Shown here: positions 1 to 64,000 of the stretch, piece after piece | Layout: the number at the start of each line of letters is the position of its first letter | Numbering within the stretch: position 1 is the stretch's first letter | Source: Actinomycetota bacterium | GTDB taxonomy: Bacteria > Actinomycetota > Actinomycetes > Propionibacteriales > Propionibacteriaceae | Assembly: GCA_020161015.1 (NCBI GenBank) | Contig: JAIUOT010000049.1 | Location: 62,001 to 126,000 of the forward strand | Direction: 5' to 3' | DNA: 64,000 nucleotides | Translations under genes and position numbers: made by a program | The notes under the pieces: generated by a model | Told to the model about the DNA's origin: nothing | The model's database searches: none | What the model saw: only the letters and a program-made list of their open reading frames with translations

Positions 1-351
1 CGCTGCCGTCGGGCCCCCGGAGAGGTGGGCCAGCCACAGCCCGCCCGAAAGCCGGCTGACGGGCACGATCTCGGGGCTGGAGAACACCGTGTCGTTGTAG
101 GCACGCTCGCAGATGCCGCGGAGGGCGTCCGACCCGATGTCGTCGACGAACAGCGAGAGGACGGCGTGGGCGAGCGAGGCGTACCCGCCGGTCTCCAGCA
201 GCGTCCGCCAGGACGCCAGCGTCGCCGCGTCCAGTCGCGGGTACGACTCGGGCAGGTACAGCCCGCCGTCGGGCGCGAGGCCCTCCAGCAGGATGTCGCT
301 GAAGGTCGGCCGGGGGTCGTCCGGAAGGCCGCGGGTGGACAGGTAACGCAC
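1..351 (-). CDS. thrC: Threonine synthase, N-terminal part (runs off window)
   Basis: The complement reads from a GTG at 351 into a protein starting VRYLSTRG, then FSDILLEGLAPDGGLYLPE, the typical N-terminus of threonine synthase, the PLP enzyme that converts O-phosphohomoserine to threonine in the cytoplasm. Only the first 117 residues are inside the window, so the PLP-lysine domain cannot be seen. The start was chosen because family members begin M-x-YISTR; there is no clear ribosome site before it. It points away from the coiled-coil operon. The partial state is due to the window edge, not to a break in the gene. Family identity is strong and function follows from the family. Confidence 0.88.
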   Translation of the reverse strand, partial: MRYLSTRGLPDDPRPTFSDILLEGLAPDGGLYLPESYPRLDAATLASWRTLLETGGYASLAHAVLSLFVDDIGSDALRGICERAYNDTVFSSPEIVPVSRLSGGLWLAHLSGGPTAA

Positions 352-501
352 GGAGAAGAACTGTACCGACCCCGTTCCGCGGGCCCCCCGGCGAGTCTCA
401 CCGGACCCTGCCGGACGGGCGTCCCGGGAGCTGGGAAACACACAGGATCCGCCAAGGCTTGACCTCTGCCTCAGAGAGTCGCCGCGACACTCCGTGCCGG
501 G

Positions 502-1971
502 TTGCCTTTTGCCTTGTCGCCCTTGGATCATGACTTCGTGCTCGATCCTGCCGTGCGTCCCCCCGCCCAGCCGGCCGGCAACGAGCTGACCAGGCAGGCC
601 ACCGAAATCCTGACCCAGGCGCAGAACCTGGCTGATCAGCTCCGCACCGAAGCCCAGGCTGAGGCGGATGCCGTGCGCGCCGAGACGGCCCGGAACCGCG
701 AACTGAACGACCAGCTCGCCCGCGAGGTGGCCGAGCACAAGGCCGCCGCGGAGGAGGCGATGGTCTCCGCCGCCGCCCGGCTGGACGAGGCCCGCCAGGA
801 CGCGATCACCCTGCTCTCCGACGCCACCGAGCAGTCGGCCCTGATCACCCAGACCGCAGAGCGCACCGCAGCGGAGGTGATCGCCGCCGCGCGCGCGGAG
901 GCCGAGCGGATCGTGCAGGACGGGCAGGTCAAGGCCGCCACCGTGATGAACACCGCCCGGCGCACGGAGGACGAGGTGCGCCAGCGCCTGGACGCCCGGG
1001 TGAGCGCGGTGGACGCCGAGTTGTCCGACCGTCGCCGCGCGCAGGAGTCCGAGGAGGCCCAGCGCAGGGACATGCTCGAGGCCGAGCTCTCCGCGATGCG
1101 CGGCCACGTCATGGACGAGCTCGCCGCACGCAGGGCGGAGCTGGACGAGGAGGTGGCCCACCTCCAGGCGCAGCTGGTGGCCGACCGCAACGAGTTCGAG
1201 ACCGAGTCGGCCCGCGCGCACGCCCAGGCGCAGGCCGAGCGCGAGGCCCTGGCCGCAGAGGCGCAGGCCAAGGCGGACGAGCAGCTGGCCGCGGCCGCAG
1301 CGCACGTGGCGTGGACGGAACAGGCGATGGCGGAGCTGCGCGCCAGCGTGGCCGCCGAGGCCGAGGCCGCCCGCCGCCAGACGCACAACGAGCTCGCCGA
1401 GCACGCCCGGCAGGTGCGCGAGCGCGTGGAGCTGGCGCTCACGACCACGACCCACCGCAACCAGGCGATGATGGCCGAGGCCACCGCCGTGGCCGAGGAC
1501 CTCCAGGCCCGCGCCCGCGCCGTCCTCGACGCCGCAGAGCGGGACGCCGCCCACACCCGGCGTCAGGTGCAGGAGGAGTGTGACCGGCTGCTGAGCAGCG
1601 CCCGCTCCGAGGCCCGTGCCCAGGTGGAGCGGGCCGAGCGCCGCCTGGCCGAGGCCGAGGCCGGCGCGAAGCTCATCCGCGAGCGCACCGCCGCCGACCT
1701 CGAGAAGCTCCAGCGCGACACCTTCGAGGCCGCCCGAGCCTCGCGCGACGAGGCGGTCTCGCTGCTCAGCCAGGCACGGATCGACGCGGACGCCGTGCGC
1801 GCGGAGGCACGCGCCCTGATGGACCGCGCCCGCGCAGAGGTGGCCCAGCTGGCCCGCCGCCGTGACGACATCAACGCCCAACTCGGGCACCTGTCCGGGG
1901 TCATCGAGGCGCTCGCCGTCCCCGAACGTCCCCACCAGAATCCCCGGCAAGAAATGGAAGAAGGATCATGA
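502..1971 (+). CDS. Long coiled-coil protein, DivIVA/Scy-like
   Basis: The protein is almost one continuous Ala/Glu/Arg/Gln-rich coiled coil from about residue 20 to 470 with no membrane segment and no enzymatic motif. It resembles the cytoskeletal coiled-coil proteins (DivIVA, Scy, FilP type) that mark growing poles in actinobacteria, but the canonical N-terminal DivIVA motif is not clear here. The stop overlaps the ATG of the next gene (ATGA), so the two are translationally coupled and probably act together. The start is uncertain: TTG at 502 gives 489 residues, and TTG 514, TTG 523 and GTG 538 are in the same frame; none has a good ribosome site. A polar scaffold role is inference. Confidence 0.72.
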   Translation: MPFALSPLDHDFVLDPAVRPPAQPAGNELTRQATEILTQAQNLADQLRTEAQAEADAVRAETARNRELNDQLAREVAEHKAAAEEAMVSAAARLDEARQDAITLLSDATEQSALITQTAERTAAEVIAAARAEAERIVQDGQVKAATVMNTARRTEDEVRQRLDARVSAVDAELSDRRRAQESEEAQRRDMLEAELSAMRGHVMDELAARRAELDEEVAHLQAQLVADRNEFETESARAHAQAQAEREALAAEAQAKADEQLAAAAAHVAWTEQAMAELRASVAAEAEAARRQTHNELAEHARQVRERVELALTTTTHRNQAMMAEATAVAEDLQARARAVLDAAERDAAHTRRQVQEECDRLLSSARSEARAQVERAERRLAEAEAGAKLIRERTAADLEKLQRDTFEAARASRDEAVSLLSQARIDADAVRAEARALMDRARAEVAQLARRRDDINAQLGHLSGVIEALAVPERPHQNPRQEMEEGS

Positions 1972-3056
1972 CCCAGCAGAACCCGGCCTTCCGGACGGTC
2001 ATGCGCGGCTACGAGCCGGGCGAGGTCGACAAGGCCTTCGCCGACCTCCACCGCGCGCTCGACCAGGCTCGTGCTGAGTCCGGCAACACGGCCGTCGCGG
2101 TCACCAAGCTCACCTCCCAGGTGGCGCAGCTGGAGGAGCAGGCGAACGCGTACCGCAGCCGGATCGCCGCCCTGGAGCAGGAGGAGAAGGAGGCCGCCCC
2201 GCCGTCCTTCAGCGACCTCGGCGCGCGCATCGGCAAGATGCTGAAGCTCGCCGAGGACGAGGCCGCCGAGATGCGGGCGAAGGCGAAGGCGGACGCGGAC
2301 AAGCTGGTCGCCGACGCCGAGGCCGCGGCCGAGCAGGCACGCAGCTCCGCCGACCGGTACGCCGCCGACGTGACCAGCCGCACCGACGCCGAGGCCACCC
2401 GGGTGCTGGAGGCCGCGAAGCGGCAGTCCGACGAGATCCTCGACTACGCCGACCGCGAGGCCACCGCCCGCCGCGAGGAGGCCGAGGCGGTCTACGAGCA
2501 CCAGCGTGCGCGCGCCGCTGCCGCTGCCGCGGACTTCGAGAAGACGCTGGCCGAGCGCCGCGACAAGGCCGCGGAGGAGTTCGCCGCGCAGATGGCGGCC
2601 AACGAGCAGGCGATCGCCCGCTCCCTGGAGCGCCAGGCCGCGATCGAGGCCGAGGCCGACCGGACGCTCGCAGAGGCGAAGGCGCAGGCCGAGGCCCACG
2701 TCAAGGCAGCCCGCGAGGAGGCCGGCCAGCACGTCGACGCCGCCCGCCTGGCCGCGGAGAAGATCCGTCGCGAGTCCGAGCGCGAGCTCCAGGCCGCCAC
2801 GTCCCGTCGCGACGCGATCACCGCGCAGCTGACCAACGTCCGCCAGATGCTGGCGACCCTCGGCGGGGCGGCGATCGTCAACCCGCTGGCCGACCCCGAG
2901 CCCGCGGACGCCCCGGCGGAGGAGCCGGCCGCCGAAGCGGTGGCCGAGGAGGAGCCGGCGGAGGCCGGGGAGGACCTGGTCGAGGGCGATACCGAGGAGG
3001 CGGAGGTCGACGCCGCCGGGGACGAAGACAAGATCGAGCAGGAGACCCGCGCGTGA
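1968..3056 (+). CDS. DivIVA-domain coiled-coil protein
   Basis: Residues 8-27 contain F-x-x-V-x-x-GYEPGEVD, the membrane/pole-targeting motif of the DivIVA domain. A long coiled coil follows to about residue 290, then a very acidic tail rich in Glu, Pro and Ala (about 300-362). DivIVA proteins sense curved membrane and recruit the cell-wall machinery in actinobacteria. The gene overlaps the coiled-coil gene before it by 4 bases and the aldo/keto reductase after it by 4 bases (GTGA), so it sits inside a coupled operon. It is probably a second, accessory DivIVA-like protein rather than the main Wag31, because it is not beside sepF/ylmD division genes. Confidence 0.82.
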   Translation: MTQQNPAFRTVMRGYEPGEVDKAFADLHRALDQARAESGNTAVAVTKLTSQVAQLEEQANAYRSRIAALEQEEKEAAPPSFSDLGARIGKMLKLAEDEAAEMRAKAKADADKLVADAEAAAEQARSSADRYAADVTSRTDAEATRVLEAAKRQSDEILDYADREATARREEAEAVYEHQRARAAAAAADFEKTLAERRDKAAEEFAAQMAANEQAIARSLERQAAIEAEADRTLAEAKAQAEAHVKAAREEAGQHVDAARLAAEKIRRESERELQAATSRRDAITAQLTNVRQMLATLGGAAIVNPLADPEPADAPAEEPAAEAVAEEEPAEAGEDLVEGDTEEAEVDAAGDEDKIEQETRA

Positions 3057-4063
3057 AGTTCCGCTACCTCGGCAACTCCGGGCTGAAGGTCTCCGAGATC
3101 TGCTACGGCAACTGGATCACCCACGGGTCCCAGGTCGAGAACGAGATCGCCGAGCGCTGCGTCCACGCCGCCCTCGAGGCCGGCATCACCAGCTTCGACA
3201 CCGCCGACGTCTACGCCAACACGGTCGCGGAGTCGGTGCTCGGGCAGGCGCTCAAGGGCCAGCGGCGCGAGTCGCTGGAGATCTTCACGAAGGTGTACTG
3301 GCCGACCGGCCCCAAGGGCCCGAACGACTGCGGGCTGTCGCGCAAGCACATCATGGAGTCGGTCAACGGGTCGCTGCGCCGGCTCGGCACCGACTACGTC
3401 GACCTGTACCAGGCCCACCGCTACGACCACGAGACGCCGCTGGAGGAGACCATGCAGGCGTTCGCCGACGTGGTCCGCTCGGGCAAGGCGCTCTACATCG
3501 GGGTCAGCGAGTGGGATGCCAACCAGATCCGGTCGGCCCACGACCTGGCGAAGGACCTCGGCTTCCAGCTCGTGTCGAACCAGCCCCAGTACTCGATGCT
3601 GTGGCGGGTCATCGAGGAGTGGATCGTCCCGACCTCCGCCGAACTGGGCGTCTCCCAGATCTGCTGGTCGCCGGTCGCGCAGGGCGTGCTCAGCGGCAAG
3701 TACCTGCCCGGCGAGGCGCCGCCCAAGAACTCCCGTGCGACGGACGAGAAGGGCGGCTCGACGTTCATCCAGCGCCTGATGGGCGAGGACGTCCTCGTCG
3801 CCGTCCAGCGGCTGAGGCCGATCGCGGACGAGCTCGAACTCACCATGGCCCAGCTCGCCGTGGCGTGGGTGCTCCAGAACCCGAACGTCGCCTGCGCGAT
3901 CATCGGGGCCTCGCGCCCGCGGCAGATCCGCGAGAACGTGGCGGCGTCCGGCGTGGTGCTCAGCCCCGAGATCATGTCGCGCATCGACGACGCCCTCGGC
4001 GACGTGGTGGTGCGCAACCCGATGCTGACCGCGGAGAACTCGCCCAAGGAACGCCCCTGCTGA
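3053..4063 (+). CDS. Aldo/keto reductase, Kv-beta-like
   Basis: An NADPH-dependent (alpha/beta)8-barrel oxidoreductase of 336 residues. The catalytic tetrad is intact: D49 in FDTAD, Y54, K80 in IFTK and H122 in YQAHRYD. The C-terminal cofactor stretch has the family pattern AIIGASRPRQIREN. The sequence (KFRYLGNSGLKVS at the start, QPQYSMLWR mid-protein) is closest to the potassium-channel-beta-subunit type of AKR. It starts with GTG overlapping the DivIVA-domain gene, and the following hydrolase begins on its stop codon. The substrate is unknown; the coupling to coiled-coil proteins is unexpected for an AKR. Confidence 0.88.
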   Translation: MKFRYLGNSGLKVSEICYGNWITHGSQVENEIAERCVHAALEAGITSFDTADVYANTVAESVLGQALKGQRRESLEIFTKVYWPTGPKGPNDCGLSRKHIMESVNGSLRRLGTDYVDLYQAHRYDHETPLEETMQAFADVVRSGKALYIGVSEWDANQIRSAHDLAKDLGFQLVSNQPQYSMLWRVIEEWIVPTSAELGVSQICWSPVAQGVLSGKYLPGEAPPKNSRATDEKGGSTFIQRLMGEDVLVAVQRLRPIADELELTMAQLAVAWVLQNPNVACAIIGASRPRQIRENVAASGVVLSPEIMSRIDDALGDVVVRNPMLTAENSPKERPC

Positions 4064-5403
4064 CCGACTTCGTCGCCGCGGCCGCCGCGCTCCCGGAGCT
4101 GGAGCTCCACGCGCTGGTGGTGCTGCGCGACGGCGTCGTGGTCGGCCGTTGCCAGTGGGAGCCGTACGTCCCCGGCGACCTCGCGCTCGTGTACTCGGTC
4201 AGCAAGACCGTCACCGCGACCGCCGTCGGCCTCGCCGTGGCCGAGGGGCGGTTCGCCCTCGACGACCGCGTGGCCGACCTGGTGGGGGGCGCGCCGGACG
4301 GGTCGCCGCTCGACGACCGCGTGGCCTCGATCACCGTCCACCACCTGCTGTCGATGTCGACCGGCCACACCGCCGACACGCTCGAGGCGATGCAGGCCCG
4401 TCCCGCCGCGGAGTGGGTGCCGGCCTTCCTCGCGCAGCGTCCGCAGGAGCCGGTCGGCTCGGTGCACGTCTACCACAACGGCGCCTCGTTCCTCCTGGGC
4501 GAGCTCATCCGCCGGCACACCGGCCAGGACCTGCTGGACTACCTGCGTCCGCGGCTGCTGGAGCCGCTCGGCATCGAGGCGACGTGGGACACCGACGCCC
4601 TGGGCCGGTGCCTGGGCTGGACGGGTCTGCACCTGTCCATCGACGGGCTGGCCGCCCTGGGCGAGCTGCTGCGCTGTGACGGCGTGTGGCACGGACGCCG
4701 GTTGCTGCCCGAGGGCTGGGTCGCGCGGGCGACGGCCCGGCACGTCGACACCACCGACCCGCACCCCGACTGGGGGCTGGGCTACGGCTACCAGGTGTGG
4801 ATGGGCCGGGAGGGCTACCGGCTCGACGGCGCCTACGGCCAGTTCGCCTTCGTGCTGCCGGCGCGCGGGCTGGTCGTGGCGATCCAGTCGGCCCAGTCGT
4901 GCACGCAGTTGCTCGTCGACCTGGTCTGGGAGCACCTGGTCGTCCCTGGCCTCCCGGACGGGCCGGCCGGGGCGACTGCGCGCGTGGCGGTGCCGCCGGA
5001 CACCGGTCGCGGCACCGCCTGGCGGGCGTCGGGCGCCGTCCCCCTCGACCCGGCGATGGTCGACCCGGGCGAGGAGCCCGGACGCGCCCCGGACGTCGCC
5101 GACGTGCGTGCCGAGCGGGACGGCGGCGAGCTGCGCCTGTCCCTCCTCGCCGAGGGCCACCCGGTGGAGCTGGTGGCACAACCGGGGTCGTGGCGCCGCC
5201 AGCACCTGCAACTGGGCGACGTGCGCGTCCCGGTCGCGGTCGCGGCCGGTGCGGACGAGCAGGGCGACCTGCACGTGCGACTCGTCCTCACCGACACCCC
5301 GCACACGCTGCGCCTGCGCCTGGGCCGGGACGGGCAGGCGGGCCTGGCCTGGCGCGTCGCGCCCCTCCAGGGTCCGTGCCTTTCGAGGATGCGCGCGCAC
5401 TGA
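4060..5403 (+). CDS. Serine hydrolase, beta-lactamase class C/DD-peptidase fold
   Basis: A 447-residue protein of the class C beta-lactamase superfamily. The nucleophile motif S46-V-S-K49 (in LVYSVSK) and the second-box Y138-H-N140 motif are both present, and a GAYGQ stretch fits the third box. There is no signal peptide, so it should be cytoplasmic, which argues for an esterase or peptidase role rather than antibiotic defence. I chose the rare start CTG at 4060 because it overlaps the upstream TGA (CTGA) and has AAGGA eight bases before it; no ATG, GTG or TTG lies close. The C-terminal 150 residues form an extra domain with no motif I recognise. Confidence 0.75.
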   Translation: MTDFVAAAAALPELELHALVVLRDGVVVGRCQWEPYVPGDLALVYSVSKTVTATAVGLAVAEGRFALDDRVADLVGGAPDGSPLDDRVASITVHHLLSMSTGHTADTLEAMQARPAAEWVPAFLAQRPQEPVGSVHVYHNGASFLLGELIRRHTGQDLLDYLRPRLLEPLGIEATWDTDALGRCLGWTGLHLSIDGLAALGELLRCDGVWHGRRLLPEGWVARATARHVDTTDPHPDWGLGYGYQVWMGREGYRLDGAYGQFAFVLPARGLVVAIQSAQSCTQLLVDLVWEHLVVPGLPDGPAGATARVAVPPDTGRGTAWRASGAVPLDPAMVDPGEEPGRAPDVADVRAERDGGELRLSLLAEGHPVELVAQPGSWRRQHLQLGDVRVPVAVAAGADEQGDLHVRLVLTDTPHTLRLRLGRDGQAGLAWRVAPLQGPCLSRMRAH

Positions 5404-5468
5404 GCGCCCTGCCGCGGGGGCAGTGGTGACACTCCACGACCGGGGCGGGCGGCCCTAGGTTTGGGGGC

Positions 5469-6197
5469 ATGGATGAACCGAAGGTCGACCTGCTGCCCGA
5501 CGAGGACTTCCGGCGGGTGCTCTGCGTCGTGGCGCATCCCGACGACGTCGAGTACGGCACGTCCGCGGCCGTGGCCCGGTGGACGTCGCGGGGCGTCGAG
5601 GTGGCGTACCTCCTGCTGACCGGCGGCGAGGCGGGCATGCAGCGTCCGCCGGAGGAGACCCGCGTCCTGCGGGCCGGTGAGCAGCGCGCGGCCTGCGACG
5701 CGGTCGGCGTCCGTGCGCTCACCGTGCTCGACCACCCCGACGGCATGCTGGTGTACTCCCTGGACCTGCGTCGCGACATCGCCCGCGAGATCCGCCGGTT
5801 CCGTCCGGACGTCGTCGTCACCGGCTCGTGGGACGTCGAGTTCGTGGCCGGCCTCAACCAGGCCGACCACCGGGCGGCCGGCCTGGCCTGCGCGGACGCC
5901 GTGCGGGATGCGGACAACACCTGGGTCTTCCCCGAGCTCGCCGCGCAGGAGGGGTTGGCCAAGTGGGGGGCGACCTGGCTGCTGGTCTCCGGCGACAACC
6001 GTCCCACCCACGGGGTGGACGTGTCGGGCGAGCCCGTCGAGCGGGGGATCGCCTCCCTCGAGGCCCACGCCGGCTACCTGGGCGACCTGAGCGGCCACCC
6101 GTCCCCCAGGGAGCTGATCGGCGGGGTCACCGCTGCGGCGGGACGGGCGCTCGGCGTGGCGAACGCCGTGCTGTTCCGCGCCTACCGCCTGCGCTGA
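5469..6197 (+). CDS. PIG-L family zinc deacetylase
   Basis: The zinc motif AHPDDVEYG (H23, D25, D26) near the N-terminus and the later ADHRAAG stretch identify the LmbE/PIG-L family, which removes N-acetyl groups from sugars such as GlcNAc-inositol (MshB) or hydrolyses mycothiol conjugates (Mca). At 242 residues it is shorter than MshB/Mca, so the substrate is open. The ATG lies seven bases after a TAGGTT box (5456-5461) with no ribosome site, so the mRNA is probably leaderless. It faces the amidotransferase gene convergently with an 18-base gap. Confidence 0.85.
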   Translation: MDEPKVDLLPDEDFRRVLCVVAHPDDVEYGTSAAVARWTSRGVEVAYLLLTGGEAGMQRPPEETRVLRAGEQRAACDAVGVRALTVLDHPDGMLVYSLDLRRDIAREIRRFRPDVVVTGSWDVEFVAGLNQADHRAAGLACADAVRDADNTWVFPELAAQEGLAKWGATWLLVSGDNRPTHGVDVSGEPVERGIASLEAHAGYLGDLSGHPSPRELIGGVTAAAGRALGVANAVLFRAYRLR

Positions 6198-6215
6198 GTG
6201 CCGGGAGGGACGGGC

Positions 6216-6944
6216 TCAGCGCGCGTACCGTCCCACGAAGTTGCGCAGCACGAGGTGCTGCTGGCCGTCGACGCTGCTGGCGTAGGCCATCGCGATCAGC
6301 TCGTCGAGCTCTGCGGGGTCGAAGTAGCCGGCGTGCTGGTAGATCCGCATGCGCGCGGCCAGGTCGTCGGCGTCCAGTTCGGGATGGAACTGCGTCACGT
6401 ACACGTTGGCGCCCACCCGGTACATCTGGAGGGGACAGTCCTGGCCGGTGGCGAGCACCGCCACTCCGGGCGGGGTGCCGTTGGCGGCCTCCTTGTGGCC
6501 GACGAACGCGTGGAAGCGCGGGCTGATGCCGGCCGTCAGCGGGTCCCGCACGCCCTCGTCGGTGAGCGTGATCTCGGTGGCGCCGACCGGCTCGCCGTAC
6601 GTGCGGTCCACCGTCCCGCCGAGGTGGGTGGTGACCGCGCCCACCCCGTAGCACATGCCCAGGAACGGGTAGTCGGTGTCGACGATCTCGTCCAGCAGCG
6701 CCAGCAGGTCGGCCTCGACCCGCTCCTGGATGGGGGTCTTCTGCGCGTCGGAGATGTTGAACGAGCTTCCGCCCAGGATCACGCCGGAGTACTCCGACAG
6801 CTCGAGGGCGGGGAGCGGCTCGGACTCCACCCGGATGTGCTGGAGCTGGCCGGGCTCGAGCCCCGCGTGGCGCAGGACGGAGCGGTACTCGGCCGCCGCG
6901 GCCTCGTTGTGGTCGCGGGTGGCCAGCAGCAGGAACGGTTTCAC
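6216..6944 (-). CDS. Class I glutamine amidotransferase (GMP-synthase-like)
   Basis: The triad of class I glutamine amidotransferases is visible: C98 in LGMCYG, and H187 and E189 in QFHPEL. There is no attached synthetase domain, so it belongs to the stand-alone GuaA-N-like group, which often carries out gamma-glutamyl transfer or hydrolysis. The start is GTG at 6944. A TAACCT box (6952-6957 on this strand) ends seven bases before it and overlaps the stop of the preceding carboxylate-amine ligase, so it may have its own leaderless transcript as well as run-through from the ligase gene. Substrate unknown. Confidence 0.83.
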   Translation of the reverse strand: MKPFLLLATRDHNEAAAAEYRSVLRHAGLEPGQLQHIRVESEPLPALELSEYSGVILGGSSFNISDAQKTPIQERVEADLLALLDEIVDTDYPFLGMCYGVGAVTTHLGGTVDRTYGEPVGATEITLTDEGVRDPLTAGISPRFHAFVGHKEAANGTPPGVAVLATGQDCPLQMYRVGANVYVTQFHPELDADDLAARMRIYQHAGYFDPAELDELIAMAYASSVDGQQHLVLRNFVGRYAR

Positions 6945-6954
6945 GGAAGAGAGG

Positions 6955-8076
6955 TTAACGGCGAAACGGCGTGCGGCGTCCGGTTTCGTCCAGCAGCAGG
7001 CGCAGCGCCTCCTGCGGCCCGCCCGCCGCCCGCTGCCGCTCGTAGCTCGCCCCGTGCGCGGACAGCTCCGCGGCGAAGCGCAGCTCGTCCTCGCAGCCGA
7101 GGTCGCGGGCGACCGGCGTGAGCCGTTCCAGCCACTGGGCCAGCCCCTCGCGCAGCGGCACCTCGCGGCGCAGCCGGTTCGGCGTGATCACGTGGGCGTC
7201 GAGCCCGTAGCGGGCCGCGCGCCACTTGTTCTCGCGCACCAGCCACGGCGGGAGCGACTCGAATGTCTGGTCGCTGGAGTAGGTGCGGGACACGTGCTCG
7301 GCGAAGCACTGCGTGAGCGCCGCCACGCACGCCAGTTCTGCCAGGGTGGGGACGGCGTCGCCGGTGCGGTTCTCCACCGTGCCGAACCTCGGCGACGGGC
7401 GGACGTCCCAGCGGATCTCGCCGGGGACGCTGATCATGCCGCACTCGAGCAGCTCCTCCGCGTACGCCTCGAACTCGGTCCAGCGTGACATCGGATAGGG
7501 CAGGCCGTTGGTGGGCAGCTGCTGGAAGAGCATGGTGCGCTGGGACGCGTAGCCGGTGTCCTCGCCCTCCCAGAACGGTGAGGAGCAGGTGATGGCCAGC
7601 AGGTACGGGTAGAACCGGGCCAGGCCCGTGGTGACCGGCAGCGCCTTGTCCTTGTGGTCGATGCCGACGTGGACGTGCGTGCCGCAGATCGCCATCCGGC
7701 GTCCCCAGTAGCCGGTGCGCTCGGCCACCACGTCGTAGCGCGGGCCCTCGAACCGCGGCTGGGCGGAGGCCGGGCTGAACGGGTGCGTGCCGGCGCCCAC
7801 CACGCCCAGGCCGAGCGGGGCCGCCACCCGCTGCACCTCGCGCAGGTGGTGGGCGACGTCCTCGACCGCCGCCGCCACGGTGCGGTGCACGCCGGAGACG
7901 ATCTCCACCATGTCCTGGAGGTACTCCTTGCGGATCGGTGCGTCCTCGCCCCCGCCGCACGCCTGGAGCACCGTGGGTGCCGCCGGCGTCAGCTCGCCGC
8001 TCGCGAGGTCGACGATGGCCAGCTCCCACTCTATGCCGACCGTGGACTGCTCGGACGGGGCGAAGTCGACCTGCAT
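6955..8076 (-). CDS. ybdK: Carboxylate-amine ligase, YbdK/GCS2 family
   Basis: This 373-residue protein has the hallmarks of the GCS2 family: STVGIEWEL near the N-terminus, GTHPFSP, the ICGTHVHVGI stretch and ENRTGD. Members are weak glutamate-cysteine ligases or make other gamma-glutamyl amides using ATP. I chose ATG 8076 because GAGGAG lies at the right distance before it. The amidotransferase gene starts 11 bases after its stop, which suggests the pair may make and break a gamma-glutamyl compound. Its exact substrate is not known, and actinobacteria usually use mycothiol instead of glutathione. Confidence 0.86.
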   Translation of the reverse strand: MQVDFAPSEQSTVGIEWELAIVDLASGELTPAAPTVLQACGGGEDAPIRKEYLQDMVEIVSGVHRTVAAAVEDVAHHLREVQRVAAPLGLGVVGAGTHPFSPASAQPRFEGPRYDVVAERTGYWGRRMAICGTHVHVGIDHKDKALPVTTGLARFYPYLLAITCSSPFWEGEDTGYASQRTMLFQQLPTNGLPYPMSRWTEFEAYAEELLECGMISVPGEIRWDVRPSPRFGTVENRTGDAVPTLAELACVAALTQCFAEHVSRTYSSDQTFESLPPWLVRENKWRAARYGLDAHVITPNRLRREVPLREGLAQWLERLTPVARDLGCEDELRFAAELSAHGASYERQRAAGGPQEALRLLLDETGRRTPFRR

Positions 8077-8147
8077 CTGGCGGCTCCTCACTCGGATGGC
8101 CCCGATTCTAGGCACCCCCACCTCTCCCCACCCCTCCGCGTTTGCTG

Positions 8148-8197
8148 CCGATCGCAACGCTCGCCGCCGGAATTCCGGCAGCGAGCGTTGCGATCGG
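8148..8197. repeat. GGAATTCC-centred palindrome, copy A (REP-like)
   Basis: A near-perfect 50-bp palindrome centred on GGAATTCC (8169-8176) with arms CCGATCGCAACGCTCGC and GCGAGCGTTGCGATCGG. The flanks CGTTTGCTG on the left and TGGCGGGAACGGGG on the right are also shared with copies at 12229 and 61516, so the repeat unit is about 70-75 bp and has an orientation. It lies between the divergent ligase and ABC exporter genes. The form fits a REP/REPIN element or a strong RNA hairpin. Confidence 0.85.
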
Positions 8198-8258
8198 TGG
8201 CGGGAACGGGGCGAGGACGGGGTGGGGCGAGGACGGGGCGAGGGCGCAAGGTTGCGCG

Positions 8259-8287
8259 CTGACAGGTCGGGGAAGGGGGCGTAATGT
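8259..8287 (+). promoter_or_regulatory. Promoter of the ABC exporter pair
   Basis: CTGACA (8259-8264), a 17-base spacer and TAATGT (8282-8287) match the housekeeping sigma consensus well. Transcription would begin around 8294-8297, right at the ATG at 8297, so the message is probably leaderless. Confidence 0.65.
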
Positions 8288-8296
8288 TTGTCGGCT

Positions 8297-10150
8297 ATGC
8301 ATGACTTCCCACCGCACGTCGACGCGTACACCCCGGCGGAGACGTCCCGGCCCGACACCCGTAGCCCGGCCAGGTTCCTGGCCTGGCTGCTGCGCGCGCA
8401 GTGGGACGTCGTCGCGGCCATGGCCGTGGCGGGACTCGTCTGGTTCCTGCCCGGGGCGCTGAGCCCACTGCTGCTCGGCAAGGCCATCGACTCCGGTGTG
8501 CTGAGCGGTGACATGGTGGCCACGCTGGGGTGGGCGTCCCTGCTGACGGTGGTGATCCTTCTGGGGGCAGCGGCCGGCATCACCCAGCACACCCTCGCGG
8601 TCCGCGGCTGGCTGATCGCGCTGTACGGCACGCAGAAGCTGGTCACCCGGAAGGCCGTCCAGCTGGGCCACGTGCTGAGCCGCCGGCTCCCCACCGGCGA
8701 GGTGCTGAGCATCTCGTCGTCGGACTCCAACACCTTCGGCCAGACCGTCGAGGTGGTCTCGCGCGGGCTCGGCTCGCTGGCGGCGTTCGCCCTGGTGTGC
8801 ACGCTGATGTTCACCACCTCCCCGCCGCTGGGCTGGGTGGTGCTCATCGCCGCGCCCCTGCTCGTCGGGGCCGCGTCACCGGTGCTGCGTCCGCTCAACC
8901 AGGCGCAGACCGCCGAGCGCACGCAGACCGGCGAGCTCACGTCGATGGCCACCGACATCGTGTCCGGGCTGCGCATCCTGCGCGGCATCGGCGGCGAGCG
9001 GACGTTCGGGGCCAACTACGCCGTCCAGTCGCAGAAGGTGCGCCGGCTCGGCGTCGCCACCGGTACCTGGCAGGCGGTGACCGAGACGATCAGCGTGCTG
9101 CTGTCCGGGCTCATGCTGGTGGCGCTGGTCTGGCTGGGCTCGCACGAGATGCTCGCCGGGCGGCTGAGCGTGGGCCAGCTGATCAGCTTCGTCGGCTACG
9201 CGCTGTTCCTGGTGTGGCCCCTCCAGACCTTCTTCGAGTTCGCCCAGAAGTGGGTACAGGGCCTGGTCTCCGCGCGCAAGACGATCGCCCTGCTCGCTCC
9301 GGAGGTGCCCTTCTCCGAGGGGACGGAGCCGCTGTCGCCGCGCCCGAGGCTCGTGGACGCCGCCTCCGGCGTGGCCGTGGAGCCGGGACGGTTCCTCGCG
9401 GTCGTCAGCGCCGTCCCCGAGGACTCGGCCGCCCTGGCCGACCGGCTGGGACGGTACCTGCCGACCCAGCAGTCCGCCCCCGACGCGGAGGAGGACGACG
9501 AACTGACCGGGCGCGCCGCGCGCCGCGCGCAGCGGGACCGGGACGTCCGCCGGGCACGCGCCGCCGCGGCGGACGCCGAGGTCGCCGGTGCCGAGTGGGG
9601 GGTCTCCGCGGACGGCGTCGACTACAGCCGGGTGCCACTCGCTGCGCTGCGGCGGACCGTCGTGGTGAGCGACACGGCGAGCCAGTTGTTCGCCGGCATT
9701 CTGCAGGAAGCGCTCGACCCGTGGGGGACCCACTCGCGGGCGGAGGCCGAGGCTGTGCTCCACACGGCCGCTGCGGAGGACGTGTTCGCCGGCCTGCCCG
9801 GCGGCTGGGAGGGCCGGATCGACGAGTTGGGGCGCGGGCTGTCCGGGGGGCAGCGCCAACGGGTGGTGCTGGCGCGCGCCCTGCTGCTCGACCCGGAGGT
9901 CCTCGTGCTCGTCGAACCCACGTCGGCGGTCGACGCCCACACCGAGGCCGCGATCGCCGAGCGTCTCGTGCCGCACCGGCGCGGGCGCACCACCGTGGTG
10001 ATGACCGCGTCCCCGTTGCTGCTGCACCACGCCGACGAGGTGTCCCTGCTGGTCGACGGGCGCGAGGTCGCGCGCGGTCGGCACGCCGACCTGCTGGCCG
10101 ACCCGCGCTACCGCGCGATCGTCGGAAGAGGCATGGAGGACGACGAATGA
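8297..10150 (+). CDS. ABC exporter half-transporter with dead nucleotide-binding domain
   Basis: The N-terminal 330 residues form a six-helix ABC exporter membrane domain. The nucleotide-binding domain is strongly degenerate: where the P-loop should be (about residue 364) there is GRFLAVVSAVPEDS, with no GxxGxGKS; the Q-loop reads VVSDTAS; the Walker B Asp is replaced (VLVLVEPTS); and the switch His is missing (TASP). In contrast the signature LSGGQRQR (about residue 515) is perfect. A charged insert replaces part of the domain. The next gene overlaps by 4 bases and has the opposite pattern, so the two should form one heterodimer. ATG 8297 is chosen for the promoter; TTG 8288 is the alternative. 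Cargo unknown. Confidence 0.85.
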   Translation: MHDFPPHVDAYTPAETSRPDTRSPARFLAWLLRAQWDVVAAMAVAGLVWFLPGALSPLLLGKAIDSGVLSGDMVATLGWASLLTVVILLGAAAGITQHTLAVRGWLIALYGTQKLVTRKAVQLGHVLSRRLPTGEVLSISSSDSNTFGQTVEVVSRGLGSLAAFALVCTLMFTTSPPLGWVVLIAAPLLVGAASPVLRPLNQAQTAERTQTGELTSMATDIVSGLRILRGIGGERTFGANYAVQSQKVRRLGVATGTWQAVTETISVLLSGLMLVALVWLGSHEMLAGRLSVGQLISFVGYALFLVWPLQTFFEFAQKWVQGLVSARKTIALLAPEVPFSEGTEPLSPRPRLVDAASGVAVEPGRFLAVVSAVPEDSAALADRLGRYLPTQQSAPDAEEDDELTGRAARRAQRDRDVRRARAAAADAEVAGAEWGVSADGVDYSRVPLAALRRTVVVSDTASQLFAGILQEALDPWGTHSRAEAEAVLHTAAAEDVFAGLPGGWEGRIDELGRGLSGGQRQRVVLARALLLDPEVLVLVEPTSAVDAHTEAAIAERLVPHRRGRTTVVMTASPLLLHHADEVSLLVDGREVARGRHADLLADPRYRAIVGRGMEDDE

Positions 10151-12156
10151 CCCCGCCGATCACCGGCATTCTCCCCGAGCCGGGGGAGGGCCGGCCGGAC
10201 GCCGCGGACCTGCCCGGACCCGCTGACGCCGTCCAGGACGACCACCCGGCCGACAGCTGGGCGATCCCGGGCGACGACCGGATCCCGCCGGCGCTGCTGG
10301 TCACCCCCGGCCTGCCCTGGGGGCGGCGGCTGGCGGCGCTGCGCGAACGCCACCGGCTGCGCGGCGAGCGGGCGCGGGCCTTCTACGCCGACTCCCGCAA
10401 CCCGGAGCGGGGACTGCCGGTCGCCGGCAACGCGGCGGCCTGGGCGTTCGTCAAGCGCCTGCTCAGCACCCGCAAGGGCCTGTTCGCCGTCACCGTCGGC
10501 GCCAACCTCGCCGCGGCCGTCGCCGGACTGGTCGTCCCGCGGCTCCTGGGCGACCTCGTGGACGCCGTCACCGGAGGCTCCGCCGCGCTGGTACAGGTCG
10601 ACGCGATCATCTCCGGCGTGGTCGTGGTGGTCGTCGTCCAGGCCGCCCTCGTGTTCGCCGGGCGCCGCGCGTCCGCCGTCCTGGGCTACGACCTGCTGGC
10701 CGCTGCCCGCGAGGAGATCGTCGGCACGGTGCTCCGGCTCCCGCTGAGCCGGGTCGAGTCGGCCTCCAGCGGCGACCTGCTGACCCGGATCACCTCCGAC
10801 GTGTCGAAGATGAGCCAGTCGGTGCGCTGGGCCTTCCCGCAACTGGTGATGTCGTCGGTGCTGGTGGTGGCGAGCCTGGTGGCGCTCGTGCTCAACTCGC
10901 CGTTCCTGGCGATCTCGATCGCCGGGTCGCTGGTTGTCCTCGTCCTGGCCACCCGGCACTACCTGAAGCACGCCGGCGCCGGCTACATCACCGAGTCGGG
11001 CACGTACAGCCGCATCAACTCGACGACGACCGAGACGGTCGAGGGCGCGCGGACGGTGGAGGCGCTCGGCATCGGTGAGCGCCGGATCGCCATCGGCGAC
11101 GCCGACATCGCCGAGTCGAACCAGGCCGAGCGCTACACGATGACGCTGCGGAACCTCTTCTTCATCTTCCTCGACGTCTCCTACCAGTTGCCGCTGGTCG
11201 GGGTCGTGCTGCTCGGCACCTGGGGCTACTCGCAGGGGTGGGTCACGCTCGGCCAGATCACCACCGCGGCCATCTACGTCCAGGGCCTGGTCGAGCCGAT
11301 GGACCGCCTGATCCAGGTCTTCGACACCCTCCAGGTGGGACTGGCCGCGACCACGCGCCTGCTGGGCGTGGCCGAGGTGCCGGAGGACCGCGTCCCCGGG
11401 GACGCCCGTCCCGACGGCACCGAGGTGGTCGGCACCGACCTGCGCTTCGCGTACCGCCCCGGGACGGACGTGCTGCACGGGATCGACCTCGACCTCAAGC
11501 CGGGTGAGCGGCTGGCGATCGTCGGGCCGTCCGGTTCGGGGAAGTCGACGCTGGGACGGCTGCTGGCCGGCATCAACGGCCCGCGGACCCGCGAGGTCGA
11601 CATCGGCGGCGTGGACGTGATGGACCTCCCGCTCGACGTGCTGCGCACCGAGGTGGCGCTGGTGACGCAGGAGCACCACGTGTTCGTGGGCACGGTGCGG
11701 GACAACATCGTGCTGGCCAGGGACCGGCAGCTCGCCGGGGCGGAGGTCGACCGCGCGGTCACCGAGGCGCTGCGGGCCGTCGACGCCCTCGACTGGGTCG
11801 AGCGGCTGCCCCAGGGCCTGGACACGGTGCTCGGCCACGGGCGGGTGCACCTCACGCCCGCGCAGGCGCAGCAGGTGGCCCTCGCCCGGCTGATGGTCGC
11901 CGACCCGCACACCCTGGTGCTGGACGAGGCCACCTCGCTGATCGACCCGCGCACCGCCCGGCACCTAGAGGGGTCGATGGCGGCGCTGCTCGCCGACCGG
12001 ACGGTGATCGCCATCGCCCACCGCCTGCACACCGCCCACGACGCCGACCGCATCGCCGTGGTGATCGACGGACGCGTGGCAGAGCTCGGCTCCCACTCCG
12101 AGCTGTTGTCCCGCGACGGCGAGTACGCCCGCCTCTGGCGCACCTGGCGCAGCTGA
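10147..12156 (+). CDS. ABC exporter half-transporter, catalytic subunit
   Basis: A 669-residue fused membrane and ATPase subunit. A hydrophilic, Pro/Asp-rich N-terminal extension of about 95 residues precedes six membrane helices. The ATPase domain has a perfect Walker A (GPSGSGKST, about 460-468), Q-loop (VTQEH), Walker B with catalytic Glu (LVLDEAT, about 590) and switch His (IAHRL, about 622), but the signature is LTPAQ instead of LSGGQ. Paired with the first subunit, only one complete ATP site can form. Family members export lipids, peptides or drugs; nothing nearby shows the cargo. Translation is coupled to the partner by ATGA. Confidence 0.87.
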   Translation: MTPPITGILPEPGEGRPDAADLPGPADAVQDDHPADSWAIPGDDRIPPALLVTPGLPWGRRLAALRERHRLRGERARAFYADSRNPERGLPVAGNAAAWAFVKRLLSTRKGLFAVTVGANLAAAVAGLVVPRLLGDLVDAVTGGSAALVQVDAIISGVVVVVVVQAALVFAGRRASAVLGYDLLAAAREEIVGTVLRLPLSRVESASSGDLLTRITSDVSKMSQSVRWAFPQLVMSSVLVVASLVALVLNSPFLAISIAGSLVVLVLATRHYLKHAGAGYITESGTYSRINSTTTETVEGARTVEALGIGERRIAIGDADIAESNQAERYTMTLRNLFFIFLDVSYQLPLVGVVLLGTWGYSQGWVTLGQITTAAIYVQGLVEPMDRLIQVFDTLQVGLAATTRLLGVAEVPEDRVPGDARPDGTEVVGTDLRFAYRPGTDVLHGIDLDLKPGERLAIVGPSGSGKSTLGRLLAGINGPRTREVDIGGVDVMDLPLDVLRTEVALVTQEHHVFVGTVRDNIVLARDRQLAGAEVDRAVTEALRAVDALDWVERLPQGLDTVLGHGRVHLTPAQAQQVALARLMVADPHTLVLDEATSLIDPRTARHLEGSMAALLADRTVIAIAHRLHTAHDADRIAVVIDGRVAELGSHSELLSRDGEYARLWRTWRS

Positions 12157-12228
12157 TCCATCCGCTGACCCCCGTCCGCGCCGCCGCTCCCTCCGCCGCT
12201 CCCCGCCCGCCGATCTCCGCGTTTGCCC

Positions 12229-12278
12229 CCGACTGCAACTCCCGCTGCCGGAATTCCGGCAGCGGGAGTTGCACTCGG
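12229..12278. repeat. GGAATTCC-centred palindrome, copy B (REP-like)
   Basis: A 50-bp palindrome around GGAATTCC (12250-12257) with arms starting CCGACTGCAACTCCCGC, flanked by CGTTTGCCC and TAGCAGGAACGGGG as in copy A. It lies between the convergent ABC exporter and quinone oxidoreductase genes, where it could also end transcription from both sides. Confidence 0.85.
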
Positions 12279-12304
12279 TAGCAGGAACGGGGTGGGGGGA
12301 CGCG

Positions 12305-13276
12305 TCAGAGGGTGAGGATCACCTTGCCGGTGTTGTCGCCGGACTCGAGGTGGCGATGGGCGTCGGCGACCCGCTCGAGGGGGAACCGGGTCTCGGGCGC
12401 GAGCCGGATCCGGCCGTCGGCGACCAGGGGCCACACGCGCTCGACGACGGCGGCACAGATGGCCGCCTTCTGGTCGGCGGGACGGAACCGCAGGCTCGTC
12501 GCCGTCACGGTCGCCCGCCGGGTCAGCAGCCGGTTGAGGTCGAGCGTGCCCTTGCGTCCGCCCTGGAGACCGATGACGACCAGCCGGCCGTCCATCGCCA
12601 GGGACGCGACGTTCGGCTCGAGGTACTTCGCGCCCATGACGTCGAGGATCACGTCCGCGCCGCGGCGGTCGGTGGCCTCCGCCACGCCGGCGACCCAGTC
12701 GTCGTGGTAGTCGAGGGCGACGTCCGCACCGAGGCTGCGGCACAGTTCGAGCTTGGCCGGGGAGCCGGCGGTGACCAGCACCCGGGCGCCGAGGGCCTTC
12801 GCGTACTGGATCGCGAAGGTGCCGATGCCCCCTGCGCCGCCGTGGATGAGGACGGTCTCCCCCGCGGCCAGGTGCACGTGGTCGAAGTTGGACGCGACCG
12901 TGGTCGCCACCTCGACGAGTCCCGCAGCGCTGACCGGGTCGACGCCCGGCGGCGGGGCGAACACCTGCCCGGCGGGCACGAGGACGTACTCGGCGTACCC
13001 GCCACCGGCCAGGAGGGCGACGCACGCGTCGCCGGGGGTCCAGCCGTCCACGCCGTCCCCGAGCTCGTGGACGGTGCCGGAGACCTCCAGGCCGATCACC
13101 TCGCTCGTTCCGGGGGGCGGCGGGTAGTGGCCCTGCCGCTGGAGCAGGTCCGCCCGGTTCACCCCTGCGGCGAGCACGCGGACGACGATCTCGCCCGGCC
13201 CCGCGACGGGGAGGGGGGCGTCGGCGACCACCAGGTTCTCGGGGCCGCCCGGCTCGGTGACGGTGACGATGCGCAT
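12305..13276 (-). CDS. Zinc-independent NAD(P)H:quinone oxidoreductase (MDR family, PIG3-like)
   Basis: A 323-residue medium-chain dehydrogenase/reductase. The nucleotide-binding loop HGGAGGIGTFAIQ and the N-terminal GVNRADLLQRQGHYPPPPG are typical of the quinone oxidoreductase/PIG3 group, which reduces quinones one electron at a time with NADPH. The catalytic-zinc Cys/His set is absent, as expected for this group. ATG 13276 was chosen because GGGAGG lies eight bases before it. It is a single-gene unit, convergent with the ABC pair. Confidence 0.9.
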   Translation of the reverse strand: MRIVTVTEPGGPENLVVADAPLPVAGPGEIVVRVLAAGVNRADLLQRQGHYPPPPGTSEVIGLEVSGTVHELGDGVDGWTPGDACVALLAGGGYAEYVLVPAGQVFAPPPGVDPVSAAGLVEVATTVASNFDHVHLAAGETVLIHGGAGGIGTFAIQYAKALGARVLVTAGSPAKLELCRSLGADVALDYHDDWVAGVAEATDRRGADVILDVMGAKYLEPNVASLAMDGRLVVIGLQGGRKGTLDLNRLLTRRATVTATSLRFRPADQKAAICAAVVERVWPLVADGRIRLAPETRFPLERVADAHRHLESGDNTGKVILTL

Positions 13277-13366
13277 GCGTCCAGCCTCCCATCCCGCGAC
13301 GGGCCCGCGCACGGACGGGACGCCGGGTGGCGGCCACAGGGCGCGTCAGTAAGATGGGCCGCCGCG

Positions 13367-13451
13367 GGCGAGGTCGCATAGTGGACTAGTGCAGCCGCCT
13401 TGAAAGCGGCCGAGCTTCACGGCTCCGTGGGTTCGAATCCCACCCTCGCCG
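13367..13451 (+). tRNA. tRNA-Ser (anticodon TGA)
   Basis: A full cloverleaf with acceptor GGCGAGG/CCTCGCC, anticodon loop CTTGAAA, long class II variable arm and T-loop GTTCGAATC. The CCA end is not encoded. A TAAGAT box at 13350-13355 may be its -10 element, but no good -35 is seen. Confidence 0.96.
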
Positions 13452-13475
13452 CGCCTGCCGACGGACGGGGGACAA

Positions 13476-13916
13476 GTGGCGGCAACCACCCACCAGGTGC
13501 GCCAGCGACCGGCGCTGCGCGCGCTCGCGCTGTCGGCGTTGCTGATGCTGGTCGGCCTGGTGCTGGTGCTGATGGCCGAACTGCTCGACCGCAACCTCCT
13601 GCTCACCGTCGGGGGACTGCTGGCGCTCGTGCTGGGCGCCGGGCTCTTCGGGGCATCGTGGTGGGTGGCCCGTGCGGCCCGCATGCAGGTGGTCCTGGAC
13701 GAGGACGGCTACGCGATCCAGGGACGCGACTCCGCACAGTCGGGACGGTGGGCCGACGTCCGCCGGGTCACCAGCGCTTCCGGGCGGCTCACCCTCTTCC
13801 TTGCCGACGGCACCCGCGTGCTGCTGGCCGTGCCCCGTGGGCGGCGCGACGACTTCGACGCGCTGGGTGCCGACATCGCCCGCCGGCTCGACCAGAGTCG
13901 CGGCTACCGCGCCTGA
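13476..13916 (+). CDS. Small membrane protein with two N-terminal helices
   Basis: A 146-residue protein that begins GTG after the serine tRNA. Two hydrophobic helices (about residues 18-37 and 43-65) are followed by a soluble C-terminal half with a beta-rich pattern (MQVVLDEDGYAIQGR, then TLFLADGTRVLLAVP) reminiscent of a bacterial PH-like domain. There is no catalytic motif. It is convergent with the LCP gene 25 bases away. Function unknown; it could be a membrane-anchored scaffold. Confidence 0.7.
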   Translation: MAATTHQVRQRPALRALALSALLMLVGLVLVLMAELLDRNLLLTVGGLLALVLGAGLFGASWWVARAARMQVVLDEDGYAIQGRDSAQSGRWADVRRVTSASGRLTLFLADGTRVLLAVPRGRRDDFDALGADIARRLDQSRGYRA

Positions 13917-13941
13917 GACGGCCCGCACGCTGCCGGCAGGA

Positions 13942-15537
13942 TCAGCCCTTCTCCGGGTGGTACCCGCACACCTCTTCGAGGTCGTCGCTCTTGGCCTTCG
14001 CCGTGCTGCTCTTGGTGGGCGAGGCGGTTGAGGTGGGCGTGGCGCTGCCTGATGCGGTCGGCGTCCCGCTGGCGCTCGCCGTGGGCGTGGGCTCGACCCC
14101 GGCCGCGGTCTCCTTCAGCGCCTTCTTGACGCGCGCCTGGACCTTGGCCCAGTCGGGGTCGTAGGACTTGAAGCCGGCGACCCCGGGGGTGAAGGTGACG
14201 CTGCGCAGCTTGGTGTTCTTCACCTTCAGGCCGAGCGTGGCCAGGTTGGACAGCATGTTGCGCGGCACGTCGGTGGTGATGGTGTTCTCGCCCGCCGCGG
14301 CGATGGCCTGGAAGTTGGCGAGCACCTTGTCCGGCGTGGTCTGCTGCACCACGGCGTTGATCACGCAGCGCTGGCGCTCCATGCGCTTGTAGTCGTCGAG
14401 GCCGTAGCGACCGCGCGCGTACCACAGGGCCTCGCGACCGTTCATGTGCTGGTTGGGCCCGGGCTCGATGTAGTCGGTGGGCTTGATGTGCGCGTCGGTC
14501 TGGCCACCGATCGGGATGCGGTAATTCACGTTCAGCGTGATCCCGCCCATCGCGTTGATGAAGTCCTTGAACCCGTCCATGTTCACCTTGACGAAGTAGT
14601 CGACCTGGAGGCCGAGCGCCTCGCCGACCGACACCTTCATGACGCTGGCGCCGAAGTCCTTGGTCTTGCCGAGCACATCGTGGGGCACCTTCGTCGGCAC
14701 CACCCGGTACATCGCGTTGAGCAGGAACTGCGAGCGGGTGTACAGGTCGGTGCTGCCGGAGGTGAAGCCGTTCGGGTAGTACTTGTGGAGCGGCGAGTCC
14801 TTCGGGAAGGGCATCTTCTCGGTGTTGCGGGGCAGCGTGAACAGGGTGGTCGCGCCGGAGTGGGTGTCGATGGACGCCACGATCACGGTGTCGGTGCGGT
14901 CCCCCTGGGACGCCGACCGTCCGGTGCCGGAGTCGCCGCCGATGATCAGGATGTTGAGGCGGTCCTTGTCCTTCCACGGGTCCTCGACGTTGATCGTCGG
15001 CTGGGTCGAGTTCGGGGTGTCGTCGGTGCCGATGATGGTGTCGAGGGCGTTGCCGGCGGTCCAGGCCAGGTTGGCGCCGAACGCCATCGGGGCGGCCACG
15101 ACGAACGACAGCAGGCCCACGACGGCGGCACCGGCGACCCGCTGCCCGATGCCGGGGTTGGCCGGACGCAGCGACAGGTGGGTGAAACCGATCACCAGCA
15201 CCCAGGCGAGGGCGCCGACGCCCAGGCCGATCGCCACACCCTGGAGGACGCCCGGGGCCACCGCGAGCCGGGTCGCGAGGTCACGGTTGAGCGCGAGGTA
15301 TACGCCACCGCCGATGAGCAGGAGAAAGGCACCGAGGACGAGGCTGCCGGCGACCCGGCGTCCCGCCTTGAGCAGGCCCAGCCCGGGGATCATCGTGCCC
15401 AGCACCGTCCATCCGAGCGCGCCCGAGAACGACCGGCCGGGCGCCACGCGCCTCGCGGGTCCGGCGGGCTCGCCGGGGGTGTCGTCGACGGCGCGACGTG
15501 CGGACACGCCGTCGGGCGCGGGGGAGTCCTGGCTCAT
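13942..15537 (-). CDS. LytR-CpsA-Psr (LCP) family cell-wall ligase
   Basis: LCP enzymes move undecaprenyl-linked glycopolymers (teichoic acids, arabinogalactan-like chains) onto peptidoglycan outside the cell. This 531-residue protein has several hydrophobic membrane segments in its first 180 residues and then the LCP domain: DRTDTVIVASID, TLFTLPRNT with the conserved Arg, and the later ALWYARGRYG block with conserved Arg residues. The C-terminal tail is low-complexity Thr/Ser/Ala/Pro. The N-terminus has more membrane segments than most LCP proteins, which usually have one. It is a single-gene unit. Confidence 0.9.
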   Translation of the reverse strand: MSQDSPAPDGVSARRAVDDTPGEPAGPARRVAPGRSFSGALGWTVLGTMIPGLGLLKAGRRVAGSLVLGAFLLLIGGGVYLALNRDLATRLAVAPGVLQGVAIGLGVGALAWVLVIGFTHLSLRPANPGIGQRVAGAAVVGLLSFVVAAPMAFGANLAWTAGNALDTIIGTDDTPNSTQPTINVEDPWKDKDRLNILIIGGDSGTGRSASQGDRTDTVIVASIDTHSGATTLFTLPRNTEKMPFPKDSPLHKYYPNGFTSGSTDLYTRSQFLLNAMYRVVPTKVPHDVLGKTKDFGASVMKVSVGEALGLQVDYFVKVNMDGFKDFINAMGGITLNVNYRIPIGGQTDAHIKPTDYIEPGPNQHMNGREALWYARGRYGLDDYKRMERQRCVINAVVQQTTPDKVLANFQAIAAAGENTITTDVPRNMLSNLATLGLKVKNTKLRSVTFTPGVAGFKSYDPDWAKVQARVKKALKETAAGVEPTPTASASGTPTASGSATPTSTASPTKSSTAKAKSDDLEEVCGYHPEKG

Positions 15538-15616
15538 GGCAGGTGGCGTCCTTACTACAGATGGTGGGCCGGATCAAGGGTACCGGCTGCGCCAAACTGC
15601 CCGGTTACGGTTCACT

Positions 15617-15646
15617 TTGCCGCTGCGGAGCGCGGCCTTGTAGGCT
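15617..15646 (+). promoter_or_regulatory. Promoter of tRNA-Ser(GCT)
   Basis: TTGCCG (15617-15622), 18 bases, then TAGGCT (15641-15646). The tRNA begins 13 bases after the -10 box. Confidence 0.55.
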
Positions 15647-15658
15647 GGCGTGCGGTCT

Positions 15659-15752
15659 GGAGGTGTCGCCTAGTCCGGTCTATGGCGCCCGCCTGCTAAG
15701 CGGGTTTCGGGCTTCAACCCGATCCGGGGTTCAAATCCCCGCACCTCCGCCA
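15659..15752 (+). tRNA. tRNA-Ser (anticodon GCT), CCA encoded
   Basis: Acceptor GGAGGTG pairs with CACCTCC, the anticodon loop has GCT, the variable arm is long as in serine tRNAs, and the T-loop is GGTTCAAATCC. Unlike the other two tRNAs in the window, the CCA tail is encoded in the DNA. Confidence 0.95.
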
Positions 15753-15761
15753 GTGCCGGAC

Positions 15762-15802
15762 GGACACGCCCCTTCCGAGGGTCACTCGGGAGGGGCGTGT
15801 CC
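15762..15802. terminator. Terminator hairpin behind tRNA-Ser and the SRPBCC fusion gene
   Basis: Arms GGACACGCCCCTTCCGAG and CTCGGGAGGGGCGTGTCC with a five-base loop. It lies between the tRNA and the convergent gene ending at 15828, so it may work in both directions. Confidence 0.8.
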
Positions 15803-15827
15803 GCGTCCGTGCCTCCCCGGGCACAGG

Positions 15828-17069
15828 TCAGCACGGGCCTGAGGACGACGCCCCTGCTCCGGCTCCGGCCGGCCGCGGCACCCCGCAGCTCCGCTCGACG
15901 AAGAGCGGCGGCCAGGTGCTGGTCGTGCTGCCGGGGTTGGTGACCCGGAAGTCGCAGCGGTCGCAGCCCCAGGCCAGCGTCCCGGTGCGGGTGAGGCCCA
16001 GGCCGAGGGCCTCGAACACGACGTAGTCGAGGTCGCACAGGTACGGGGTGAGCTCGTCGGCGGACTGGGCGTGCAGGTAGGTGACGATGGCGCACTGCGT
16101 CGCGTCGAGCCCGAAGTCGAACGGCTGGCCGTCGCCGTCGACGAAGGCGTAGACCCAGTTGCCGGGGTAGTGGTGTTCGGCGAACCAGCGGGCCTTCCGC
16201 CGGGCCCTCTCCCCTGTGGTGGAGCGCCCGATCGACCGGCGCACGCGCTGCGGCAGGCGGCCATACAGCGACCTGACGGCGTAGTGGATCGCCTCCCCTG
16301 CGTCCTCGACAGAGCCGCCGTGCCGCAGGACCACCCGGTACAGCGCCAGTGCCCACGGGGCCAGGACCATGGACATCGCCTCCGGGTTGCGGCGACCCCC
16401 GAGGTCGGGCAGTCCGGGAACGAGGGACCGGTACTCCTGCAGCATCTCGTGCCGGATCGTGCGCGCGGTCGCGGCACCGAATCGTCGGGTCAGGACGTCG
16501 GTGTGGGCCGTCGCGAGCCGGAAGAGGAGCTCCCCGGGGAGGTTGCGCAGGTCGACCGGCCGGCGGCCCCCCCCGGGCCGGAGCGCCGACGGGTCGCCGT
16601 GCTCGACGCCGTTCCGGATCGCCGACAGCATGCCCTGCATGGTCTTCGCCATCACCGCTGCGCTCACCGACTCCAGCGCGCTCGCCCACCAGGAGAGGCC
16701 CTCCTCGAGGACGACCAGGGTGAGCCTCGTGCCGCCCCCCTCTGCCGCGAACAGCCAGGTGAAGACGGGGCCGTTGGCGACCTCCCTCGTCCGTCCCGCA
16801 AAGTCAACCGTCGCGTGCGCCCGGCTGACGATCCGCTCCCCGGGAACCACCTCGGTGAACTCCCGCTCGATCCGCTCGACCATCAGCCCGTTGAGGAACC
16901 TGCCCGTGATGCGCGCGGTGGTGCCCACACCGTCCGGAGTGATCACGACCTCGGTGACCTCGAGCTGCGGCCAGCCGGCGAAGAGGTGCTGCGGATCGCG
17001 GCAGTACTCGAAGACGTCGTGGACGGGAGCGCCGATCACGACATCGAAACGACGAGTGAAATCGGTCAT
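15828..17069 (-). CDS. SRPBCC domain fused to L-2-amino-thiazoline-4-carboxylate hydrolase-like domain
   Basis: The first 150 residues read as an SRPBCC (START-like) hydrophobic-ligand or polyketide cyclase fold. After a linker, the C-terminal half (about 190-400) matches the ATC hydrolase family: repeated acidic/aromatic blocks ending LDYVVFEALGLGLTRTGTLAWGCDRCDF, of which the Cys-rich WGCDRCDF part is diagnostic. In Pseudomonas, ATC hydrolase opens a thiazoline ring on the way to L-cysteine. The fusion of the two domains in one chain of 413 residues is unusual. ATG 17069 has GGGAGG before it. No thiazoline-pathway partner is nearby, so the substrate is open. Confidence 0.7.
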   Translation of the reverse strand: MTDFTRRFDVVIGAPVHDVFEYCRDPQHLFAGWPQLEVTEVVITPDGVGTTARITGRFLNGLMVERIEREFTEVVPGERIVSRAHATVDFAGRTREVANGPVFTWLFAAEGGGTRLTLVVLEEGLSWWASALESVSAAVMAKTMQGMLSAIRNGVEHGDPSALRPGGGRRPVDLRNLPGELLFRLATAHTDVLTRRFGAATARTIRHEMLQEYRSLVPGLPDLGGRRNPEAMSMVLAPWALALYRVVLRHGGSVEDAGEAIHYAVRSLYGRLPQRVRRSIGRSTTGERARRKARWFAEHHYPGNWVYAFVDGDGQPFDFGLDATQCAIVTYLHAQSADELTPYLCDLDYVVFEALGLGLTRTGTLAWGCDRCDFRVTNPGSTTSTWPPLFVERSCGVPRPAGAGAGASSSGPC

Positions 17070-17197
17070 CGCCTGGCCTCCCTCGGACCCGCGGGGCGAC
17101 AACAACTCCGCACTTCCAGCCTACGACCGGGGGGCCGGCCGCGGACCCGGGACGGCGATCAGGGGACGCCGATCACGGACCCGCGGGCGGCGTCCCG

Positions 17198-18139
17198 TCA
17201 GCCCACCCGGAAGCCGTCCCCGGTGACCACCACCGGCAGGGGATCGATGATGGTCCCGCCGAAGCTTCCGTCGCCGGCGTTGTTGACGAACGCGAGGAAC
17301 CTCCACTCGTCGGTGCCGCGGAGCCGGACGAGCCGGCCGACGTACAGGCCCGGTGGCGACACCACGGTCGCGCCGGCGATGTCGTAGGGCCCGAGCGGGG
17401 AGTCCGCCCTCGCCGCCCAGGTGCCGCCGGCCACAGAGCCCTTGCGGGCCTCGGCCAGGTCGCCGTCCAGGCAGCTGAAGAGCAGGTAGCGCCGGCCCCC
17501 GATCTCGACGTCGAACATCACCTCGAGCTGGCCGAAGCCCTGGCCGACCTCGGTCAGCGGTGCGCGGACCTCCCAGGTCCGCAGATCGGGGCTCCAGGCG
17601 TGCCCGACGACGCCGCGGTCGTCGAAGGGCCCGGTGTTCCCCCGTGCCGTGACCAGCATGTGCCAGCCGTCGCCGTCGGGGTCGGGCATCACCCAGGGGT
17701 CGCGGAACGCCTCGTCGTGCCACCCGTTGTCCTCGAGCCGCTCGTACCAGCGCGGGTCGGCCCGGGCGACCTGGCCGTGCTTGGTCCAGGTGAACAGGTC
17801 GTCGGACGTGGCGTAGCCGATGGACTGGATGTTGCTGCCGCCGGGGGCCGGGCGCGACCCGGTGTAGAACTGGAACCAGGTGCCGTCGGGGTGGCGGACG
17901 ATCGAGCCGGTCCAGGTCGCCAGCTCGTCGAAGTCCCCCGGCTCGCCGTGGGCGAGGGCGTCCTGCACCCGCGTCCAGTTCACGAGGTCGTCGGAGACGG
18001 CGTGCCCGATGCCGGCGTTGTAGTGGCGGGCGTCCGGGTCGCCGAGCGACTTCGGTGCGTGGAGGAAGAACAGGTGGTACCGCTTCCCGTCGTCCACCGT
18101 CCAGAAGTCCCACACCCAGTCGTGGTCGAAGGCGAGCAT
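17198..18139 (-). CDS. Intracellular glycosidase, GH32/GH43/GH68-like beta-propeller
   Basis: A 313-residue protein with no signal peptide and the three acidic motifs expected of five-bladed beta-propeller glycosidases: WVWDFW near the N-terminus (nucleophile position), AFRDPWV (the RDP motif of the transition-state Asp) and GQLEV (acid/base Glu). These families cut fructans, sucrose or arabinans. It is the last gene of the sugar importer operon and overlaps the permease stop by ATGA, so it should hydrolyse the imported oligosaccharide inside the cell. A close paralogue lies at 36585. The exact family and substrate are inferred. Confidence 0.75.
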   Translation of the reverse strand: MLAFDHDWVWDFWTVDDGKRYHLFFLHAPKSLGDPDARHYNAGIGHAVSDDLVNWTRVQDALAHGEPGDFDELATWTGSIVRHPDGTWFQFYTGSRPAPGGSNIQSIGYATSDDLFTWTKHGQVARADPRWYERLEDNGWHDEAFRDPWVMPDPDGDGWHMLVTARGNTGPFDDRGVVGHAWSPDLRTWEVRAPLTEVGQGFGQLEVMFDVEIGGRRYLLFSCLDGDLAEARKGSVAGGTWAARADSPLGPYDIAGATVVSPPGLYVGRLVRLRGTDEWRFLAFVNNAGDGSFGGTIIDPLPVVVTGDGFRVG

Positions 18140-19065
18140 CAGCCCTTCACCCCCGAGGACGCGATCGAGTTGATGAACGCGCGCTGGAAGCCGATGAACA
18201 ACGCGAGCACGGGGACGGTGATCATGGTCGCGTACGCCATGATCTGGCCCCAGGCGGTCCCCGAGCTCCCGGTGGCCTGCTTGAAGTAGTCGATGCCGAC
18301 CATGACCGGTCGCAGGGACTCGGACTGCACGACCATCAGCGGCCACAGGTAGGAGTTCCAGGCGGGCAGGAAGGTCAGGATGGCGACCGTCGCGACGGCC
18401 GGCCCGGACAGCGGCATCACGATGCTGCGGTAGATCCTGAACCAGCCGGCCCCGTCCACCGTTGCGGCCTCGTCCAGCTCCTTCGGGATCGAGTCGAAGT
18501 ACTGGTAGAAGAGGTAGATCGAGAAGGCGTTGGCCAGGAACGGGATGATCTGGACGGCGTAGGTGTCCAGCCAGCCCTGCGAGCCGTCGAAGTAGGGGAT
18601 GGTGTTCACCCACCACAGCAGGGGCAGGGCCATCGTCTCGAACGGCACGATCAGCGTCGCCAGCACGATGCCGAGCACCACCTTCTGGCCCCGGAACTCG
18701 ATCCGGGAGAGCGCGAACGCCGCCATCGAGTTCACCAGCAGCCCGAGCACGACCGTGCAGACGGAGATGAAGACCGAGTTGACCATGAAGGTCACGAACG
18801 GCACCCGGTCCATCAGGCCGGTGTAGTTGGCGAGGCTGACGTCACCGACGGGCAGGAACGCCGACCACGAAGCCAGGTCCGCGAAGATCTGGGTGTCCGG
18901 CTTGAAGCTCGAGACGATCATGAACACCAGGGGCAGCCCGAAGACGAGGCACAGCAGGACGCGGAGCGCCATCACGAGGGCGCCGGACAGCCGGTTGTCG
19001 CGCGAGCCCGCCGTCCGGGGCTCGGTCGTGGTGGTGTCGGCGACGTGGGCGAGGTGGTCGCTCAT
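18139..19065 (-). CDS. Carbohydrate ABC transporter permease (MalG type)
   Basis: A 308-residue inner-membrane permease with six predicted helices and the EAA loop (ELDEAATVDGAGWFRIYRSIVMP), which docks the ATPase. The first 30 residues are cytoplasmic. It forms the channel with the upstream permease, overlaps it by 4 bases and is coupled to the glycosidase after it. No ATPase gene is in the operon, so it probably uses a shared MsmK/MsiK-type ATPase encoded elsewhere. Confidence 0.93.
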   Translation of the reverse strand: MSDHLAHVADTTTTEPRTAGSRDNRLSGALVMALRVLLCLVFGLPLVFMIVSSFKPDTQIFADLASWSAFLPVGDVSLANYTGLMDRVPFVTFMVNSVFISVCTVVLGLLVNSMAAFALSRIEFRGQKVVLGIVLATLIVPFETMALPLLWWVNTIPYFDGSQGWLDTYAVQIIPFLANAFSIYLFYQYFDSIPKELDEAATVDGAGWFRIYRSIVMPLSGPAVATVAILTFLPAWNSYLWPLMVVQSESLRPVMVGIDYFKQATGSSGTAWGQIMAYATMITVPVLALFIGFQRAFINSIASSGVKG

Positions 19066-19997
19066 CGGATGGCCTCCTTGTCGCGGGTGAGGTAGCGCTG
19101 GATGAGCGAGACGGTGAGAACGAGGGCGAAGAACACCAGCGAGATCGCCGCGGCGTAGCCCGTCTGCTGCTGCTGGAAGCCGGTGAAGACGGCCATGTAG
19201 ACGAGCGTCGACGTCGAGTCCAGGGGTCCGCCCTGGGTCATGATGTTCACCTGGGTGAACAGGGAGAACGCGGCGATCGTGATCGTGATCAGGATGAAGA
19301 TGCTGGTCTGGCGCAGGCCCGGCCAGGTGACGTGGGCGAACTGCTGCCACTTCGACGCGCCGTCGATCGAGGCCGCCTCGTAGAGCTCGCCGGGGATCGT
19401 CTGCAGGCCGGAGAGCCAGATGACCATGTGGAAGCCGACGGCCTGCCAGATCGACAGCACGATGATCGCGAACAGGGCCGTGTTGGGGTCGCCCAGCCAG
19501 TCGGGGCCGGTGATCCCGACCTTGGCCAGGAGGACGTTGATCAGCCCGTCCGGCTGGTACATGAACAGCCACAGCATCGAGACCACGACCATCGAGGTCA
19601 CCACCGGCAGGAAGTAGACCGTCCGGAAGAAGTTCGTGCCGCGCACCTTGGCGTTCACCAGGAGGGCGAGCCCGAGCGCCAGCCCCGACTGCACCGGGAC
19701 GATCACGATGGTGAAGACCACCGTGTTCAGCAGTGACCGCCAGAAGGTCTCGTTCTCGAACAGGCGGACGAAGTTGTCCAGCCCGACGAACCGGGCGGGG
19801 ACGGGGGAGATCAGGCGTGCGTTGGTGAACGCCAGCCCGAAGGTCAGGAAGATCGGGATGATCAGGAACACGACCATCAGCACGGCGGCCGGGACCAGCA
19901 TGGCGAGCGCCACCGAGGTGGAGCGCTTGTTCCGCTTGTGGCTGCGGCCACGGACGACTGGTGGGGCGGTGTGCTCGGCTGCTTCGACGACGCTCAC
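19062..19997 (-). CDS. Carbohydrate ABC transporter permease (MalF type)
   Basis: A 311-residue permease with six helices and the EAA motif (ELYEAASIDGASKWQQFAHVTWP). I chose GTG at 19997 because GAGGAG lies six bases before it; an upstream ATG at 20024 in the same frame lacks a ribosome site. It pairs with the MalG-type permease to import a sugar delivered by the upstream binding lipoprotein. Confidence 0.93.
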   Translation of the reverse strand: MSVVEAAEHTAPPVVRGRSHKRNKRSTSVALAMLVPAAVLMVVFLIIPIFLTFGLAFTNARLISPVPARFVGLDNFVRLFENETFWRSLLNTVVFTIVIVPVQSGLALGLALLVNAKVRGTNFFRTVYFLPVVTSMVVVSMLWLFMYQPDGLINVLLAKVGITGPDWLGDPNTALFAIIVLSIWQAVGFHMVIWLSGLQTIPGELYEAASIDGASKWQQFAHVTWPGLRQTSIFILITITIAAFSLFTQVNIMTQGGPLDSTSTLVYMAVFTGFQQQQTGYAAAISLVFFALVLTVSLIQRYLTRDKEAIR

Positions 19998-20046
19998 TGC
20001 GGCTCCTCTCTGAGGGCGGATCATGCGACGAGGGACGGGGCGGGGT

Positions 20047-20080
20047 GGCCCGGGAGGGGGCGAGGATCCCCTCCCGGGCC
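20047..20080 (-). other. Intercistronic hairpin between binding protein and permease genes
   Basis: Perfect 13-base arms GGCCCGGGAGGGG and CCCCTCCCGGGCC with an eight-base loop. Hairpins here commonly protect the binding-protein mRNA and lower permease expression; that role is inferred. Confidence 0.7.
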
Positions 20081-20088
20081 GGCTGGGG

Positions 20089-21390
20089 TCACTGCTGGAA
20101 GAAGTTGTTCGCCTTCTGGTTGTCGTCGATGTCGGCGACCATCTGGTCCAGCGTCTTCTTCACGTCTGCGCCGTTCAGGATGTCCTGCGCGCCCTTGGTG
20201 AAGGCCGTCGCGAGGAACGGGTAGCCCGGGGTCTCGGGCCGCATCACGGTGAACTTCTTCGAGTACTGGCGGAAGACGTCGTTCTCGCCGCCGGGCTCGA
20301 AGCCGGGCACCATCGCTGCCGCGGCGTCGGTGGTCGGGATGTTGTTGGTGTCCTTGGCGACCTTGGCGACGTACTTGTCCTGGGCGGCGAACTTCAGGTA
20401 GTCGAGCGCACCCTCGGGGCTGGCGCAGCCGGTGGAGTAGCCCCACGTCCAGGAGCCGCCGCCCACCTTGGGCCCGTCGCCGAAGTCGACCGGCGGGGCG
20501 AAGACGACGTCCTTGACCTTCTCGCGCACCGGCACGGCGGTCCACGAGCCGTTCCAGAGGAAGGCGGTCTTGCCGTTGATGAAGTCGGCCGTCGGGTCTG
20601 CGCTCGACTTCTTGGAGATCATCCCGTCCTTCGCCAGGCCCTGGAACCACTCGCCCCACTTCACGGCGGCATCGCCGTTGAGGACGCCCTCCGCGCTGGA
20701 GAAGTCGGTGCGGTTGATCAGGTCGCCCCCGAAGCTCTGCAGGAAGGGCGAGTACCCGTAGGGCCACCACTCACCGGTCCACCCGGTGGCCAGGTCGGCC
20801 GGGTAGGTGAAGTCTCCGGACGCCTTGACCTTCGCCAGGGCGGACGCGAACTCCTCGCCGGTCCAGGGCTGGTCGATGGTCGGGACGCGGATGCCGTACT
20901 TCTTCAGGATCGACTCGCGGGTGACCCAGGTCAGTGACACGTCGTAGTAGCCGTACGCGTAGGTCTTCCCGTTCCACTTGGCGACGGTGGAGGGCAGGTA
21001 CTTCGACAGGATGTCGTCCATGCCCTCGATCGGGGCCAGGTAACCGGCCCAGGCCCAGTTGGCCACGTTCGGCTGGTCGATGTCGAGGATGCAGGGCAGC
21101 TTCTTCGCCGCGGCCGCGGCGACGACCGACTGGTTGTAGGAGTCCTGCGGGAAGGCCTGGAGGTCCACCTTGTAGGCGGTCTGCGAGGCGTTGTAGTCGT
21201 CGACCACGCTCTGGATGGCCGCGAGCTCGCCCTTGTTGCCGGCGTTGTGGGTCCACAGGGTCAGGGTCTGGGTGCCGCCAGAGGCGGCCTGGGTGCTGGT
21301 GGCTCCGCCCTTCGAGCACGCGGTGACCGACAAGGTCAGGGATGCGGCGACGAACGTCGTGGCGAGCAGCCTTGCTGTGCGCTTGAGCAC
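20089..21390 (-). CDS. Extracellular sugar-binding lipoprotein
   Basis: A 433-residue family 1 solute-binding protein. The N-terminus is a lipoprotein signal (KRTARLLATTFVAASLTLS, then lipobox VTAC), so it is anchored outside the membrane. The mature part begins with a low-complexity linker followed by LTLWTHNAGNKGELAAIQ, typical of sugar-binding proteins. It is the first gene of the importer operon (binding protein, two permeases, glycosidase) and is transcribed from a promoter overlapped by LacI-type operators. The ligand is probably an oligosaccharide cut by the glycosidase. Confidence 0.93.
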   Translation of the reverse strand: MLKRTARLLATTFVAASLTLSVTACSKGGATSTQAASGGTQTLTLWTHNAGNKGELAAIQSVVDDYNASQTAYKVDLQAFPQDSYNQSVVAAAAAKKLPCILDIDQPNVANWAWAGYLAPIEGMDDILSKYLPSTVAKWNGKTYAYGYYDVSLTWVTRESILKKYGIRVPTIDQPWTGEEFASALAKVKASGDFTYPADLATGWTGEWWPYGYSPFLQSFGGDLINRTDFSSAEGVLNGDAAVKWGEWFQGLAKDGMISKKSSADPTADFINGKTAFLWNGSWTAVPVREKVKDVVFAPPVDFGDGPKVGGGSWTWGYSTGCASPEGALDYLKFAAQDKYVAKVAKDTNNIPTTDAAAAMVPGFEPGGENDVFRQYSKKFTVMRPETPGYPFLATAFTKGAQDILNGADVKKTLDQMVADIDDNQKANNFFQQ

Positions 21391-21434
21391 TCTTCCTCCG
21401 TTGGATGTGCCCGGGAGAACCCGGGGAGTTCGGG

Positions 21435-21454
21435 GTGCTAAAAGGATTTAGCAC
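21435..21454. promoter_or_regulatory. LacI operator O1 (overlaps start of transcription)
   Basis: Perfect inverted repeat GTGCTAAA, four bases, TTTAGCAC. It covers the inferred start site (near 21452) of the sugar importer operon, so a bound repressor would block transcription. Confidence 0.8.
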
Positions 21455-21458
21455 GACG

Positions 21459-21487
21459 AAGGTAGCATGGCTCGCTGAGGCTTGCAA
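21459..21487 (-). promoter_or_regulatory. Promoter of the sugar importer operon
   Basis: On the minus strand TTGCAA (21482-21487), a 17-base spacer and TACCTT (21459-21464). The box lies between the two LacI operators. Confidence 0.6.
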
Positions 21488-21491
21488 GAGC

Positions 21492-21511
21492 CTGCTAAAA
21501 GGATTCTGCAA
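21492..21511. promoter_or_regulatory. LacI operator O2 (imperfect)
   Basis: TGCTAAAAGGATTCTGCA shares TGCTAAAAGGATT with O1, 57 bases away centre to centre. The right half is imperfect. It lies upstream of the importer promoter and in the leader of the lacI-type gene, so it may allow looping and self-control. Confidence 0.65.
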
Positions 21512-21559
21512 GTGGTACCGGTATCATTCGGTCGTCGACGAGCTGAACGTGGAGGAACG

Positions 21560-22582
21560 ATGGCGAAGCGAGCCACCCTGGCCGACGTGGCCCAGCTGGC
21601 CGGGCTGTCCATCACCACGGTCAGCATGGTGCTGAACGACCGCCCGAACTCCAGGCTGTCCGCCGAGGCCGCGGAGCGCGTGCGGGCCGCGGCCGCCAAG
21701 CTGAACTATCGGCCGAACCCCGCCGCCCGCGGCCTGCGCCTGGGCAAGACCCGCACCGTCGGGTTCATCTCCGACGAGGTGACGATCACGCGCTACGCGT
21801 CGGCGATGATCCGGGGCCTGCTCGAGGCGGCGGAGGAGCGCGACCACACCGTCCTGATCAGCGAGTCCGGGCGGCGGCTGGACCGGGTCGCGAGCTCGCT
21901 GGAGCTGATGCTCGACCGCCAGGCCGACGGCATCATCTTCGGGCTGATGGGCGCCAAGCAGATGGAGGTGCCGCCGGTGCCCGTGGACGTCCCCGTGGTG
22001 CTGGTGAACGCACGCTCCACCACCGGCCACGCGTGCGTCCTGCCGGACGAGTTCCGCGCCGGCTACGACGTGGTCGGCCACCTGCTCCGGCGCGGGCACC
22101 GGCGGATCGCCTTCGTCGGACGCTCCGAGGCGCTCCTCGACCCCGCACTGTCGGTAACGATCGGCAGCCGGTACGCGGGGCTGGACGCGGCGATGGCCGA
22201 GTACGGGCTGGAGTTCGTCCACCAGGTCGACGGCATGTCCTGGGAGCCCGACCTCGGCTACCGCGGGGCTGCCGAGATCCTCGACAACGTCGAGGTCACC
22301 GCCATCGTCGCCGCGAACGACCGCGTGGCCTTCGGCATCTACCAGGCTGCGCAGGAGCGGGGCGTGCGGATCCCGGACGACCTCTCCGTCGTGTCCTTCG
22401 ACGACGAGTACCTCGCCAGTTACCTCCGGCCGCAACTCACCACTATGCAGATCCCCTACCGGGAGATGGGGCGCACGGCGATGGAGCTCGTCCTCGACGG
22501 TGCCCCGCCCGCCGAGACCCTCGTCCCCATGCCGCTGATGGCCCGGGGCTCGGTGCGCGACCTCCCGGCCCCCGCGTCCTGA
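21560..22582 (+). CDS. LacI-family repressor of the sugar importer operon
   Basis: A 340-residue protein with an N-terminal helix-turn-helix (TLADVAQLAGLSITTVSMVLN, about residues 6-26), the hinge KLNYRPNPAARGLR and a periplasmic-binding-protein-like effector domain ending in the IPYREMG pattern. It is divergent from the binding-protein gene and two matching palindromes lie in the gap, so it almost certainly controls that operon and itself. ATG 21560 has GGAGGAACG directly before it. The inducer is presumably the transported sugar or its product. Confidence 0.93.
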   Translation: MAKRATLADVAQLAGLSITTVSMVLNDRPNSRLSAEAAERVRAAAAKLNYRPNPAARGLRLGKTRTVGFISDEVTITRYASAMIRGLLEAAEERDHTVLISESGRRLDRVASSLELMLDRQADGIIFGLMGAKQMEVPPVPVDVPVVLVNARSTTGHACVLPDEFRAGYDVVGHLLRRGHRRIAFVGRSEALLDPALSVTIGSRYAGLDAAMAEYGLEFVHQVDGMSWEPDLGYRGAAEILDNVEVTAIVAANDRVAFGIYQAAQERGVRIPDDLSVVSFDDEYLASYLRPQLTTMQIPYREMGRTAMELVLDGAPPAETLVPMPLMARGSVRDLPAPAS

Positions 22583-22602
22583 CCCTGCTGACCCGGAGCT
22601 GA

Positions 22603-22643
22603 GGAAACGCCCCTCCCTGGGGATCTGCGGGAGGGGCGTTTCC
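22603..22643. terminator. Bidirectional terminator
   Basis: Arms GGAAACGCCCCTCCC and GGGAGGGGCGTTTCC with an 11-base loop between the convergent lacI-type gene and the lipoprotein gene ending at 22659. Confidence 0.82.
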
Positions 22644-22658
22644 GGTTCCTGGGCGGCG

Positions 22659-23810
22659 CTAGGGTCCCGCTGCCGCTGCCGCTGCCGGTGCCTGGCCCGG
22701 GACGCGCACCCTCGTCCAGCTCACCACGGGCCGCGCATGGCGCCGGGCGGTCACCGACAGGTAGCTGGTGGCGCCGGCGCCACCGTCCACGGTGACCCGG
22801 GTGAGCGTGTCGAGAGGCGCGACGTCGTAGGCGTCCGGCCAGCGTGAGCCGCGCGCCAGCGGCGCGTCCGTGACGTGGGAGCGCCGGTCGGCGGTGAACA
22901 GGTACACCTCGCCGCGGAACCCCCGGGTGCCCGCCGCGATCGCCCGGACGACCGGTCGGTACGCGCGGACGGTGGCCGGGTCGGGCGCGCCCGGGGGGAA
23001 CAGGTCGGCGTGGGTGAGCAGCACCACGGCCGCGCTCTGCATCGACGCCGCGGAGCGGAACCCCTCCCGGATGAGCCGAACCGCGGCGTCCGAGCGCCCC
23101 GCCTCCTCCGCCACCAGGAAGGGCAGCGAACGCGGCGAGTGGCCCGGCACCGGGTCGAGCGCGGCCTCGACCGTGTGGAACGCGGCGAAGGTCACCGGTG
23201 GCCGCACGAGGACGAGGTTCTCCGGGAAGCCCGTCCCGGCCTGTGAGTCGACCGGCACGGGCCGCCCGAGGGTGTACCCCGGGCGCGGCACGAACGTGTG
23301 CCGGAGCGCGGCCAGCCGCTCCTGCGGGTCGAAGCCCCCGTTCTCGCTCCGGCCGCAGTCGAGCCACTCCTCGCCGCCGAAGGTGTAGGCCAGCGGCACC
23401 CGGGACCGGTCGAAGGCCTCGCGGACCTGCCGGTAGTAGCCGTCGCTGCACGGCCTGAGCCCCTTGATGCCGCCCAGGTGGAACGCCATCCGGACACCGG
23501 GCGCCGCACTCAGGCGGTCGATCACGTCCGGAAGCTGCCGGAGCTGGCCCACCCCTTCCGGGACGTCGCCGAGCACCGCCCAGGCGAATGTCGTCCCGGC
23601 GCGGACAGCGCTGTCCGCGCTGTCGCGCTGCGCCGGCGCGCACCCCCCGAGCGCCGGTAGCAGCAGGGCGGCCACCAGCAGGCCCCACCTGGGGCGCGGC
23701 CGGCGGGCCCGCTGCTCGCGCAGCGCCCCGTGGCGCCGCCGGCCGCACCACCCCCCGGTGGCCGGCGCGACGCTCCCCCGTCGCCTGCCGCCACCTGTCC
23801 CTGTCGTCAC
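22659..23810 (-). CDS. Metallophosphoesterase-like lipoprotein with lost metal ligands
   Basis: A lipoprotein signal (WGLLVAALLLPALGGC) leads into a domain whose layout follows a calcineurin-like phosphoesterase group: WAVLGD, RMAFHLGGIKG, PCSDGYYRQVREAFDRS, LAYTFGGEEWLDC and ERLAALRHTF. In active relatives the two central blocks read HxGDIK and TPGDNEW; here both metal-binding Asp are Gly and the Asn is Glu, so it is probably not a working phosphatase. The start is uncertain: GTG 23810 is used, and no good ribosome site is seen. The C-terminus is an Ala/Pro run. It would face the outside of the cell; its role is unknown. Confidence 0.6.
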   Translation of the reverse strand: MTTGTGGGRRRGSVAPATGGWCGRRRHGALREQRARRPRPRWGLLVAALLLPALGGCAPAQRDSADSAVRAGTTFAWAVLGDVPEGVGQLRQLPDVIDRLSAAPGVRMAFHLGGIKGLRPCSDGYYRQVREAFDRSRVPLAYTFGGEEWLDCGRSENGGFDPQERLAALRHTFVPRPGYTLGRPVPVDSQAGTGFPENLVLVRPPVTFAAFHTVEAALDPVPGHSPRSLPFLVAEEAGRSDAAVRLIREGFRSAASMQSAAVVLLTHADLFPPGAPDPATVRAYRPVVRAIAAGTRGFRGEVYLFTADRRSHVTDAPLARGSRWPDAYDVAPLDTLTRVTVDGGAGATSYLSVTARRHARPVVSWTRVRVPGQAPAAAAAAGP

Positions 23811-24042
23811 ACACCCCAGACCGCACCGTGGGGCGCTGGGGTTACGCCGTCCTGCGGCGCACACCTACCACGTTTGGGACGCGGGGATGGGGCTAGCTGC
23901 CTCGGCCGGGGTCCTCGTCCGAGCGCGCACGGACAGTGGAAACCTCGCGGAACGCGCCCCGGCGGGAGCCCGGGCACGCCATGATTACGGCGACCAGGGG
24001 CGAGCCCGTTCCCGTCCGGTCCTGAGATCGAGAGGCGAGTCC

Positions 24043-24954
24043 GTGGCTGCGCTCAGCTCCCCGCGCCCCTACCGCGGCGCCGGCACCACCGGCGACGCGG
24101 ACTTCGCCGCCGTCCGCGCCTTCCTGCTCGGGCTGAACTCCCGCGATCCGGTGTGCTCCCCGGAGTTCCTCTGGGCGCGCTGGGAGTGGGCGTTCTGCCT
24201 GCCGTACCTCGATCGCGGCCACCTCGACCGGATCGGGGTGTGGGAGGCGGGCGGACGCGTCGTCGCGCTCGCCACCCACGAGAGCGCCCTCGGCGAGGCG
24301 TACCTCGCGGTCGACCCCGCTCACCGGGCCGAGCTGCTGCCCGACCTGGTGGCCCACGCCGAGCGCGCCCTCGCGGCGGAAGGGACGGTTGCCATCCCCG
24401 TCGGCGAGGACGAGCCCGACCTCGCCGCGCTGCTCGCGACGCGCGGCTACGAGGCGATGCCGTGGACGGAGGACATGTCGGTGCGCACCCTCGAGGGCGT
24501 CCCCGCTCCCCGCCTCCCCGAGGGCTACCGGCTCAGCAGCCTCGCCGAGGGGGTGGACCTGCACCGGCTCAACCGTTGCCTGCACCGCGGTTTCGGCCAT
24601 CCCGATCCGGTGCCGGAGGACGAGGAGACGCTGCGGTGGCGCAAGGAGTCGGTCAGCGCGCCGTCCCTGGTGCCGGAGCTGAACACGATCGTGGTCGCGC
24701 CCGACGGCGAGTACGCGGCCTACTGCGGGATCTTCCTCGAGCCGTCCGCGGGCCTGCTGATGGTCGAGCCGGTGTGCACCGAGCCCGGTCATCGCCGCGG
24801 GGGTCTGGCCCGCGCGGCCGTGCAGGAGTCGCTGCGCCGGGCGGCCGCGCTCGGCGCCCACACCGCGTACGTGGGATCGGACCTGCCGCTGTACCGGGAC
24901 CTGGGCTTCGCGGCGTTCCACCGGTCCCACTGGTGGCGCGGCCGCGTCGGCTGA
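24043..24954 (+). CDS. GNAT-family N-acetyltransferase (two-domain)
   Basis: A 303-residue protein with an N-terminal degenerate GNAT-like half and a C-terminal half that carries the acetyl-CoA loop: MVEPVCTEPGHRRGGLARAAVQ, followed by the LYRDLGFAAF end. The layout matches tandem GNAT proteins with one active copy. The start is GTG 24043 with AGAGGCGAG before it; no ATG is in frame nearby. It is convergent with the LysR gene. The substrate cannot be told from the sequence. Confidence 0.82.
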   Translation: MAALSSPRPYRGAGTTGDADFAAVRAFLLGLNSRDPVCSPEFLWARWEWAFCLPYLDRGHLDRIGVWEAGGRVVALATHESALGEAYLAVDPAHRAELLPDLVAHAERALAAEGTVAIPVGEDEPDLAALLATRGYEAMPWTEDMSVRTLEGVPAPRLPEGYRLSSLAEGVDLHRLNRCLHRGFGHPDPVPEDEETLRWRKESVSAPSLVPELNTIVVAPDGEYAAYCGIFLEPSAGLLMVEPVCTEPGHRRGGLARAAVQESLRRAAALGAHTAYVGSDLPLYRDLGFAAFHRSHWWRGRVG

Positions 24955-24980
24955 GCCGGAGCCGGCGATCCCTTCGGCGC

Positions 24981-25877
24981 TCAGGCCGGCACGCCGCAGG
25001 CCACGCTCGCGGGCAGCAGCTCCAGCAGGTGGACGGCCGCCGCAGACGCGGCGCCGTTGGTCGGGGTGACCACCGACACCACCCACTCCCCGGCCTGCTG
25101 GGGGAGCGGGACGACAGAGAGCCCGGCCGCCTGCGGTTTCGCCGCGATGGAGTTCGGCACCATCGCCACGCCCAGCCCGCGGTGCACGAGGTCGAGGAGC
25201 GTGTGGATGTCGTTGACCGTGCACCGGACGACGCGGTGGAAGCCGCGGGCGCGCGCCACCTCGTCGTTGATCGCGCGGACGGCCCACGACTCGTGGAAGT
25301 CCACGACGTCGGCGCCGTCCAGGTCGGCCCACTGCACGCGTCCACGCCCGGCGAGGGGGTGCCCGGGCGGGCACAGCAGCACGAACGGCTTGCGCGCGAT
25401 CTCGGTGCGGGTCAGCGAACCCAGGTGGTCGGACGTCGCCACGAAGGCCGCGTCCAGCTCGTTGGCCCGCAGCATGTCGAGCAGCTCGTAGGAGCCGGCC
25501 TGGGTGAAGTGGATGCTCACCTGCGGGTAGCGGTGGTGGAACCGCTCGAGCAGTTCGGGCACGTCGACCACGCCCAGGCACTGCTCGGCACCCACGCGCA
25601 GCTGGCCCGACAGGGTGCGGGTCACGCGCACGACGGCGTCCCGTCCGGCCCTGGCCTGGAGCAGGAGCTCGCGGGCGTGCGGCAGCAGTGCCAGGCCCGC
25701 GTCGGTCGGCTCGACCCTGCGTGTCGTGCGCGCGAAGAGCTCGCTGCCGAGCTCCTCCTCCAGAGCCCGGATCGACGCCGACAGCCCCGACTGGGACACC
25801 CCGCACAGGGACGCCGCCCGGGTGAAGTTCTGCTCGTCGGCGAGCGCGAGCACGTACTCCATCTGGCGCAGATCCAT
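24981..25877 (-). CDS. LysR-family transcription regulator
   Basis: A 298-residue regulator with an N-terminal winged helix-turn-helix (FTRAASLCGVSQSGLSASIRALEEELG, two blocks) and a LysR substrate-binding domain (RVGAEQCLGVVDVPELLERFHHRYPQ). It is divergent from the two aldo/keto reductase genes with a 115-base gap, the usual arrangement for a LysR protein and its target. The relation to OxyR/CbbR-like members is loose; the effector is unknown. Confidence 0.9.
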   Translation of the reverse strand: MDLRQMEYVLALADEQNFTRAASLCGVSQSGLSASIRALEEELGSELFARTTRRVEPTDAGLALLPHARELLLQARAGRDAVVRVTRTLSGQLRVGAEQCLGVVDVPELLERFHHRYPQVSIHFTQAGSYELLDMLRANELDAAFVATSDHLGSLTRTEIARKPFVLLCPPGHPLAGRGRVQWADLDGADVVDFHESWAVRAINDEVARARGFHRVVRCTVNDIHTLLDLVHRGLGVAMVPNSIAAKPQAAGLSVVPLPQQAGEWVVSVVTPTNGAASAAAVHLLELLPASVACGVPA

Positions 25878-25992
25878 CAGTCATCCTTCTGAAACAGAGA
25901 AGAAACAGTTGTTGGACTTCTAGGTTAGGCCACGCCTATGGTGGCAGTCGAGCGCCGGCACCCACCGCCGTCGCCACGAGGAAGGTGTGTGC
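25878..25992. promoter_or_regulatory. Divergent control region, LysR gene and AKR operon
   Basis: The gap holds the A/T-rich stretch TTCTGAAACAGAGAAGAAAC and, toward the reductases, TTGGAC and TATGGT boxes with a 19-base spacer. A LysR-type T-N11-A site is likely here but I cannot fix it. Confidence 0.4.
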
Positions 25993-26856
25993 ATGATCCA
26001 GAGGAACCTCGGCCCCCGCACGGTCGGCGCGATCGGTCTCGGCGGCATGCCGATGTCGATCGAGGGACGCCCGGACGCCGAGCGGTCGGTCGCGACCATC
26101 CACGCCGCGCTGGACGCGGGCGTGACGCTGATCGACACCGCCGACGCCTACCACCTGCACGCCGGCGAGGTGGGCCACAACGAGGAGCTGATCGCGAAGG
26201 CGCTGAAGAGCTACGGCGGCGACACCTCCCAGGTCCTGGTGGCCACGAAGGGCGGGCACCTGCGTCCCGGGGACGGCAGCTGGACCCAGGACGGGCGTCC
26301 GGAGTACCTGAAGGAGGCGGCGAAGGCATCCGCCCGTCGGCTCGGCGTCGAGGCGATCGGCCTGTACCAGTTCCACCGTCCCGACCCTCGCGTGCCGTAC
26401 GCCGAGTCGGTCGGCGCGCTGGCCGAGCTGCTGGAGGAGGGCGTGATCCAGCTGGCCGGGATCTCCAACGCCGGCGTCGCGCAGATCGACGAGGCCAACG
26501 AGGTGCTCGGCGGACGGCTGGTGTCGGTGCAGAACCAGTTCTCCCCGGCTTTCCGGTCCAGCCTGCCCGAGCTGGAGCACTGTGCGAGGCTCGGGATCGC
26601 CTTCCTGCCGTGGAGCCCGCTGGGCGGCATCCGCAACGCGGCCGGGCTCGGCGAGCGTCACGACGCGTTCAACCGGGTCGCCGCCGACCACGGGGTCAGC
26701 CCCCAGCAGGTGGCGCTGGCCTGGGAGCTCGCGCTCGCCCCCGTCGTCATCCCCATCCCCGGGGCTTCCCGTCCGTCCAGCATCACGGACTCGGTGCACG
26801 CCACCGAGCTGGTGCTGTCCGCCGACGAGCTGTCCCTGCTGTCCCACGTCGCCTGA
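25993..26856 (+). CDS. Aldo/keto reductase
   Basis: A 287-residue AKR with its catalytic residues visible: Asp in IDTADAY, Tyr in the same block, Lys in VATKGG and His in YQFHRPD. The C-terminus carries VIPIPGASRPSSI, the NADPH-binding stretch. ATG 25993 is chosen because GAGGAAGG lies seven bases before it. It is the first gene of a two-AKR unit opposite a LysR regulator. Substrate unknown. Confidence 0.88.
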   Translation: MIQRNLGPRTVGAIGLGGMPMSIEGRPDAERSVATIHAALDAGVTLIDTADAYHLHAGEVGHNEELIAKALKSYGGDTSQVLVATKGGHLRPGDGSWTQDGRPEYLKEAAKASARRLGVEAIGLYQFHRPDPRVPYAESVGALAELLEEGVIQLAGISNAGVAQIDEANEVLGGRLVSVQNQFSPAFRSSLPELEHCARLGIAFLPWSPLGGIRNAAGLGERHDAFNRVAADHGVSPQQVALAWELALAPVVIPIPGASRPSSITDSVHATELVLSADELSLLSHVA

Positions 26857-26866
26857 GGAGGCACGC

Positions 26867-27799
26867 ATGAAGACCTTCCCCCTCGGCGGGAGCGACCTCA
26901 CGGTCCCCGCCGTCGTCACCGGAGTGATGCGCATCCAGGAGAAGTCGGACGCGGAGGTGCGCGCCCTGTTCGACGCGTCGCTGGAAGCGGGCATCGACTT
27001 CTTCGACCACGCCGACATCTACGGCACGCCGGTGCACGGGTGCGAGCGCCGGTTCGCGGACGCGCTGCGCCTCACCCCGTCCCAGCGCGCGGAGGTGACC
27101 CTCCAGACCAAGGCGGGCATCGTCACCGACGGGCCGTACTTCGACTTCTCCCACGACCACCTGGTCGAGGCGGTCGAGGGATCGCTGGAGGCGCTGCGGA
27201 CCGACTACATCGACGTCCTGCTGCTGCACCGCCCGGACGCCCTGGTGGAGCCGGAGGAGGTGGCCCGGGCGTTCGACGAGCTGGAGGCCGCCGGCAAGGT
27301 GCGCGCCTTCGGCGTCTCCAACCACACCCCGGCGCAGATCGAGCTGCTGAAGAAGTACGTGTGCCAGCCGCTCGTGGCGAACCAGCTCCAGCTGTCGATC
27401 ACCCACGCCCCGATCATCGCCCAGGGCGTGGCGATGAACATGGCGGCTCTCGACCAGTCGATCAGCCGTGACCTCGGTGTGCTCGACTACTGCCGGCTGC
27501 ACGACATCACCGTGCAGGCGTGGTCGCCGTTCCAGGCGGGCTTCTTCACCGGTGTGTTCCTCGGCAACCCCGACTACCCGGAGCTGAACGCCGTGGTCGA
27601 CCGCCTGGCGGCCGCCCACGACGTCCCCCCGGAGGCCATCGCGACCGCGTGGATCACCCGCCACCCCGCCCGGATGCAGGTGGTGCTCGGCACCACCACT
27701 CCCGAGCGGGTCCGGGCCGCGGCGCTCGGCGCCGACGTGGAGCTCACCCGTCCGGAGTGGTACGAGCTGTACCGCGCGGCCGGGCACCTCGTGCCCTGA
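26867..27799 (+). CDS. Aldo/keto reductase, YdhF-like
   Basis: A 310-residue AKR starting 10 bases after the first one, with GAGGAGG before its ATG. The tetrad is intact: FDHADIYG (Asp, Tyr), LQTKAGI (Lys) and LLLHRPD (His). The blocks MRIQEKSDAE, FGVSNHTPAQIELL and LQLSITH are typical of the YdhF oxidoreductase group. It probably handles a related substrate to its neighbour, under the same LysR control. Confidence 0.9.
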   Translation: MKTFPLGGSDLTVPAVVTGVMRIQEKSDAEVRALFDASLEAGIDFFDHADIYGTPVHGCERRFADALRLTPSQRAEVTLQTKAGIVTDGPYFDFSHDHLVEAVEGSLEALRTDYIDVLLLHRPDALVEPEEVARAFDELEAAGKVRAFGVSNHTPAQIELLKKYVCQPLVANQLQLSITHAPIIAQGVAMNMAALDQSISRDLGVLDYCRLHDITVQAWSPFQAGFFTGVFLGNPDYPELNAVVDRLAAAHDVPPEAIATAWITRHPARMQVVLGTTTPERVRAAALGADVELTRPEWYELYRAAGHLVP

Positions 27800-27813
27800 C
27801 CGCTCCGGCCACT

Positions 27814-27837
27814 CCGGTCCGGGCCACCCGGGACCGG
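27814..27837. terminator. Terminator between convergent AKR and NagD-type genes
   Basis: Arms CCGGTCCGGG and CCCGGGACCGG with one bulge and a short loop, in the 40-base gap between the convergent genes. Confidence 0.6.
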
Positions 27838-27839
27838 GC

Positions 27840-28703
27840 TCAGTCCGGGTCCGACGCGAACCAGCCCAGCTCGTCCCACACCGCCGCAGGGATCACCTGG
27901 TCGAGCCGGTCGAGAACGAAGCGCGGCGCGAGCCGCGGCGGGAGGGAGGCGACGTCGGTGGGCGTCGCCTCGCCGGTGAGCACGACGGCGGACGGCATGC
28001 CGGTGTCGATCGCCATCCGGATGTCGGTCTGCAGGCGGTCGCCGACCATCAGCGCCCGCTCGAGCGACACCCCGGGAAGGCTGTCCATCACGGTCTGGAG
28101 CATGATCGGGTCGGGCTTGCCGAAGCTGTGGCGGCAGGTCGTCCCGGTGCTGGCCTCGATGGCGGCGGTGATCGCCGCGCAGTCCGGCTCGCCCCGGCCA
28201 CCCGGGAAGGGGCAGAACCGGTCGGGGTTGGTCTGTACGAGGAACGCCCGCTTGTGGAACCAGATCGCGTCGAAGGCGATCTGGAGCTTGCGGTAGTCGA
28301 AGGCGCGGTCGTAGGAGGCCACGACGATGTCGATCTCCGCCGGGTCCTCGCTCAGCCGGAGGCCGGCGGCCGTCAGCGCCCGCACCAGTGGGGCCTCGGC
28401 GATCGGGAAGACCACGGCGTCCGGGTGGTGCGCGGCCAGCCATGCGGCCGTGGTGACGACGGTGTTCGCGATGTCGGCCACCGGGGTGGGGACGCCGAGG
28501 GCGGCGAGCTTGGCCGCGTACTCGTCCGGGTCACGGGTCGGGTTGTTGGACAGGAAGCGCACCGGGATGTCCCGCCGGCGCAGTTCTGCGATCGCCCGCG
28601 CCGCACCCGGCATCAGCTCGTCACCGAGGTAGACCGTGCCGTCCAGGTCGAACACGTAGGCGTCGAAGAACTCCGTCGGGAGCGGCCGTGTCCCGGCCGT
28701 CAT
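27840..28703 (-). CDS. HAD hydrolase, NagD/4-nitrophenylphosphatase family
   Basis: A 287-residue HAD superfamily phosphatase. Motif I is [12 protein letters not shown], motif [11 protein letters not shown], the conserved FGKPDP and motif [11 protein letters not shown] are all present, as in NagD and phosphoglycolate-type phosphatases. It acts in the cytoplasm on small phosphate esters, possibly sugar phosphates or nucleotides. It is a single gene and ends convergently with the AKR pair. Confidence 0.9.
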
Positions 28704-28933
28704 CGTGGACCCACCCTCACCGCAACTCCCCCAGCCGGTCGCCGTCGCCCGGCGCCCTCGCCGAACGCCGTTCCGCCTCGTCGGCGGTCATTCTCGCACA
28801 GCGCCCCCGGGCCGGCGGGGCGCCGGCGGAGCCCGTCCGCCCGCGCGCGCCCCTTCCCTGTGCCGCCCGCGCGGCGCACACTCGAAGGAAGGGGCCGGCT
28901 CGCCGGCCGACGATGTCGAGTGGAGGAGCACCC

Positions 28934-30019
28934 ATGAACCAGCGCCTGGCGGACCTGTCCGCGGCCGGCGTCTCGATCTGGTTGGACGACCTGTCCCGGG
29001 CACGGATCGCCAGCGGCAACCTCGCCGGGATGATCCGCGACAACGCCGTGGTCGGGGTCACCACCAACCCCACGATCTTCGCCGCGGCCCTGACGCATGG
29101 CGCCGACTACGCCGCCCAGCTCGAGGAGCTGGGCCAGGTGACGGTGGCCGAGGCCATCACGGCGCTGACCACGACGGACGTGCGCGACGCCTGCGACCTG
29201 TTCGCACCCACCTACGCGCGCACCGGAGGCTTCGACGGCCGCGTCTCGATCGAGGTCGAGCCCGGCGTGGCCCATGACACCGCCGCGACCACGACCCAGG
29301 CGGCGGAACTCCACCGCATCGTCGACCGCGAGAACGTGCTGATCAAGATCCCCGCGACGCAGGCCGGGCTGGCCGCGATCGAGGAGACGATCGCCGCGGG
29401 CATCTCGGTCAACGTCACCCTGATCTTCTCCGTCGAGCGCTACCGCGCCGTGATGGACGCCTACCTCGCCGGCCTCGAGCGGGCGGCCGACGCCGGCCGG
29501 GACCTGTCCCGGATCCACTCGGTGGCGTCCTTCTTCATCTCCCGGGTCGACACGGAGGTCGACCGCCGGCTGGAGTCGCTCGGCCGTGCCGACCTGCGGG
29601 GGCGCGCGGCCATCGCGAACGCGCAGGTGGCGCTCGCCGCGTACGCGGAGGTGTTCTCCGGGGATCGGTTCGCGGCCCTCGCCGCCCGCGGTGCGAACGT
29701 GCAGCGACCGCTGTGGGCGTCCACCGGGACGAAGGACCCGGCGTACCCCGACACGCTCTACGTGGCCGGGCTGGTCGCCCGGGGAGTGGTGAACACCATG
29801 CCGGAGAAGACGCTGCTGGCCTTCGCCGATCACGGCGAGCCGGGCGAGCCCATCGAGGGCCGCGGGTCCGAGGGGCGGGCGGTGCTCGACGAGGTCGCCG
29901 CCGCGGGGGTGGACCTCGCCGACGTGTTCGAGGTGCTCGAGGCGGAGGGCGTGGAGAAGTTCGCCGCCTCCTGGGACGAACTGGTGGCCACCGTCCGGGA
30001 CGCGCTGGGGGCGCGGTAG
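28934..30019 (+). CDS. tal: Transaldolase
   Basis: A 361-residue transaldolase of the pentose-phosphate pathway that moves a three-carbon unit between sugar phosphates through a Schiff base. The active-site Lys sits in [13 protein letters not shown], and the block [11 protein letters not shown] and the motif [16 protein letters not shown] are characteristic of the actinobacterial Tal. ATG 28934 follows GGAGGAG. It lies upstream of the bgl operon but has its own terminator at 30032. The usual partners tkt, zwf and opcA are not in the window. Confidence 0.95.
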
Positions 30020-30031
30020 CCCGTCCGTCCG

Positions 30032-30061
30032 AGGGGCCGGGAGATTCTCCGGGCGGCCCCT
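30032..30061 (+). terminator. Terminator of tal
   Basis: Arms AGGGGCCG (30032-30039) and CGGCCCCT (30054-30061) enclosing a smaller GAG/CTC stem. Confidence 0.7.
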
Positions 30062-30090
30062 TGCGCCAAGATCCCGAGTGCTGCTAGCTT
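30061..30090 (+). promoter_or_regulatory. Promoter of the beta-glucoside operon
   Basis: TTGCGC (30061-30066), 18 bases, TAGCTT (30085-30090). Transcription would start near 30097, about 20 bases before the RAT element. Confidence 0.6.
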
Positions 30091-30118
30091 TTCGGATCAG
30101 GAACCTGAGCGGTTCCCC

Positions 30119-30147
30119 AGGGTTGTTACTCGCAAGAGGCAAGGCCT
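30119..30147 (+). promoter_or_regulatory. RAT antiterminator element of the bgl operon
   Basis: GGGTTGTTACT followed by CGCAAG and AGGCAAGGCCT matches the ribonucleic antiterminator consensus bound by BglG/LicT/SacY proteins. The 3' half (30137-30146) overlaps the 5' arm of the terminator at 30141, so binding of the antiterminator prevents the terminator hairpin. A BglG/LicT-type protein is encoded at 33713 in the same operon. Confidence 0.9.
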
Positions 30148-30172
30148 GAGCCAGCTTCGGCATGCTCGCCTT
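30141..30172 (+). terminator. Attenuator terminator of the bgl operon
   Basis: A stepped hairpin with AAGGC/GCCTT, GAGC/GCTC and GC/GC around a TTCG loop. There is no U-tract, as is common in high-GC genomes. Its 5' arm overlaps the RAT. Confidence 0.78.
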
Positions 30173-30222
30173 GTGCAACCTCCGGGGTATCGGCTCGGGT
30201 CTTTCTGCGTTCTCGGCCCTGA

Positions 30223-33593
<3,371 letters not shown>

Positions 33594-33600
33594 CCCCCGT

Positions 33601-33672
33601 CCGCTTCGCTACGCGACGTTCGTCCCGCTGCGTGAGTTCGGGCAGCGTTGTCGACTCCGCGTAGCGAAGCGG
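33601..33672. repeat. Nested palindrome between bglA and the antiterminator gene
   Basis: Outer arms CCGCTTCGCTACGCG (33601-33615) and CGCGTAGCGAAGCGG (33658-33672) are perfect; inside them CGCTGC and GCAGCG form a second stem. The outer arms are also bordered by CCCGT and GGGACGGG. It may act as a terminator or be a solitary repeat element; only one copy is in the window. Confidence 0.7.
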
Positions 33673-33712
33673 GGACGGGTGCAGACTGGGCGCAGAGCCG
33701 GAAAGGCCGCAC

Positions 33713-34555
33713 ATGGAAGTGCTCAAGGTCTTCAACAACAACGTCGTGCTCGCCCGTGACCACGACGCGAGCGAGGTCGTGCTCACCGGGCGAGGGCTCG
33801 GCTACCAGGCGCGCCGCGGCGACCCGGTGGACGAGTCGCGGGTCGCCCAGCGGTTCCGTCCGGACGCGGAGCACGACGTCCAGCAGCTCACGGCGTTCCT
33901 CACCGAGATCCCGCCCGAGCACCTCGCGCTGGCTGCGGAGATCCTCCATGACGCGCAGGACGACCTGGAGACGACCTTCACCCAGGGCATGGTGATCCCG
34001 CTCGCCGACCACATCAGCTTCGCGATCAAGAGGGTGCGCCAGCACATCGCGGTCGAGTACCCGCTGCGTTCGGAGGTCGCGCACCTGTACCCCCGGGAGC
34101 TGCGGGTGGCGCGTCGTGCCGTCGCGCTCGTCGCCGCCCGCACCGGGGTGGACCTGCCGGCCGACGAGGCGGTGCCCATCGCCCTGCACTTCGTCAACGC
34201 GCTGTTCGCCACCGACGACCTGTCGCGGACGTTCCGGATGACCGAGCTCTTCCGGCAGGTGTTCGAGATCCTCGACTCCGCCTACGACCGGCACTTCGAC
34301 ACCGAGAGCATCAACGCCGCGCGGTTCATCACCCACCTGCGCTACTTCTTCGTCCGGGTGGACACCGACCGGCAGCTGATGGAGAACCCGGAGACCTTCA
34401 CGACCACGATCCGGCAGTCGTTCCCCGACGCCTACCTGTGTGCAGAGCGGGTGAAGGCGCTGCTGGAGTTGCGGCTCGAGAAGCCGATCAGCACCGACGA
34501 GGTGGTGTACCTGACCCTGCACGTCGCGCGCCTCGCCACCGAGGCGGCCCGCTGA
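33713..34555 (+). CDS. licT: BglG/LicT-family transcription antiterminator
   Basis: A 280-residue RNA-binding regulator: the N-terminal CAT domain (EVLKVFNNNVVLARD, then TGRGLGYQARRGD, residues 2-56) binds RAT RNA, and two PRD domains follow with conserved His (LADHISFAIKR in PRD1; IALHFVNALF and LTLHVARLA in PRD2). PTS-dependent phosphorylation of these His controls dimer formation. As the third gene of the bgl operon it should bind the RAT at 30119 and open its own operon. Confidence 0.95.
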   Translation: MEVLKVFNNNVVLARDHDASEVVLTGRGLGYQARRGDPVDESRVAQRFRPDAEHDVQQLTAFLTEIPPEHLALAAEILHDAQDDLETTFTQGMVIPLADHISFAIKRVRQHIAVEYPLRSEVAHLYPRELRVARRAVALVAARTGVDLPADEAVPIALHFVNALFATDDLSRTFRMTELFRQVFEILDSAYDRHFDTESINAARFITHLRYFFVRVDTDRQLMENPETFTTTIRQSFPDAYLCAERVKALLELRLEKPISTDEVVYLTLHVARLATEAAR

Positions 34556-34626
34556 TCTCGCCCCGCGGCCGCGCTCGCGTCCTCGGGTGCCCGGACCCGC
34601 CAGGCCAGGGCCGCCCTCCGTCCGTC

Positions 34627-34715
34627 CGAGGGCCAGCCTCCGCACTCGAGGGCCAGCCTTGACGTCGAGGGCCAGCACCGGCGTCCTGGCCCTCGGCAAC
34701 AAGGCTGGCCCTCGG
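34627..34715. repeat. Repeat cluster CGAGGGCCAGCC, direct and inverted
   Basis: Three direct copies of CGAGGGCCAGC (34627, 34647, 34666) are followed by two inverted copies (34686-34696 and 34701-34715). The second and third copies pair with the inverted ones to give two nested stems. It sits between the convergent antiterminator and methyltransferase genes, where a strong terminator would be useful. Confidence 0.75.
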
Positions 34716-34777
34716 CGGGGGCGGTGGGCGGCAGGGGCGGCGAGGGCGGTCCGAGGGGCGGGGGACGGGCGCCAGGC

Positions 34778-35389
34778 TCAGGCGGCGGGACGGACGGCCT
34801 CGACCACGTGGTCGATCGCGGTGTGGACGCCGACGTCGCCCGGCACCTGGCGGCGGACGACCTCCGCCCGCCGCACCACCAGTCCGAGCGCGCCGAGCAG
34901 GGCGGCGAGGTGGTCAGGGGTGGTCAGCAGGTCCGGGTCCCGGGGCCCGCCCCAGCCGCCCTCGAGGTTCGCCGCGTCGTGGCCGACCACCAGCACCGTC
35001 CCGCCCTCGGCAAGGCCGGTGGCGCAGTTCGCCAGCACCCGCCGCAGCTGGGGATCGGGGAGCTCGAGATAGCTGAGAAGGATCAGGTCGTAGCGACCCG
35101 GCGACGGACGGTAGGCCACGGCGTCGGCCACGATCGCGTCGACCGGACGGTTGAGCAGCGCCGAGCGCCCCTGGAGCCGTCCCACCGCCACCGAGGCGCG
35201 GTCGAGCGCGGTGACCCGCCATCCCCGCCCCGCGAGCCAGATCGCGTTCGCGCCGTCGCCGGCGGCGACGTCGAGCGCCGCGCCCGGGCGCAGGCGCCGG
35301 CACGCCGCCACCACGACCTCGTCCGGGGTCATGTCCCAGGCGGTCGCCGCGGCGGCGAGACGTTCGCCCCAGCCCGCTGCGTCGGTCAT
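34778..35389 (-). CDS. Class I SAM-dependent methyltransferase
   Basis: A 203-residue Rossmann-fold methyltransferase. Motif I (ALDVAAGDGANAIWLAGRG, about residues 38-56) and the following acidic residue ending strand 2 (VTALDRAS) are clear, and YDLILLSYLELP is the motif IV region. It resembles the tellurite-resistance/UbiE-like small methyltransferases. ATG 35389 has GAGGTGGGG before it. It is a single gene, divergent from the flavin oxidoreductase with an 81-base gap. Substrate unknown. Confidence 0.85.
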   Translation of the reverse strand: MTDAAGWGERLAAAATAWDMTPDEVVVAACRRLRPGAALDVAAGDGANAIWLAGRGWRVTALDRASVAVGRLQGRSALLNRPVDAIVADAVAYRPSPGRYDLILLSYLELPDPQLRRVLANCATGLAEGGTVLVVGHDAANLEGGWGGPRDPDLLTTPDHLAALLGALGLVVRRAEVVRRQVPGDVGVHTAIDHVVEAVRPAA

Positions 35390-35470
35390 CGCCCCACCTC
35401 TCCAGGCGAGGCTAGGGCCGGTTGGCGGACGGCACGCCGGGCGCAACAGGGCCGTCCCTAACCTGTAACC

Positions 35471-36562
35471 ATGCCGTCCCTTTTCGACCCGCTCACGCTG
35501 CGGGACCTGACCATCCCGAACCGGATCTTCCTCGCGCCCATGTGCCAGTACCAGTGCGAGGCGCGCGACGGCGTGCCCACCGACTGGCACCTGGTGCACC
35601 TGGGAGCGCGGGCGTCCGGCGGCTTCGGGCTGCTGATCGCCGAGGCGACCGGCGTGGTGCCGGAGGGACGCATCACCCCGGAGTGCCCCGGGCTGTGGAA
35701 CGACACCCAGGCGGCCGCGTGGAAGCGCGTCGTCGACTTCTGCCACGGGCAGGGCGCCGCCATGGGGATCCAGCTCGCGCACGCCGGACGCAAGGCGTCC
35801 ACCTACCGTCCCTTCGCCCACCGCTCGGGCTCGGTGCCCGCCGACGACGGCGGCTGGGAGACCTTCGGGCCGTCCGCCGTGCCGTTCCCCGGCCTGGAGA
35901 CCCCGACCGAGGCGACGCCGGGCTACCTCGCCCACGTGGTCGAGGCCTTCGCAGCCGCCGCGCGCCGGGCCGACGCCGCCGGCTTCGACGTCGTCGAGGT
36001 GCACGCCGCGCACGGCTACCTCCTGCACGAGTTCCTGTCGCCGCTGTCCAACCAGCGCACCGACGGCTACGGCGGCGACCTGGCGGGCCGCTCACGCCTG
36101 CTGCTCGAGGTCGTGGACGCGGTGCGCGCGGCCTGGCCGGCAGGGAAGCCGCTGTTCGTGCGGATCTCCGCGTCGGAGTGGACCGACGGCGGGTTCGGTG
36201 TCGAGGAGGCCACCGAGGTGGCACGCCTGCTCGGCGAGCACGGCGCCGACCTCGTGCACGTCTCCAGTGGCGGCAACGTGCTGGCCCCGATCCCGGCCGG
36301 CCCCGGCTACCAGGTGCCGCTCGCGGCCGCCGTGCGCTCGGCCGGGCTGCCGGTGTGCGCCGTCGGCCTGATCACCGACCCGCGGCAGGCGCAGAAGGTG
36401 CTGGACGACGGCAGCGCCGACGCGGTCGCCCTCGCCCGGGTCGCGCTGCGCGAGCCGGCGTGGCCGCTGCGGGCCGCCGCGGAGCTCGAGTGCGACGACT
36501 GCGCCCGCTACCCCGACTCCTACCTGAGGGGACGCTGGCCCGCCGCGGAACCCGTCCGCTGA
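35471..36562 (+). CDS. NADH:flavin oxidoreductase, Old Yellow Enzyme (YqjM-like)
   Basis: A 363-residue FMN ene-reductase that reduces activated C=C bonds with NAD(P)H. The FMN-site pattern RIFLAPMCQYQCEARDG includes the Cys of the YqjM type; IQLAHAGRKAS contains the substrate His pair region, and FDVVEVHAAHGYLLHEFLSPL and VALARVALREPAWP complete the TIM barrel. The ATG comes six bases after a TAACCT box, with no ribosome site, which suggests a leaderless message. Confidence 0.92.
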   Translation: MPSLFDPLTLRDLTIPNRIFLAPMCQYQCEARDGVPTDWHLVHLGARASGGFGLLIAEATGVVPEGRITPECPGLWNDTQAAAWKRVVDFCHGQGAAMGIQLAHAGRKASTYRPFAHRSGSVPADDGGWETFGPSAVPFPGLETPTEATPGYLAHVVEAFAAAARRADAAGFDVVEVHAAHGYLLHEFLSPLSNQRTDGYGGDLAGRSRLLLEVVDAVRAAWPAGKPLFVRISASEWTDGGFGVEEATEVARLLGEHGADLVHVSSGGNVLAPIPAGPGYQVPLAAAVRSAGLPVCAVGLITDPRQAQKVLDDGSADAVALARVALREPAWPLRAAAELECDDCARYPDSYLRGRWPAAEPVR

Positions 36563-36584
36563 GACGCCACCGCGGCCGCGCCGC

Positions 36585-37529
36585 TCAGCCGACGACCAGG
36601 CGCCCGTCGACGACCGAGACCGGCAGCGGGTCGATGATCGTGCCGCCGAAGCCGCCGTCCGGGGTCTGGTGGACGAAGGCGAGGAACCGCCACTCACCGG
36701 TGTCGCGCAGCGGCACGAGGCGGCCCACGTACAGCCCGGGCGGTGAGATGACCGACGCGCCGGCGAGGTCGTAGGGTCCGAGCGCGGACCCCGCGGTGGC
36801 GGCCCACGTCCCGCCCGCCGCGCCGGCAGCCCTGCGTGCGGCGGACAGGTCGCGGCCGGGGCAGCTGAAGAGCAGGAAGTGGTGGCCGTCCACCTCGACG
36901 GTGTGCAGCACCTCCAGGTGTCCGAACCCCTGGCCGACCCGGCTGAGCGGTTCGCGCACCTCCCAGGTGCGAAGGTCGGGGCTCCAGCAGTGCCCGACGA
37001 CGCCGCGGTCGTCCACCGGCCCGGTGTTGCCGCGGGCGGTGACCAGCATGTGCCAGCCGTTCCCGTCCGGGTCGGCGAACACCCACGGGTCGCGGAACGC
37101 CCAGTCGTGCCAGCCACCGTCGAGCGGCTCATACCAGCGGTCGTCGGCTTCCGCGACCGGGGTCGGGTGCCGCGTCCAGCTGTACAGGTCGGGGGACGTG
37201 GCCAGGCCCACCCGCTGCTCGTTGCTGCCGGACGCCGCCAGCGTGGCGCCGGTGTAGAACAGCAGCCAGGTCCCGTCCGGGTGGCGGACGACCGACCCCG
37301 TCCAGGTGGCCAGGTCGTCGAACGCGGGGGACGCGGCGTGGACGAGCACGTCCTCGACCCGCGTCCAGTGCGCGAGGTCCGTGGACACCGCGTGACCGAT
37401 CCCCGCCCGGTAGTGGCGCCGTTCGGGGTCCTTCAGGGCCTTGGACGCGAACAGGAAGAACAGGTGATACCGCTCGCCGTCGTCGGCCGTCCAGAAGTCC
37501 CAGACCCAGGAGTCCGGAAGCGCGAACAC
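36585..37529 (-). CDS. Beta-propeller glycosidase, paralogue of the importer-operon enzyme
   Basis: A 314-residue protein closely similar to the one at 17198, with the same acidic motifs: SWVWDFW, AFRDPWV and GHLEV, and no signal peptide. Long blocks such as GWHMLVTARGNTGP and GPYDLAGASVISPPGLYVGRL are shared nearly unchanged, so it came from a duplication or transfer. It starts at GTG 37529, one base inside the stop (TAG) of the PEP carboxykinase gene, and has no ribosome site of its own, so it must be translated by coupling. Its link to PEP carboxykinase is unexplained. Confidence 0.75.
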   Translation of the reverse strand: MFALPDSWVWDFWTADDGERYHLFFLFASKALKDPERRHYRAGIGHAVSTDLAHWTRVEDVLVHAASPAFDDLATWTGSVVRHPDGTWLLFYTGATLAASGSNEQRVGLATSPDLYSWTRHPTPVAEADDRWYEPLDGGWHDWAFRDPWVFADPDGNGWHMLVTARGNTGPVDDRGVVGHCWSPDLRTWEVREPLSRVGQGFGHLEVLHTVEVDGHHFLLFSCPGRDLSAARRAAGAAGGTWAATAGSALGPYDLAGASVISPPGLYVGRLVPLRDTGEWRFLAFVHQTPDGGFGGTIIDPLPVSVVDGRLVVG

Positions 37530-39367
37530 TAACCGGCCCCGGCGATCCGCGCCCGCAGCGCGGCCAGCTGGCCGGTGAGCTCCGCGGGCAGCCGGTCGCC
37601 GAACTGGGCGAAGTACTCCTCGGTCAGGTCGGCCTCCTCGGCCCAGGCCTGCGGGTCGAGGGCGAAGAGGGCGGCCAGGTCGTGCTCGCTCAGGTCCAGG
37701 CCCTCGAGGTTGAGGTCGCCGGGGACGGGGATGCGCCCGGAGAGCGCATCCACGGCGTCCACCTCGCCGGCGACCCGACGCAGCGCCCATTCGATCGCGC
37801 GCGCGTTCTCGCCGAACCCGGGCCACAGCCAGTGGCCGTCCTCGTCCTTGCGGAACCAGTTCACCTGGAAGATGCGCGGCGCCCCCTCGCCCAGCGACGC
37901 ACCCATCCGCAGCCAGTGCGCCCAGTAGTCGGCCATGTTGTAGCCGCAGAACGGGAGCATCGCGAACGGGTCGCGGCGCAGCGCCCCCACGAGGCCCTCG
38001 GCGGCCGCGGTCTGCTCGCTCGACACCGTGGCGCCGACGAACACGCCGTGCTGCCAGTCGTAGGACTCGCTGATCAGCGGGACGTTGGTCGCCCGGCGTC
38101 CGCCGAAGAGGATGACGTCGATCGGGACGCCCGCGGGGTCCTCCCAGTCCGGGGAGATCGACTCGGCCTGGGAGGCGTGGACGGTGAACCGCCCGTTCGG
38201 GTGGGACGCGGGACGCCCGGAGCCCGGCGTCCAGTCGTTGCCCTGCCAGTCGATGAGGTGCGCGGGGGGCTCGGACGTCAGTCCTTCCCACCAGACGTCG
38301 CCGTCGTCGGTGAGCGCGACGTTGGTGAAGATCGTGTCGTGGCTGATCGCGTGCAGGCAGGTCGGGTTGGTCTGTTCCGAGGTCCCCGGCGCCACTCCGA
38401 AGAAGCCGTTCTCCGGGTTGATCGCGTACAGCCGGCCGTCCGGCCCGGGCCGCATCCACGCGATGTCGTCGCCGACGGTCTCCACCGTCCAGCCGGGGAT
38501 CGTCGGCCGCAGCATGGCGAGGTTGGTCTTGCCGCACGCCGAGGGGAAGGCCGCGGTCAGGTGGAAGACGCGCCCGTCGGGGCCGGTGATCCGCAGGATC
38601 AGCATGTGCTCGGCCAGCCAGCCCTCGTCCCGGGCGAGGACGGACGCGATCCGCAGCGCGAAGGACTTCTTGCCCAGCAGCGCGTTGCCGCCGTAGCCGG
38701 AGCCGTAGGACCAGATCTCGCGGGTCTCGGGGAAGTGGGTGATGTACTTCGTGTCGTTGCACGGCCACGGGACGTCCGGGCGGGTGACCCCCGCCTCGTC
38801 GACGAGCGGGTAGCCCGTCGAGTGCACCGCCGGCACCCAGGGGGCACCGGAGGCGATGGCGGCGAGGGCCGGCGCGCCGATGCGGGTGGTCAGGCGCATG
38901 TTCACCACAACGTAGGGACTGTCGGTGATCTCGACGCCCAGCCGGGTCAGCTCGCCGCCCAGGGGGCCCATCGAGAACGGGATCACGTACATCGTCCGCC
39001 CGCGCATGCTGCCCGCGAAGAGCCCGGCGAGGGTGCGCTTCATGGCCTCGGGTTCGGCCCAGTTGTTGGTCGGGCCGGCGTCGGCCTCGTCCACGGAGCA
39101 GATGAACGTCCGCCCCTCGACCCGGGCGACGTCGGACGGCGCCGAGCGGGCGAGGTACGAGCCGGGACGCAGGTCGGGGTTCAGGCGGATGAAGGTCCCG
39201 GAGGCCACCATCTGGTCGTACAGCCGGTCCCGCTCCTCGACCGAACCGTCGCACCAGTGGATGGCGTCGGGCAGGGTGAGCTCGGCCACGCCGGTGACCC
39301 AGGAGACCAGCTCGGGGGGCGCACCGGCGGGTGCGGTCTGTGCGATGGTCGGAGTGTCCAGGGCCAC
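37529..39367 (-). CDS. pckG: Phosphoenolpyruvate carboxykinase (GTP)
   Basis: A 612-residue GTP-type PEP carboxykinase that interconverts oxaloacetate and PEP. The P-loop kinase-1a motif [12 protein letters not shown] with the reactive Cys is present, along with [16 protein letters not shown] and the substrate block [13 protein letters not shown]. The start is GTG 39367 with AGGAGG ahead. In this lineage the enzyme can work in both directions and feeds gluconeogenesis or anaplerosis. The glycosidase gene overlaps its stop by one base. Confidence 0.96.
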
Positions 39368-39743
39368 GAAGCCTCCTCGAATCGTGTCGCACGGACGGGG
39401 TCCGTGGCGGATAGCACATCCTGCGCGCCGTGAACGTCGTGTGGCACGCGCGTGGACATTCGTGCAGATCTTCGCCAGCCCCTTCCCCAACAGCCCGGGA
39501 TGGCCCGAAAATACGCGCCCGCGCACGAGCCGACATCCGCGGCTCGGTCATCTCCGAGTCTGCCACACGGGGAAATGAACAGTGTTAAGGTCCCGACGAG
39601 GGGCAGGTCTCCCGACGCTGACGCCCTCGGCGCCCGCAGCGCAGCGGGTCGTCGCGGGGTGCCAAGGGGGGAGTTGGCCGGCGTCCGGGCGTCTTGGGGG
39701 TCGTCCGGGGCGCGTCGGGAGGCCTCCCCGTCTCCGGGCCGGT
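39368..39743. other. Noncoding gap upstream of pckG
   Basis: This gap of about 420 bases up to tRNA-Arg holds no gene I can support. It must contain the pckG promoter, which I cannot place. A small hairpin CGAGCCG/CGGCTCG lies at 39526-39546. The last 45 bases carry the tRNA promoter. Confidence 0.5.
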
Positions 39744-39773
39744 TTGGACGGTTCCGGGGCGGTCAAGTAAGGT
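39744..39773 (+). promoter_or_regulatory. Promoter of tRNA-Arg
   Basis: TTGGAC (39744-39749), 18 bases, TAAGGT (39768-39773); the tRNA begins 16 bases later. Confidence 0.62.
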
Positions 39774-39788
39774 TGAGGACGCTGTCCG

Positions 39789-39861
39789 GCGCCCGTGGCT
39801 CAACGGATAGAGCATCTGACTACGGATCAGAAGGTTGGGGGTTCGAGTCCCTCCGGGCGCG
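39789..39861 (+). tRNA. tRNA-Arg (anticodon ACG)
   Basis: Acceptor GCGCCCG pairs with CGGGCGC, the anticodon loop is CTACGGA with anticodon ACG, and the T-loop is GTTCGAGTC. CCA is not encoded. Confidence 0.96.
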
Positions 39862-39865
39862 CAAG

Positions 39866-39903
39866 GCTGAAGTGCCGTCGGTCTCCACCGGCGGCACTTC
39901 AGC
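39866..39903 (+). terminator. Terminator behind tRNA-Arg
   Basis: Arms GCTGAAGTGCCG and CGGCACTTCAGC in the spacer five bases after the tRNA. Confidence 0.8.
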
Positions 39904-39984
39904 GTTCCCGGCGCAGGGCCGCAGCGAAACCCCTCCTCGGCAGCCGGTTGCGGGACGCAGGGGCCCGTCTGGCACCCTTGAGGT

Positions 39985-40794
39985 GTGAGTCGCCACTTCG
40001 CCTCCCCGACCGAGCCCTGGTTCCGCATCGGCCGGCTCGAGGTGTCCACCGTCGTCCTGGCCTGCCTGATCGCCGTCGCGTCCGGGATCGCCTGGGTCGT
40101 GGCGCCCGGCCTGGCGTCCGCGCTCTACTTCAACTCCCAGCTCGTGGCGGCGGGCGAGGTGTGGCGCATCGTCACCTGGCCGCTGGCCAACGACCTGTGG
40201 GTGGTGATCACCGCCTTGGTGCTGTGGTACTTCGGGTCCGACATCGAACGCCTCGTCGGGCGCACCCGGATGGCCTGGCTGCTCGTGGGCACCTGGGCGG
40301 TGCTGACCGCGGCGTCCACGGTGGTCGAGCTGCTTCCCGCCCTGCGCGGCGCCGCGCTCGCCGGCCTCGGCCCGATCGAACTGGCCGTCCTGCTGCTGTG
40401 GATCGCCGAGTACCCCAACCGGCCGTTCTTCTTCGGCATCCCGGCGTGGATCTTCGGTGCGATCATCCTCGGGCTCCAGGTCGTGACGATGCTGGCCGGG
40501 CAGCGGTACGGCTCGCTGCTCAGCCTGCTCCTCGGGTTCGCCTTCGTCGCGATCCTCGGACGCCGCTTCGGGCTGCTCGGCGCGTACGAGTGGGTGCCCG
40601 GCCGGCCGGCGGCGCCGCCCTCGCGGGCACCCCGGGTGTCGCGGGCCACGGCGCGGCAGGAGTCGCGCAACCGCAGCGATCGGGAGCAGCTCGACGCGCT
40701 GCTCGACCAGATCAACGAGAAGGGCATCCAGAGCCTCACCAGCGGGCAGAAGCGCGAGCTGATGCGGTTGCGCGAGCGCCTGCGCCGCGGCTGA
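39985..40794 (+). CDS. Rhomboid-like membrane protein, probably inactive
   Basis: A 269-residue membrane protein with about five to six helices followed by a cytoplasmic tail with a helical segment EQLDALLDQINEKGIQSL that matches the C-terminal zinc-less DUF6576-type domain of actinobacterial rhomboids. The rhomboid fold is suggested by EVWRIVTWPLAN and LWYFGSDIERLVG, but the GxSG catalytic Ser motif is replaced by LAGLGPIE and no partner His is obvious. It is therefore a pseudo-rhomboid (iRhom/Derlin-like). It begins with GTG at 39985. Confidence 0.68.
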   Translation: MSRHFASPTEPWFRIGRLEVSTVVLACLIAVASGIAWVVAPGLASALYFNSQLVAAGEVWRIVTWPLANDLWVVITALVLWYFGSDIERLVGRTRMAWLLVGTWAVLTAASTVVELLPALRGAALAGLGPIELAVLLLWIAEYPNRPFFFGIPAWIFGAIILGLQVVTMLAGQRYGSLLSLLLGFAFVAILGRRFGLLGAYEWVPGRPAAPPSRAPRVSRATARQESRNRSDREQLDALLDQINEKGIQSLTSGQKRELMRLRERLRRG

Positions 40795-40832
40795 CGGCCC
40801 GCCCACGGGCGTCGTCGCCAGGACGCGGCGAG

Positions 40833-41714
40833 TCAGCGGCGCAGCGTCGCCGCCCCGGCGCGGACGGCGTCGGCGACCGCGTCGAGGCTGGTCGTGTGCA
40901 GCGCCCACTGCTGCCAGAACAGCGCCACGTCCACCGTGCGCAGGACGGAGCCGGGGACAGAGGACAGGTCGACCTCCGGGCCGGTGCGCCGCTCGAGGTC
41001 GGGCAGCATCCCCCAGCCGTAGCCGAGCTGGACCGCCTCGGAGAACTGGGTGCTCGCCGGCACCAGGTGTACCGGAGGGGCGTCGGCCGACACCCCCGCC
41101 TCCGCGAGCCGTTCCGACTGGAGCTGGTCTCGGGAGTCGAACACCACGACCGGGGCGCGCCGGAGGGCCTCCGCGTCCACCCCGGCGGCGAACCAGCGCT
41201 CGGCGAAGGCGGCGGAAGCGATCGGGCGGTAGCGCATCGCGCCCAGCGGCTCGACCGTGCAGCCCTGCACCGGCGTGCGCTGGCTGGTGATCGCGGCCAT
41301 CGCCGTGCCGTCGCGCAGGAACTCCGTGGTGTGCGCCTGGTCCTCGCGCAGGAACGTGACCCGGACCTGCCCCGCGACCGGGGCGAGCGCGCGCAGCGTC
41401 CAGGTGGCCAGCGAGTCGGCGTTGACGGCCAGTCGCACCTCCGGCGGGCCGGCGGACGCCGTGCCGAGCGAAGCCTCGACGTCGGCGGCGAGCGCCTCCA
41501 GTTGCCGCGCCAGGCGCAGCACGGGGCGCCCGGGCTCGGTGGGGACGACCGGTCGGCTCCGCCGCAGCAGGACGGCGCCGACGGATCGCTCCAGCGCCTT
41601 GAGCCGCTGGCTGACGGCCGACGGGGTCAGGTGCAGGGCGGTCGCGGCCGCCTCCAGCGTCCCGTGGTCGACGACGGCGGCGAGGGCGCGCAGCTGAGGG
41701 AGGTCCCAGTCCAT
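40833..41714 (-). CDS. lysG: LysR-family regulator of lysine export (LysG/ArgP)
   Basis: A 293-residue regulator with the N-terminal helix-turn-helix (GTLEAAATALHLTPSAVSQRLKALE) characteristic of the ArgP/LysG branch and the LysR ligand domain. LysG senses intracellular lysine or arginine and switches on lysE, which is exactly the gene that lies divergently 81 bases away. Autoregulation from the shared gap is likely. Confidence 0.93.
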   Translation of the reverse strand: MDWDLPQLRALAAVVDHGTLEAAATALHLTPSAVSQRLKALERSVGAVLLRRSRPVVPTEPGRPVLRLARQLEALAADVEASLGTASAGPPEVRLAVNADSLATWTLRALAPVAGQVRVTFLREDQAHTTEFLRDGTAMAAITSQRTPVQGCTVEPLGAMRYRPIASAAFAERWFAAGVDAEALRRAPVVVFDSRDQLQSERLAEAGVSADAPPVHLVPASTQFSEAVQLGYGWGMLPDLERRTGPEVDLSSVPGSVLRTVDVALFWQQWALHTTSLDAVADAVRAGAATLRR

Positions 41715-41758
41715 GGAGCCAAGGTTAAGCCACGCTAAGGAACCCGGAGAAACATTCG

Positions 41759-41788
41759 TTGGACTTCACAGGACCGCGCCCGTAGCGT
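41759..41788 (+). promoter_or_regulatory. Promoter of lysE
   Basis: TTGGAC (41759-41764), 18 bases, TAGCGT (41783-41788); the GTG at 41796 follows seven bases later, so lysE mRNA is probably leaderless. LysG sites should lie just upstream. Confidence 0.62.
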
Positions 41789-41795
41789 CGGAGCC

Positions 41796-42413
41796 GTGCT
41801 TCCCACCGCCCTCTCCGGACTCGGCTTCGGGCTCAGCCTCATCGTGGCGATCGGCGCGCAGAACGCTTTCGTGATGCGGCAGGGCCTGCGACGCGAGCAC
41901 GTCGGGGTCGTGGTGGTGATCTGCGCGCTGAGCGACATCGTCCTGATCGCTCTCGGCACCGGCGGCGTCGGCGCGGTCATCTCCGCCCACCGGCCGGTGC
42001 TCGCCGGGGTCACGGTCGTCGGCAGCGCCGTGCTGTTGTGGTACGCGGCCACGGCGGTGCGTCGTGCAGTGCGCCCGGTCGCGCTCGTTGCGGACTTCGG
42101 CGGCGAGGCGGGACGGATGGTCCCGGTGGCCGTGACGGCGCTCGCGCTCACCTGGCTGAACCCCCACGTCTACCTGGACACCGTGGTCCTGCTGGGTTCG
42201 GTCGCCTCCGCACAGGCGTCCCCGTGGACGTTCGCCGCCGGCGCCATGGTGGCCAGCGTGGCGTGGTTCGCCGGGCTCGGCTACGGCGCGCAGGTGCTGC
42301 GTCCGCTGTTCGCGCGGCCCGCGGCGTGGCGCGTGTTCGACCTCGGCGTCGCCGCCGTCATGACGACGGTCGCGGTGGGCCTGCTGCTCGGGCTCCGAGG
42401 GGACGCCGGCTGA
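41796..42413 (+). CDS. lysE: Basic amino-acid exporter LysE
   Basis: A 205-residue membrane protein of the LysE/RhtB superfamily with the N-terminal signature LIVAIGAQNAFVMRQGLRREH and about six hydrophobic stretches, which exports lysine and arginine driven by the proton or ion gradient. LALTWLNPHVYLDTVVLLGS is the conserved mid-protein loop. It is divergent from lysG. The start is GTG 41796. Confidence 0.95.
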   Translation: MLPTALSGLGFGLSLIVAIGAQNAFVMRQGLRREHVGVVVVICALSDIVLIALGTGGVGAVISAHRPVLAGVTVVGSAVLLWYAATAVRRAVRPVALVADFGGEAGRMVPVAVTALALTWLNPHVYLDTVVLLGSVASAQASPWTFAAGAMVASVAWFAGLGYGAQVLRPLFARPAAWRVFDLGVAAVMTTVAVGLLLGLRGDAG

Positions 42414-42443
42414 GGCGACCCGCCCGGGCGGTCACGAGCGCGG

Positions 42444-42917
42444 TCAGCCCTGGCAGAGCGTCGCGAAGGCGGTCATCTCGGTCTGGAACGCGCTCAGGCT
42501 GCTGGCCATGTCGGCGGCCTTCGTCGGGTCCTGGATGGTCGCGTTGAGGGCGTCGACGAGCGCCTTCACCGCGGCGACAGCCTTCTCGCCCTGGGCCTTG
42601 ACCTCCGGGTTGTTCACCGCGGCGATGGCGCCCTCGAGCGAGCCGGCGAAGTCCTGCAACGCCGCCACGGCCTTCGCCGGGTCGGTGCCCATCTCGGACA
42701 CCGCGCTGTTGAGCGTGTCGCTCGCGGTCGACATGGTGGCGCTGAGCGCGTCGCACGCCTCCGCCTTCGTCTGGGTCGAACCGCCGGCCGCAGCCGTGGT
42801 GGCGGGGGCGGACGCGGCCGGGGCCGAGGAGGCGCCGGACAGGCCGGGCACGGCGCAGCCGGCCAGGAGCAGGGGAGCGGCCACGAGGCCGGTGGCGAGG
42901 CGGGCGAGGGTGCGCAT
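42444..42917 (-). CDS. Small secreted lipoprotein, helical
   Basis: A 157-residue protein with a lipoprotein signal (TGLVAAPLLLAGC), an Ala/Ser/Thr-rich linker and a helical Ala/Asp domain with two Cys (EACDALS and FATLCQG) that could form a disulfide. It faces the cell surface. It is convergent with lysE. No family is recognised; it resembles the many small helical lipoproteins of actinobacteria. Confidence 0.72.
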   Translation of the reverse strand: MRTLARLATGLVAAPLLLAGCAVPGLSGASSAPAASAPATTAAAGGSTQTKAEACDALSATMSTASDTLNSAVSEMGTDPAKAVAALQDFAGSLEGAIAAVNNPEVKAQGEKAVAAVKALVDALNATIQDPTKAADMASSLSAFQTEMTAFATLCQG

Positions 42918-43010
42918 GGGTCCTCCTGGGACGGGAGTCGTTGCCGAGACTGTAGCGGGTGCGGCCCGCGCCGCCGGCCGGTGCCGCGCCTCGCGGGGCG
43001 ACGCGCGCGG

Positions 43011-44501
43011 CTACCGCGCCAGCGCCCGGACGGCGTCCACCGTGTCCGCGTCCTGCGCGGTCTTGTCCTCGCGGTAGCGCACCACCCGGGCGAAGCGCAG
43101 CGCCATGCCCGACGGGTACCGCCGCGAGCGCTGGACGCCGTCGAAGGCGACCTCGACCACCTGCTCGGGCCGCAGGTGCACGACGTGGCCCTCGCGGCCG
43201 GTCTCCAGGACGAGGAACCGCGCGGTCTGCCAGGCGAGCATCTCGTCGGTCATCCCCTTGAACGTCTTGCCGAGCATCGCGAAGCCACCGGTGCGGGGGT
43301 CCCGCGCGCCGAGGTGGATGTTCGACAGCCATCCCTGCCGTCGTCCGCTGCCCCACTCGGCGGCGAGCACCACGAGGTCGAGGGTGTGGACGGGCTTGAC
43401 CTTCACCCAGCCCGCCCCACGGCGGCCCGCGGCGTATCCCGCGTCCAGCGCCTTGACCACCACGCCCTCGTGGCCGGCGGCCAGCACCTGCCGGGAGAAC
43501 TCCTCGGCCTCGCCCGCGTCCGCCGTCACCAGCCGGTCGACCATCATCCCGGACGGCAGCAGCGCGGCGAGCCGCGCCTGGCGGGTGGCCAGCGGGTCGT
43601 CCACGAGGTCGAGGTCGTCGAGGTGGAGCAGGTCGAAGAAGAACGGACGCAGCCGCGCCCCGGCAGAGGCGGTGTCCTGGAAGGCCATCGGACGCCCGTC
43701 GGGGCCCAGCGCGAGCGCCTCCCCGTCCAGCACGAGGCGCTCGGCGGGCAGGGCGGCGACGGCGTCCACCACGTGCGGCAGGCGCGCGGTGATGTCGTCG
43801 AGGCTGCGGCTGTAGACCGACACGGCCGCGCCGTCGCGGTGCACCTGGATGCGGATGCCGTCGAGCTTGGCCTCCACCGACACCGGCGCCGCGGCGAAGC
43901 GGCCCAGGGCCTCCGCCACGGTGGGGGCGCTCGCGGCCAGCATGGGCAGCACGGGTCGCCCCACCTCGAGGCCGACCGCGGCGAGCGCCGCCTCGCCACC
44001 CCGGTGCGCGGTCACGGCCACGACGGGGATCGAACCGGAGAACATGGCCGCCCGGCGCGCCGCCTCCAGCGGCACGTCGAACGCCTGGGCGATCGCCGCG
44101 AGGAGTACTCCCTCCAGGGCGCCCTGCCGGGTCTCACCGGTGAGCAGGCCCACCAGGAACGACTGTTCGGCGCTGGTCGCGCGGGCCAGCAGACCGGCGA
44201 GCACCTGCTGTCGGGCGGACTGGGAGCCCGCCCCGGCGAGCGCGGCGAGCTCGGCGAACGCCGCGTCCACCTCGGAGACGCCGAGGGCTGGCGTGGCCGC
44301 GGGCTCGGGACGGGTGGCCAGTGAGCGCCAGCCGACGCCGGTGCGGCGCTGCCGCAGCGATCCGGAGAGGAAGTGCGCGACCACGTCGAGTTCCCCGGCG
44401 TCGGCCGCCCGCAGGGTCCGCGCCAGCGCGGCAACCTTGGCGGTCCGCGAGCCGGTGGCCGCGACCCGGGCGGAGGTGTCGACGAGCTCGTGGAACAGCA
44501 T
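43011..44501 (-). CDS. ligB: ATP-dependent DNA ligase
   Basis: A 496-residue ATP-dependent ligase of the actinobacterial LigB type. The adenylated Lys lies in motif I EAKLDGIR, and motifs III to V follow (LDGEALALG, FFFDLLHLD, EGVVVKALDAGY, KVKPVHTLD). An N-terminal helical domain (about 1-200) wraps the DNA, and the OB-fold closes the C-terminus. It is an accessory ligase to NAD-dependent LigA. It is divergent from the AlkA-type glycosylase, with an 82-base gap, so both may serve base-excision repair. Confidence 0.93.
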   Translation of the reverse strand: MLFHELVDTSARVAATGSRTAKVAALARTLRAADAGELDVVAHFLSGSLRQRRTGVGWRSLATRPEPAATPALGVSEVDAAFAELAALAGAGSQSARQQVLAGLLARATSAEQSFLVGLLTGETRQGALEGVLLAAIAQAFDVPLEAARRAAMFSGSIPVVAVTAHRGGEAALAAVGLEVGRPVLPMLAASAPTVAEALGRFAAAPVSVEAKLDGIRIQVHRDGAAVSVYSRSLDDITARLPHVVDAVAALPAERLVLDGEALALGPDGRPMAFQDTASAGARLRPFFFDLLHLDDLDLVDDPLATRQARLAALLPSGMMVDRLVTADAGEAEEFSRQVLAAGHEGVVVKALDAGYAAGRRGAGWVKVKPVHTLDLVVLAAEWGSGRRQGWLSNIHLGARDPRTGGFAMLGKTFKGMTDEMLAWQTARFLVLETGREGHVVHLRPEQVVEVAFDGVQRSRRYPSGMALRFARVVRYREDKTAQDADTVDAVRALAR

Positions 44502-44583
44502 GGCCCCACTATCGGCAGCCGGTGGCGGGCTTGTCGAGCCTCCCGCCGCGGTCCCTGTCGGGGCGCCGGGCTACCGTTGCGGG

Positions 44584-45516
44584 GTGAGCGAGCCGCGCAC
44601 CCGTGACTGGCGACCGGCGTGGCCATGCCCGGTCGGCGAGGTGTGGGGGCCGGGCAGGCGCGGCGTGGCCGACCCGACGCACCGGGTGCTCAAGGGCGTC
44701 CACTGGCGCGCGGTGGGCACGGTGGACGGGCCGGCGACGCTCGCCGTTTCGCCGCTCGACGGCACCGGCGTCGTGCACGCCGAGGCCTGGGGCCCCGGCG
44801 CCGAGCGGGTGCTCGACCGGCTCCCGTCCCTGCTGGGCGCCCTGGACGACCCGTCGGGCTTCCGCCCGCTGCACCCGGTGGTCGCCGAGCTGCACCGCAG
44901 GCGTCCGCACTGGCGGCTGGCGCGCACGGCCAGCGTCTGGGACGCGCTCGTGCCGGTGGTGATCGAGCAGAAGGTGACCGGTCAGGAGGCCACGATCGGC
45001 ATCCGCTCGCTGCTCGCGCGGTACGGCAGCCCGGCGCCCGGCCACGGCGCGTCCCTGGGCCTGCGCACCTTCCCCTCACCGGAGGAGGTCCGGCTGGTGC
45101 CGTCCTGGGAGTGGCTGTCGCTGGGCATCGACCCGGCCCGCTCGCGCACGCTGGTCGCTGCGGCGCGGGTGGCGCCGACGCTGGAGCGCGTCCTGCCCGC
45201 AGAACCCGACGCCGCGGACGCGCGCCTGCGCAGCCTGCCGGGCATCGGGGTGTGGTCGAGCGCGGAGGTCCGTGCCCGTGCCCTCGGCGACGCGGACGCG
45301 GTGAGCTTCGGCGACTACCACGTGCCGCGCGACGTCGGTTGGGCCCTGGTCGGCACCGAACTGGACGACGACGGACTCGCCACGTTGCTGGAGCCGTACC
45401 GTCCGCACCGCCTGCGCGTGCAGCGGCTGGTGGCGCTGGCCGGGCTGCACCGGCCGCGCCACGGGCCCCGGCTGGCCCCGAGGACGCATCTTCCGGCCCG
45501 CAGGGGGCGCGCCTAG
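44584..45516 (+). CDS. DNA-3-methyladenine glycosylase family (AlkA, HhH-GPD)
   Basis: A 310-residue protein with a C-terminal HhH-GPD domain: helix-hairpin-helix LRSLPGIGVWSSAEV followed by ALGDADAVSFGDYHVP, whose Asp (in GDYH) is the catalytic position. The N-terminal 150 residues resemble the AlkA beta-domain. The family removes alkylated bases. The start is GTG 44584. It stands beside the ATP-dependent ligase. Confidence 0.85.
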   Translation: MSEPRTRDWRPAWPCPVGEVWGPGRRGVADPTHRVLKGVHWRAVGTVDGPATLAVSPLDGTGVVHAEAWGPGAERVLDRLPSLLGALDDPSGFRPLHPVVAELHRRRPHWRLARTASVWDALVPVVIEQKVTGQEATIGIRSLLARYGSPAPGHGASLGLRTFPSPEEVRLVPSWEWLSLGIDPARSRTLVAAARVAPTLERVLPAEPDAADARLRSLPGIGVWSSAEVRARALGDADAVSFGDYHVPRDVGWALVGTELDDDGLATLLEPYRPHRLRVQRLVALAGLHRPRHGPRLAPRTHLPARRGRA

Positions 45517-45544
45517 TCTTGGACCCGTCCAGGTGGAGGCAGCG

Positions 45545-47317
45545 ATGACGCAGATCCAGGCTCGGGAACGGGCATCGGTCGACGACGCCCTCGCGGCTGT
45601 CGCCAACGACCTCGCCGGGGAGTTCCGGCTGCAACCCCTCCTGGAGAAGATCCTGCGCAGCGCGGTCGAGCTGCTGGGCTGCCACAGCGGCTCGTTGTGC
45701 CTGATCGACCAGGTGAGCCACACCTACCGGAAGGAGATCGACCTCGACGAGGGCTGCCAGACCGGCATGGTGTTCTCGCTCGAGGAGGGCTGCACGGGGG
45801 CGGTCGCCCGCGCGGGCAAGCCGGTGATCTTCGAGCGCTACGGCCAGGTGCGCAACGGTCACATCCGTCCCGACGAGCCCCGCTACGGCCGCGCGGTGAT
45901 CGGCGTCCCGATCACGGTGCGCACGAGCATGATCGGTGCCTGCATCGTGTTCGCCGCCACGGACGAGCAGCGGTTCGGTGCCGCGGACGCCCAGCTGCTC
46001 CAGCGCTTCGCGACCCACGCCGCCATCGCGATCGCCAACTCCCGGCTGCACGAGGAGTCGTCCGAGCGGGCGAAGGCGGCCGCGGTGGCCTCCGAACGCG
46101 AGCGCTCGATGCTCGAGGTGCACGACAGCATCGGACGCGGCCTGGCCACAGTCGCGCTGCGGATCGCCGAGGCGCACGCCGCCGTCAGCCACGGCGAGGA
46201 CCCGCTGCCCGCGCTCACCCAGGCCCAGCAGGCGGCCCAGGAGACGATGAACTCCGGACGCCGGGCCGTCTGGGGGCTGGGCCCGGCCGGGCTGGCCGGC
46301 CGTCCGCTCGAGGAGAGCATCGGGCTGGAGCTGGAGTGGGTGCAGGCGACGTCCGACCTGGCCGCGACGTTCCGGGTGTTCGGCGATCGCCAGCCCCTGC
46401 CGCGCAACGTCGAGACCCAGGTGCTGCGGATCGTCCAGGAATCGCTGACCAACGTGGTGCAGCACGCCCGCGCGTCCGGCGTGCGGGTGGGGCTGGTGTA
46501 CGGCTCCGACGGCATCGCCGTGATCGTGGAGGACGACGGCTGCGGGTTCGACCCCGACAAGGGGCGCCGGCAGGGGGTCGGGCTGCCGGGGCTCGTGGCG
46601 CGCGCGGCCCAGGTCGGTGGACGGGTGCGCATCGACTCGACCCCGGGCTGGGGCACCCGGATCAGGGCCGACCTGCCCTACCGCGCGGCGTTGAGCGGGG
46701 TGGCCGAGAGCCCTCGACTCCGGGTGGTGCTGGTGCACCCGTTGCCGGCGATGCGGGCCGGGCTGGTCCGCATGCTCGACGCCAGCGAGCCGGGGGTGCA
46801 GGTGGTCGCGGAGGTGGCCGACGTCGGCCCCGCGGTGGAGGCCGTGCGGTTGCTGCGTCCCGACGTCGTGCTGGTGGGCACCCGCCTGCCGGGCGCCGCC
46901 GGCCCGGAACTGGTCGCCGCGCTGCGGGCCTCGGCCGCTTCCGCCGGGGTCGTGGCGGTGATCGACCCGGGCACACCCGAGGCGGAGCTGCGCGACTGGG
47001 CGGCTGCGGGCGTCCGTGGCTTCGTCCAGGCCGACGTGGACGCCATGACGCTGGGCCGCGCCGTCATCGGGGTGGCGCGCGGCGACGTCCTGGTCTTCGG
47101 CGGGATGCTGGCACAGCTCGGCGGCCTGCCCGCCGTCGACGCCGACCGGCTCACCGGGCGCGAGGCTGAGGTGCGCAGCCTGCTCGAACAGGGCCTGGCC
47201 GACAAGCAGATCGCCTCCCGCCTGGGCATCTCGGTGAAAACCGTCGAGAAGCATGTGAGCGCGATCCTCCGCAAGGGCGGCGTGCGCTCCCGCACCGAGC
47301 TGCTCGCCCGCGCCTGA
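45545..47317 (+). CDS. Fused sensor: GAF, NarL-type histidine kinase, dead receiver, LuxR DNA-binding domain
   Basis: One chain of 590 residues joins a GAF sensor domain (about 25-180), a HisKA_3 dimerisation helix with phospho-His H193 in LEVHDSIGR, an HATPase (N-box QESLTNVVQHA, VEDDGCGFD, GVGLPGLVARA; about 290-390), a receiver-like domain (about 392-515) and a LuxR HTH (LADKQIASRLGISVKTVEKHV, about 549-570). Normally kinase and regulator are separate proteins. The receiver lacks its phospho-Asp (VLVGTRLPG, where VLxDxRxPG is usual) and the acidic pair (LVHPLP). ATG 45545 follows GGAGG. It may be a DNA-bound sensor for the operon after it. Confidence 0.85.
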   Translation: MTQIQARERASVDDALAAVANDLAGEFRLQPLLEKILRSAVELLGCHSGSLCLIDQVSHTYRKEIDLDEGCQTGMVFSLEEGCTGAVARAGKPVIFERYGQVRNGHIRPDEPRYGRAVIGVPITVRTSMIGACIVFAATDEQRFGAADAQLLQRFATHAAIAIANSRLHEESSERAKAAAVASERERSMLEVHDSIGRGLATVALRIAEAHAAVSHGEDPLPALTQAQQAAQETMNSGRRAVWGLGPAGLAGRPLEESIGLELEWVQATSDLAATFRVFGDRQPLPRNVETQVLRIVQESLTNVVQHARASGVRVGLVYGSDGIAVIVEDDGCGFDPDKGRRQGVGLPGLVARAAQVGGRVRIDSTPGWGTRIRADLPYRAALSGVAESPRLRVVLVHPLPAMRAGLVRMLDASEPGVQVVAEVADVGPAVEAVRLLRPDVVLVGTRLPGAAGPELVAALRASAASAGVVAVIDPGTPEAELRDWAAAGVRGFVQADVDAMTLGRAVIGVARGDVLVFGGMLAQLGGLPAVDADRLTGREAEVRSLLEQGLADKQIASRLGISVKTVEKHVSAILRKGGVRSRTELLARA

Positions 47318-47321
47318 GTGC

Positions 47322-47355
47322 TCCGGGCGCCGGGGCGACCGGCCCGGCGCCCGGA
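47322..47355 (+). terminator. Terminator of the fused sensor gene
   Basis: Perfect 13-base arms TCCGGGCGCCGGG and CCCGGCGCCCGGA with an eight-base loop, starting five bases after the stop. Confidence 0.8.
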
Positions 47356-47367
47356 TCCCCCATGCCA

Positions 47368-47398
47368 CCCCCCACACGGCTGTGGGGGGATTACCCCA
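47368..47398. promoter_or_regulatory. Overlapping inverted repeats before the aldolase operon
   Basis: CCCCCCACA and TGTGGGGGG with CGGC between are perfect 9-base arms (47368-47389). Overlapping this, TGGGG and CCCCA around GGATTA (47383-47398) form a second dyad. A TAGCGT box at 47423 could be the -10. The location suits a NarL/LuxR-type binding site for the sensor gene upstream. Confidence 0.55.
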
Positions 47399-47454
47399 TA
47401 CCTGCTCCCGGGCGGCCCGACCTAGCGTGAAGGCGTACCTGACGAGAGGAGCCA

Positions 47455-48315
47455 ATGGTGGCTGTCCAGTCCTTGGCGGACATCCTCAGGCCGGCCTTCG
47501 CCCAGCGCTACGGCGTCCCGGCCATCAACATCCTCAACGACCTCACCATGGAGAACGTGCTCGCGGGGGCGGTCGAGGCACGGTCGCCGGTGATCCTCCA
47601 GACCTCGGTGAAGACCGTCCGTTCGATCGGCGTGAACACCCTGTTCCAGATGTGGAAGGCCATGACGGCGGGCATCGAGGTGCCCTGCGCGCTGCACCTC
47701 GACCACTGCCCCGACCGCCAGGTGATCAGCGACTGCCTGGCCGCCGGCTGGAACTCCGTGCTGTTCGATGCGTCGCAGCTGCCGGTGGAGGAGAACCAGC
47801 GCCAGACCGTCGAGGTGGTCGCGGAGGCGCGCCGCTACGACGCCCATGTGGAGGGCGAGATCGAGTCGATCACGGGCCAGGAGGACGGGATCGGCTCGGA
47901 CGAGGAGTCCAAGCGCCAGACCCTCGAGGTGACGCTGCGCTACCTCGAGGCCACGAACGTGGACGTGTTCGCCCCCGCGATCGGCAACGCGCACGGCACC
48001 TACAAGCGGGCGCCGGTGCTCGACTTCCAGCGCGTCTCCGACATCGTGGACGCCCATCCGGTGCCCATCGCGCTGCACGGCGGCAGCGGCCTGAGCGACG
48101 AGCAGTTCCGTGACTGCATCGCCCGCGGCTGCGCCAAGGTGAACATCTCGACGGCGCTGAAGGAGACCTTCATGCAGTCGAGCCTGGCCTTCCTCAAGGA
48201 CGCGGAGGCGAAGGCGAAGTGGGACCCGCCGTCGCTGTTCACCGCCGTCGGCGCGGACGTCCGCGCGATGACCAGGCATTTCGCAGAGGTGTTCGGCAGC
48301 GCGGGGAGGGCCTGA
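47455..48315 (+). CDS. Class II ketose-bisphosphate aldolase
   Basis: A 286-residue zinc aldolase of the FbaA/GatY/KbaY family. Zinc ligands and catalytic residues are visible: LHLDHC (Asp and His), HVEGEIESI (Glu), GNAHGTYK (His) and ALHGGSGL (His), then VNISTAL at the phosphate site. It splits a ketose-1,6-bisphosphate, or a related ketose phosphate, into dihydroxyacetone phosphate plus an aldehyde. The ATG has GAGAGGAG. It opens an operon with a HAD phosphatase, DhaL, DhaK and a transaldolase-like gene, so the true substrate may differ from fructose bisphosphate. Confidence 0.88.
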   Translation: MVAVQSLADILRPAFAQRYGVPAINILNDLTMENVLAGAVEARSPVILQTSVKTVRSIGVNTLFQMWKAMTAGIEVPCALHLDHCPDRQVISDCLAAGWNSVLFDASQLPVEENQRQTVEVVAEARRYDAHVEGEIESITGQEDGIGSDEESKRQTLEVTLRYLEATNVDVFAPAIGNAHGTYKRAPVLDFQRVSDIVDAHPVPIALHGGSGLSDEQFRDCIARGCAKVNISTALKETFMQSSLAFLKDAEAKAKWDPPSLFTAVGADVRAMTRHFAEVFGSAGRA

Positions 48316-48316
48316 C

Positions 48317-49069
48317 ATGCCGGCCCTGGTCTTCGACTGCGACGGCGTGCTGGCCGACACGGAGAAGGACGGCCACCTGCCCGCCTTCAACGACGCGTTC
48401 GCCGAGTTCGGGGTGCCGGTCCGCTGGGACGTGCCCACGTACGCGGAGAAGGTGAAGATCGGCGGGGGCAAGGAACGGATCGCCTCCGACCTGCCCGACC
48501 CCGACGGCGCCGCCGACCTGATCAGGCACCTCCACGCCCGCAAGACGCAGCTGTTCCTCGAACGGGTGCGTGACGGCCAGCTCCCCGGCCGTCCCGGCAT
48601 CCACCGGATCGTCGCCGACGCCCTCGCCCACGGGTGGACGGTCGCCGTCGCGTCCACCTCCGCCGAACCGTCGGTGCGGGGCGTCCTCGAGCACGCGGTC
48701 GGTGCGGAGCTGGCCGCGCGGTGCCACGTCTTCGCCGGCGACATCGTGCCGCGGAAGAAGCCGGCACCGGACATCTACCTCAAGGTCCTCGACGACCTCC
48801 GCCTCGACCCCGCCGAGTGCCTGGTCGTGGAGGACTCCGGGATCGGCGTCCAGGCGGCCCGCGGTGCGGGGCTCGCGGTGGTGGTGACGGTCAGCACCTT
48901 CACCGCGGACGACGACTTCACCGGGGCGTCCCTTGTGCTCAGCCACCTGGGTGACCCGGGCGACCCGCTGGCCGTGGTGTCCGCGCCGGCGGGCGTCCGC
49001 CCCGAGGGGATGGTCACGCTGGCCGACCTCGAGCAGCTGCTCCCAACCAACCAGGAGGAATCCAGATGA
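48317..49069 (+). CDS. HAD hydrolase, CbbY/phosphoglycolate phosphatase-like
   Basis: A 250-residue HAD phosphatase with motif I FDCDGVLADTE, motif II VASTSAE and motif III/IV PRKKPAPDIYLK and VVEDSGIGVQAA. The cap (residues 20-95) is of the CbbY type, seen in sugar-phosphate phosphatases and phosphomutases. It starts one base after the aldolase stop and overlaps the DhaL start by 4 bases. It probably dephosphorylates an intermediate of the pathway; the substrate is not shown. Confidence 0.87.
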   Translation: MPALVFDCDGVLADTEKDGHLPAFNDAFAEFGVPVRWDVPTYAEKVKIGGGKERIASDLPDPDGAADLIRHLHARKTQLFLERVRDGQLPGRPGIHRIVADALAHGWTVAVASTSAEPSVRGVLEHAVGAELAARCHVFAGDIVPRKKPAPDIYLKVLDDLRLDPAECLVVEDSGIGVQAARGAGLAVVVTVSTFTADDDFTGASLVLSHLGDPGDPLAVVSAPAGVRPEGMVTLADLEQLLPTNQEESR

Positions 49070-49701
49070 CCGGATCCATCACCGACGTCGAGTTCGTGAT
49101 GCGGAACATCGCCGAGAACATCGTCGCCAACGAGACCTACTTCGGGGAGCTGGACGCCGTCGTCGGCGACGGCGACTTCGGCTACTCGCTGGCCCGCGGC
49201 TTCGAGATCGCGCTCGAGCAGTGGGACAGCTTCGACCGCAGCGACCCCGGTGTCTTCCTCACCAAGATCGCCGCGGCCGTCTCCGCACGGATCGGCGGCA
49301 CCTCCGGCCCGATCTGGGGCACCGCCATGCTCCGGGCCGGGGTGCAGCTGAAGGAACACCCCCAGATCGAGGGCGCGGACGTGGTGCGCGCGCTGCGCGC
49401 CTCGGTCGAGGGGATCAAGGCGAGGGGTCAGGCCGACCTGGGTGACAAGACCCTGCTGGACGCCCTGGTCCCCGCCATCGACACCCTCGAGGCGGAGTCG
49501 GCGGCCGGCCACGGCGCAGCCGAGATCGTGCGCGCCATGGCCGTCACCGCGCGGGCAGCGGCGGAGAACACCAAGACGATGCAGGCCATGCGCGGCCGCG
49601 CGTCCTACACCGGCGAGCGCAGCATCGGGTCGGTCGACGCCGGCGCCATGGCGATCGCCGTCCTGCTGGAGGCCCTGGCCGAGGCCTGGTCGAAGCGCTA
49701 G
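49066..49701 (+). CDS. dhaL: Dihydroxyacetone kinase-type subunit DhaL
   Basis: A 211-residue helical ATP/ADP-binding subunit. The nucleotide metal motif DAVVGDGDFG, the phosphate loop GGTSGPIWGTAML, the GDKTLLDAL block and GRASYTGERSIGSVDAGAMA are characteristic of DhaL. With DhaK it phosphorylates a ketose. In PTS-linked systems DhaL-bound ADP is recharged by DhaM, and no dhaM is here, so either DhaM is elsewhere or the pair uses ATP. Confidence 0.93.
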   Translation: MTGSITDVEFVMRNIAENIVANETYFGELDAVVGDGDFGYSLARGFEIALEQWDSFDRSDPGVFLTKIAAAVSARIGGTSGPIWGTAMLRAGVQLKEHPQIEGADVVRALRASVEGIKARGQADLGDKTLLDALVPAIDTLEAESAAGHGAAEIVRAMAVTARAAAENTKTMQAMRGRASYTGERSIGSVDAGAMAIAVLLEALAEAWSKR

Positions 49702-49749
49702 CCACCCATCCGTCCCACACCACAACCCGAACCCGAGGAAGGGAAATCC

Positions 49750-50745
49750 ATGAAGAAGTTCGTCAACGATCCCAAGCAGTTCGTCCCCGAGATGCTGAAG
49801 GGCATCGCCCTGGCCAACCCGGACACCATCACATACGTGCCCGAGTACAACCTGATCATGCGGGCCGACGCCCCCAACCACGACAAGGTGAGCATCGTGC
49901 AGGGGTCGGGCTCCGGCCACGAGCCGGCCCACGTGATGGTGGTCGGCCCCGGCATGCTCGACGCGGCCTGCCCCGGTGACGTGTTCGCCGCCCCGCCGAG
50001 CGACTACGTGTACCAGACCGCCAAGCTGGTCGCCTCCGACAAGGGCGTCCTGCTGCTGGTGAACAACTACACCGGGGACCGGATGGCGTTCGAGATGGCG
50101 CAGGAACTCGCCGAGGCCGAGGGCCTCAAGGTGACCACCCTGTTCATCAACGACGACGTCGCGGTGCAGGACTCCACCTGGACCGTGGGCCGCCGCGGCG
50201 TGGCCGGCAACTTCTTCGTGATCAAGGCCGTGGGCGCGAAGTCCGAGCAGGGAGCCTCGCTGGAAGAGGTGAAGGCGATCGGCGAGAAGGTGAACTCGGT
50301 GACCCGCACGATGGGCATCGCGCTCAGCTCCTGCACCCCGCCGGCCAAGGGCGTGCCGCTGTTCGAGATCGCGGACGACGAGATGGAGGTCGGCGTGGGA
50401 ATCCACGGCGAGCCCGGACGCCGTCGCGCCAAGCTGGTCAGCGCGGACGAGATCGTCGACGAACTGCTCGGCGCGGTCGTGCCCGACCTGCCCTTCACCG
50501 CCGGCGACCGCGTCGCACTGATGATCAACGGCCTGGGCGGAACCCCGATCAGCGAGCTCTACCTGCTGTTCGGCATCGCAGCGCAAAAGCTGGCCGACCA
50601 GGGCATCACGGTCGCGAGGAGCTACGTCGGCGAGTACTGCACCAGCCTCGAGATGGCCGGTGCGTCGCTGACGCTGGTGAAGCTGGACGACGAGATCGAG
50701 GCGCTCCTCGAGGCTCCGGCGTCCATCGTGAACCGCATCTTCTGA
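49750..50745 (+). CDS. dhaK: Dihydroxyacetone kinase-type subunit DhaK
   Basis: A 331-residue ketose-binding subunit. The conserved His that binds the ketone covalently, H219 in GVGIHGEPG, is present, as are GSGSGHEPAH and VNNYTGDRMAFEMA. Relatives act on dihydroxyacetone, but also on erythrulose and other small ketoses. The gene starts with a typical ribosome site (GAGGAAGGG). The order dhaL-dhaK is reversed relative to many operons (dhaKLM). Confidence 0.93.
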   Translation: MKKFVNDPKQFVPEMLKGIALANPDTITYVPEYNLIMRADAPNHDKVSIVQGSGSGHEPAHVMVVGPGMLDAACPGDVFAAPPSDYVYQTAKLVASDKGVLLLVNNYTGDRMAFEMAQELAEAEGLKVTTLFINDDVAVQDSTWTVGRRGVAGNFFVIKAVGAKSEQGASLEEVKAIGEKVNSVTRTMGIALSSCTPPAKGVPLFEIADDEMEVGVGIHGEPGRRRAKLVSADEIVDELLGAVVPDLPFTAGDRVALMINGLGGTPISELYLLFGIAAQKLADQGITVARSYVGEYCTSLEMAGASLTLVKLDDEIEALLEAPASIVNRIF

Positions 50746-50874
50746 CCGGCTGCGGTTCGTCCGTCTGACCCGTCCCCGTCCGCGCGCGGGGAGTCCCGCG
50801 GTGGCGACACCGCCGGACCCGCCGCGCCGGGCGGGGCGGGCCGGGATTCGATCCCCGTCGAAAGGATCCCGATC

Positions 50875-52185
50875 ATGGCCACCTCCTGTGGCATCGCCTT
50901 CGAGGTCGCCTCGCTCGGACTGCCCCCGGTGTCCGGCGAGGAGGAGCTCGTCGGCCGGCTCTCCCGCCTCCCCCTGTCGGAGGAGACCTTCGCGCAGGCC
51001 CTGCGCTACGGCCGCCAGCTCGGCGTCACCGCGGAGTTCTCCCGTGTCATCGACTACTTCGCGGTCCCGCCGGGCCACCTGCCGGCGGGCTTCCGCGTGG
51101 TGTGGAGACTGGCGGCGGACGGCCTGCTGTCCGCCGACCTCGTCCGCGACATCGGCCAGGACGCCGACGGCGTCCCGCGCCCCACCCCGATGCTGTTCTC
51201 CGCGGACACCGCGAACCCCTACGAGCTGGAGCCGGTCGCACCGCTGATCGCCAATCTCACCTGCAACCCCGGCATCATCTACGACCTGTTCATCAACAAC
51301 CCCCGGGCCAACGTCGAGCACCGGTACTCGACGCGGGATGAGGTGATGACCGAGATCGCCCGGATCCTGGGGCCGGGATGTGACGTGTCGGTGGAGCTGA
51401 ACGACCCGTTCGAGCCCGACTTCGGCAAGGTGCTGGCAGAGTGCGAGCAGATGCGCGACATCCTCGGCGAGTGGCGGACGGTGATCAAGGTGCCGCACAC
51501 CGGGCCGGTCAGCGCGGCCAACGTTCCCGAGCTGCTCACCGGCGACACGCGCCTGCGCCGCCGCTGGGACACCGCGACCCCGGAGGAGGCCTTCGCCGGC
51601 CACCGGCTCGCGCTGCGGCTGCGCGAGCACGGCTTCCGGGTGAACTTCACGCTGATGTTCGAGCCCTACCAGGCCCGGCTCGCCCTCCAGGCCCGGCCAG
51701 CGTTCATCAACAGCTTCATCCGCAACCGGCTGGCCCAGACCCGGCGGATGGCCGAGCTGCTCGAACGCGGACGCGACGACGCCGAGGCGCTGGTCGAGTT
51801 GCGCGACTACCTGGTCGGCGTCGACGCGCTGTCCGGCGACGAGGCGGACGCGCCGGTGGAGGTGGCCGCCGCCATCGCGCGCCGGGCGGTCGCGTCCCGG
51901 CGCATCGACGACCCCGAGGGCGCGGACGGGCTGGACGGCGTCCGGCACAACCTGCGGGTGCTGCGGCAGGCCGACCTGCCGGACACGCGGCTGATCGTCT
52001 GCTCGCTGGAGGGGGAGGCGATGTACCCCGACATCGACCGGCTGCTCACCGAGCCGGAGTTCGCCGACATGGCCGGACGCGTGGTGGTCACCGCCGAACC
52101 CGGCTACCTCGCCCGCTTCGCGTCCGCGAGCCAGGTGGTCAGCTACCAGCGGCGGTTCCTGGCTGCGGCTCGCGGGCAGCGCTGA
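50875..52185 (+). CDS. Transaldolase-like TIM-barrel protein
   Basis: A 436-residue protein related to the transaldolase/fructose-6-phosphate aldolase family. The blocks IANLTCNPGIIYDLF, VSVELNDPFEPD, RTVIKVPHTG (with a Lys in the Schiff-base position) and GFRVNFTLMFEPYQA align in order with the VTTNPTIF, VSxEV, VxIKIPAT and NVTLIFS blocks of transaldolases. It is longer and diverged (436 versus 361 residues for the true Tal at 28934). It is the last gene of the aldolase/DHA kinase operon, so it likely acts on a sugar phosphate there. Its reaction is unknown. Confidence 0.7.
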   Translation: MATSCGIAFEVASLGLPPVSGEEELVGRLSRLPLSEETFAQALRYGRQLGVTAEFSRVIDYFAVPPGHLPAGFRVVWRLAADGLLSADLVRDIGQDADGVPRPTPMLFSADTANPYELEPVAPLIANLTCNPGIIYDLFINNPRANVEHRYSTRDEVMTEIARILGPGCDVSVELNDPFEPDFGKVLAECEQMRDILGEWRTVIKVPHTGPVSAANVPELLTGDTRLRRRWDTATPEEAFAGHRLALRLREHGFRVNFTLMFEPYQARLALQARPAFINSFIRNRLAQTRRMAELLERGRDDAEALVELRDYLVGVDALSGDEADAPVEVAAAIARRAVASRRIDDPEGADGLDGVRHNLRVLRQADLPDTRLIVCSLEGEAMYPDIDRLLTEPEFADMAGRVVVTAEPGYLARFASASQVVSYQRRFLAAARGQR

Positions 52186-52215
52186 ACTCCGAGCGGCGTC
52201 CGGGCCCGGCGCGCG

Positions 52216-53145
52216 TCAGGAGGTGAGCTTGATGGTGGGAACGCCGAAATGGGTGGCGTTGACGTCGATGGTGTAGTTGCCGGTGAGGTCGACGTAGTTG
52301 GTGAACGTGCCTTTGACCTGCTTGTCCGCCGGGCACTTGGTGACGTTCCACTTCGCGCTCGAGGAGAAGCAGTAACCGGTGATGGTGAAGGCGGCCAGGC
52401 CCTTGATCTTGTACTGGGCGTTGCTGCCGGTTCCGCTCACCGCGTCGAAGATCGGCACCAGCACGGTCTTGTTCTGGATGGTGGTCCAGTCGAAGTCCTT
52501 GCACGACGTCGAGCCGTCATTGCCGGGGTCGCTGAGCACCCACTGCCCGGACACGACCATGGACACGCATTTCACTCCGGTCAGCCAGCCGAAGCCGCCC
52601 GGAACTTCGTTGTGGGCCGGCGGGGTGCAGCTCTTCTCGATCAGGTGGACGGTGGTCTGCCCGGCAACGAGCGGCTTGCCCTGGTCGTCCCAGCCCCCGG
52701 TCGCCTCATAGAAGGCGCACCAGGAGAAGGTCAGGGGAAGGGTCGCGCCCGCCGAGGGCCAGCCCCACTGCGCGGTCGCCCGTGCGGTGAGGTCCGTGGT
52801 GGGGAACCCGAGGATCCCGGCGAAGTAGTTGGTCCGGGTGGCCTGGGCAGAGACGGTCACCGTCGAGGGCCCGATCGGTCCCTCGACAGTGCCGGAGGCC
52901 TTCCCGTCGAGCTTGTTCGCCTTCACGTAGGTGTCGGCACTGTCGACGCAGGCCCCGCGGGCGCAGGACTCCGCGATCGCGAGCGCGGCCGCGTCCGCGC
53001 CGTTGCGGAGCTGCTGCTGCTCGGCGTACGCCATTCCCAGGTCGACCGAGAGCGCTCCGCCCGCCATCAGCACCAGCATCAGCAACGCCATCGTGACCGC
53101 GGTGGCACCGCGCTGCGATCCACGCCGCCTGGTCATCCGCCGCAT
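52216..53145 (-). CDS. TadG-like pilus-associated protein (Tad domain)
   Basis: A 309-residue protein with an N-terminal hydrophobic segment (ATAVTMALLMLVLMAGGALSV) that follows the Arg-rich RRRGSQRG, then DLGMAYAEQQQLRNGADAAALA, the Tad/TadG signature of putative Flp-pilus or secretion proteins. The rest is an exported domain with nine Cys, suggesting disulfides. Start 53145 has GGGAG upstream; ATG 53136 would instead overlap the TadE stop by 4 bases. No TadA, TadB, TadC or CpaF genes are near, so it is an orphan pair. Confidence 0.75.
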   Translation of the reverse strand: MRRMTRRRGSQRGATAVTMALLMLVLMAGGALSVDLGMAYAEQQQLRNGADAAALAIAESCARGACVDSADTYVKANKLDGKASGTVEGPIGPSTVTVSAQATRTNYFAGILGFPTTDLTARATAQWGWPSAGATLPLTFSWCAFYEATGGWDDQGKPLVAGQTTVHLIEKSCTPPAHNEVPGGFGWLTGVKCVSMVVSGQWVLSDPGNDGSTSCKDFDWTTIQNKTVLVPIFDAVSGTGSNAQYKIKGLAAFTITGYCFSSSAKWNVTKCPADKQVKGTFTNYVDLTGNYTIDVNATHFGVPTIKLTS

Positions 53146-53522
53146 TGCATGCTCCCGATCCCCTTGAGGCTGACCTGGCTGCCGAGGATCCCGTCGAACC
53201 ACCCGGTGATCGACCGGTACCGGTAGGTCAGGGTGAGGGTCGTCTGGCCCATCGGGGTGCACGGTGCGGAGAACGTGCCGGAGACCTCCGCGCCGGGAGT
53301 CAGGGCGGACCTGGCCAGGTCGATGGCGGCCTGTTGGGCTCCTGGCGCCGTGTAGTTGATGGCGTAGTTGCGGACGCCGAGACGGGCAGCGTTGGAGACC
53401 GACGCCTGGACGAGGAACGCGTAGCTGAACTCGATGATGCCGAGCAGCAGGATCATCAGGACCGGAAGGATCAGGGCGAACTCCACGGCGACACTCCCGC
53501 GCTCACGTCTCGTGGTCCGCAT
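53133..53522 (-). CDS. TadE-like pseudopilin-type membrane protein
   Basis: A 129-residue protein with the TadE-like start RRERGSVAVEFALILPVLMILLLGIIEF: a Gly-Ser cleavage-like region, a Glu inside the hydrophobic helix and then an exported domain ending in a Cys. TadE proteins are minor components of Flp pili or related secretion systems. The gene overlaps the TadG-like one by 13 bases. The ATG 53522 has only a weak ribosome site. No other pilus genes are in the window. Confidence 0.78.
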   Translation of the reverse strand: MRTTRRERGSVAVEFALILPVLMILLLGIIEFSYAFLVQASVSNAARLGVRNYAINYTAPGAQQAAIDLARSALTPGAEVSGTFSAPCTPMGQTTLTLTYRYRSITGWFDGILGSQVSLKGIGSMQCGG

Positions 53523-53646
53523 GATCGTCCCCCACTCGGCCCGGGTGGAGGCGAAGCACCTGCTCGGACGCGGGGGCACGTCTCCACACCTGCTATACCG
53601 CGCGAGGAGGCCCGGGGGTTACGGGTGTGCGCAGCAATTCAGCGAA

Positions 53647-53678
53647 CACCCGTGGATCCGGTGCCGGACCCACGGGTG
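53647..53678 (-). terminator. Terminator of the DUF885 gene
   Basis: Arms CACCCGTGG and CCACGGGTG with an inner TCCGG/CCGGA stem, just behind the stop of the gene ending at 53691. Confidence 0.7.
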
Positions 53679-53690
53679 CCGCGCCGGAGG

Positions 53691-55385
53691 TCAGGGTTCG
53701 AGGCCGAGCGCCTTCGGGAAGACGGCGAGCGGCACCGAGCCGAGGTTGAGCGCGCGGGTGTGGAAGTCCTTCAGGCTGAACTCCTCACCGGCGGCGCGCG
53801 CAGCGGCCTCCGAGCGGGCGCGGTAGCCCTCCCACAGCCGCTGGCCGATCTTGTAGGACGGGGCCTGGCCCGGCCAGCCGAGGTAGCGGTTGAGCTCGAA
53901 GCGCAGGAACGCCTCGTCCATGTTCACGTTGGCCTTGAAGCACTCCCAGGCCTTCTCCGCGTCCCAGGTGCCGCCGCCCCACTGCGCGGGGGCGGGCTTG
54001 CGGCAGTGCACGCCGATGTCGAGCACGACGCGCGTCGCCCGCATGCGCTGGCCGTCCACCAGGCCGAGGCGGTCGCCGGGGTCGTCCATGAACCCGAACT
54101 CCTCCATCAGCCGCTCGGAGTACAGCGCCCAGCCCTCGCCGTGCCCGGAGCTCCAGCTGACCAGCCGTCGCCACGAGTTCAGCTGCTCGCGGTTGAGCAC
54201 GGCCTGGGCGATCTGCAGGTGGTGGCCCGGGACGCCCTCGTGGTAGACGGTCGTCTTCTCGCGCCAGGTGCTGAACTCGGTGACGCCCGGCGGCACGGAC
54301 CACCACATGCGGCCCGGACGCGAGAAGTCGTCGGACGGGCCGGTGTAGTAGATGCCGCCGTTCTCGGTCGGCGCGATCATGCACTCGATCGTCTTCAGCG
54401 GCTCGGCGAGGCCGAAGTGCACCCCGTCGAGGGCGGCGATCGCGGCGTCCGCGGTCTGCTGCATCCAGCGCTGGAGGGCCTCCTTGCCGTGGAGCCGGCG
54501 GGACGGGTCGGCCTCGAGCGCGGCGACGGCGTCGGCCATCGTTGCGCCCGGACCGGCGATCTCGGCCATGATCCGCTCCTGCTCCGCGGTCATCCGGGCG
54601 AGCTCCTCCAGGCCCCACTCGTAGGTCTCGTCGAGGTCGACGGCGTCGCCGACGAACTCCCGCGACCACAGCGCGTAGCGGTCCCTGCCGACGGCGTCGT
54701 CAGCAGGCGCCTGGCCGGCCAGCTCGTCGCCGAGGAACGCGACCAGCTCGCCGTAGGCCTGGGCGGCCTTGCGTCCGGCCATCGCGAGGTCGTTGGCGAG
54801 CGCACCCTCGGCGGGGCTGCCGTCCGGGGTGGCCCCGGCGAGGAAGGTCACGAAGAACGAGGAGGACGGGTCGGCGAGCTCCGCGGCCTGCTTGATGCCC
54901 TCCTGCACCTGGAGGGCCGCGGGCACGAGGCCGCGCCGGGCGGCCGACCGCAGCGACTCGATGTAGCCGTGGACGGCCCACGGCACCTTCGACACGCGCG
55001 CGGCGATGTTGGCCCAGTCGTCGGTGGTGGCAGTGGGCATCAGGTCGAGGACGTCGCGCAGCGCCTGGAGCGGCGAGGCGATGACGTTCAGCTGGCCCTC
55101 GAACTCCCCTGCCTCGTGCAGGTCGAGGGCGAGCTGCAGCCGGTCGGTCATGGCGGCGACGGTCACCGTGTCGACGTCGTCGGCCGGCTCGGCCGTGGCG
55201 AGCCGGGCGAGCGTCTCACGGCTCAGCCGGGCGAGCTCGGCGTGGCCCTCCGGGGAGAGGTCGGTCATCTGGTGGTCGTGTCCGGGAATGCCCATCTCGG
55301 TCGCGGCGAGCGGGTCGAGCTCGGCGAGGCGGTCGGTGTAGGCGTCGGCGATGGCGTCGATGGCAGTTGCTTGGCGTACAGTCAC
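53691..55385 (-). CDS. DUF885 zinc peptidase-like protein
   Basis: A 564-residue cytoplasmic protein of the DUF885 family. The zinc motif TVYHEGVPGHHLQI (HExxxxHH), followed about 30 residues later by HGEGWALYSERL with a Glu, resembles gluzincin-type metallopeptidases of the M-clan. The N-terminal half is helical. The start is uncertain: GTG 55385 is seven bases after a TATGGT box (leaderless), while ATG 55397 is an alternative. It is divergent from the phosphodiesterase gene. Confidence 0.8.
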   Translation of the reverse strand: MTVRQATAIDAIADAYTDRLAELDPLAATEMGIPGHDHQMTDLSPEGHAELARLSRETLARLATAEPADDVDTVTVAAMTDRLQLALDLHEAGEFEGQLNVIASPLQALRDVLDLMPTATTDDWANIAARVSKVPWAVHGYIESLRSAARRGLVPAALQVQEGIKQAAELADPSSSFFVTFLAGATPDGSPAEGALANDLAMAGRKAAQAYGELVAFLGDELAGQAPADDAVGRDRYALWSREFVGDAVDLDETYEWGLEELARMTAEQERIMAEIAGPGATMADAVAALEADPSRRLHGKEALQRWMQQTADAAIAALDGVHFGLAEPLKTIECMIAPTENGGIYYTGPSDDFSRPGRMWWSVPPGVTEFSTWREKTTVYHEGVPGHHLQIAQAVLNREQLNSWRRLVSWSSGHGEGWALYSERLMEEFGFMDDPGDRLGLVDGQRMRATRVVLDIGVHCRKPAPAQWGGGTWDAEKAWECFKANVNMDEAFLRFELNRYLGWPGQAPSYKIGQRLWEGYRARSEAAARAAGEEFSLKDFHTRALNLGSVPLAVFPKALGLEP

Positions 55386-55452
55386 GATCCCGACCATAGC
55401 CCGCCAGAGCCCGGGCGAGGTACATCCGGCCAGCCCGTCGTCGAGGAGTGTC

Positions 55453-56193
55453 ATGACCCAGATCTGGGGCCACCGCGGCGCCCGTCGAGAGGCCCCGGAG
55501 AACACCGTCCCCGCGTTCCGGCGGGCGCTGGAGATCGGCGTCGACGGTGTGGAGTTCGACGTGCAGCTCACCGCGGACGGCGCGATGGTCGTGATCCACG
55601 ACGAGACGGTCGACCGCACCACCGACGGACACGGCCCGGTGGTCGGGTTCACCCTCGCACAGCTCCGCCGGCTCGAGGCCACCGACGGCATGGACGGGTT
55701 CGCCGGCGTCGGCATCCCCACGCTGGCCGAGGTGCTGGACGTCGTCGCGCCGGCCGGCGTGGCCATCAACATCGAGCTGAAGAACTCCGTCGAGGCCTAC
55801 CACGGGCTGGAGGAGCGTGTCCTGGCCGCGGTCGAGGCCTACGGGATCGCCGACCGCGTGGTGCTGTCGACGTTCAACCACTACTCGCTGAAGCGGCTCC
55901 AGGAGCTGGGGGCGCCGTCGGAGCTCGGCATGCTCTACACCGACCCGCTCTACAAGCCGTGGCGGTACGCGGCGCGGCTGGGCGTGGGTGCGATCCACCC
56001 GCCGGCCCGTTTCGTGATGGGCAGGGGCTACGTCCGCCGCGCGCACGCCGCGGGGCTCGCCGTCCGTCCGTGGGTGGTGAACGGCGAGCGGAAGCTGGCC
56101 CGCATGATCGGCTGGGGGGTGGACGCGGTGTTCACCGACGTGCCCCGCCTCGCCCTCGAGGTGCGCGAGCGCCTCGCGCCCGCGCGGGCCTGA
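55453..56193 (+). CDS. Glycerophosphodiester phosphodiesterase
   Basis: A 246-residue GDPD-family TIM barrel. The catalytic HRGARREAPENT (His and Glu), the metal Glu/Asp pair VEFDVQLTADG and IHDETVDRTTDG are all intact. It frees sn-glycerol-3-phosphate from glycerophosphodiesters. There is no signal peptide, so it is cytoplasmic. ATG 55453 has GAGGAG upstream. Confidence 0.93.
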   Translation: MTQIWGHRGARREAPENTVPAFRRALEIGVDGVEFDVQLTADGAMVVIHDETVDRTTDGHGPVVGFTLAQLRRLEATDGMDGFAGVGIPTLAEVLDVVAPAGVAINIELKNSVEAYHGLEERVLAAVEAYGIADRVVLSTFNHYSLKRLQELGAPSELGMLYTDPLYKPWRYAARLGVGAIHPPARFVMGRGYVRRAHAAGLAVRPWVVNGERKLARMIGWGVDAVFTDVPRLALEVRERLAPARA

Positions 56194-56197
56194 CCGG

Positions 56198-57478
56198 TCA
56201 GGGCACCGTGTCGAGCGCGGCGCCGGCGAGGCCGTCCGCCGGGCTCGGCGCAGGGGTGAAGTCCCACATGCCGCGGTGACGGAAGGCCAGCGCGGCGGGT
56301 ACGAGCAGGCCGGCGGCCGCCCCGATGAACAGCCCGGTCGCGCTCACCTGCAGGACCGCGCCGGCGATCACCTGTGACACCGGGCCGAGGCCGTACATCG
56401 ACAGCATGAGCAGCGCCATCACGCGTCCCACCAGGTGCGACGGGGTCATCCGCTGGAGCAGGCTGATGATCGTGATGGACAGGTACCCGTTGCCGATTCC
56501 TCCGACGACCATCAGCGCCACCGCGACCGCGGTGGACGTCACCAGCCCGAGCGCACCGTAGATGACAGCGAGGAACGGGAAGATGGCCACACCCAGTACA
56601 CCGAGCACCCGCGGGGACGGGGTCGCCACCCCGGCCACCGCCATGCCGACCAGGTTGCCCAGGGCGTAGCCGGACAGGATCATCCCGAAGGCTGCCGCGC
56701 CCTCGGCGAACCGGGTGGACGCGAGCACCGGCAGCCCCACGAGCAGCGGCCCGGTGAGCAGGAAGTTCGCCAGGGCGATGACGATGACCATCGTCCGGGT
56801 GGTGTCGTGGTGCCACGCGTGGCGCAGCCCGTCCGCGACGTCCCTCAGCGGGTGGTGCTCCGAGCCGAAGCCGGCCAGCGGGCGCATCAGCGCGAGGGTG
56901 AGTGCGGCGAACGCGAACGTGGCGGCGTCGACGCCGAAGGCCACCGCGATGCCGGTCAGCCCGGAGCGGCCGTCGGCCGCCCCGCCGAGGAGGGCGACGA
57001 TGCTGCCGGCCAGAGCCGGGCCGACGAACTGCGCGACCTGGTCGGCGATCATCATCAGGGAGTTGCCGGCGGCGAGTTCCTCGCCGGGAAGGACGCGGGG
57101 CAGTGTGGCCTCCGCGGCGGGCAGGAAGAACCCGGAGACCACGCCGAAGGAGAGCGCCACGCCGTAGACCATCCACAGCTCGACGGTGCCCCCGGCCACG
57201 GCCACCACGAGGAGCACGGTGATCGCGAACCGCACGACGTTGGAGGCGAGCATCAGGGTGCGCGGCGAGAACCGGTCGGCCAGCGCGCCGCCGAACAGCA
57301 TCAGCACGGCGCGGGGCACGCCGGCCGCCGCCAGCACGAGGCCCAGCTGGAGGGGGTCGCCGGTGACGGCCAGCACCAGCCAGGGCAGCGCGATCAGGTG
57401 GAACTGGTCGCCGAGGTGGCTGACGGCCTGGCCGAGCCACAGCAGGCGGTACTCGCGACGGGACAGCACGGTGCGCAT
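56198..57478 (-). CDS. MFS transporter, probable exporter
   Basis: A 426-residue major facilitator protein with twelve predicted helices; the N-terminal block FRxLWLGQAVSHLGDQFHLIALPWL-like stretch and GGALADRFSPR (motif A) fit the MFS_3/DHA3 drug-efflux-type group. The gene follows the TetR-family gene on the same strand with a 28-base gap, so the TetR protein likely controls it. The cargo is unknown. Confidence 0.88.
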   Translation of the reverse strand: MRTVLSRREYRLLWLGQAVSHLGDQFHLIALPWLVLAVTGDPLQLGLVLAAAGVPRAVLMLFGGALADRFSPRTLMLASNVVRFAITVLLVVAVAGGTVELWMVYGVALSFGVVSGFFLPAAEATLPRVLPGEELAAGNSLMMIADQVAQFVGPALAGSIVALLGGAADGRSGLTGIAVAFGVDAATFAFAALTLALMRPLAGFGSEHHPLRDVADGLRHAWHHDTTRTMVIVIALANFLLTGPLLVGLPVLASTRFAEGAAAFGMILSGYALGNLVGMAVAGVATPSPRVLGVLGVAIFPFLAVIYGALGLVTSTAVAVALMVVGGIGNGYLSITIISLLQRMTPSHLVGRVMALLMLSMYGLGPVSQVIAGAVLQVSATGLFIGAAAGLLVPAALAFRHRGMWDFTPAPSPADGLAGAALDTVP

Positions 57479-57506
57479 GGGGTTCTTCCTGGGGACGGGC
57501 GGGCGG

Positions 57507-58199
57507 TCACGCCTGCGCGAGGGGGACGGGGGTCGCGTCGGCCGGGATGAGCGTCCCGGCGGAGCGGGCGGCGAGGATGCCGGAGACGAGAGCCTCCACG
57601 GTGATCGCGAACTCGGTGTCGAAGCCCAGGTAGGCGCCCTCGGAGAGCATCCGGCGCACGTGCGGGAAGCGCTCCACGGGCAGGTCGCCCCACGGCTGCT
57701 CGGGCTCGTCGGCCGCGGCCTCGAGGTGGGCGGCGTGGATGCTGGACAGGCCGATCACCGTCTGGCCGATCGCGTCGAGGGCCACCATCGCCTCGACGGC
57801 GGAGAAGCCGGCGTCGTAGAGGATGCCGAGGATGATCTCGACGCCGGCGAGCTGGGCGGGGGTCCGCAGTGAGCGGGCGGCGACCAGCGGCAGCGCCCTC
57901 GGGTGGGCCATGAGCGCCCGGCGGAAGGCGTGCGCGGCGGTGAGGAGCCGCTCGGACGTGCCCTGCGTGGGATCGTCGACACCGGCGTCCAACCCGGACA
58001 TGACGCGGTCGACGATCAGGCTGAACAGTGCCGCCTTCGAAGGCACGTGGTAGTAGATCGTGCTCGCGTCCACGCCCAGGCGGGCGGCGAGCGCCCGCAT
58101 GTTGTGCCCGTCCAGCCCGGTTTCGTCGATCAGCTCCAGTGCTGCGGTGACGATCTGCTCCTGGCTGAGGCTGGGACGGTTCGCCGTGCGCGGGGACAT
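57507..58199 (-). CDS. TetR-family repressor
   Basis: A 230-residue regulator with the TetR helix-turn-helix DGHNMRALAARLGVDASTIYYHVPSKAAL (about residues 38-66) and a C-terminal effector domain of the TetR_C type. It has GAGGAG before ATG 58199. A double palindrome lies just upstream, and the MFS gene follows it, which fits a drug-sensing repressor that controls its own operon. Confidence 0.92.
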   Translation of the reverse strand: MSPRTANRPSLSQEQIVTAALELIDETGLDGHNMRALAARLGVDASTIYYHVPSKAALFSLIVDRVMSGLDAGVDDPTQGTSERLLTAAHAFRRALMAHPRALPLVAARSLRTPAQLAGVEIILGILYDAGFSAVEAMVALDAIGQTVIGLSSIHAAHLEAAADEPEQPWGDLPVERFPHVRRMLSEGAYLGFDTEFAITVEALVSGILAARSAGTLIPADATPVPLAQA

Positions 58200-58216
58200 G
58201 CGGTTCTCCTCGGGTC

Positions 58217-58256
58217 TATCCAACGGTGTTGGATACTACTCCAACACCGTTGGATA
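58217..58256. promoter_or_regulatory. Double TetR operator: palindrome of palindromes
   Basis: O1 is TATCCAAC-GGT-GTTGGATA (58217-58235), with perfect 8-base arms. O2 is TCCAAC-ACC-GTTGGA (58240-58254). Their centres are 21 bases apart. O1 and O2 are inverted copies, so the entire 40-base block is itself a palindrome with perfect 17-base arms around TACTAC. It lies 18 bases upstream of the TetR start. Confidence 0.85.
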
Positions 58257-58297
58257 ACGCAAGCGGGGGAGACCCCGGCGCCCCGGGACCGGTCCGA

Positions 58298-59206
58298 TCA
58301 GTAGTAGTAGGGGAACCGCGACCAGTCGGGCGGGCGCTTCTCCAGGAAGGAGTCGCGGCCCTCGACGGCCTCGTCTGTCATGTAGGCCAGGCGGGTGGTC
58401 TCTCCGGCGAACACCTGCTGCCCGATCAGCCCGTCGTCGATCGCGTTGAACGCGAACTTCAGCATGCGCTGGGCGGTCGGGCTCTTGGCGCACACCTTCG
58501 CCGCCCACTCCAGGCCCTCGGTCTCGAGGTCAGCGTGCGGCACCACCTTGTTGACGGTCCCCATCTCGTACGCGCGCCGGGCGTCGTAGGTGTCGCCGAG
58601 GAAGAAGATCTCGCGGGCGACCTTCTGGCCGACCTGCCGGGCGAGGTAGGCGGAACCGAAGCCGGCGTCGAACGAGCCGACGTCGGCGTCCGTCTGCTTG
58701 AACCGGGCGTGCTCCTCGCTGGCGATGGTGAGGTCGCAGACCACGTGCAGGGAGTGCCCGCCGCCGGCCGCCCACCCGTTGACCAGGGCGATGACGACCT
58801 TCGGCATGAACCGGATCAGCCGCTGCACCTCGAGGATGTGCAGGCGCCCTCCCTCCGCCGCCGCGCGCCGGGCGTCCACGGTGTCCGCGGTGTCGCCGTC
58901 CGCGTACTGGTAGCCGGAGCGCCCGCGGATGCGCTGGTCGCCACCCGAGCAGAACGCCCAGCCGCCGTCCTTCGGTGACGGCCCGTTGCCGGTGAGCAGG
59001 ACGCACCCCACGTCCGCGCTCCTCCGGGCGTGGTCGAGTGCGGTGTACAGCTCGTCGACGGTGTGCGGACGGAACGCGTTGCGCACCTCGGGCCGGTCGA
59101 AGGCGATCCGGACCGCGGGCACGTCGACCGCACGGTGGTAGGTGATGTCGGTGAACGCGAACCCCTCGACGGGCCGCCACAACTCTTCACGCCACGGACT
59201 GGACAT
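58298..59206 (-). CDS. menB: 1,4-dihydroxy-2-naphthoyl-CoA synthase
   Basis: A 302-residue crotonase-fold enzyme that closes the second ring in menaquinone synthesis. The oxyanion-hole region AFCSGGDQRIRG, the GGGHSLHVVCDLTIAS block, the FKQTDADVGSFDAGFGSAYLARQ active loop and the C-terminal FPYYY end are all diagnostic for MenB. The rest of the men pathway is not in the window. It lies upstream of the TetR gene on the same strand. Confidence 0.95.
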   Translation of the reverse strand: MSSPWREELWRPVEGFAFTDITYHRAVDVPAVRIAFDRPEVRNAFRPHTVDELYTALDHARRSADVGCVLLTGNGPSPKDGGWAFCSGGDQRIRGRSGYQYADGDTADTVDARRAAAEGGRLHILEVQRLIRFMPKVVIALVNGWAAGGGHSLHVVCDLTIASEEHARFKQTDADVGSFDAGFGSAYLARQVGQKVAREIFFLGDTYDARRAYEMGTVNKVVPHADLETEGLEWAAKVCAKSPTAQRMLKFAFNAIDDGLIGQQVFAGETTRLAYMTDEAVEGRDSFLEKRPPDWSRFPYYY

Positions 59207-59280
59207 GGAGCACAGGCTAACGTCTCGGCCCCGGCGCCAGGCGCACCGGGGTGAGCTCGGGCGCCCGGTACCTGTTCCGA

Positions 59281-59309
59281 CCAGCTACCTTGCGTAACAA
59301 GGTAGCTGG
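59281..59309. promoter_or_regulatory. PadR operator
   Basis: Perfect 12-base arms CCAGCTACCTTG and CAAGGTAGCTGG around CGTAA. It covers the spacer between the -35 and -10 boxes of the PadR gene, an ideal place for autorepression. Confidence 0.83.
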
Positions 59310-59318
59310 CGTTACCCT
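59290..59318 (+). promoter_or_regulatory. Promoter of the PadR operon
   Basis: TTGCGT (59290-59295), 17 bases, TACCCT (59313-59318). The GTG at 59325 lies seven bases after the -10 box, so the mRNA is probably leaderless. Confidence 0.7.
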
Positions 59319-59324
59319 ATAGAC

Positions 59325-59666
59325 GTGAACAAGGAACAGGAAGGCTGGGCATCCCAGCTGCGCAAGGGCGTCCTGGAGCTGGCTGTGCTCGGACTGCTCG
59401 CCCGCGAGCCGCGCTACGGCTCGCAACTGGTCGAGGAGCTGGCGGCACGGCCGGAGCTCGCCATCACCGCAGGGACGGTGTACCCGCTGGTCGCCAGGCT
59501 GGCCAAGGCCGGGCTGGTCACCTCGACCTGGCAGGAGTCCCCGGTCGGCCCGCCCCGCAAGTACTACACGCTCACCCCGGCCGGCCGCGACACGCTCGCG
59601 GGCATGGCCGGCACTTTCGCCGCGGTGGCCGCAGCCGTCCGCGGAATCGTCGAGGAGGGACGATGA
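59325..59666 (+). CDS. PadR-family transcription regulator
   Basis: A 113-residue winged-helix repressor of the small PadR-s2 type: RKGVLELAVLGLLAREPRYGSQLVEEL, then ITAGTVYPLVARLAKAGLV (recognition helix) and KYYTLTPAGR wing. The palindrome at 59281 in its promoter should be its binding site. It overlaps the next membrane protein gene (ATGA). PadR proteins often respond to phenolics or membrane-damaging drugs and control linked membrane proteins. Confidence 0.93.
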   Translation: MNKEQEGWASQLRKGVLELAVLGLLAREPRYGSQLVEELAARPELAITAGTVYPLVARLAKAGLVTSTWQESPVGPPRKYYTLTPAGRDTLAGMAGTFAAVAAAVRGIVEEGR

Positions 59667-60532
59667 TCACCTCACTGGAGCAGCTCAACCCCCGCGCACG
59701 GGCGGCAGCGCACGACTGGCTCGACCGGGCCGTCGCCGCCGTGGACGCCGACTACCGCGACGCCGTCCGCGAGGACCTGGCCGCCTACTTCACCGACCAC
59801 CTGGACGCGTCCGCCACGCCGGCGGACGTCGCCCGCCTGGCGGCGGGGGTCGGCGAGGCGCAGGACGGGACCGGCGAGCGCCGGCGCTTCGGCGACTGGC
59901 CCGTCGACTTCACCCCGCCGACGGCGCGGAAGGTCGCGCACCGGTGGTGGAACCCCCGCGACGAGCGCCTCTTCGTGCCGCGCGTGTTCGGCCTGGGCTG
60001 GACGCTGAACGTCGGCGCGGCCGCGGTGAAGCTCGGGCTCATCGAGCCGGACGCGGAGGACGAGCCGTTCACGTCCACGCCGGAACCCGCGTTCCGGGCG
60101 GCGCTGGCCGTGCCGGCCGCGCTCACCGCAGCCGTGGCCGCGCACTACCTCTTCCGCTGGCGCGGGCTGCCCGGGCGACTGCCCGCCCAGCTCGGCGCGA
60201 CCGGCCGGGTGGACGGCACGATGCCGCGCGGTGCGGCCGCGGCGGTGGATGTCTCCGTCGCCGCGCTGCCGACGGCCTGGGCCGCTTACCAGGTGGCACG
60301 CGGGACCGACGGCGCGTCCTCCGCCGGGGCGGTTGCTGCGGCGACCGCGGCCGCCGCAACGTCGGCCGGCCTCACGCTCTGGCGTGCCGCGGCCACCGAC
60401 GGACGCCCGCGCCCGTGGGCCGGGCCGGGCCTGGTGGCCCTGCTGTGGGTCCCCTCCGGCGTCGTGCTGCTGGGGCTCGCCCTCGCCGGACGCGCCGCGG
60501 AGCAGCGTCGGGACCTGGGGGTGTCGCGATGA
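59663..60532 (+). CDS. Membrane protein with DUF5808-like segment
   Basis: A 289-residue protein. The first 85 residues are soluble, with a helical pattern that resembles the DUF1048/DUF1700-like stretch found after PadR genes. The block KVAHRWWNPRDERLFVPRVFG resembles the DUF5808 motif, followed by GLGWTLNVGAAAVKLGL and then four or five hydrophobic helices. It overlaps both PadR and CPBP genes. Function unknown; the link to PadR suggests an envelope stress role. Confidence 0.72.
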   Translation: MITSLEQLNPRARAAAHDWLDRAVAAVDADYRDAVREDLAAYFTDHLDASATPADVARLAAGVGEAQDGTGERRRFGDWPVDFTPPTARKVAHRWWNPRDERLFVPRVFGLGWTLNVGAAAVKLGLIEPDAEDEPFTSTPEPAFRAALAVPAALTAAVAAHYLFRWRGLPGRLPAQLGATGRVDGTMPRGAAAAVDVSVAALPTAWAAYQVARGTDGASSAGAVAAATAAAATSAGLTLWRAAATDGRPRPWAGPGLVALLWVPSGVVLLGLALAGRAAEQRRDLGVSR

Positions 60533-61479
60533 GCGTCCAGGTGTCGGCCCCCGTGGCCGCCCGCGTCGCCTGGTCGCGCGTGGGCCTGTACTACGGCATC
60601 GCCCTGGGCGGCGCGGCATTCGTCGCCGTGCTGCTGCGGGTGGTGTCGCCGCTCGCCGGTGCCTGGTCGACGCTGGTGATCCAGCTCGGCGCGGCGGTGC
60701 TGTACATGCCGCTGCCCCTGGTGGCCGGCCTGGTGGTCGAGCGCCGGAACGGCCGCGTCCCCCTGTTGCGCAGGGAGTGGCAGCGCCTGCGCACGGACTT
60801 CTGGCCGACCTTCGGGCGCAGCGCCGGCTACGCCGTCCTCGTCATGGTGGCGATCCTCGCCCTCGGTTTCGGCGTGGCCTGGCTGGCCGGGGTGCTGGGC
60901 GTCCCCGGCGCCGGCCACCTCGTCACCAGTGACGCCGAGTTCCGGGCGCGGATGATGGAGATCGTGCCCGGGATGAGCGCGGACACCCCGCTGCCGCCGG
61001 CGGCTGTCGTGGCCACCGGCGGGATCCTCCAGGGGCTGCTCGCCGGGCTCACCATCAACGCCCTCTTCGCCTTCGGTGAGGAGTACGGGTGGCGGGGCGT
61101 GCTGGCCGAGGAGCTGCGTCCGCTGGGGACGGTCCGGGCGAACCTGCTCACCGGCGTCCTGTGGGGGCTGTGGCACGCGCCGATCATCATGCTCGGCCAC
61201 AACTACGGGGCCGAGTGGGGCTGGGGCATCCCGATGATGGTGCTGTGGACGACCCCGCTGGCGTTCCTGCTCTCGTGGGTGCGCGACCGTTCCGGCTCGG
61301 TGCTGGCCCCGTCGTTCCTCCACGGCGCCTACAACGGCACGATCGGCTTCTACGTGTTCCTCCTGATCGGCGGCAACACCTTCGTCGCCCCGCCGATGGG
61401 CTTCCTGATGGTGCTCGTGCTGACCGTGCTGGCGGTCGTCGTGCACCGGCTGCCGGCACCGACACCCGCCCGCGGGTGA
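60529..61479 (+). CDS. CPBP intramembrane metalloprotease
   Basis: A 316-residue membrane protein with about eight helices. The ABI/CPBP motifs are intact: FGEEYGWRG (EExxxR), then LWGLWHAPIIM (the FxxxH metal His region) and LHGAYNGTIG (HxxxN). In other bacteria such proteins process peptides or protect against self-made bacteriocins. It is the last gene of the PadR operon (overlap ATGA). The substrate is unknown. Confidence 0.9.
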   Translation: MSVQVSAPVAARVAWSRVGLYYGIALGGAAFVAVLLRVVSPLAGAWSTLVIQLGAAVLYMPLPLVAGLVVERRNGRVPLLRREWQRLRTDFWPTFGRSAGYAVLVMVAILALGFGVAWLAGVLGVPGAGHLVTSDAEFRARMMEIVPGMSADTPLPPAAVVATGGILQGLLAGLTINALFAFGEEYGWRGVLAEELRPLGTVRANLLTGVLWGLWHAPIIMLGHNYGAEWGWGIPMMVLWTTPLAFLLSWVRDRSGSVLAPSFLHGAYNGTIGFYVFLLIGGNTFVAPPMGFLMVLVLTVLAVVVHRLPAPTPARG

Positions 61480-61515
61480 CCACCGCGCCCCCGTCCCCGA
61501 GACCGGTTCCCGCCC

Positions 61516-61565
61516 CCGAGTGCCACTCGTGCTGCCGGAATTCCGGTGGCGGGAGTTGCAGTCGG
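61516..61565. repeat. GGAATTCC-centred palindrome, copy C (REP-like)
   Basis: A 50-bp palindrome around GGAATTCC (61537-61544), in the opposite orientation to copies A and B: its complement starts CGTTCGCTGCCGACTGCAAC, as in copy A. The arms are less perfect. It lies between the convergent CPBP and small-protein genes. Confidence 0.8.
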
Positions 61566-61660
61566 CAGCGAACGGCGCGGGTGGGGCTGGTGGGACGCGG
61601 CCACCCCGGCGTTGAGCGGACGCCAGGAGGGCGCGGAAGCGACCCGGGCTGAGGGACGGA

Positions 61661-61691
61661 CGTGGCCCCGGAGGGATCCTCCGGGGCCACG
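61661..61691. terminator. Terminator behind the 87-residue protein gene
   Basis: Arms CGTGGCCCCGGAGG and CCTCCGGGGCCACG around a three-base loop, 17 bases from the stop at 61709. Confidence 0.82.
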
Positions 61692-61708
61692 CGTGTTCCA
61701 GCCGGCGT

Positions 61709-61972
61709 TCATCGCAGCGAGCGCAGGATGGCGACGGAGCTCTGCACGTCGAGCTGACGCTCCGCCACGGTCTCCAGCATCCGGTCGAACCGGGCCTGGC
61801 GCTCGTTCCGCGCCCGGCGCCGCTCCATGCGGGTGGCCCCGGCGAGGTCGGAGCGCTTGGCCCAGTGCAGCAGCCAGAGCCCGAGCGTGGTGGCGACGTG
61901 CGAGGTCATGCCGCGCGCGGTCAGCGCTATCGGCGGACGGGTGTGTTCGCGGTCAATGGTGGAAATGGACAT
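61709..61972 (-). CDS. Small helical basic protein, unknown
   Basis: An 87-residue protein: a hydrophobic centre (VATTLGLWLLHWA) followed by an Arg-rich, amphipathic helix (MERRRARNERQARFDRMLE) and a short C-terminal helix. ATG 61972 has GAAGGA seven bases before it. No family is recognised. It is the second gene after a 23-codon reading frame with a strong ribosome site, and a terminator follows it. It may bind nucleic acid or membranes through the basic helix; this is only a guess. Confidence 0.6.
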   Translation of the reverse strand: MSISTIDREHTRPPIALTARGMTSHVATTLGLWLLHWAKRSDLAGATRMERRRARNERQARFDRMLETVAERQLDVQSSVAILRSLR

Positions 61973-62131
61973 GGTGAATCCTTCATTGGTGGTTTTCGGT
62001 CACGCCGACAAATGCGGCGCGCAAAGGAACCGCCCGGCATTGGGCGGGAAATACTCCGGTGGGTATCCGGATCAGGACGGGGCGGAACCCCGGTCAGGGA
62101 CCGTGAGGGGTTCTCGAGGCTTCGTGAGCGT

Positions 62132-62152
62132 CGCCACCGTCGGACGGTGGCG
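62132..62152 (-). other. Hairpin between the 23-codon gene and the 87-codon gene
   Basis: CGCCACCG and CGGTGGCG with a five-base loop, 11 bases behind the stop of the small gene. With no U-tract it may be a partial terminator, an attenuator or a stability element for the small transcript. The further leader to 61973 shows nothing else clear. Confidence 0.6.
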
Positions 62153-62163
62153 GATCGAAACCG

Positions 62164-62235
62164 CTAGCCGTTCCGGACGGAAGAGACGCCGGCGATGCCG
62201 GCAGCGAGCCCGTTCCGATTTGTCATGGTCTGCAT
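62164..62235 (-). CDS. Very short gene of 23 codons with strong ribosome site
   Basis: On the minus strand ATG 62235 opens a 23-residue frame (begins MQTMTNRNGL, ends SSVRNG, then TAG at 62164). AAAGGAGG, a near-perfect anti-16S match, lies seven bases before the ATG, and a promoter TTGCAT-18-TATGTT sits about 40 bases upstream. The peptide has no signal and a Gly/Ala-rich middle. A hairpin follows 11 bases after the stop. It could be a leader peptide that controls the 87-residue protein gene, or a free small protein. I do not recognise it. Confidence 0.55.
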   Translation of the reverse strand: MQTMTNRNGLAAGIAGVSSVRNG

Positions 62236-62276
62236 TTGCCGGCCTCCTTTCAGATGTGTGCGGCGTGGCGTGGAAC

Positions 62277-62306
62277 AACATAAACCACGGTGGCGACGGA
62301 ATGCAA
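62277..62306 (-). promoter_or_regulatory. Promoter of the 23-codon gene
   Basis: On the minus strand TTGCAT (62301-62306), 18 bases, TATGTT (62277-62282). The start site would be near 62270, giving a leader of about 35 bases. Confidence 0.6.
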
Positions 62307-62350
62307 ACCCGATCGCACAATTGCGTGGACGTGGCCTAGACTCCGGGTCC

Positions 62351-62881
62351 ATGTTCGGCTCGCTCGATCCCGTCCGTGCGCTGGAGCGCCCCGACCTGCT
62401 GCCCCCGGCCGTGCTGGCCGCCGTCCGCGACCACGTGCCCTCCGCCCTGGTCTTCGAGGTCGACCCCGCCCACTCCGACACCGAGACGCTGTGCCGCGTC
62501 CACGACCTGCCCCTGGAGGTGATGGCGAACGCCGTCCTCGTGCTGGGGCGCCGCGAGGGCGAGGAGCGCCGCGCGTGCTGCCTTACCCTGGCGCACCGCC
62601 GGGTCGACATCAACGCCGTGGTCCGGCGTCGGCTCGACGTGCGCAAGGCGTCTTTCGCACCGATGGACGTGGCGGTGGCCGAGTCGGGCATGGAGTACGG
62701 CGGCATCACCCCCGTCGGGCTGCCCGCGGGCTGGCCGGTGTGGGTGGACGCCGCGGTGGCCGACACCGAACTGGTGTGCGTCGGCGCCGGCATCCGTGGC
62801 GCGAAGCTGCTGGTACCCGGTGCCGCGCTTCTCGACCTGCCCCTCGCCGAGCGCGTCGAGGGCCTCGCCCGGGACGCCTGA
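62351..62881 (+). CDS. ybaK: YbaK/EbsC aminoacyl-tRNA deacylase-like protein
   Basis: A 176-residue protein of the YbaK/ProX editing family, which hydrolyses mis-charged aminoacyl-tRNAs. The block VMANAVLVLGRREGEERRACCLTLAHRRVDIN and the ASFAPMDVAVAESGMEYGGITPVG stretch are the family signature, with the conserved Lys (RKASF) and GITPVG loop. The ATG comes eight bases after a TAGACT box (62337-62342) and lacks a ribosome site, so it may be leaderless. Confidence 0.88.
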   Translation: MFGSLDPVRALERPDLLPPAVLAAVRDHVPSALVFEVDPAHSDTETLCRVHDLPLEVMANAVLVLGRREGEERRACCLTLAHRRVDINAVVRRRLDVRKASFAPMDVAVAESGMEYGGITPVGLPAGWPVWVDAAVADTELVCVGAGIRGAKLLVPGAALLDLPLAERVEGLARDA

Positions 62882-62884
62882 GCG

Positions 62885-63532
62885 CTAGGACAGCCCGATG
62901 AACGCCCGGAACGCGTCCGAGCCGGTGACGGTGAGCGGCTCTCCGCGCACGAGCCGCTCGGGCGTCAGCAGCCAGTTCTGGTGCTCGACCGGCGCGCCGC
63001 CACGGGCCAGTCGGGTGGTCCCGTTGGGCACGTAGCCGACCTTGCGGCTGACCGCGGCGGACGCCGGGTTGTCGGCGAAGCTGCCGGACGTGATCCGCTC
63101 ACCGCCGAGGTGGTCGAAGACGAACGCGCAGATCGCCTGTCGCATGGCGGTGCCGATGCCCCGCCCGTGGACGCGCCGGGCCAGCCACGAGCCGGTCTCC
63201 CCGGTGAGGGTGACCAGGTAATCGCGCGTGGCGAATCCCTGGCAGCCCACGACCTCGCCGTCCCACTCCACGGCCAGTTCGAGCTGCCAGTGCTCGGGAG
63301 CCCACGTCGCGCGGGTGCCCCAGTGGAAGCGCGCGAAGTCGCCTGGCAGCCGGGCGGCCGGTACCTCGGTCCACGGGACGAGGAACGGCATCACGGCAGG
63401 ATCGTGGACGCCCGACAGCGCGGCGTCCACGAGCAGGGGCAGGACGTCGTCGGTGACCGACCGCAACACCAGCGGTCCCGCCTCGATGCGCAGGCCGAGC
63501 GGCGGGAAGGCCTCGGCCGGCGTCCGGGTCAC
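62885..63532 (-). CDS. GNAT-family N-acetyltransferase, RimJ/RimL-like
   Basis: A 215-residue acetyltransferase of the RimJ/RimL group: [14 protein letters not shown], the acetyl-CoA stretch [17 protein letters not shown] (R/Q-x-x-G-x-G/A), then [21 protein letters not shown]. The GTG start overlaps the upp stop by 4 bases (GTGA), so the two are coupled. Targets could be protein N-termini or small molecules. Confidence 0.9.
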
Positions 63533-64000
63533 TGCGCCAGGCCGTAGAGGCGGTCGCCCGCGTCCCCGAGGCCGGGGACGATGTAGCCGACCTCGTTCAG
63601 GTGGTCGTCGAGGGCCGCGCACACCAGGGTGCAGGGCACGCCGATCGGGTCGACCAGTTCACGCATGCGCGCCACGCCCTCGGGCGCGGCGATCAGGCAG
63701 ATGCAGGTGATGTGGTCGGCGCCGCGGTCGACCAGGAACTGCACGGTGCCACCCAGCGAGCCGCCGGTGGCGAGCATCGGGTCGAGCACGTAGCACTGCC
63801 GTCCGGACAGGTCCTTGGGCAGGCGCTCGGCGTAGGTGAACGGCTGCAGGGTCGTCTCGTCCCGCACCATGCCGACGAAGCCGACCTCGGCGGTGGGGAT
63901 GAGCCGCATCATGCCCTCGAGCATCCCCAGGCCGGCGCGCAGGATCGGCACGACCAGCGGGCGGGGACGGGTGAGGCCGACCCCCGTGGTGGTGGTGATC
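63529..64000 (-). CDS. upp: Uracil phosphoribosyltransferase, C-terminal part (runs off window)
   Basis: The complement from the window edge to 63529 reads [26 protein letters not shown], then [15 protein letters not shown] (the PRPP loop) and [19 protein letters not shown], the closing motif of uracil phosphoribosyltransferase. It salvages uracil to UMP. The N-terminus lies outside the window. The GNAT gene is coupled behind it. Confidence 0.95.

Follow-up and report, generated by a model that had tools for sequence, protein, structure and literature searches.

Several described gene sets are built around a dihydroxyacetone (DHA) kinase. In Listeria, the golD operon links a DHA kinase system to the pentose phosphate pathway and contains transketolase/transaldolase-type genes, and in methylotrophic yeasts the xylulose monophosphate cycle uses DHA kinase, aldolase, phosphatase and transaldolase as a set. 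Both resemble the actinobacterial gene cluster that we describe here, but each differs from it. The golD operon includes a dhaM as well as a glycerol dehydrogenase gene and, to our knowledge, no CbbY-type HAD phosphatase. Compared with the yeast cycle, our cluster has a bacterial two-subunit kinase and a CbbY-type phosphatase, and no formaldehyde-fixing step was recognised in it. With the PTS-dependent DhaKLM of Escherichia coli, and with a second dha operon of its own genome, the cluster shares the DhaK/DhaL architecture with the two histidines and the aspartate kept, and its DhaL is closest to PTS-type chains. Unlike the E. coli system, it has no DhaM, its DhaK falls into a separate clade, and the kinase genes are joined to those of an aldolase and a CbbY-type HAD. 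In the literature searched we found no named pathway with these parts, which agrees with the first-pass annotation of this DNA.

The cluster lies in a stretch of 64,000 nucleotides, here called the window. The first-pass annotation had described five genes in line behind a fused sensor, and we indeed found all six ORFs at their positions, all on the plus strand (Table 1). For the sensor, an in-frame GTG lies 12 bases upstream of the 45545 start. The window's cluster contains no transporter, sugar isomerase, dehydrogenase or transketolase.

Table 1. Features of the sensor, kinase and aldolase cluster (window coordinates).
Feature	Position	Strand	Basis or remark
Single-chain sensor	45545..47317	+	GAF + HisKA_3 + HATPase_c + receiver + LuxR helix-turn-helix (Pfam domains)
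Perfect 13-base inverted repeat, 8-base loop, possible hairpin	47322..47355	.	just 3' of sensor stop
Inverted repeat CCCCCCACA-4-TGTGGGGGG, candidate operator for sensor LuxR domain	47368..47389	.	sensor-aldolase gap
Class II (zinc) aldolase	47455..48315	+	PF01116 (F_bP_aldolase) 5.2e-77
CbbY-type HAD phosphatase	48317..49069	+	HAD domain 6.2e-23; CbbY structures as best matches
DhaL2, nucleotide-binding kinase subunit	49066..49701	+	Dak2 1.6e-48; TIGR02365
DhaK2, ketose-binding kinase subunit, separate clade	49750..50745	+	Dak1 1.7e-123; TIGR02363
Transaldolase-fold protein, 436 residues, own family	50875..52185	+	PF00923 (TAL_FSA) 1.6e-11

The gene cluster is real and conserved. A core of aldolase, HAD, DhaL and DhaK stands together in 13 of the 16 loci of the DhaK2 clade, and in five of the six carrier genomes that were found by DhaK. 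Since all five genes, transaldolase included, are together in 10/16 clade loci, their order is not a matter of chance; the comparative check that had been proposed shows a recurring arrangement. The large transaldolase is present in 12/16, and both counts are to be read with the fact that 10 of the 16 loci were found through the transaldolase itself. Among the six carrier genomes found by DhaK, a recognisable copy occurs in only two; locus L121 has a 25-residue piece at a contig edge, and the gene is missing from genomes G283, G256 and G165. We therefore rejected the idea of five genes as an obligate unit. The transaldolase, which the first reading had included in the pathway, is an accessory: a frequent, not constant, partner of the core. 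The four core proteins diverge together, with correlations of pairwise identities between 0.63 and 0.92 (13 loci). An apparent lack of co-divergence of the aldolase with DhaK (correlation 0.24) was due to two fused-kinase loci, and the value is 0.63 without them.

The kinase type is exchangeable while aldolase and HAD stay. Fused DhaK-DhaL kinases accompany the same aldolase and HAD in G167 (L155) and in G459 (L166; gene call and tblastn), and an FGGY kinase, whose family has ketoses and polyols as substrates, stands beside them in the second copy of G025 (L131). In L015, L035, L039 and L065, aldolase and HAD share the locus with a protein cluster read as FGGY from one N-terminus. Conversely, the kinase genes of L033, L121 and L133 adjoin the transaldolase or a piece of it, not aldolase and HAD. 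Two neighbourhoods also hold pentose phosphate genes: in L155 a full transketolase, which passes the ordinary transketolase cut-off, adjoins the sensor, and in L133 a split transketolase and an RpiB-type isomerase adjoin DhaL2-DhaK2. The earlier statement that no isomerase is present thus holds for the window's cluster, but not for this relative.

Both kinase subunits score as DHA kinase, DhaL2 with 176 bits (TIGR02365, cut-off 138.3) and DhaK2 with 426.1 bits (TIGR02363, cut-off 406.25). The best solved chain for DhaL2 is a PTS-dependent DhaL (1.8e-31), compared with 7e-17 for the single-chain DHA kinase 1un9, and its residues D30, D35 and D37 are invariant in 17 aligned members. In a midpoint-rooted tree the DhaK2 proteins make up one clade, set apart by a branch with support 100/99. 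The covalent histidine and the catalytic His/Asp pair (H57, D110, H219) are kept in all 16 clade members, including the ketose-binding H219 of the first reading, which aligns with E. coli H218. Unlike E. coli DhaK, the clade is changed at the positions of G52, M59, G62, S80, T82 and K104. S53, A60, M63, P83 and N105 are fixed in 16/16 and A81 in 15/16, so that K104 is replaced by Asn in every member and S80 by Ala in 15 of 16; these two residues contact DHA in the E. coli enzyme. Of the 20 DhaK proteins from outside the clade that passed the N-terminus and identity filter, 16 have Lys at the K104 position; other Dak1 matches (e.g. L125, L139, L153) were not called or kept. These changes, notably K104 to Asn, suggest that DhaK2 may have a substrate other than DHA. 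With the separate clade, the fixed changes in or near the ketose site and the recurring gene set, the view that this is not a standard dha operon is borne out.

The absence of dhaM had also been pointed out before, and this is true of the cluster. However, the same contig holds a second DhaK and a DhaM, in a canonical dha operon about 17 kb downstream that starts 3.7 kb past the window's end. The only DhaM match in the genome is found 18.5 kb downstream of DhaK2, close to the second DhaK; by eye, a DhaL-like gene separates the two. Therefore, the cluster's DhaKL should do something else. All 14 of the other carrier genomes that were tested have DhaM, as does the window's genome, compared with 70 of 396 genomes of the phylum over the cut-off. 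Because DhaM is present in the genome, PTS dependence of DhaKL2 is possible; this co-occurrence speaks neither for nor against a strict dependence, since every one of the 14 genomes holds one or more additional Dak1 genes or pieces.

By Pfam family and metal ligands the aldolase fits the class II fructose-bisphosphate aldolases. As claimed, its zinc ligands are intact: D83, H84, H180 and H208, which we assign to the zinc site, are invariant in the 15 aldolases aligned. The protein stays below every NCBIfam cut-off listed (TIGR01859, 219.6 vs 343.05 bits; TIGR00167, 206.6 vs 215.6 bits). The annotation of the next protein as a HAD phosphatase was right, yet too general. Its best structure match is Arabidopsis CbbY (AtCbbY 4uav, E 8.6e-58), followed by CbbY 4uar (7e-37), and the next different molecule reaches 8e-13. 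Residues D7, D9, H20 and G51-K52-E53-R54 are invariant in 15 aligned members. Judged by its sequence, which is similar to CbbY of Arabidopsis and Rhodobacter sphaeroides over nearly the whole length, the HAD is CbbY-type. According to PMC10212915, CbbY acts on xylulose 1,5-bisphosphate, from which it removes a phosphate in a repair role, and DHAP and glycolaldehyde phosphate can give this compound in an aldol addition. Unlike the studied CbbY proteins, the cluster HAD sits with an aldolase and a DHA kinase, and no RuBisCO match was found in 10 of the 16 carrier genomes tested, some of which are incomplete. Of the six genomes that do have one, three show nothing beyond weak or split hits. A role as RuBisCO helper only was therefore set aside. 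The window's own genome encodes a RuBisCO, of the PRK13475 family (843.6 bits, cut-off 489), which we take to be form II. A role as the only fructose-bisphosphatase (FBPase) was set aside as well, since a class 1 FBPase-family gene lies elsewhere in the window's genome (253 bits, below the 349 cut-off).

By its sequence the last protein, of 436 residues, represents a separate transaldolase family whose residues are of the transaldolase type. It gave no NCBIfam match at 0.001. The AlphaFold model (pLDDT 91.7) has TM0295 transaldolase as best Foldseek match (E 4.9e-11, TM about 0.8 over the target and 0.41 over the query). Alignment, model and Foldseek agree on a TAL fold with the lysine on strand 4. 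The Schiff-base-type lysine of VIKVPHTG in the first-pass annotation is Lys205, invariant in 41/41 relatives and situated on a barrel strand of the model, where it would form the Schiff base. Also invariant in the 41 are D111, N131, E174, T259, N279 and F281. The barrel, the lysine and, by alignment, the Asp, Asn, Glu, Thr and Phe positions are shared with TM0295, E. coli TalB and fructose-6-phosphate aldolase (FSA). Unlike these, the protein has its own N-terminal part and a longer C-terminal half, and we read Asn279 as standing where TalB has Ser176. The match to canonical transaldolase by hhalign is weak (probability 24.6%), with a convincing line-up in the strand 3-5 region only. Glu174 and Phe281, the latter placed by sequence pattern only, take the places of the Gln and Tyr of FSA, and an FSA identity was set aside on these grounds. 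In PMC11659671, D/K/E and D/K/Q triads are diagnostic for transaldolase and FSA, respectively, and in PMC3962226 the exchange F178Y turns TalB into an aldolase. Of 126 relatives found, 80 were kept. In 4 of 27 genomes no TAL_FSA type other than the large form is present; in the window's genome a canonical transaldolase gene lies elsewhere.

No transporter or membrane domain is among the Pfam matches of the sensor. In an alignment of six sensors the LuxR part is conserved, and the kinase histidine as well as Cys46 and Cys71 of the GAF part are kept in all six. The phospho-Asp of the receiver, in a column that we placed by the usual receiver pattern, is kept in two (L119, L155) and missing in four, the window's sensor included. 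At E 1e-60 the sensor was found in 4 of 396 phylum genomes, the own one among them, and in all four it stands beside aldolase and HAD, which supports the view that it is part of the gene set. The longest repeat in the window's sensor-aldolase gap is the 13-base one, a length reached by 0/200 shuffles; L011 has a different 34-base inverted repeat (97%) at the same place after the sensor. The repeat at 47368..47389 is a candidate operator for the LuxR domain, and akin C-run/G-run repeats occur in the same gap of L011 (7-base arms), L118 (12) and L155 (9). It is only a candidate because it is not the longest repeat in the gap of the window or of L011, no such repeat was found in the L119 gap, and the length seen in L155 arises in 13/200 shuffles. 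A scan of 45000-52600 for sigma-70 promoters and terminators found nothing.

From the genes, domains and catalytic residues, the clade, the co-occurrence and the fold we infer, tentatively, a sensor-controlled module that would load the pentose phosphate network with a ketose, most likely DHA or a closely similar compound. DhaK2 would hold the ketose on His219 for phosphorylation by DhaL2 to DHAP (or a ketose 1-phosphate), and the aldolase would join DHAP to an aldehyde, phosphorylated or not, to form a ketulose 1-phosphate or bisphosphate. The CbbY-type HAD would then take off the C1 phosphate, which would make the aldol step one-way and leave a ketulose phosphate, e.g. xylulose 5-phosphate, fructose 6-phosphate or sedoheptulose 7-phosphate. 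Where the large transaldolase is present, as in many genomes, it would shift a three-carbon DHA unit between sugar phosphates and so, with a transketolase encoded elsewhere, connect the product to the pentose phosphate pathway. The sensor would read a cytoplasmic signal with its GAF domain and control the operon, in four of the six aligned members with no phosphorylatable receiver. The first reading, a ketose phosphorylated and then cleaved, gave one direction only; a CbbY-type phosphatase fits better after aldol condensation than before cleavage. We favour the loading module because the four-gene core recurs and its proteins diverge together, because the kinase can be exchanged while aldolase and HAD stay, and because the known CbbY substrate can be made by aldol addition (PMC10212915). 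The adjoining transketolases and isomerase argue for the pentose phosphate link, and the invariant E174 and F281, together with the genomes that have only the large form, argue for the transaldolase role. The last step is not essential, as the gene is absent from three genomes, and the kinase, found away from aldolase and HAD in three loci, also lives without steps two and three. Because the genome has an FBPase-family gene and a canonical transaldolase apart from the cluster, it does not simply lack these activities when the cluster is discounted. K104 to Asn in DhaK2 and the aldolase scores below named cut-offs are counted against the module, and the analysis turned up no source for the acceptor aldehyde.

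The same genes could also work in the catabolic direction, which we consider unlikely. DhaKL2 would phosphorylate an unusual C4-C6 ketose at C1, the aldolase would cleave it to DHAP and an aldehyde, the HAD would repair wrongly phosphorylated side products, and the transaldolase would handle the resulting sugar phosphates. The fixed DhaK2 changes are such as a larger ketose might need, the FGGY kinases beside the same aldolase and HAD fit as well, and so does the repair role published for CbbY in PMC10212915. However, a kinase adding and a phosphatase removing a C1 phosphate would oppose each other, the window's cluster has no transporter, isomerase or dehydrogenase, and both subunits exceed the DHA-kinase equivalog cut-offs. 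The repair role also speaks for a metabolite-repair pair, in which the CbbY-type HAD clears the xylulose 1,5-bisphosphate side product of an ordinary fructose-bisphosphate aldolase, here protecting form II RuBisCO, and DhaKL2 serves as an additional DHA kinase driven by ATP or PTS, with the genes joined only by shared demand in DHA/glycerol use. The RuBisCO of the window's genome and the constant company of DhaM agree with this, but most carrier genomes have no RuBisCO match or a poor one, and DhaK2 is a separate clade with fixed changes; we find it rather improbable.

Less probable still is a bacterial xylulose monophosphate (DHA) cycle, in which transketolase would fix formaldehyde as DHA synthase and DhaKL, aldolase, phosphatase and transaldolase would be the regeneration arm, as in methylotrophic yeasts. 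The parts agree with the yeast set, transketolase genes adjoin the sensor in L155 and, split, DhaL2-DhaK2 in L133, and the two invariant GAF cysteines could sense an electrophile. Against it, no methanol or formaldehyde genes were recognised in the gene maps, which were read from N-termini, and the L155 enzyme scores as an ordinary transketolase.

The second DhaK clade, kept beside another DhaK, provides a defined residue set from which a new ketose kinase could be assigned. The single-chain sensors, whose receiver is decaying, form a natural series in which to follow how two-component control may turn intramolecular, and the large transaldolase family is widespread, with a window member that matches no curated NCBIfam model. 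The CbbY family is known for removing a RuBisCO inhibitor, and a CbbY-type gene beside an aldolase and a ketose kinase, in carriers that mostly have no RuBisCO match, points to another role of the family. A bolder form of the loading module, which we regard as doubtful, would be a RuBisCO-independent sugar-building route. A ketose kinase of new specificity would make DHAP, the aldolase would add a phospho-aldehyde, and the CbbY-type phosphatase would release xylulose 5-phosphate or sedoheptulose 7-phosphate, so that the ketulose 1,5- or 1,7-bisphosphate would be a true intermediate and not damage, all under a single-chain kinase-activator switch that works without receiver phosphorylation. If this were true, the RuBisCO repair role of CbbY might go back to an earlier metabolic function in modules of this kind.

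The sensor (a GAF-histidine kinase-receiver-LuxR chain) and the five metabolic genes lie on one strand at the place where the first-pass annotation had put them, and Pfam backs every assignment. The aldolase, HAD and DhaL genes abut or overlap, and gaps of 48 and 129 bases separate DhaL from DhaK and DhaK from the transaldolase-like gene. The genome itself (3.67 Mb in 65 contigs) is placed in the same genus as G018, which is counted once together with locus L011, a Propionicimonas MAG. By eye, two small membrane-anchored proteins of TadE/TadG pilus-type appearance adjoin the cluster on the minus strand (52216-53579).

Features of the cluster in the window
Feature	Position	Strand	Basis or location
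Sensor	45545-47317	+	Pfam
Inverted repeat, candidate operator	47368-47389		sensor-aldolase gap
Aldolase (class II)	47455-48315	+	Pfam
HAD	48317-49069	+	Pfam
DhaL	49066-49701	+	Pfam
DhaK	49750-50745	+	Pfam
Transaldolase-like	50875-52185	+	Pfam

Searching the genome contigs with the last protein, the large transaldolase, gave 126 relatives, from which 80 loci were kept; the six window proteins were then compared by tblastn with these loci and with stretches fetched later. Sixteen loci carry a DhaK of the cluster's clade (DhaK2): the window, L011 (Propionicimonas), L012 (Georgenia), L013 (Anaerolineaceae), L014 (Pengzhenrongella), L020 (Acidobacteria), L022 and L045 (Cellulomonas), L033 (Flaviflexus), L117-L121, L128 and L133. 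In 13 of them DhaL-DhaK is accompanied by the aldolase and HAD. As to the exceptions, in L121 the contig breaks off 0.2 kb from DhaL, and a stretch of 25 transaldolase residues remains at its edge; L133 reads C-terminal transaldolase piece, DhaL-DhaK, split transketolase, RpiB-type isomerase; and in L033 the aldolase and HAD stand about 9 kb away, adjoining a fused kinase. The transaldolase occurs in 12 of the 16 loci; ten of these sixteen had been found through the transaldolase itself. When DhaK served as query against a sample of 396 genomes of the phylum, DhaK2 appeared at 73% identity or more in six genomes, our own included (next best 56%); five of these six have the aldolase and HAD in the locus, the sixth being L121, and two have the transaldolase. 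From these counts the core is therefore four genes, aldolase, HAD, DhaL and DhaK, with the transaldolase as a frequent partner. The proposed five-gene order does recur (all five genes together in 10 of the 16 loci), but not as a fixed unit. In three loci the transaldolase is the sole partner seen adjoining the kinase.

Both DhaK and DhaL of the window score above the NCBIfam cut-offs for dihydroxyacetone (DHA) kinase subunits. In a tree of 37 DhaK proteins a branch with support 100/99 sets the 16 cluster members apart, and all 16 keep the equivalents of E. coli H56, D109 and H218. Compared with the 20 other DhaK proteins retained after filtering, and in E. coli numbering, three changes (G62 to M, T82 to P, K104 to N) occur in 16/16 DhaK2 and are absent from the comparison set; three more occur in both sets: G52 to S (16/16 against 3/20), M59 to A (16/16 against 2/20) and S80 to A (15/16 against 3/20). 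We take S80 and K104 to lie at the DHA site of E. coli DhaK. The four core proteins co-diverge, with pairwise identities that correlate at 0.92 for DhaL-DhaK and 0.63 for aldolase-DhaK over the 13 loci having all four core genes and DhaK2; adding two fused-kinase loci gives 0.95 and 0.24. A short GlcG-like protein lies within or next to the cluster at L120:8781-9200, L128:4735-5154 and L022:3557-4123. Its match to PRK09732 is weak (51.6 bits in L120 and 47.8 in L128, cut-off 246), and the name, like the L022 member, was assigned by eye.

The absence of dhaM noted earlier holds for the cluster but not for the genome, in which a second DhaK and a DhaM lie from 3.7 kb beyond the window end; by eye, they flank a DhaL-like gene. 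DhaM is present in all 14 other carrier genomes tested, all of which also carry one or more additional Dak1 genes or pieces; across the phylum sample DhaM exceeds its cut-off in 70/396 genomes. The loci L151, L153 and L158 hold a further DhaK type (in L153, a Dak1 match in the region) that is separate from the cluster and accompanied by what look like sugar ABC transporter genes.

The kinase of these loci can be exchanged. G167 (L155) retains the sensor, aldolase and HAD, and one fused kinase (697.8 bits against PRK14479, cut-off 492) replaces the separate DhaL and DhaK; an ordinary transketolase adjoins the sensor there (815.9 bits, cut-off 682.25). L166 also has a fused kinase beside aldolase and HAD, and L131 an FGGY kinase. 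From these exchanges, the aldolase and the CbbY-type HAD are the constant pair of these loci, which a ketose or triose kinase would feed or drain.

The best solved match of the HAD is Arabidopsis CbbY (4uav, E 8.6e-58), the other solved CbbY chain follows at 7e-37, and the next solved molecule is far weaker (8e-13). The window aldolase stays below every curated cut-off listed. CbbY enzymes are described in PMC10212915 as highly specific phosphatases of xylulose 1,5-bisphosphate, a compound that was made by aldol addition of DHAP to glycolaldehyde phosphate. RuBisCO is unlikely to explain the CbbY-type HAD in every carrier, because 10 of the 16 genomes tested, some of them incomplete, have no RuBisCO match at E 0.001 (15 of the 16 DhaK2 genomes, G014 not included, plus G167). 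Strong matches come from G018, from G459 and from the genome of the window; that of the own genome scores 843.6 bits against PRK13475, presumably the form II RuBisCO family (cut-off 489). In these three actinobacterial carrier genomes the RuBisCO gene adjoins a gene with a class-1-FBPase-like start (G000:C23:4132-5028, L159:4066-5634, minus strand; G018, L160:9842-11338; G459, L161:8602-9987), and the own-genome neighbour reaches 253 bits against class 1 FBPase, below the cut-off of 349. Neither phosphoribulokinase nor a RuBisCO small subunit was noticed among the N-termini read in 50 kb of the own RuBisCO contig.

For the 436-residue last protein, an AlphaFold model built from 41 relatives has a pLDDT of 91.7, and in Foldseek it resembles transaldolases most (TM0295 with E 4.9e-11 and a TM of about 0.8 when scored over the target). 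D111, N131, E174, K205, T259 and N279/F281 sit on barrel strands and are all invariant. Glu and Phe at these positions mark transaldolase and not fructose-6-phosphate aldolase (PMC3962226, PMC11659671). In our reading of the alignment TalB Ser176 is Asn279 here, so the donor may differ. Clostridia and others carry this large family with split transketolase, DeoC-like, FGGY kinase, RpiB-like and nucleoside genes (named from representative N-termini), and the large form is the sole TAL_FSA type in 4 of the 27 genomes tested (G462, G464, G470, G471); both fit a working transaldolase. In eight loci (L049, L056, L058, L067, L071, L074, L085, L089) it directly follows a DeoC-like gene, and these resemble nucleoside-use operons, with phosphopentomutase, nucleoside phosphorylase and a BMP-type binding protein by their N-termini. 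The window also holds a canonical transaldolase (28976-29989, 249.4 bits); an apparent beta-glucoside PTS permease, phospho-beta-glucosidase and antiterminator come after it (30247-34555, by eye).

In the phylum sample 4/396 genomes have the sensor (E 1e-60 or better, our own among them), each time with aldolase and HAD adjoining. It is also present in L011 and L128, and in L022 as a sensor split into two matches. Among six aligned sensors (L022 omitted) the kinase His and the LuxR region are kept throughout, as are the GAF residues Cys46 and Cys71. Of the six, L119 and L155 alone retain the receiver Asp, and L119 alone the acidic pair; the window's sensor lacks both. Judged from these residues, control may not depend on receiver phosphorylation. 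The tabulated repeat is a candidate operator, although it is not the longest in its gap; L011, L118 and L155 have C-run/G-run repeats in the corresponding gap, none was found in that of L119, and the length of the L155 repeat was reached in 13 of 200 shuffles, hence not rare. Right behind the sensor stop stands a large inverted repeat in the window (47322-47355, 13 perfect bases) and in L011 (4398-4465, 34 bases, 97%), the two being unrelated in sequence. L128 has a common TGTATAG(A/T)GCGG upstream of transaldolase and aldolase (7426-9015 and 3222-4340), which recurs upstream of the aldolase in L022:5530-5757; it is a possible shared operator where aldolase and transaldolase are separate transcripts.

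The first-pass annotation had a ketose phosphorylated and then cleaved. We retain the phosphorylation and rank cleavage below synthesis, which we tentatively prefer at somewhat less than even chances, because a C1 kinase and a C1 phosphatase make sense in series with an aldol condensation between them. The kinase would add the C1 phosphate, the aldolase would condense, and the CbbY-type phosphatase would then remove the C1 phosphate from a ketulose bisphosphate. Against this stand the changed DhaK2 site, the three loci whose kinase has no adjoining aldolase and HAD, and the acceptor aldehyde, for which we found no source. That the aldolase instead breaks a ketose phosphorylated by the kinase seems to us rather unlikely. 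Our searches, one of them weak, found no cluster of this kind by title or abstract start, and no paper with both CbbY and dihydroxyacetone kinase; this coverage is mostly open-access and thus not proof of novelty. We rate the cluster as akin to an already-known kind: modules of the DHA-kinase type that connect with pentose phosphate chemistry.
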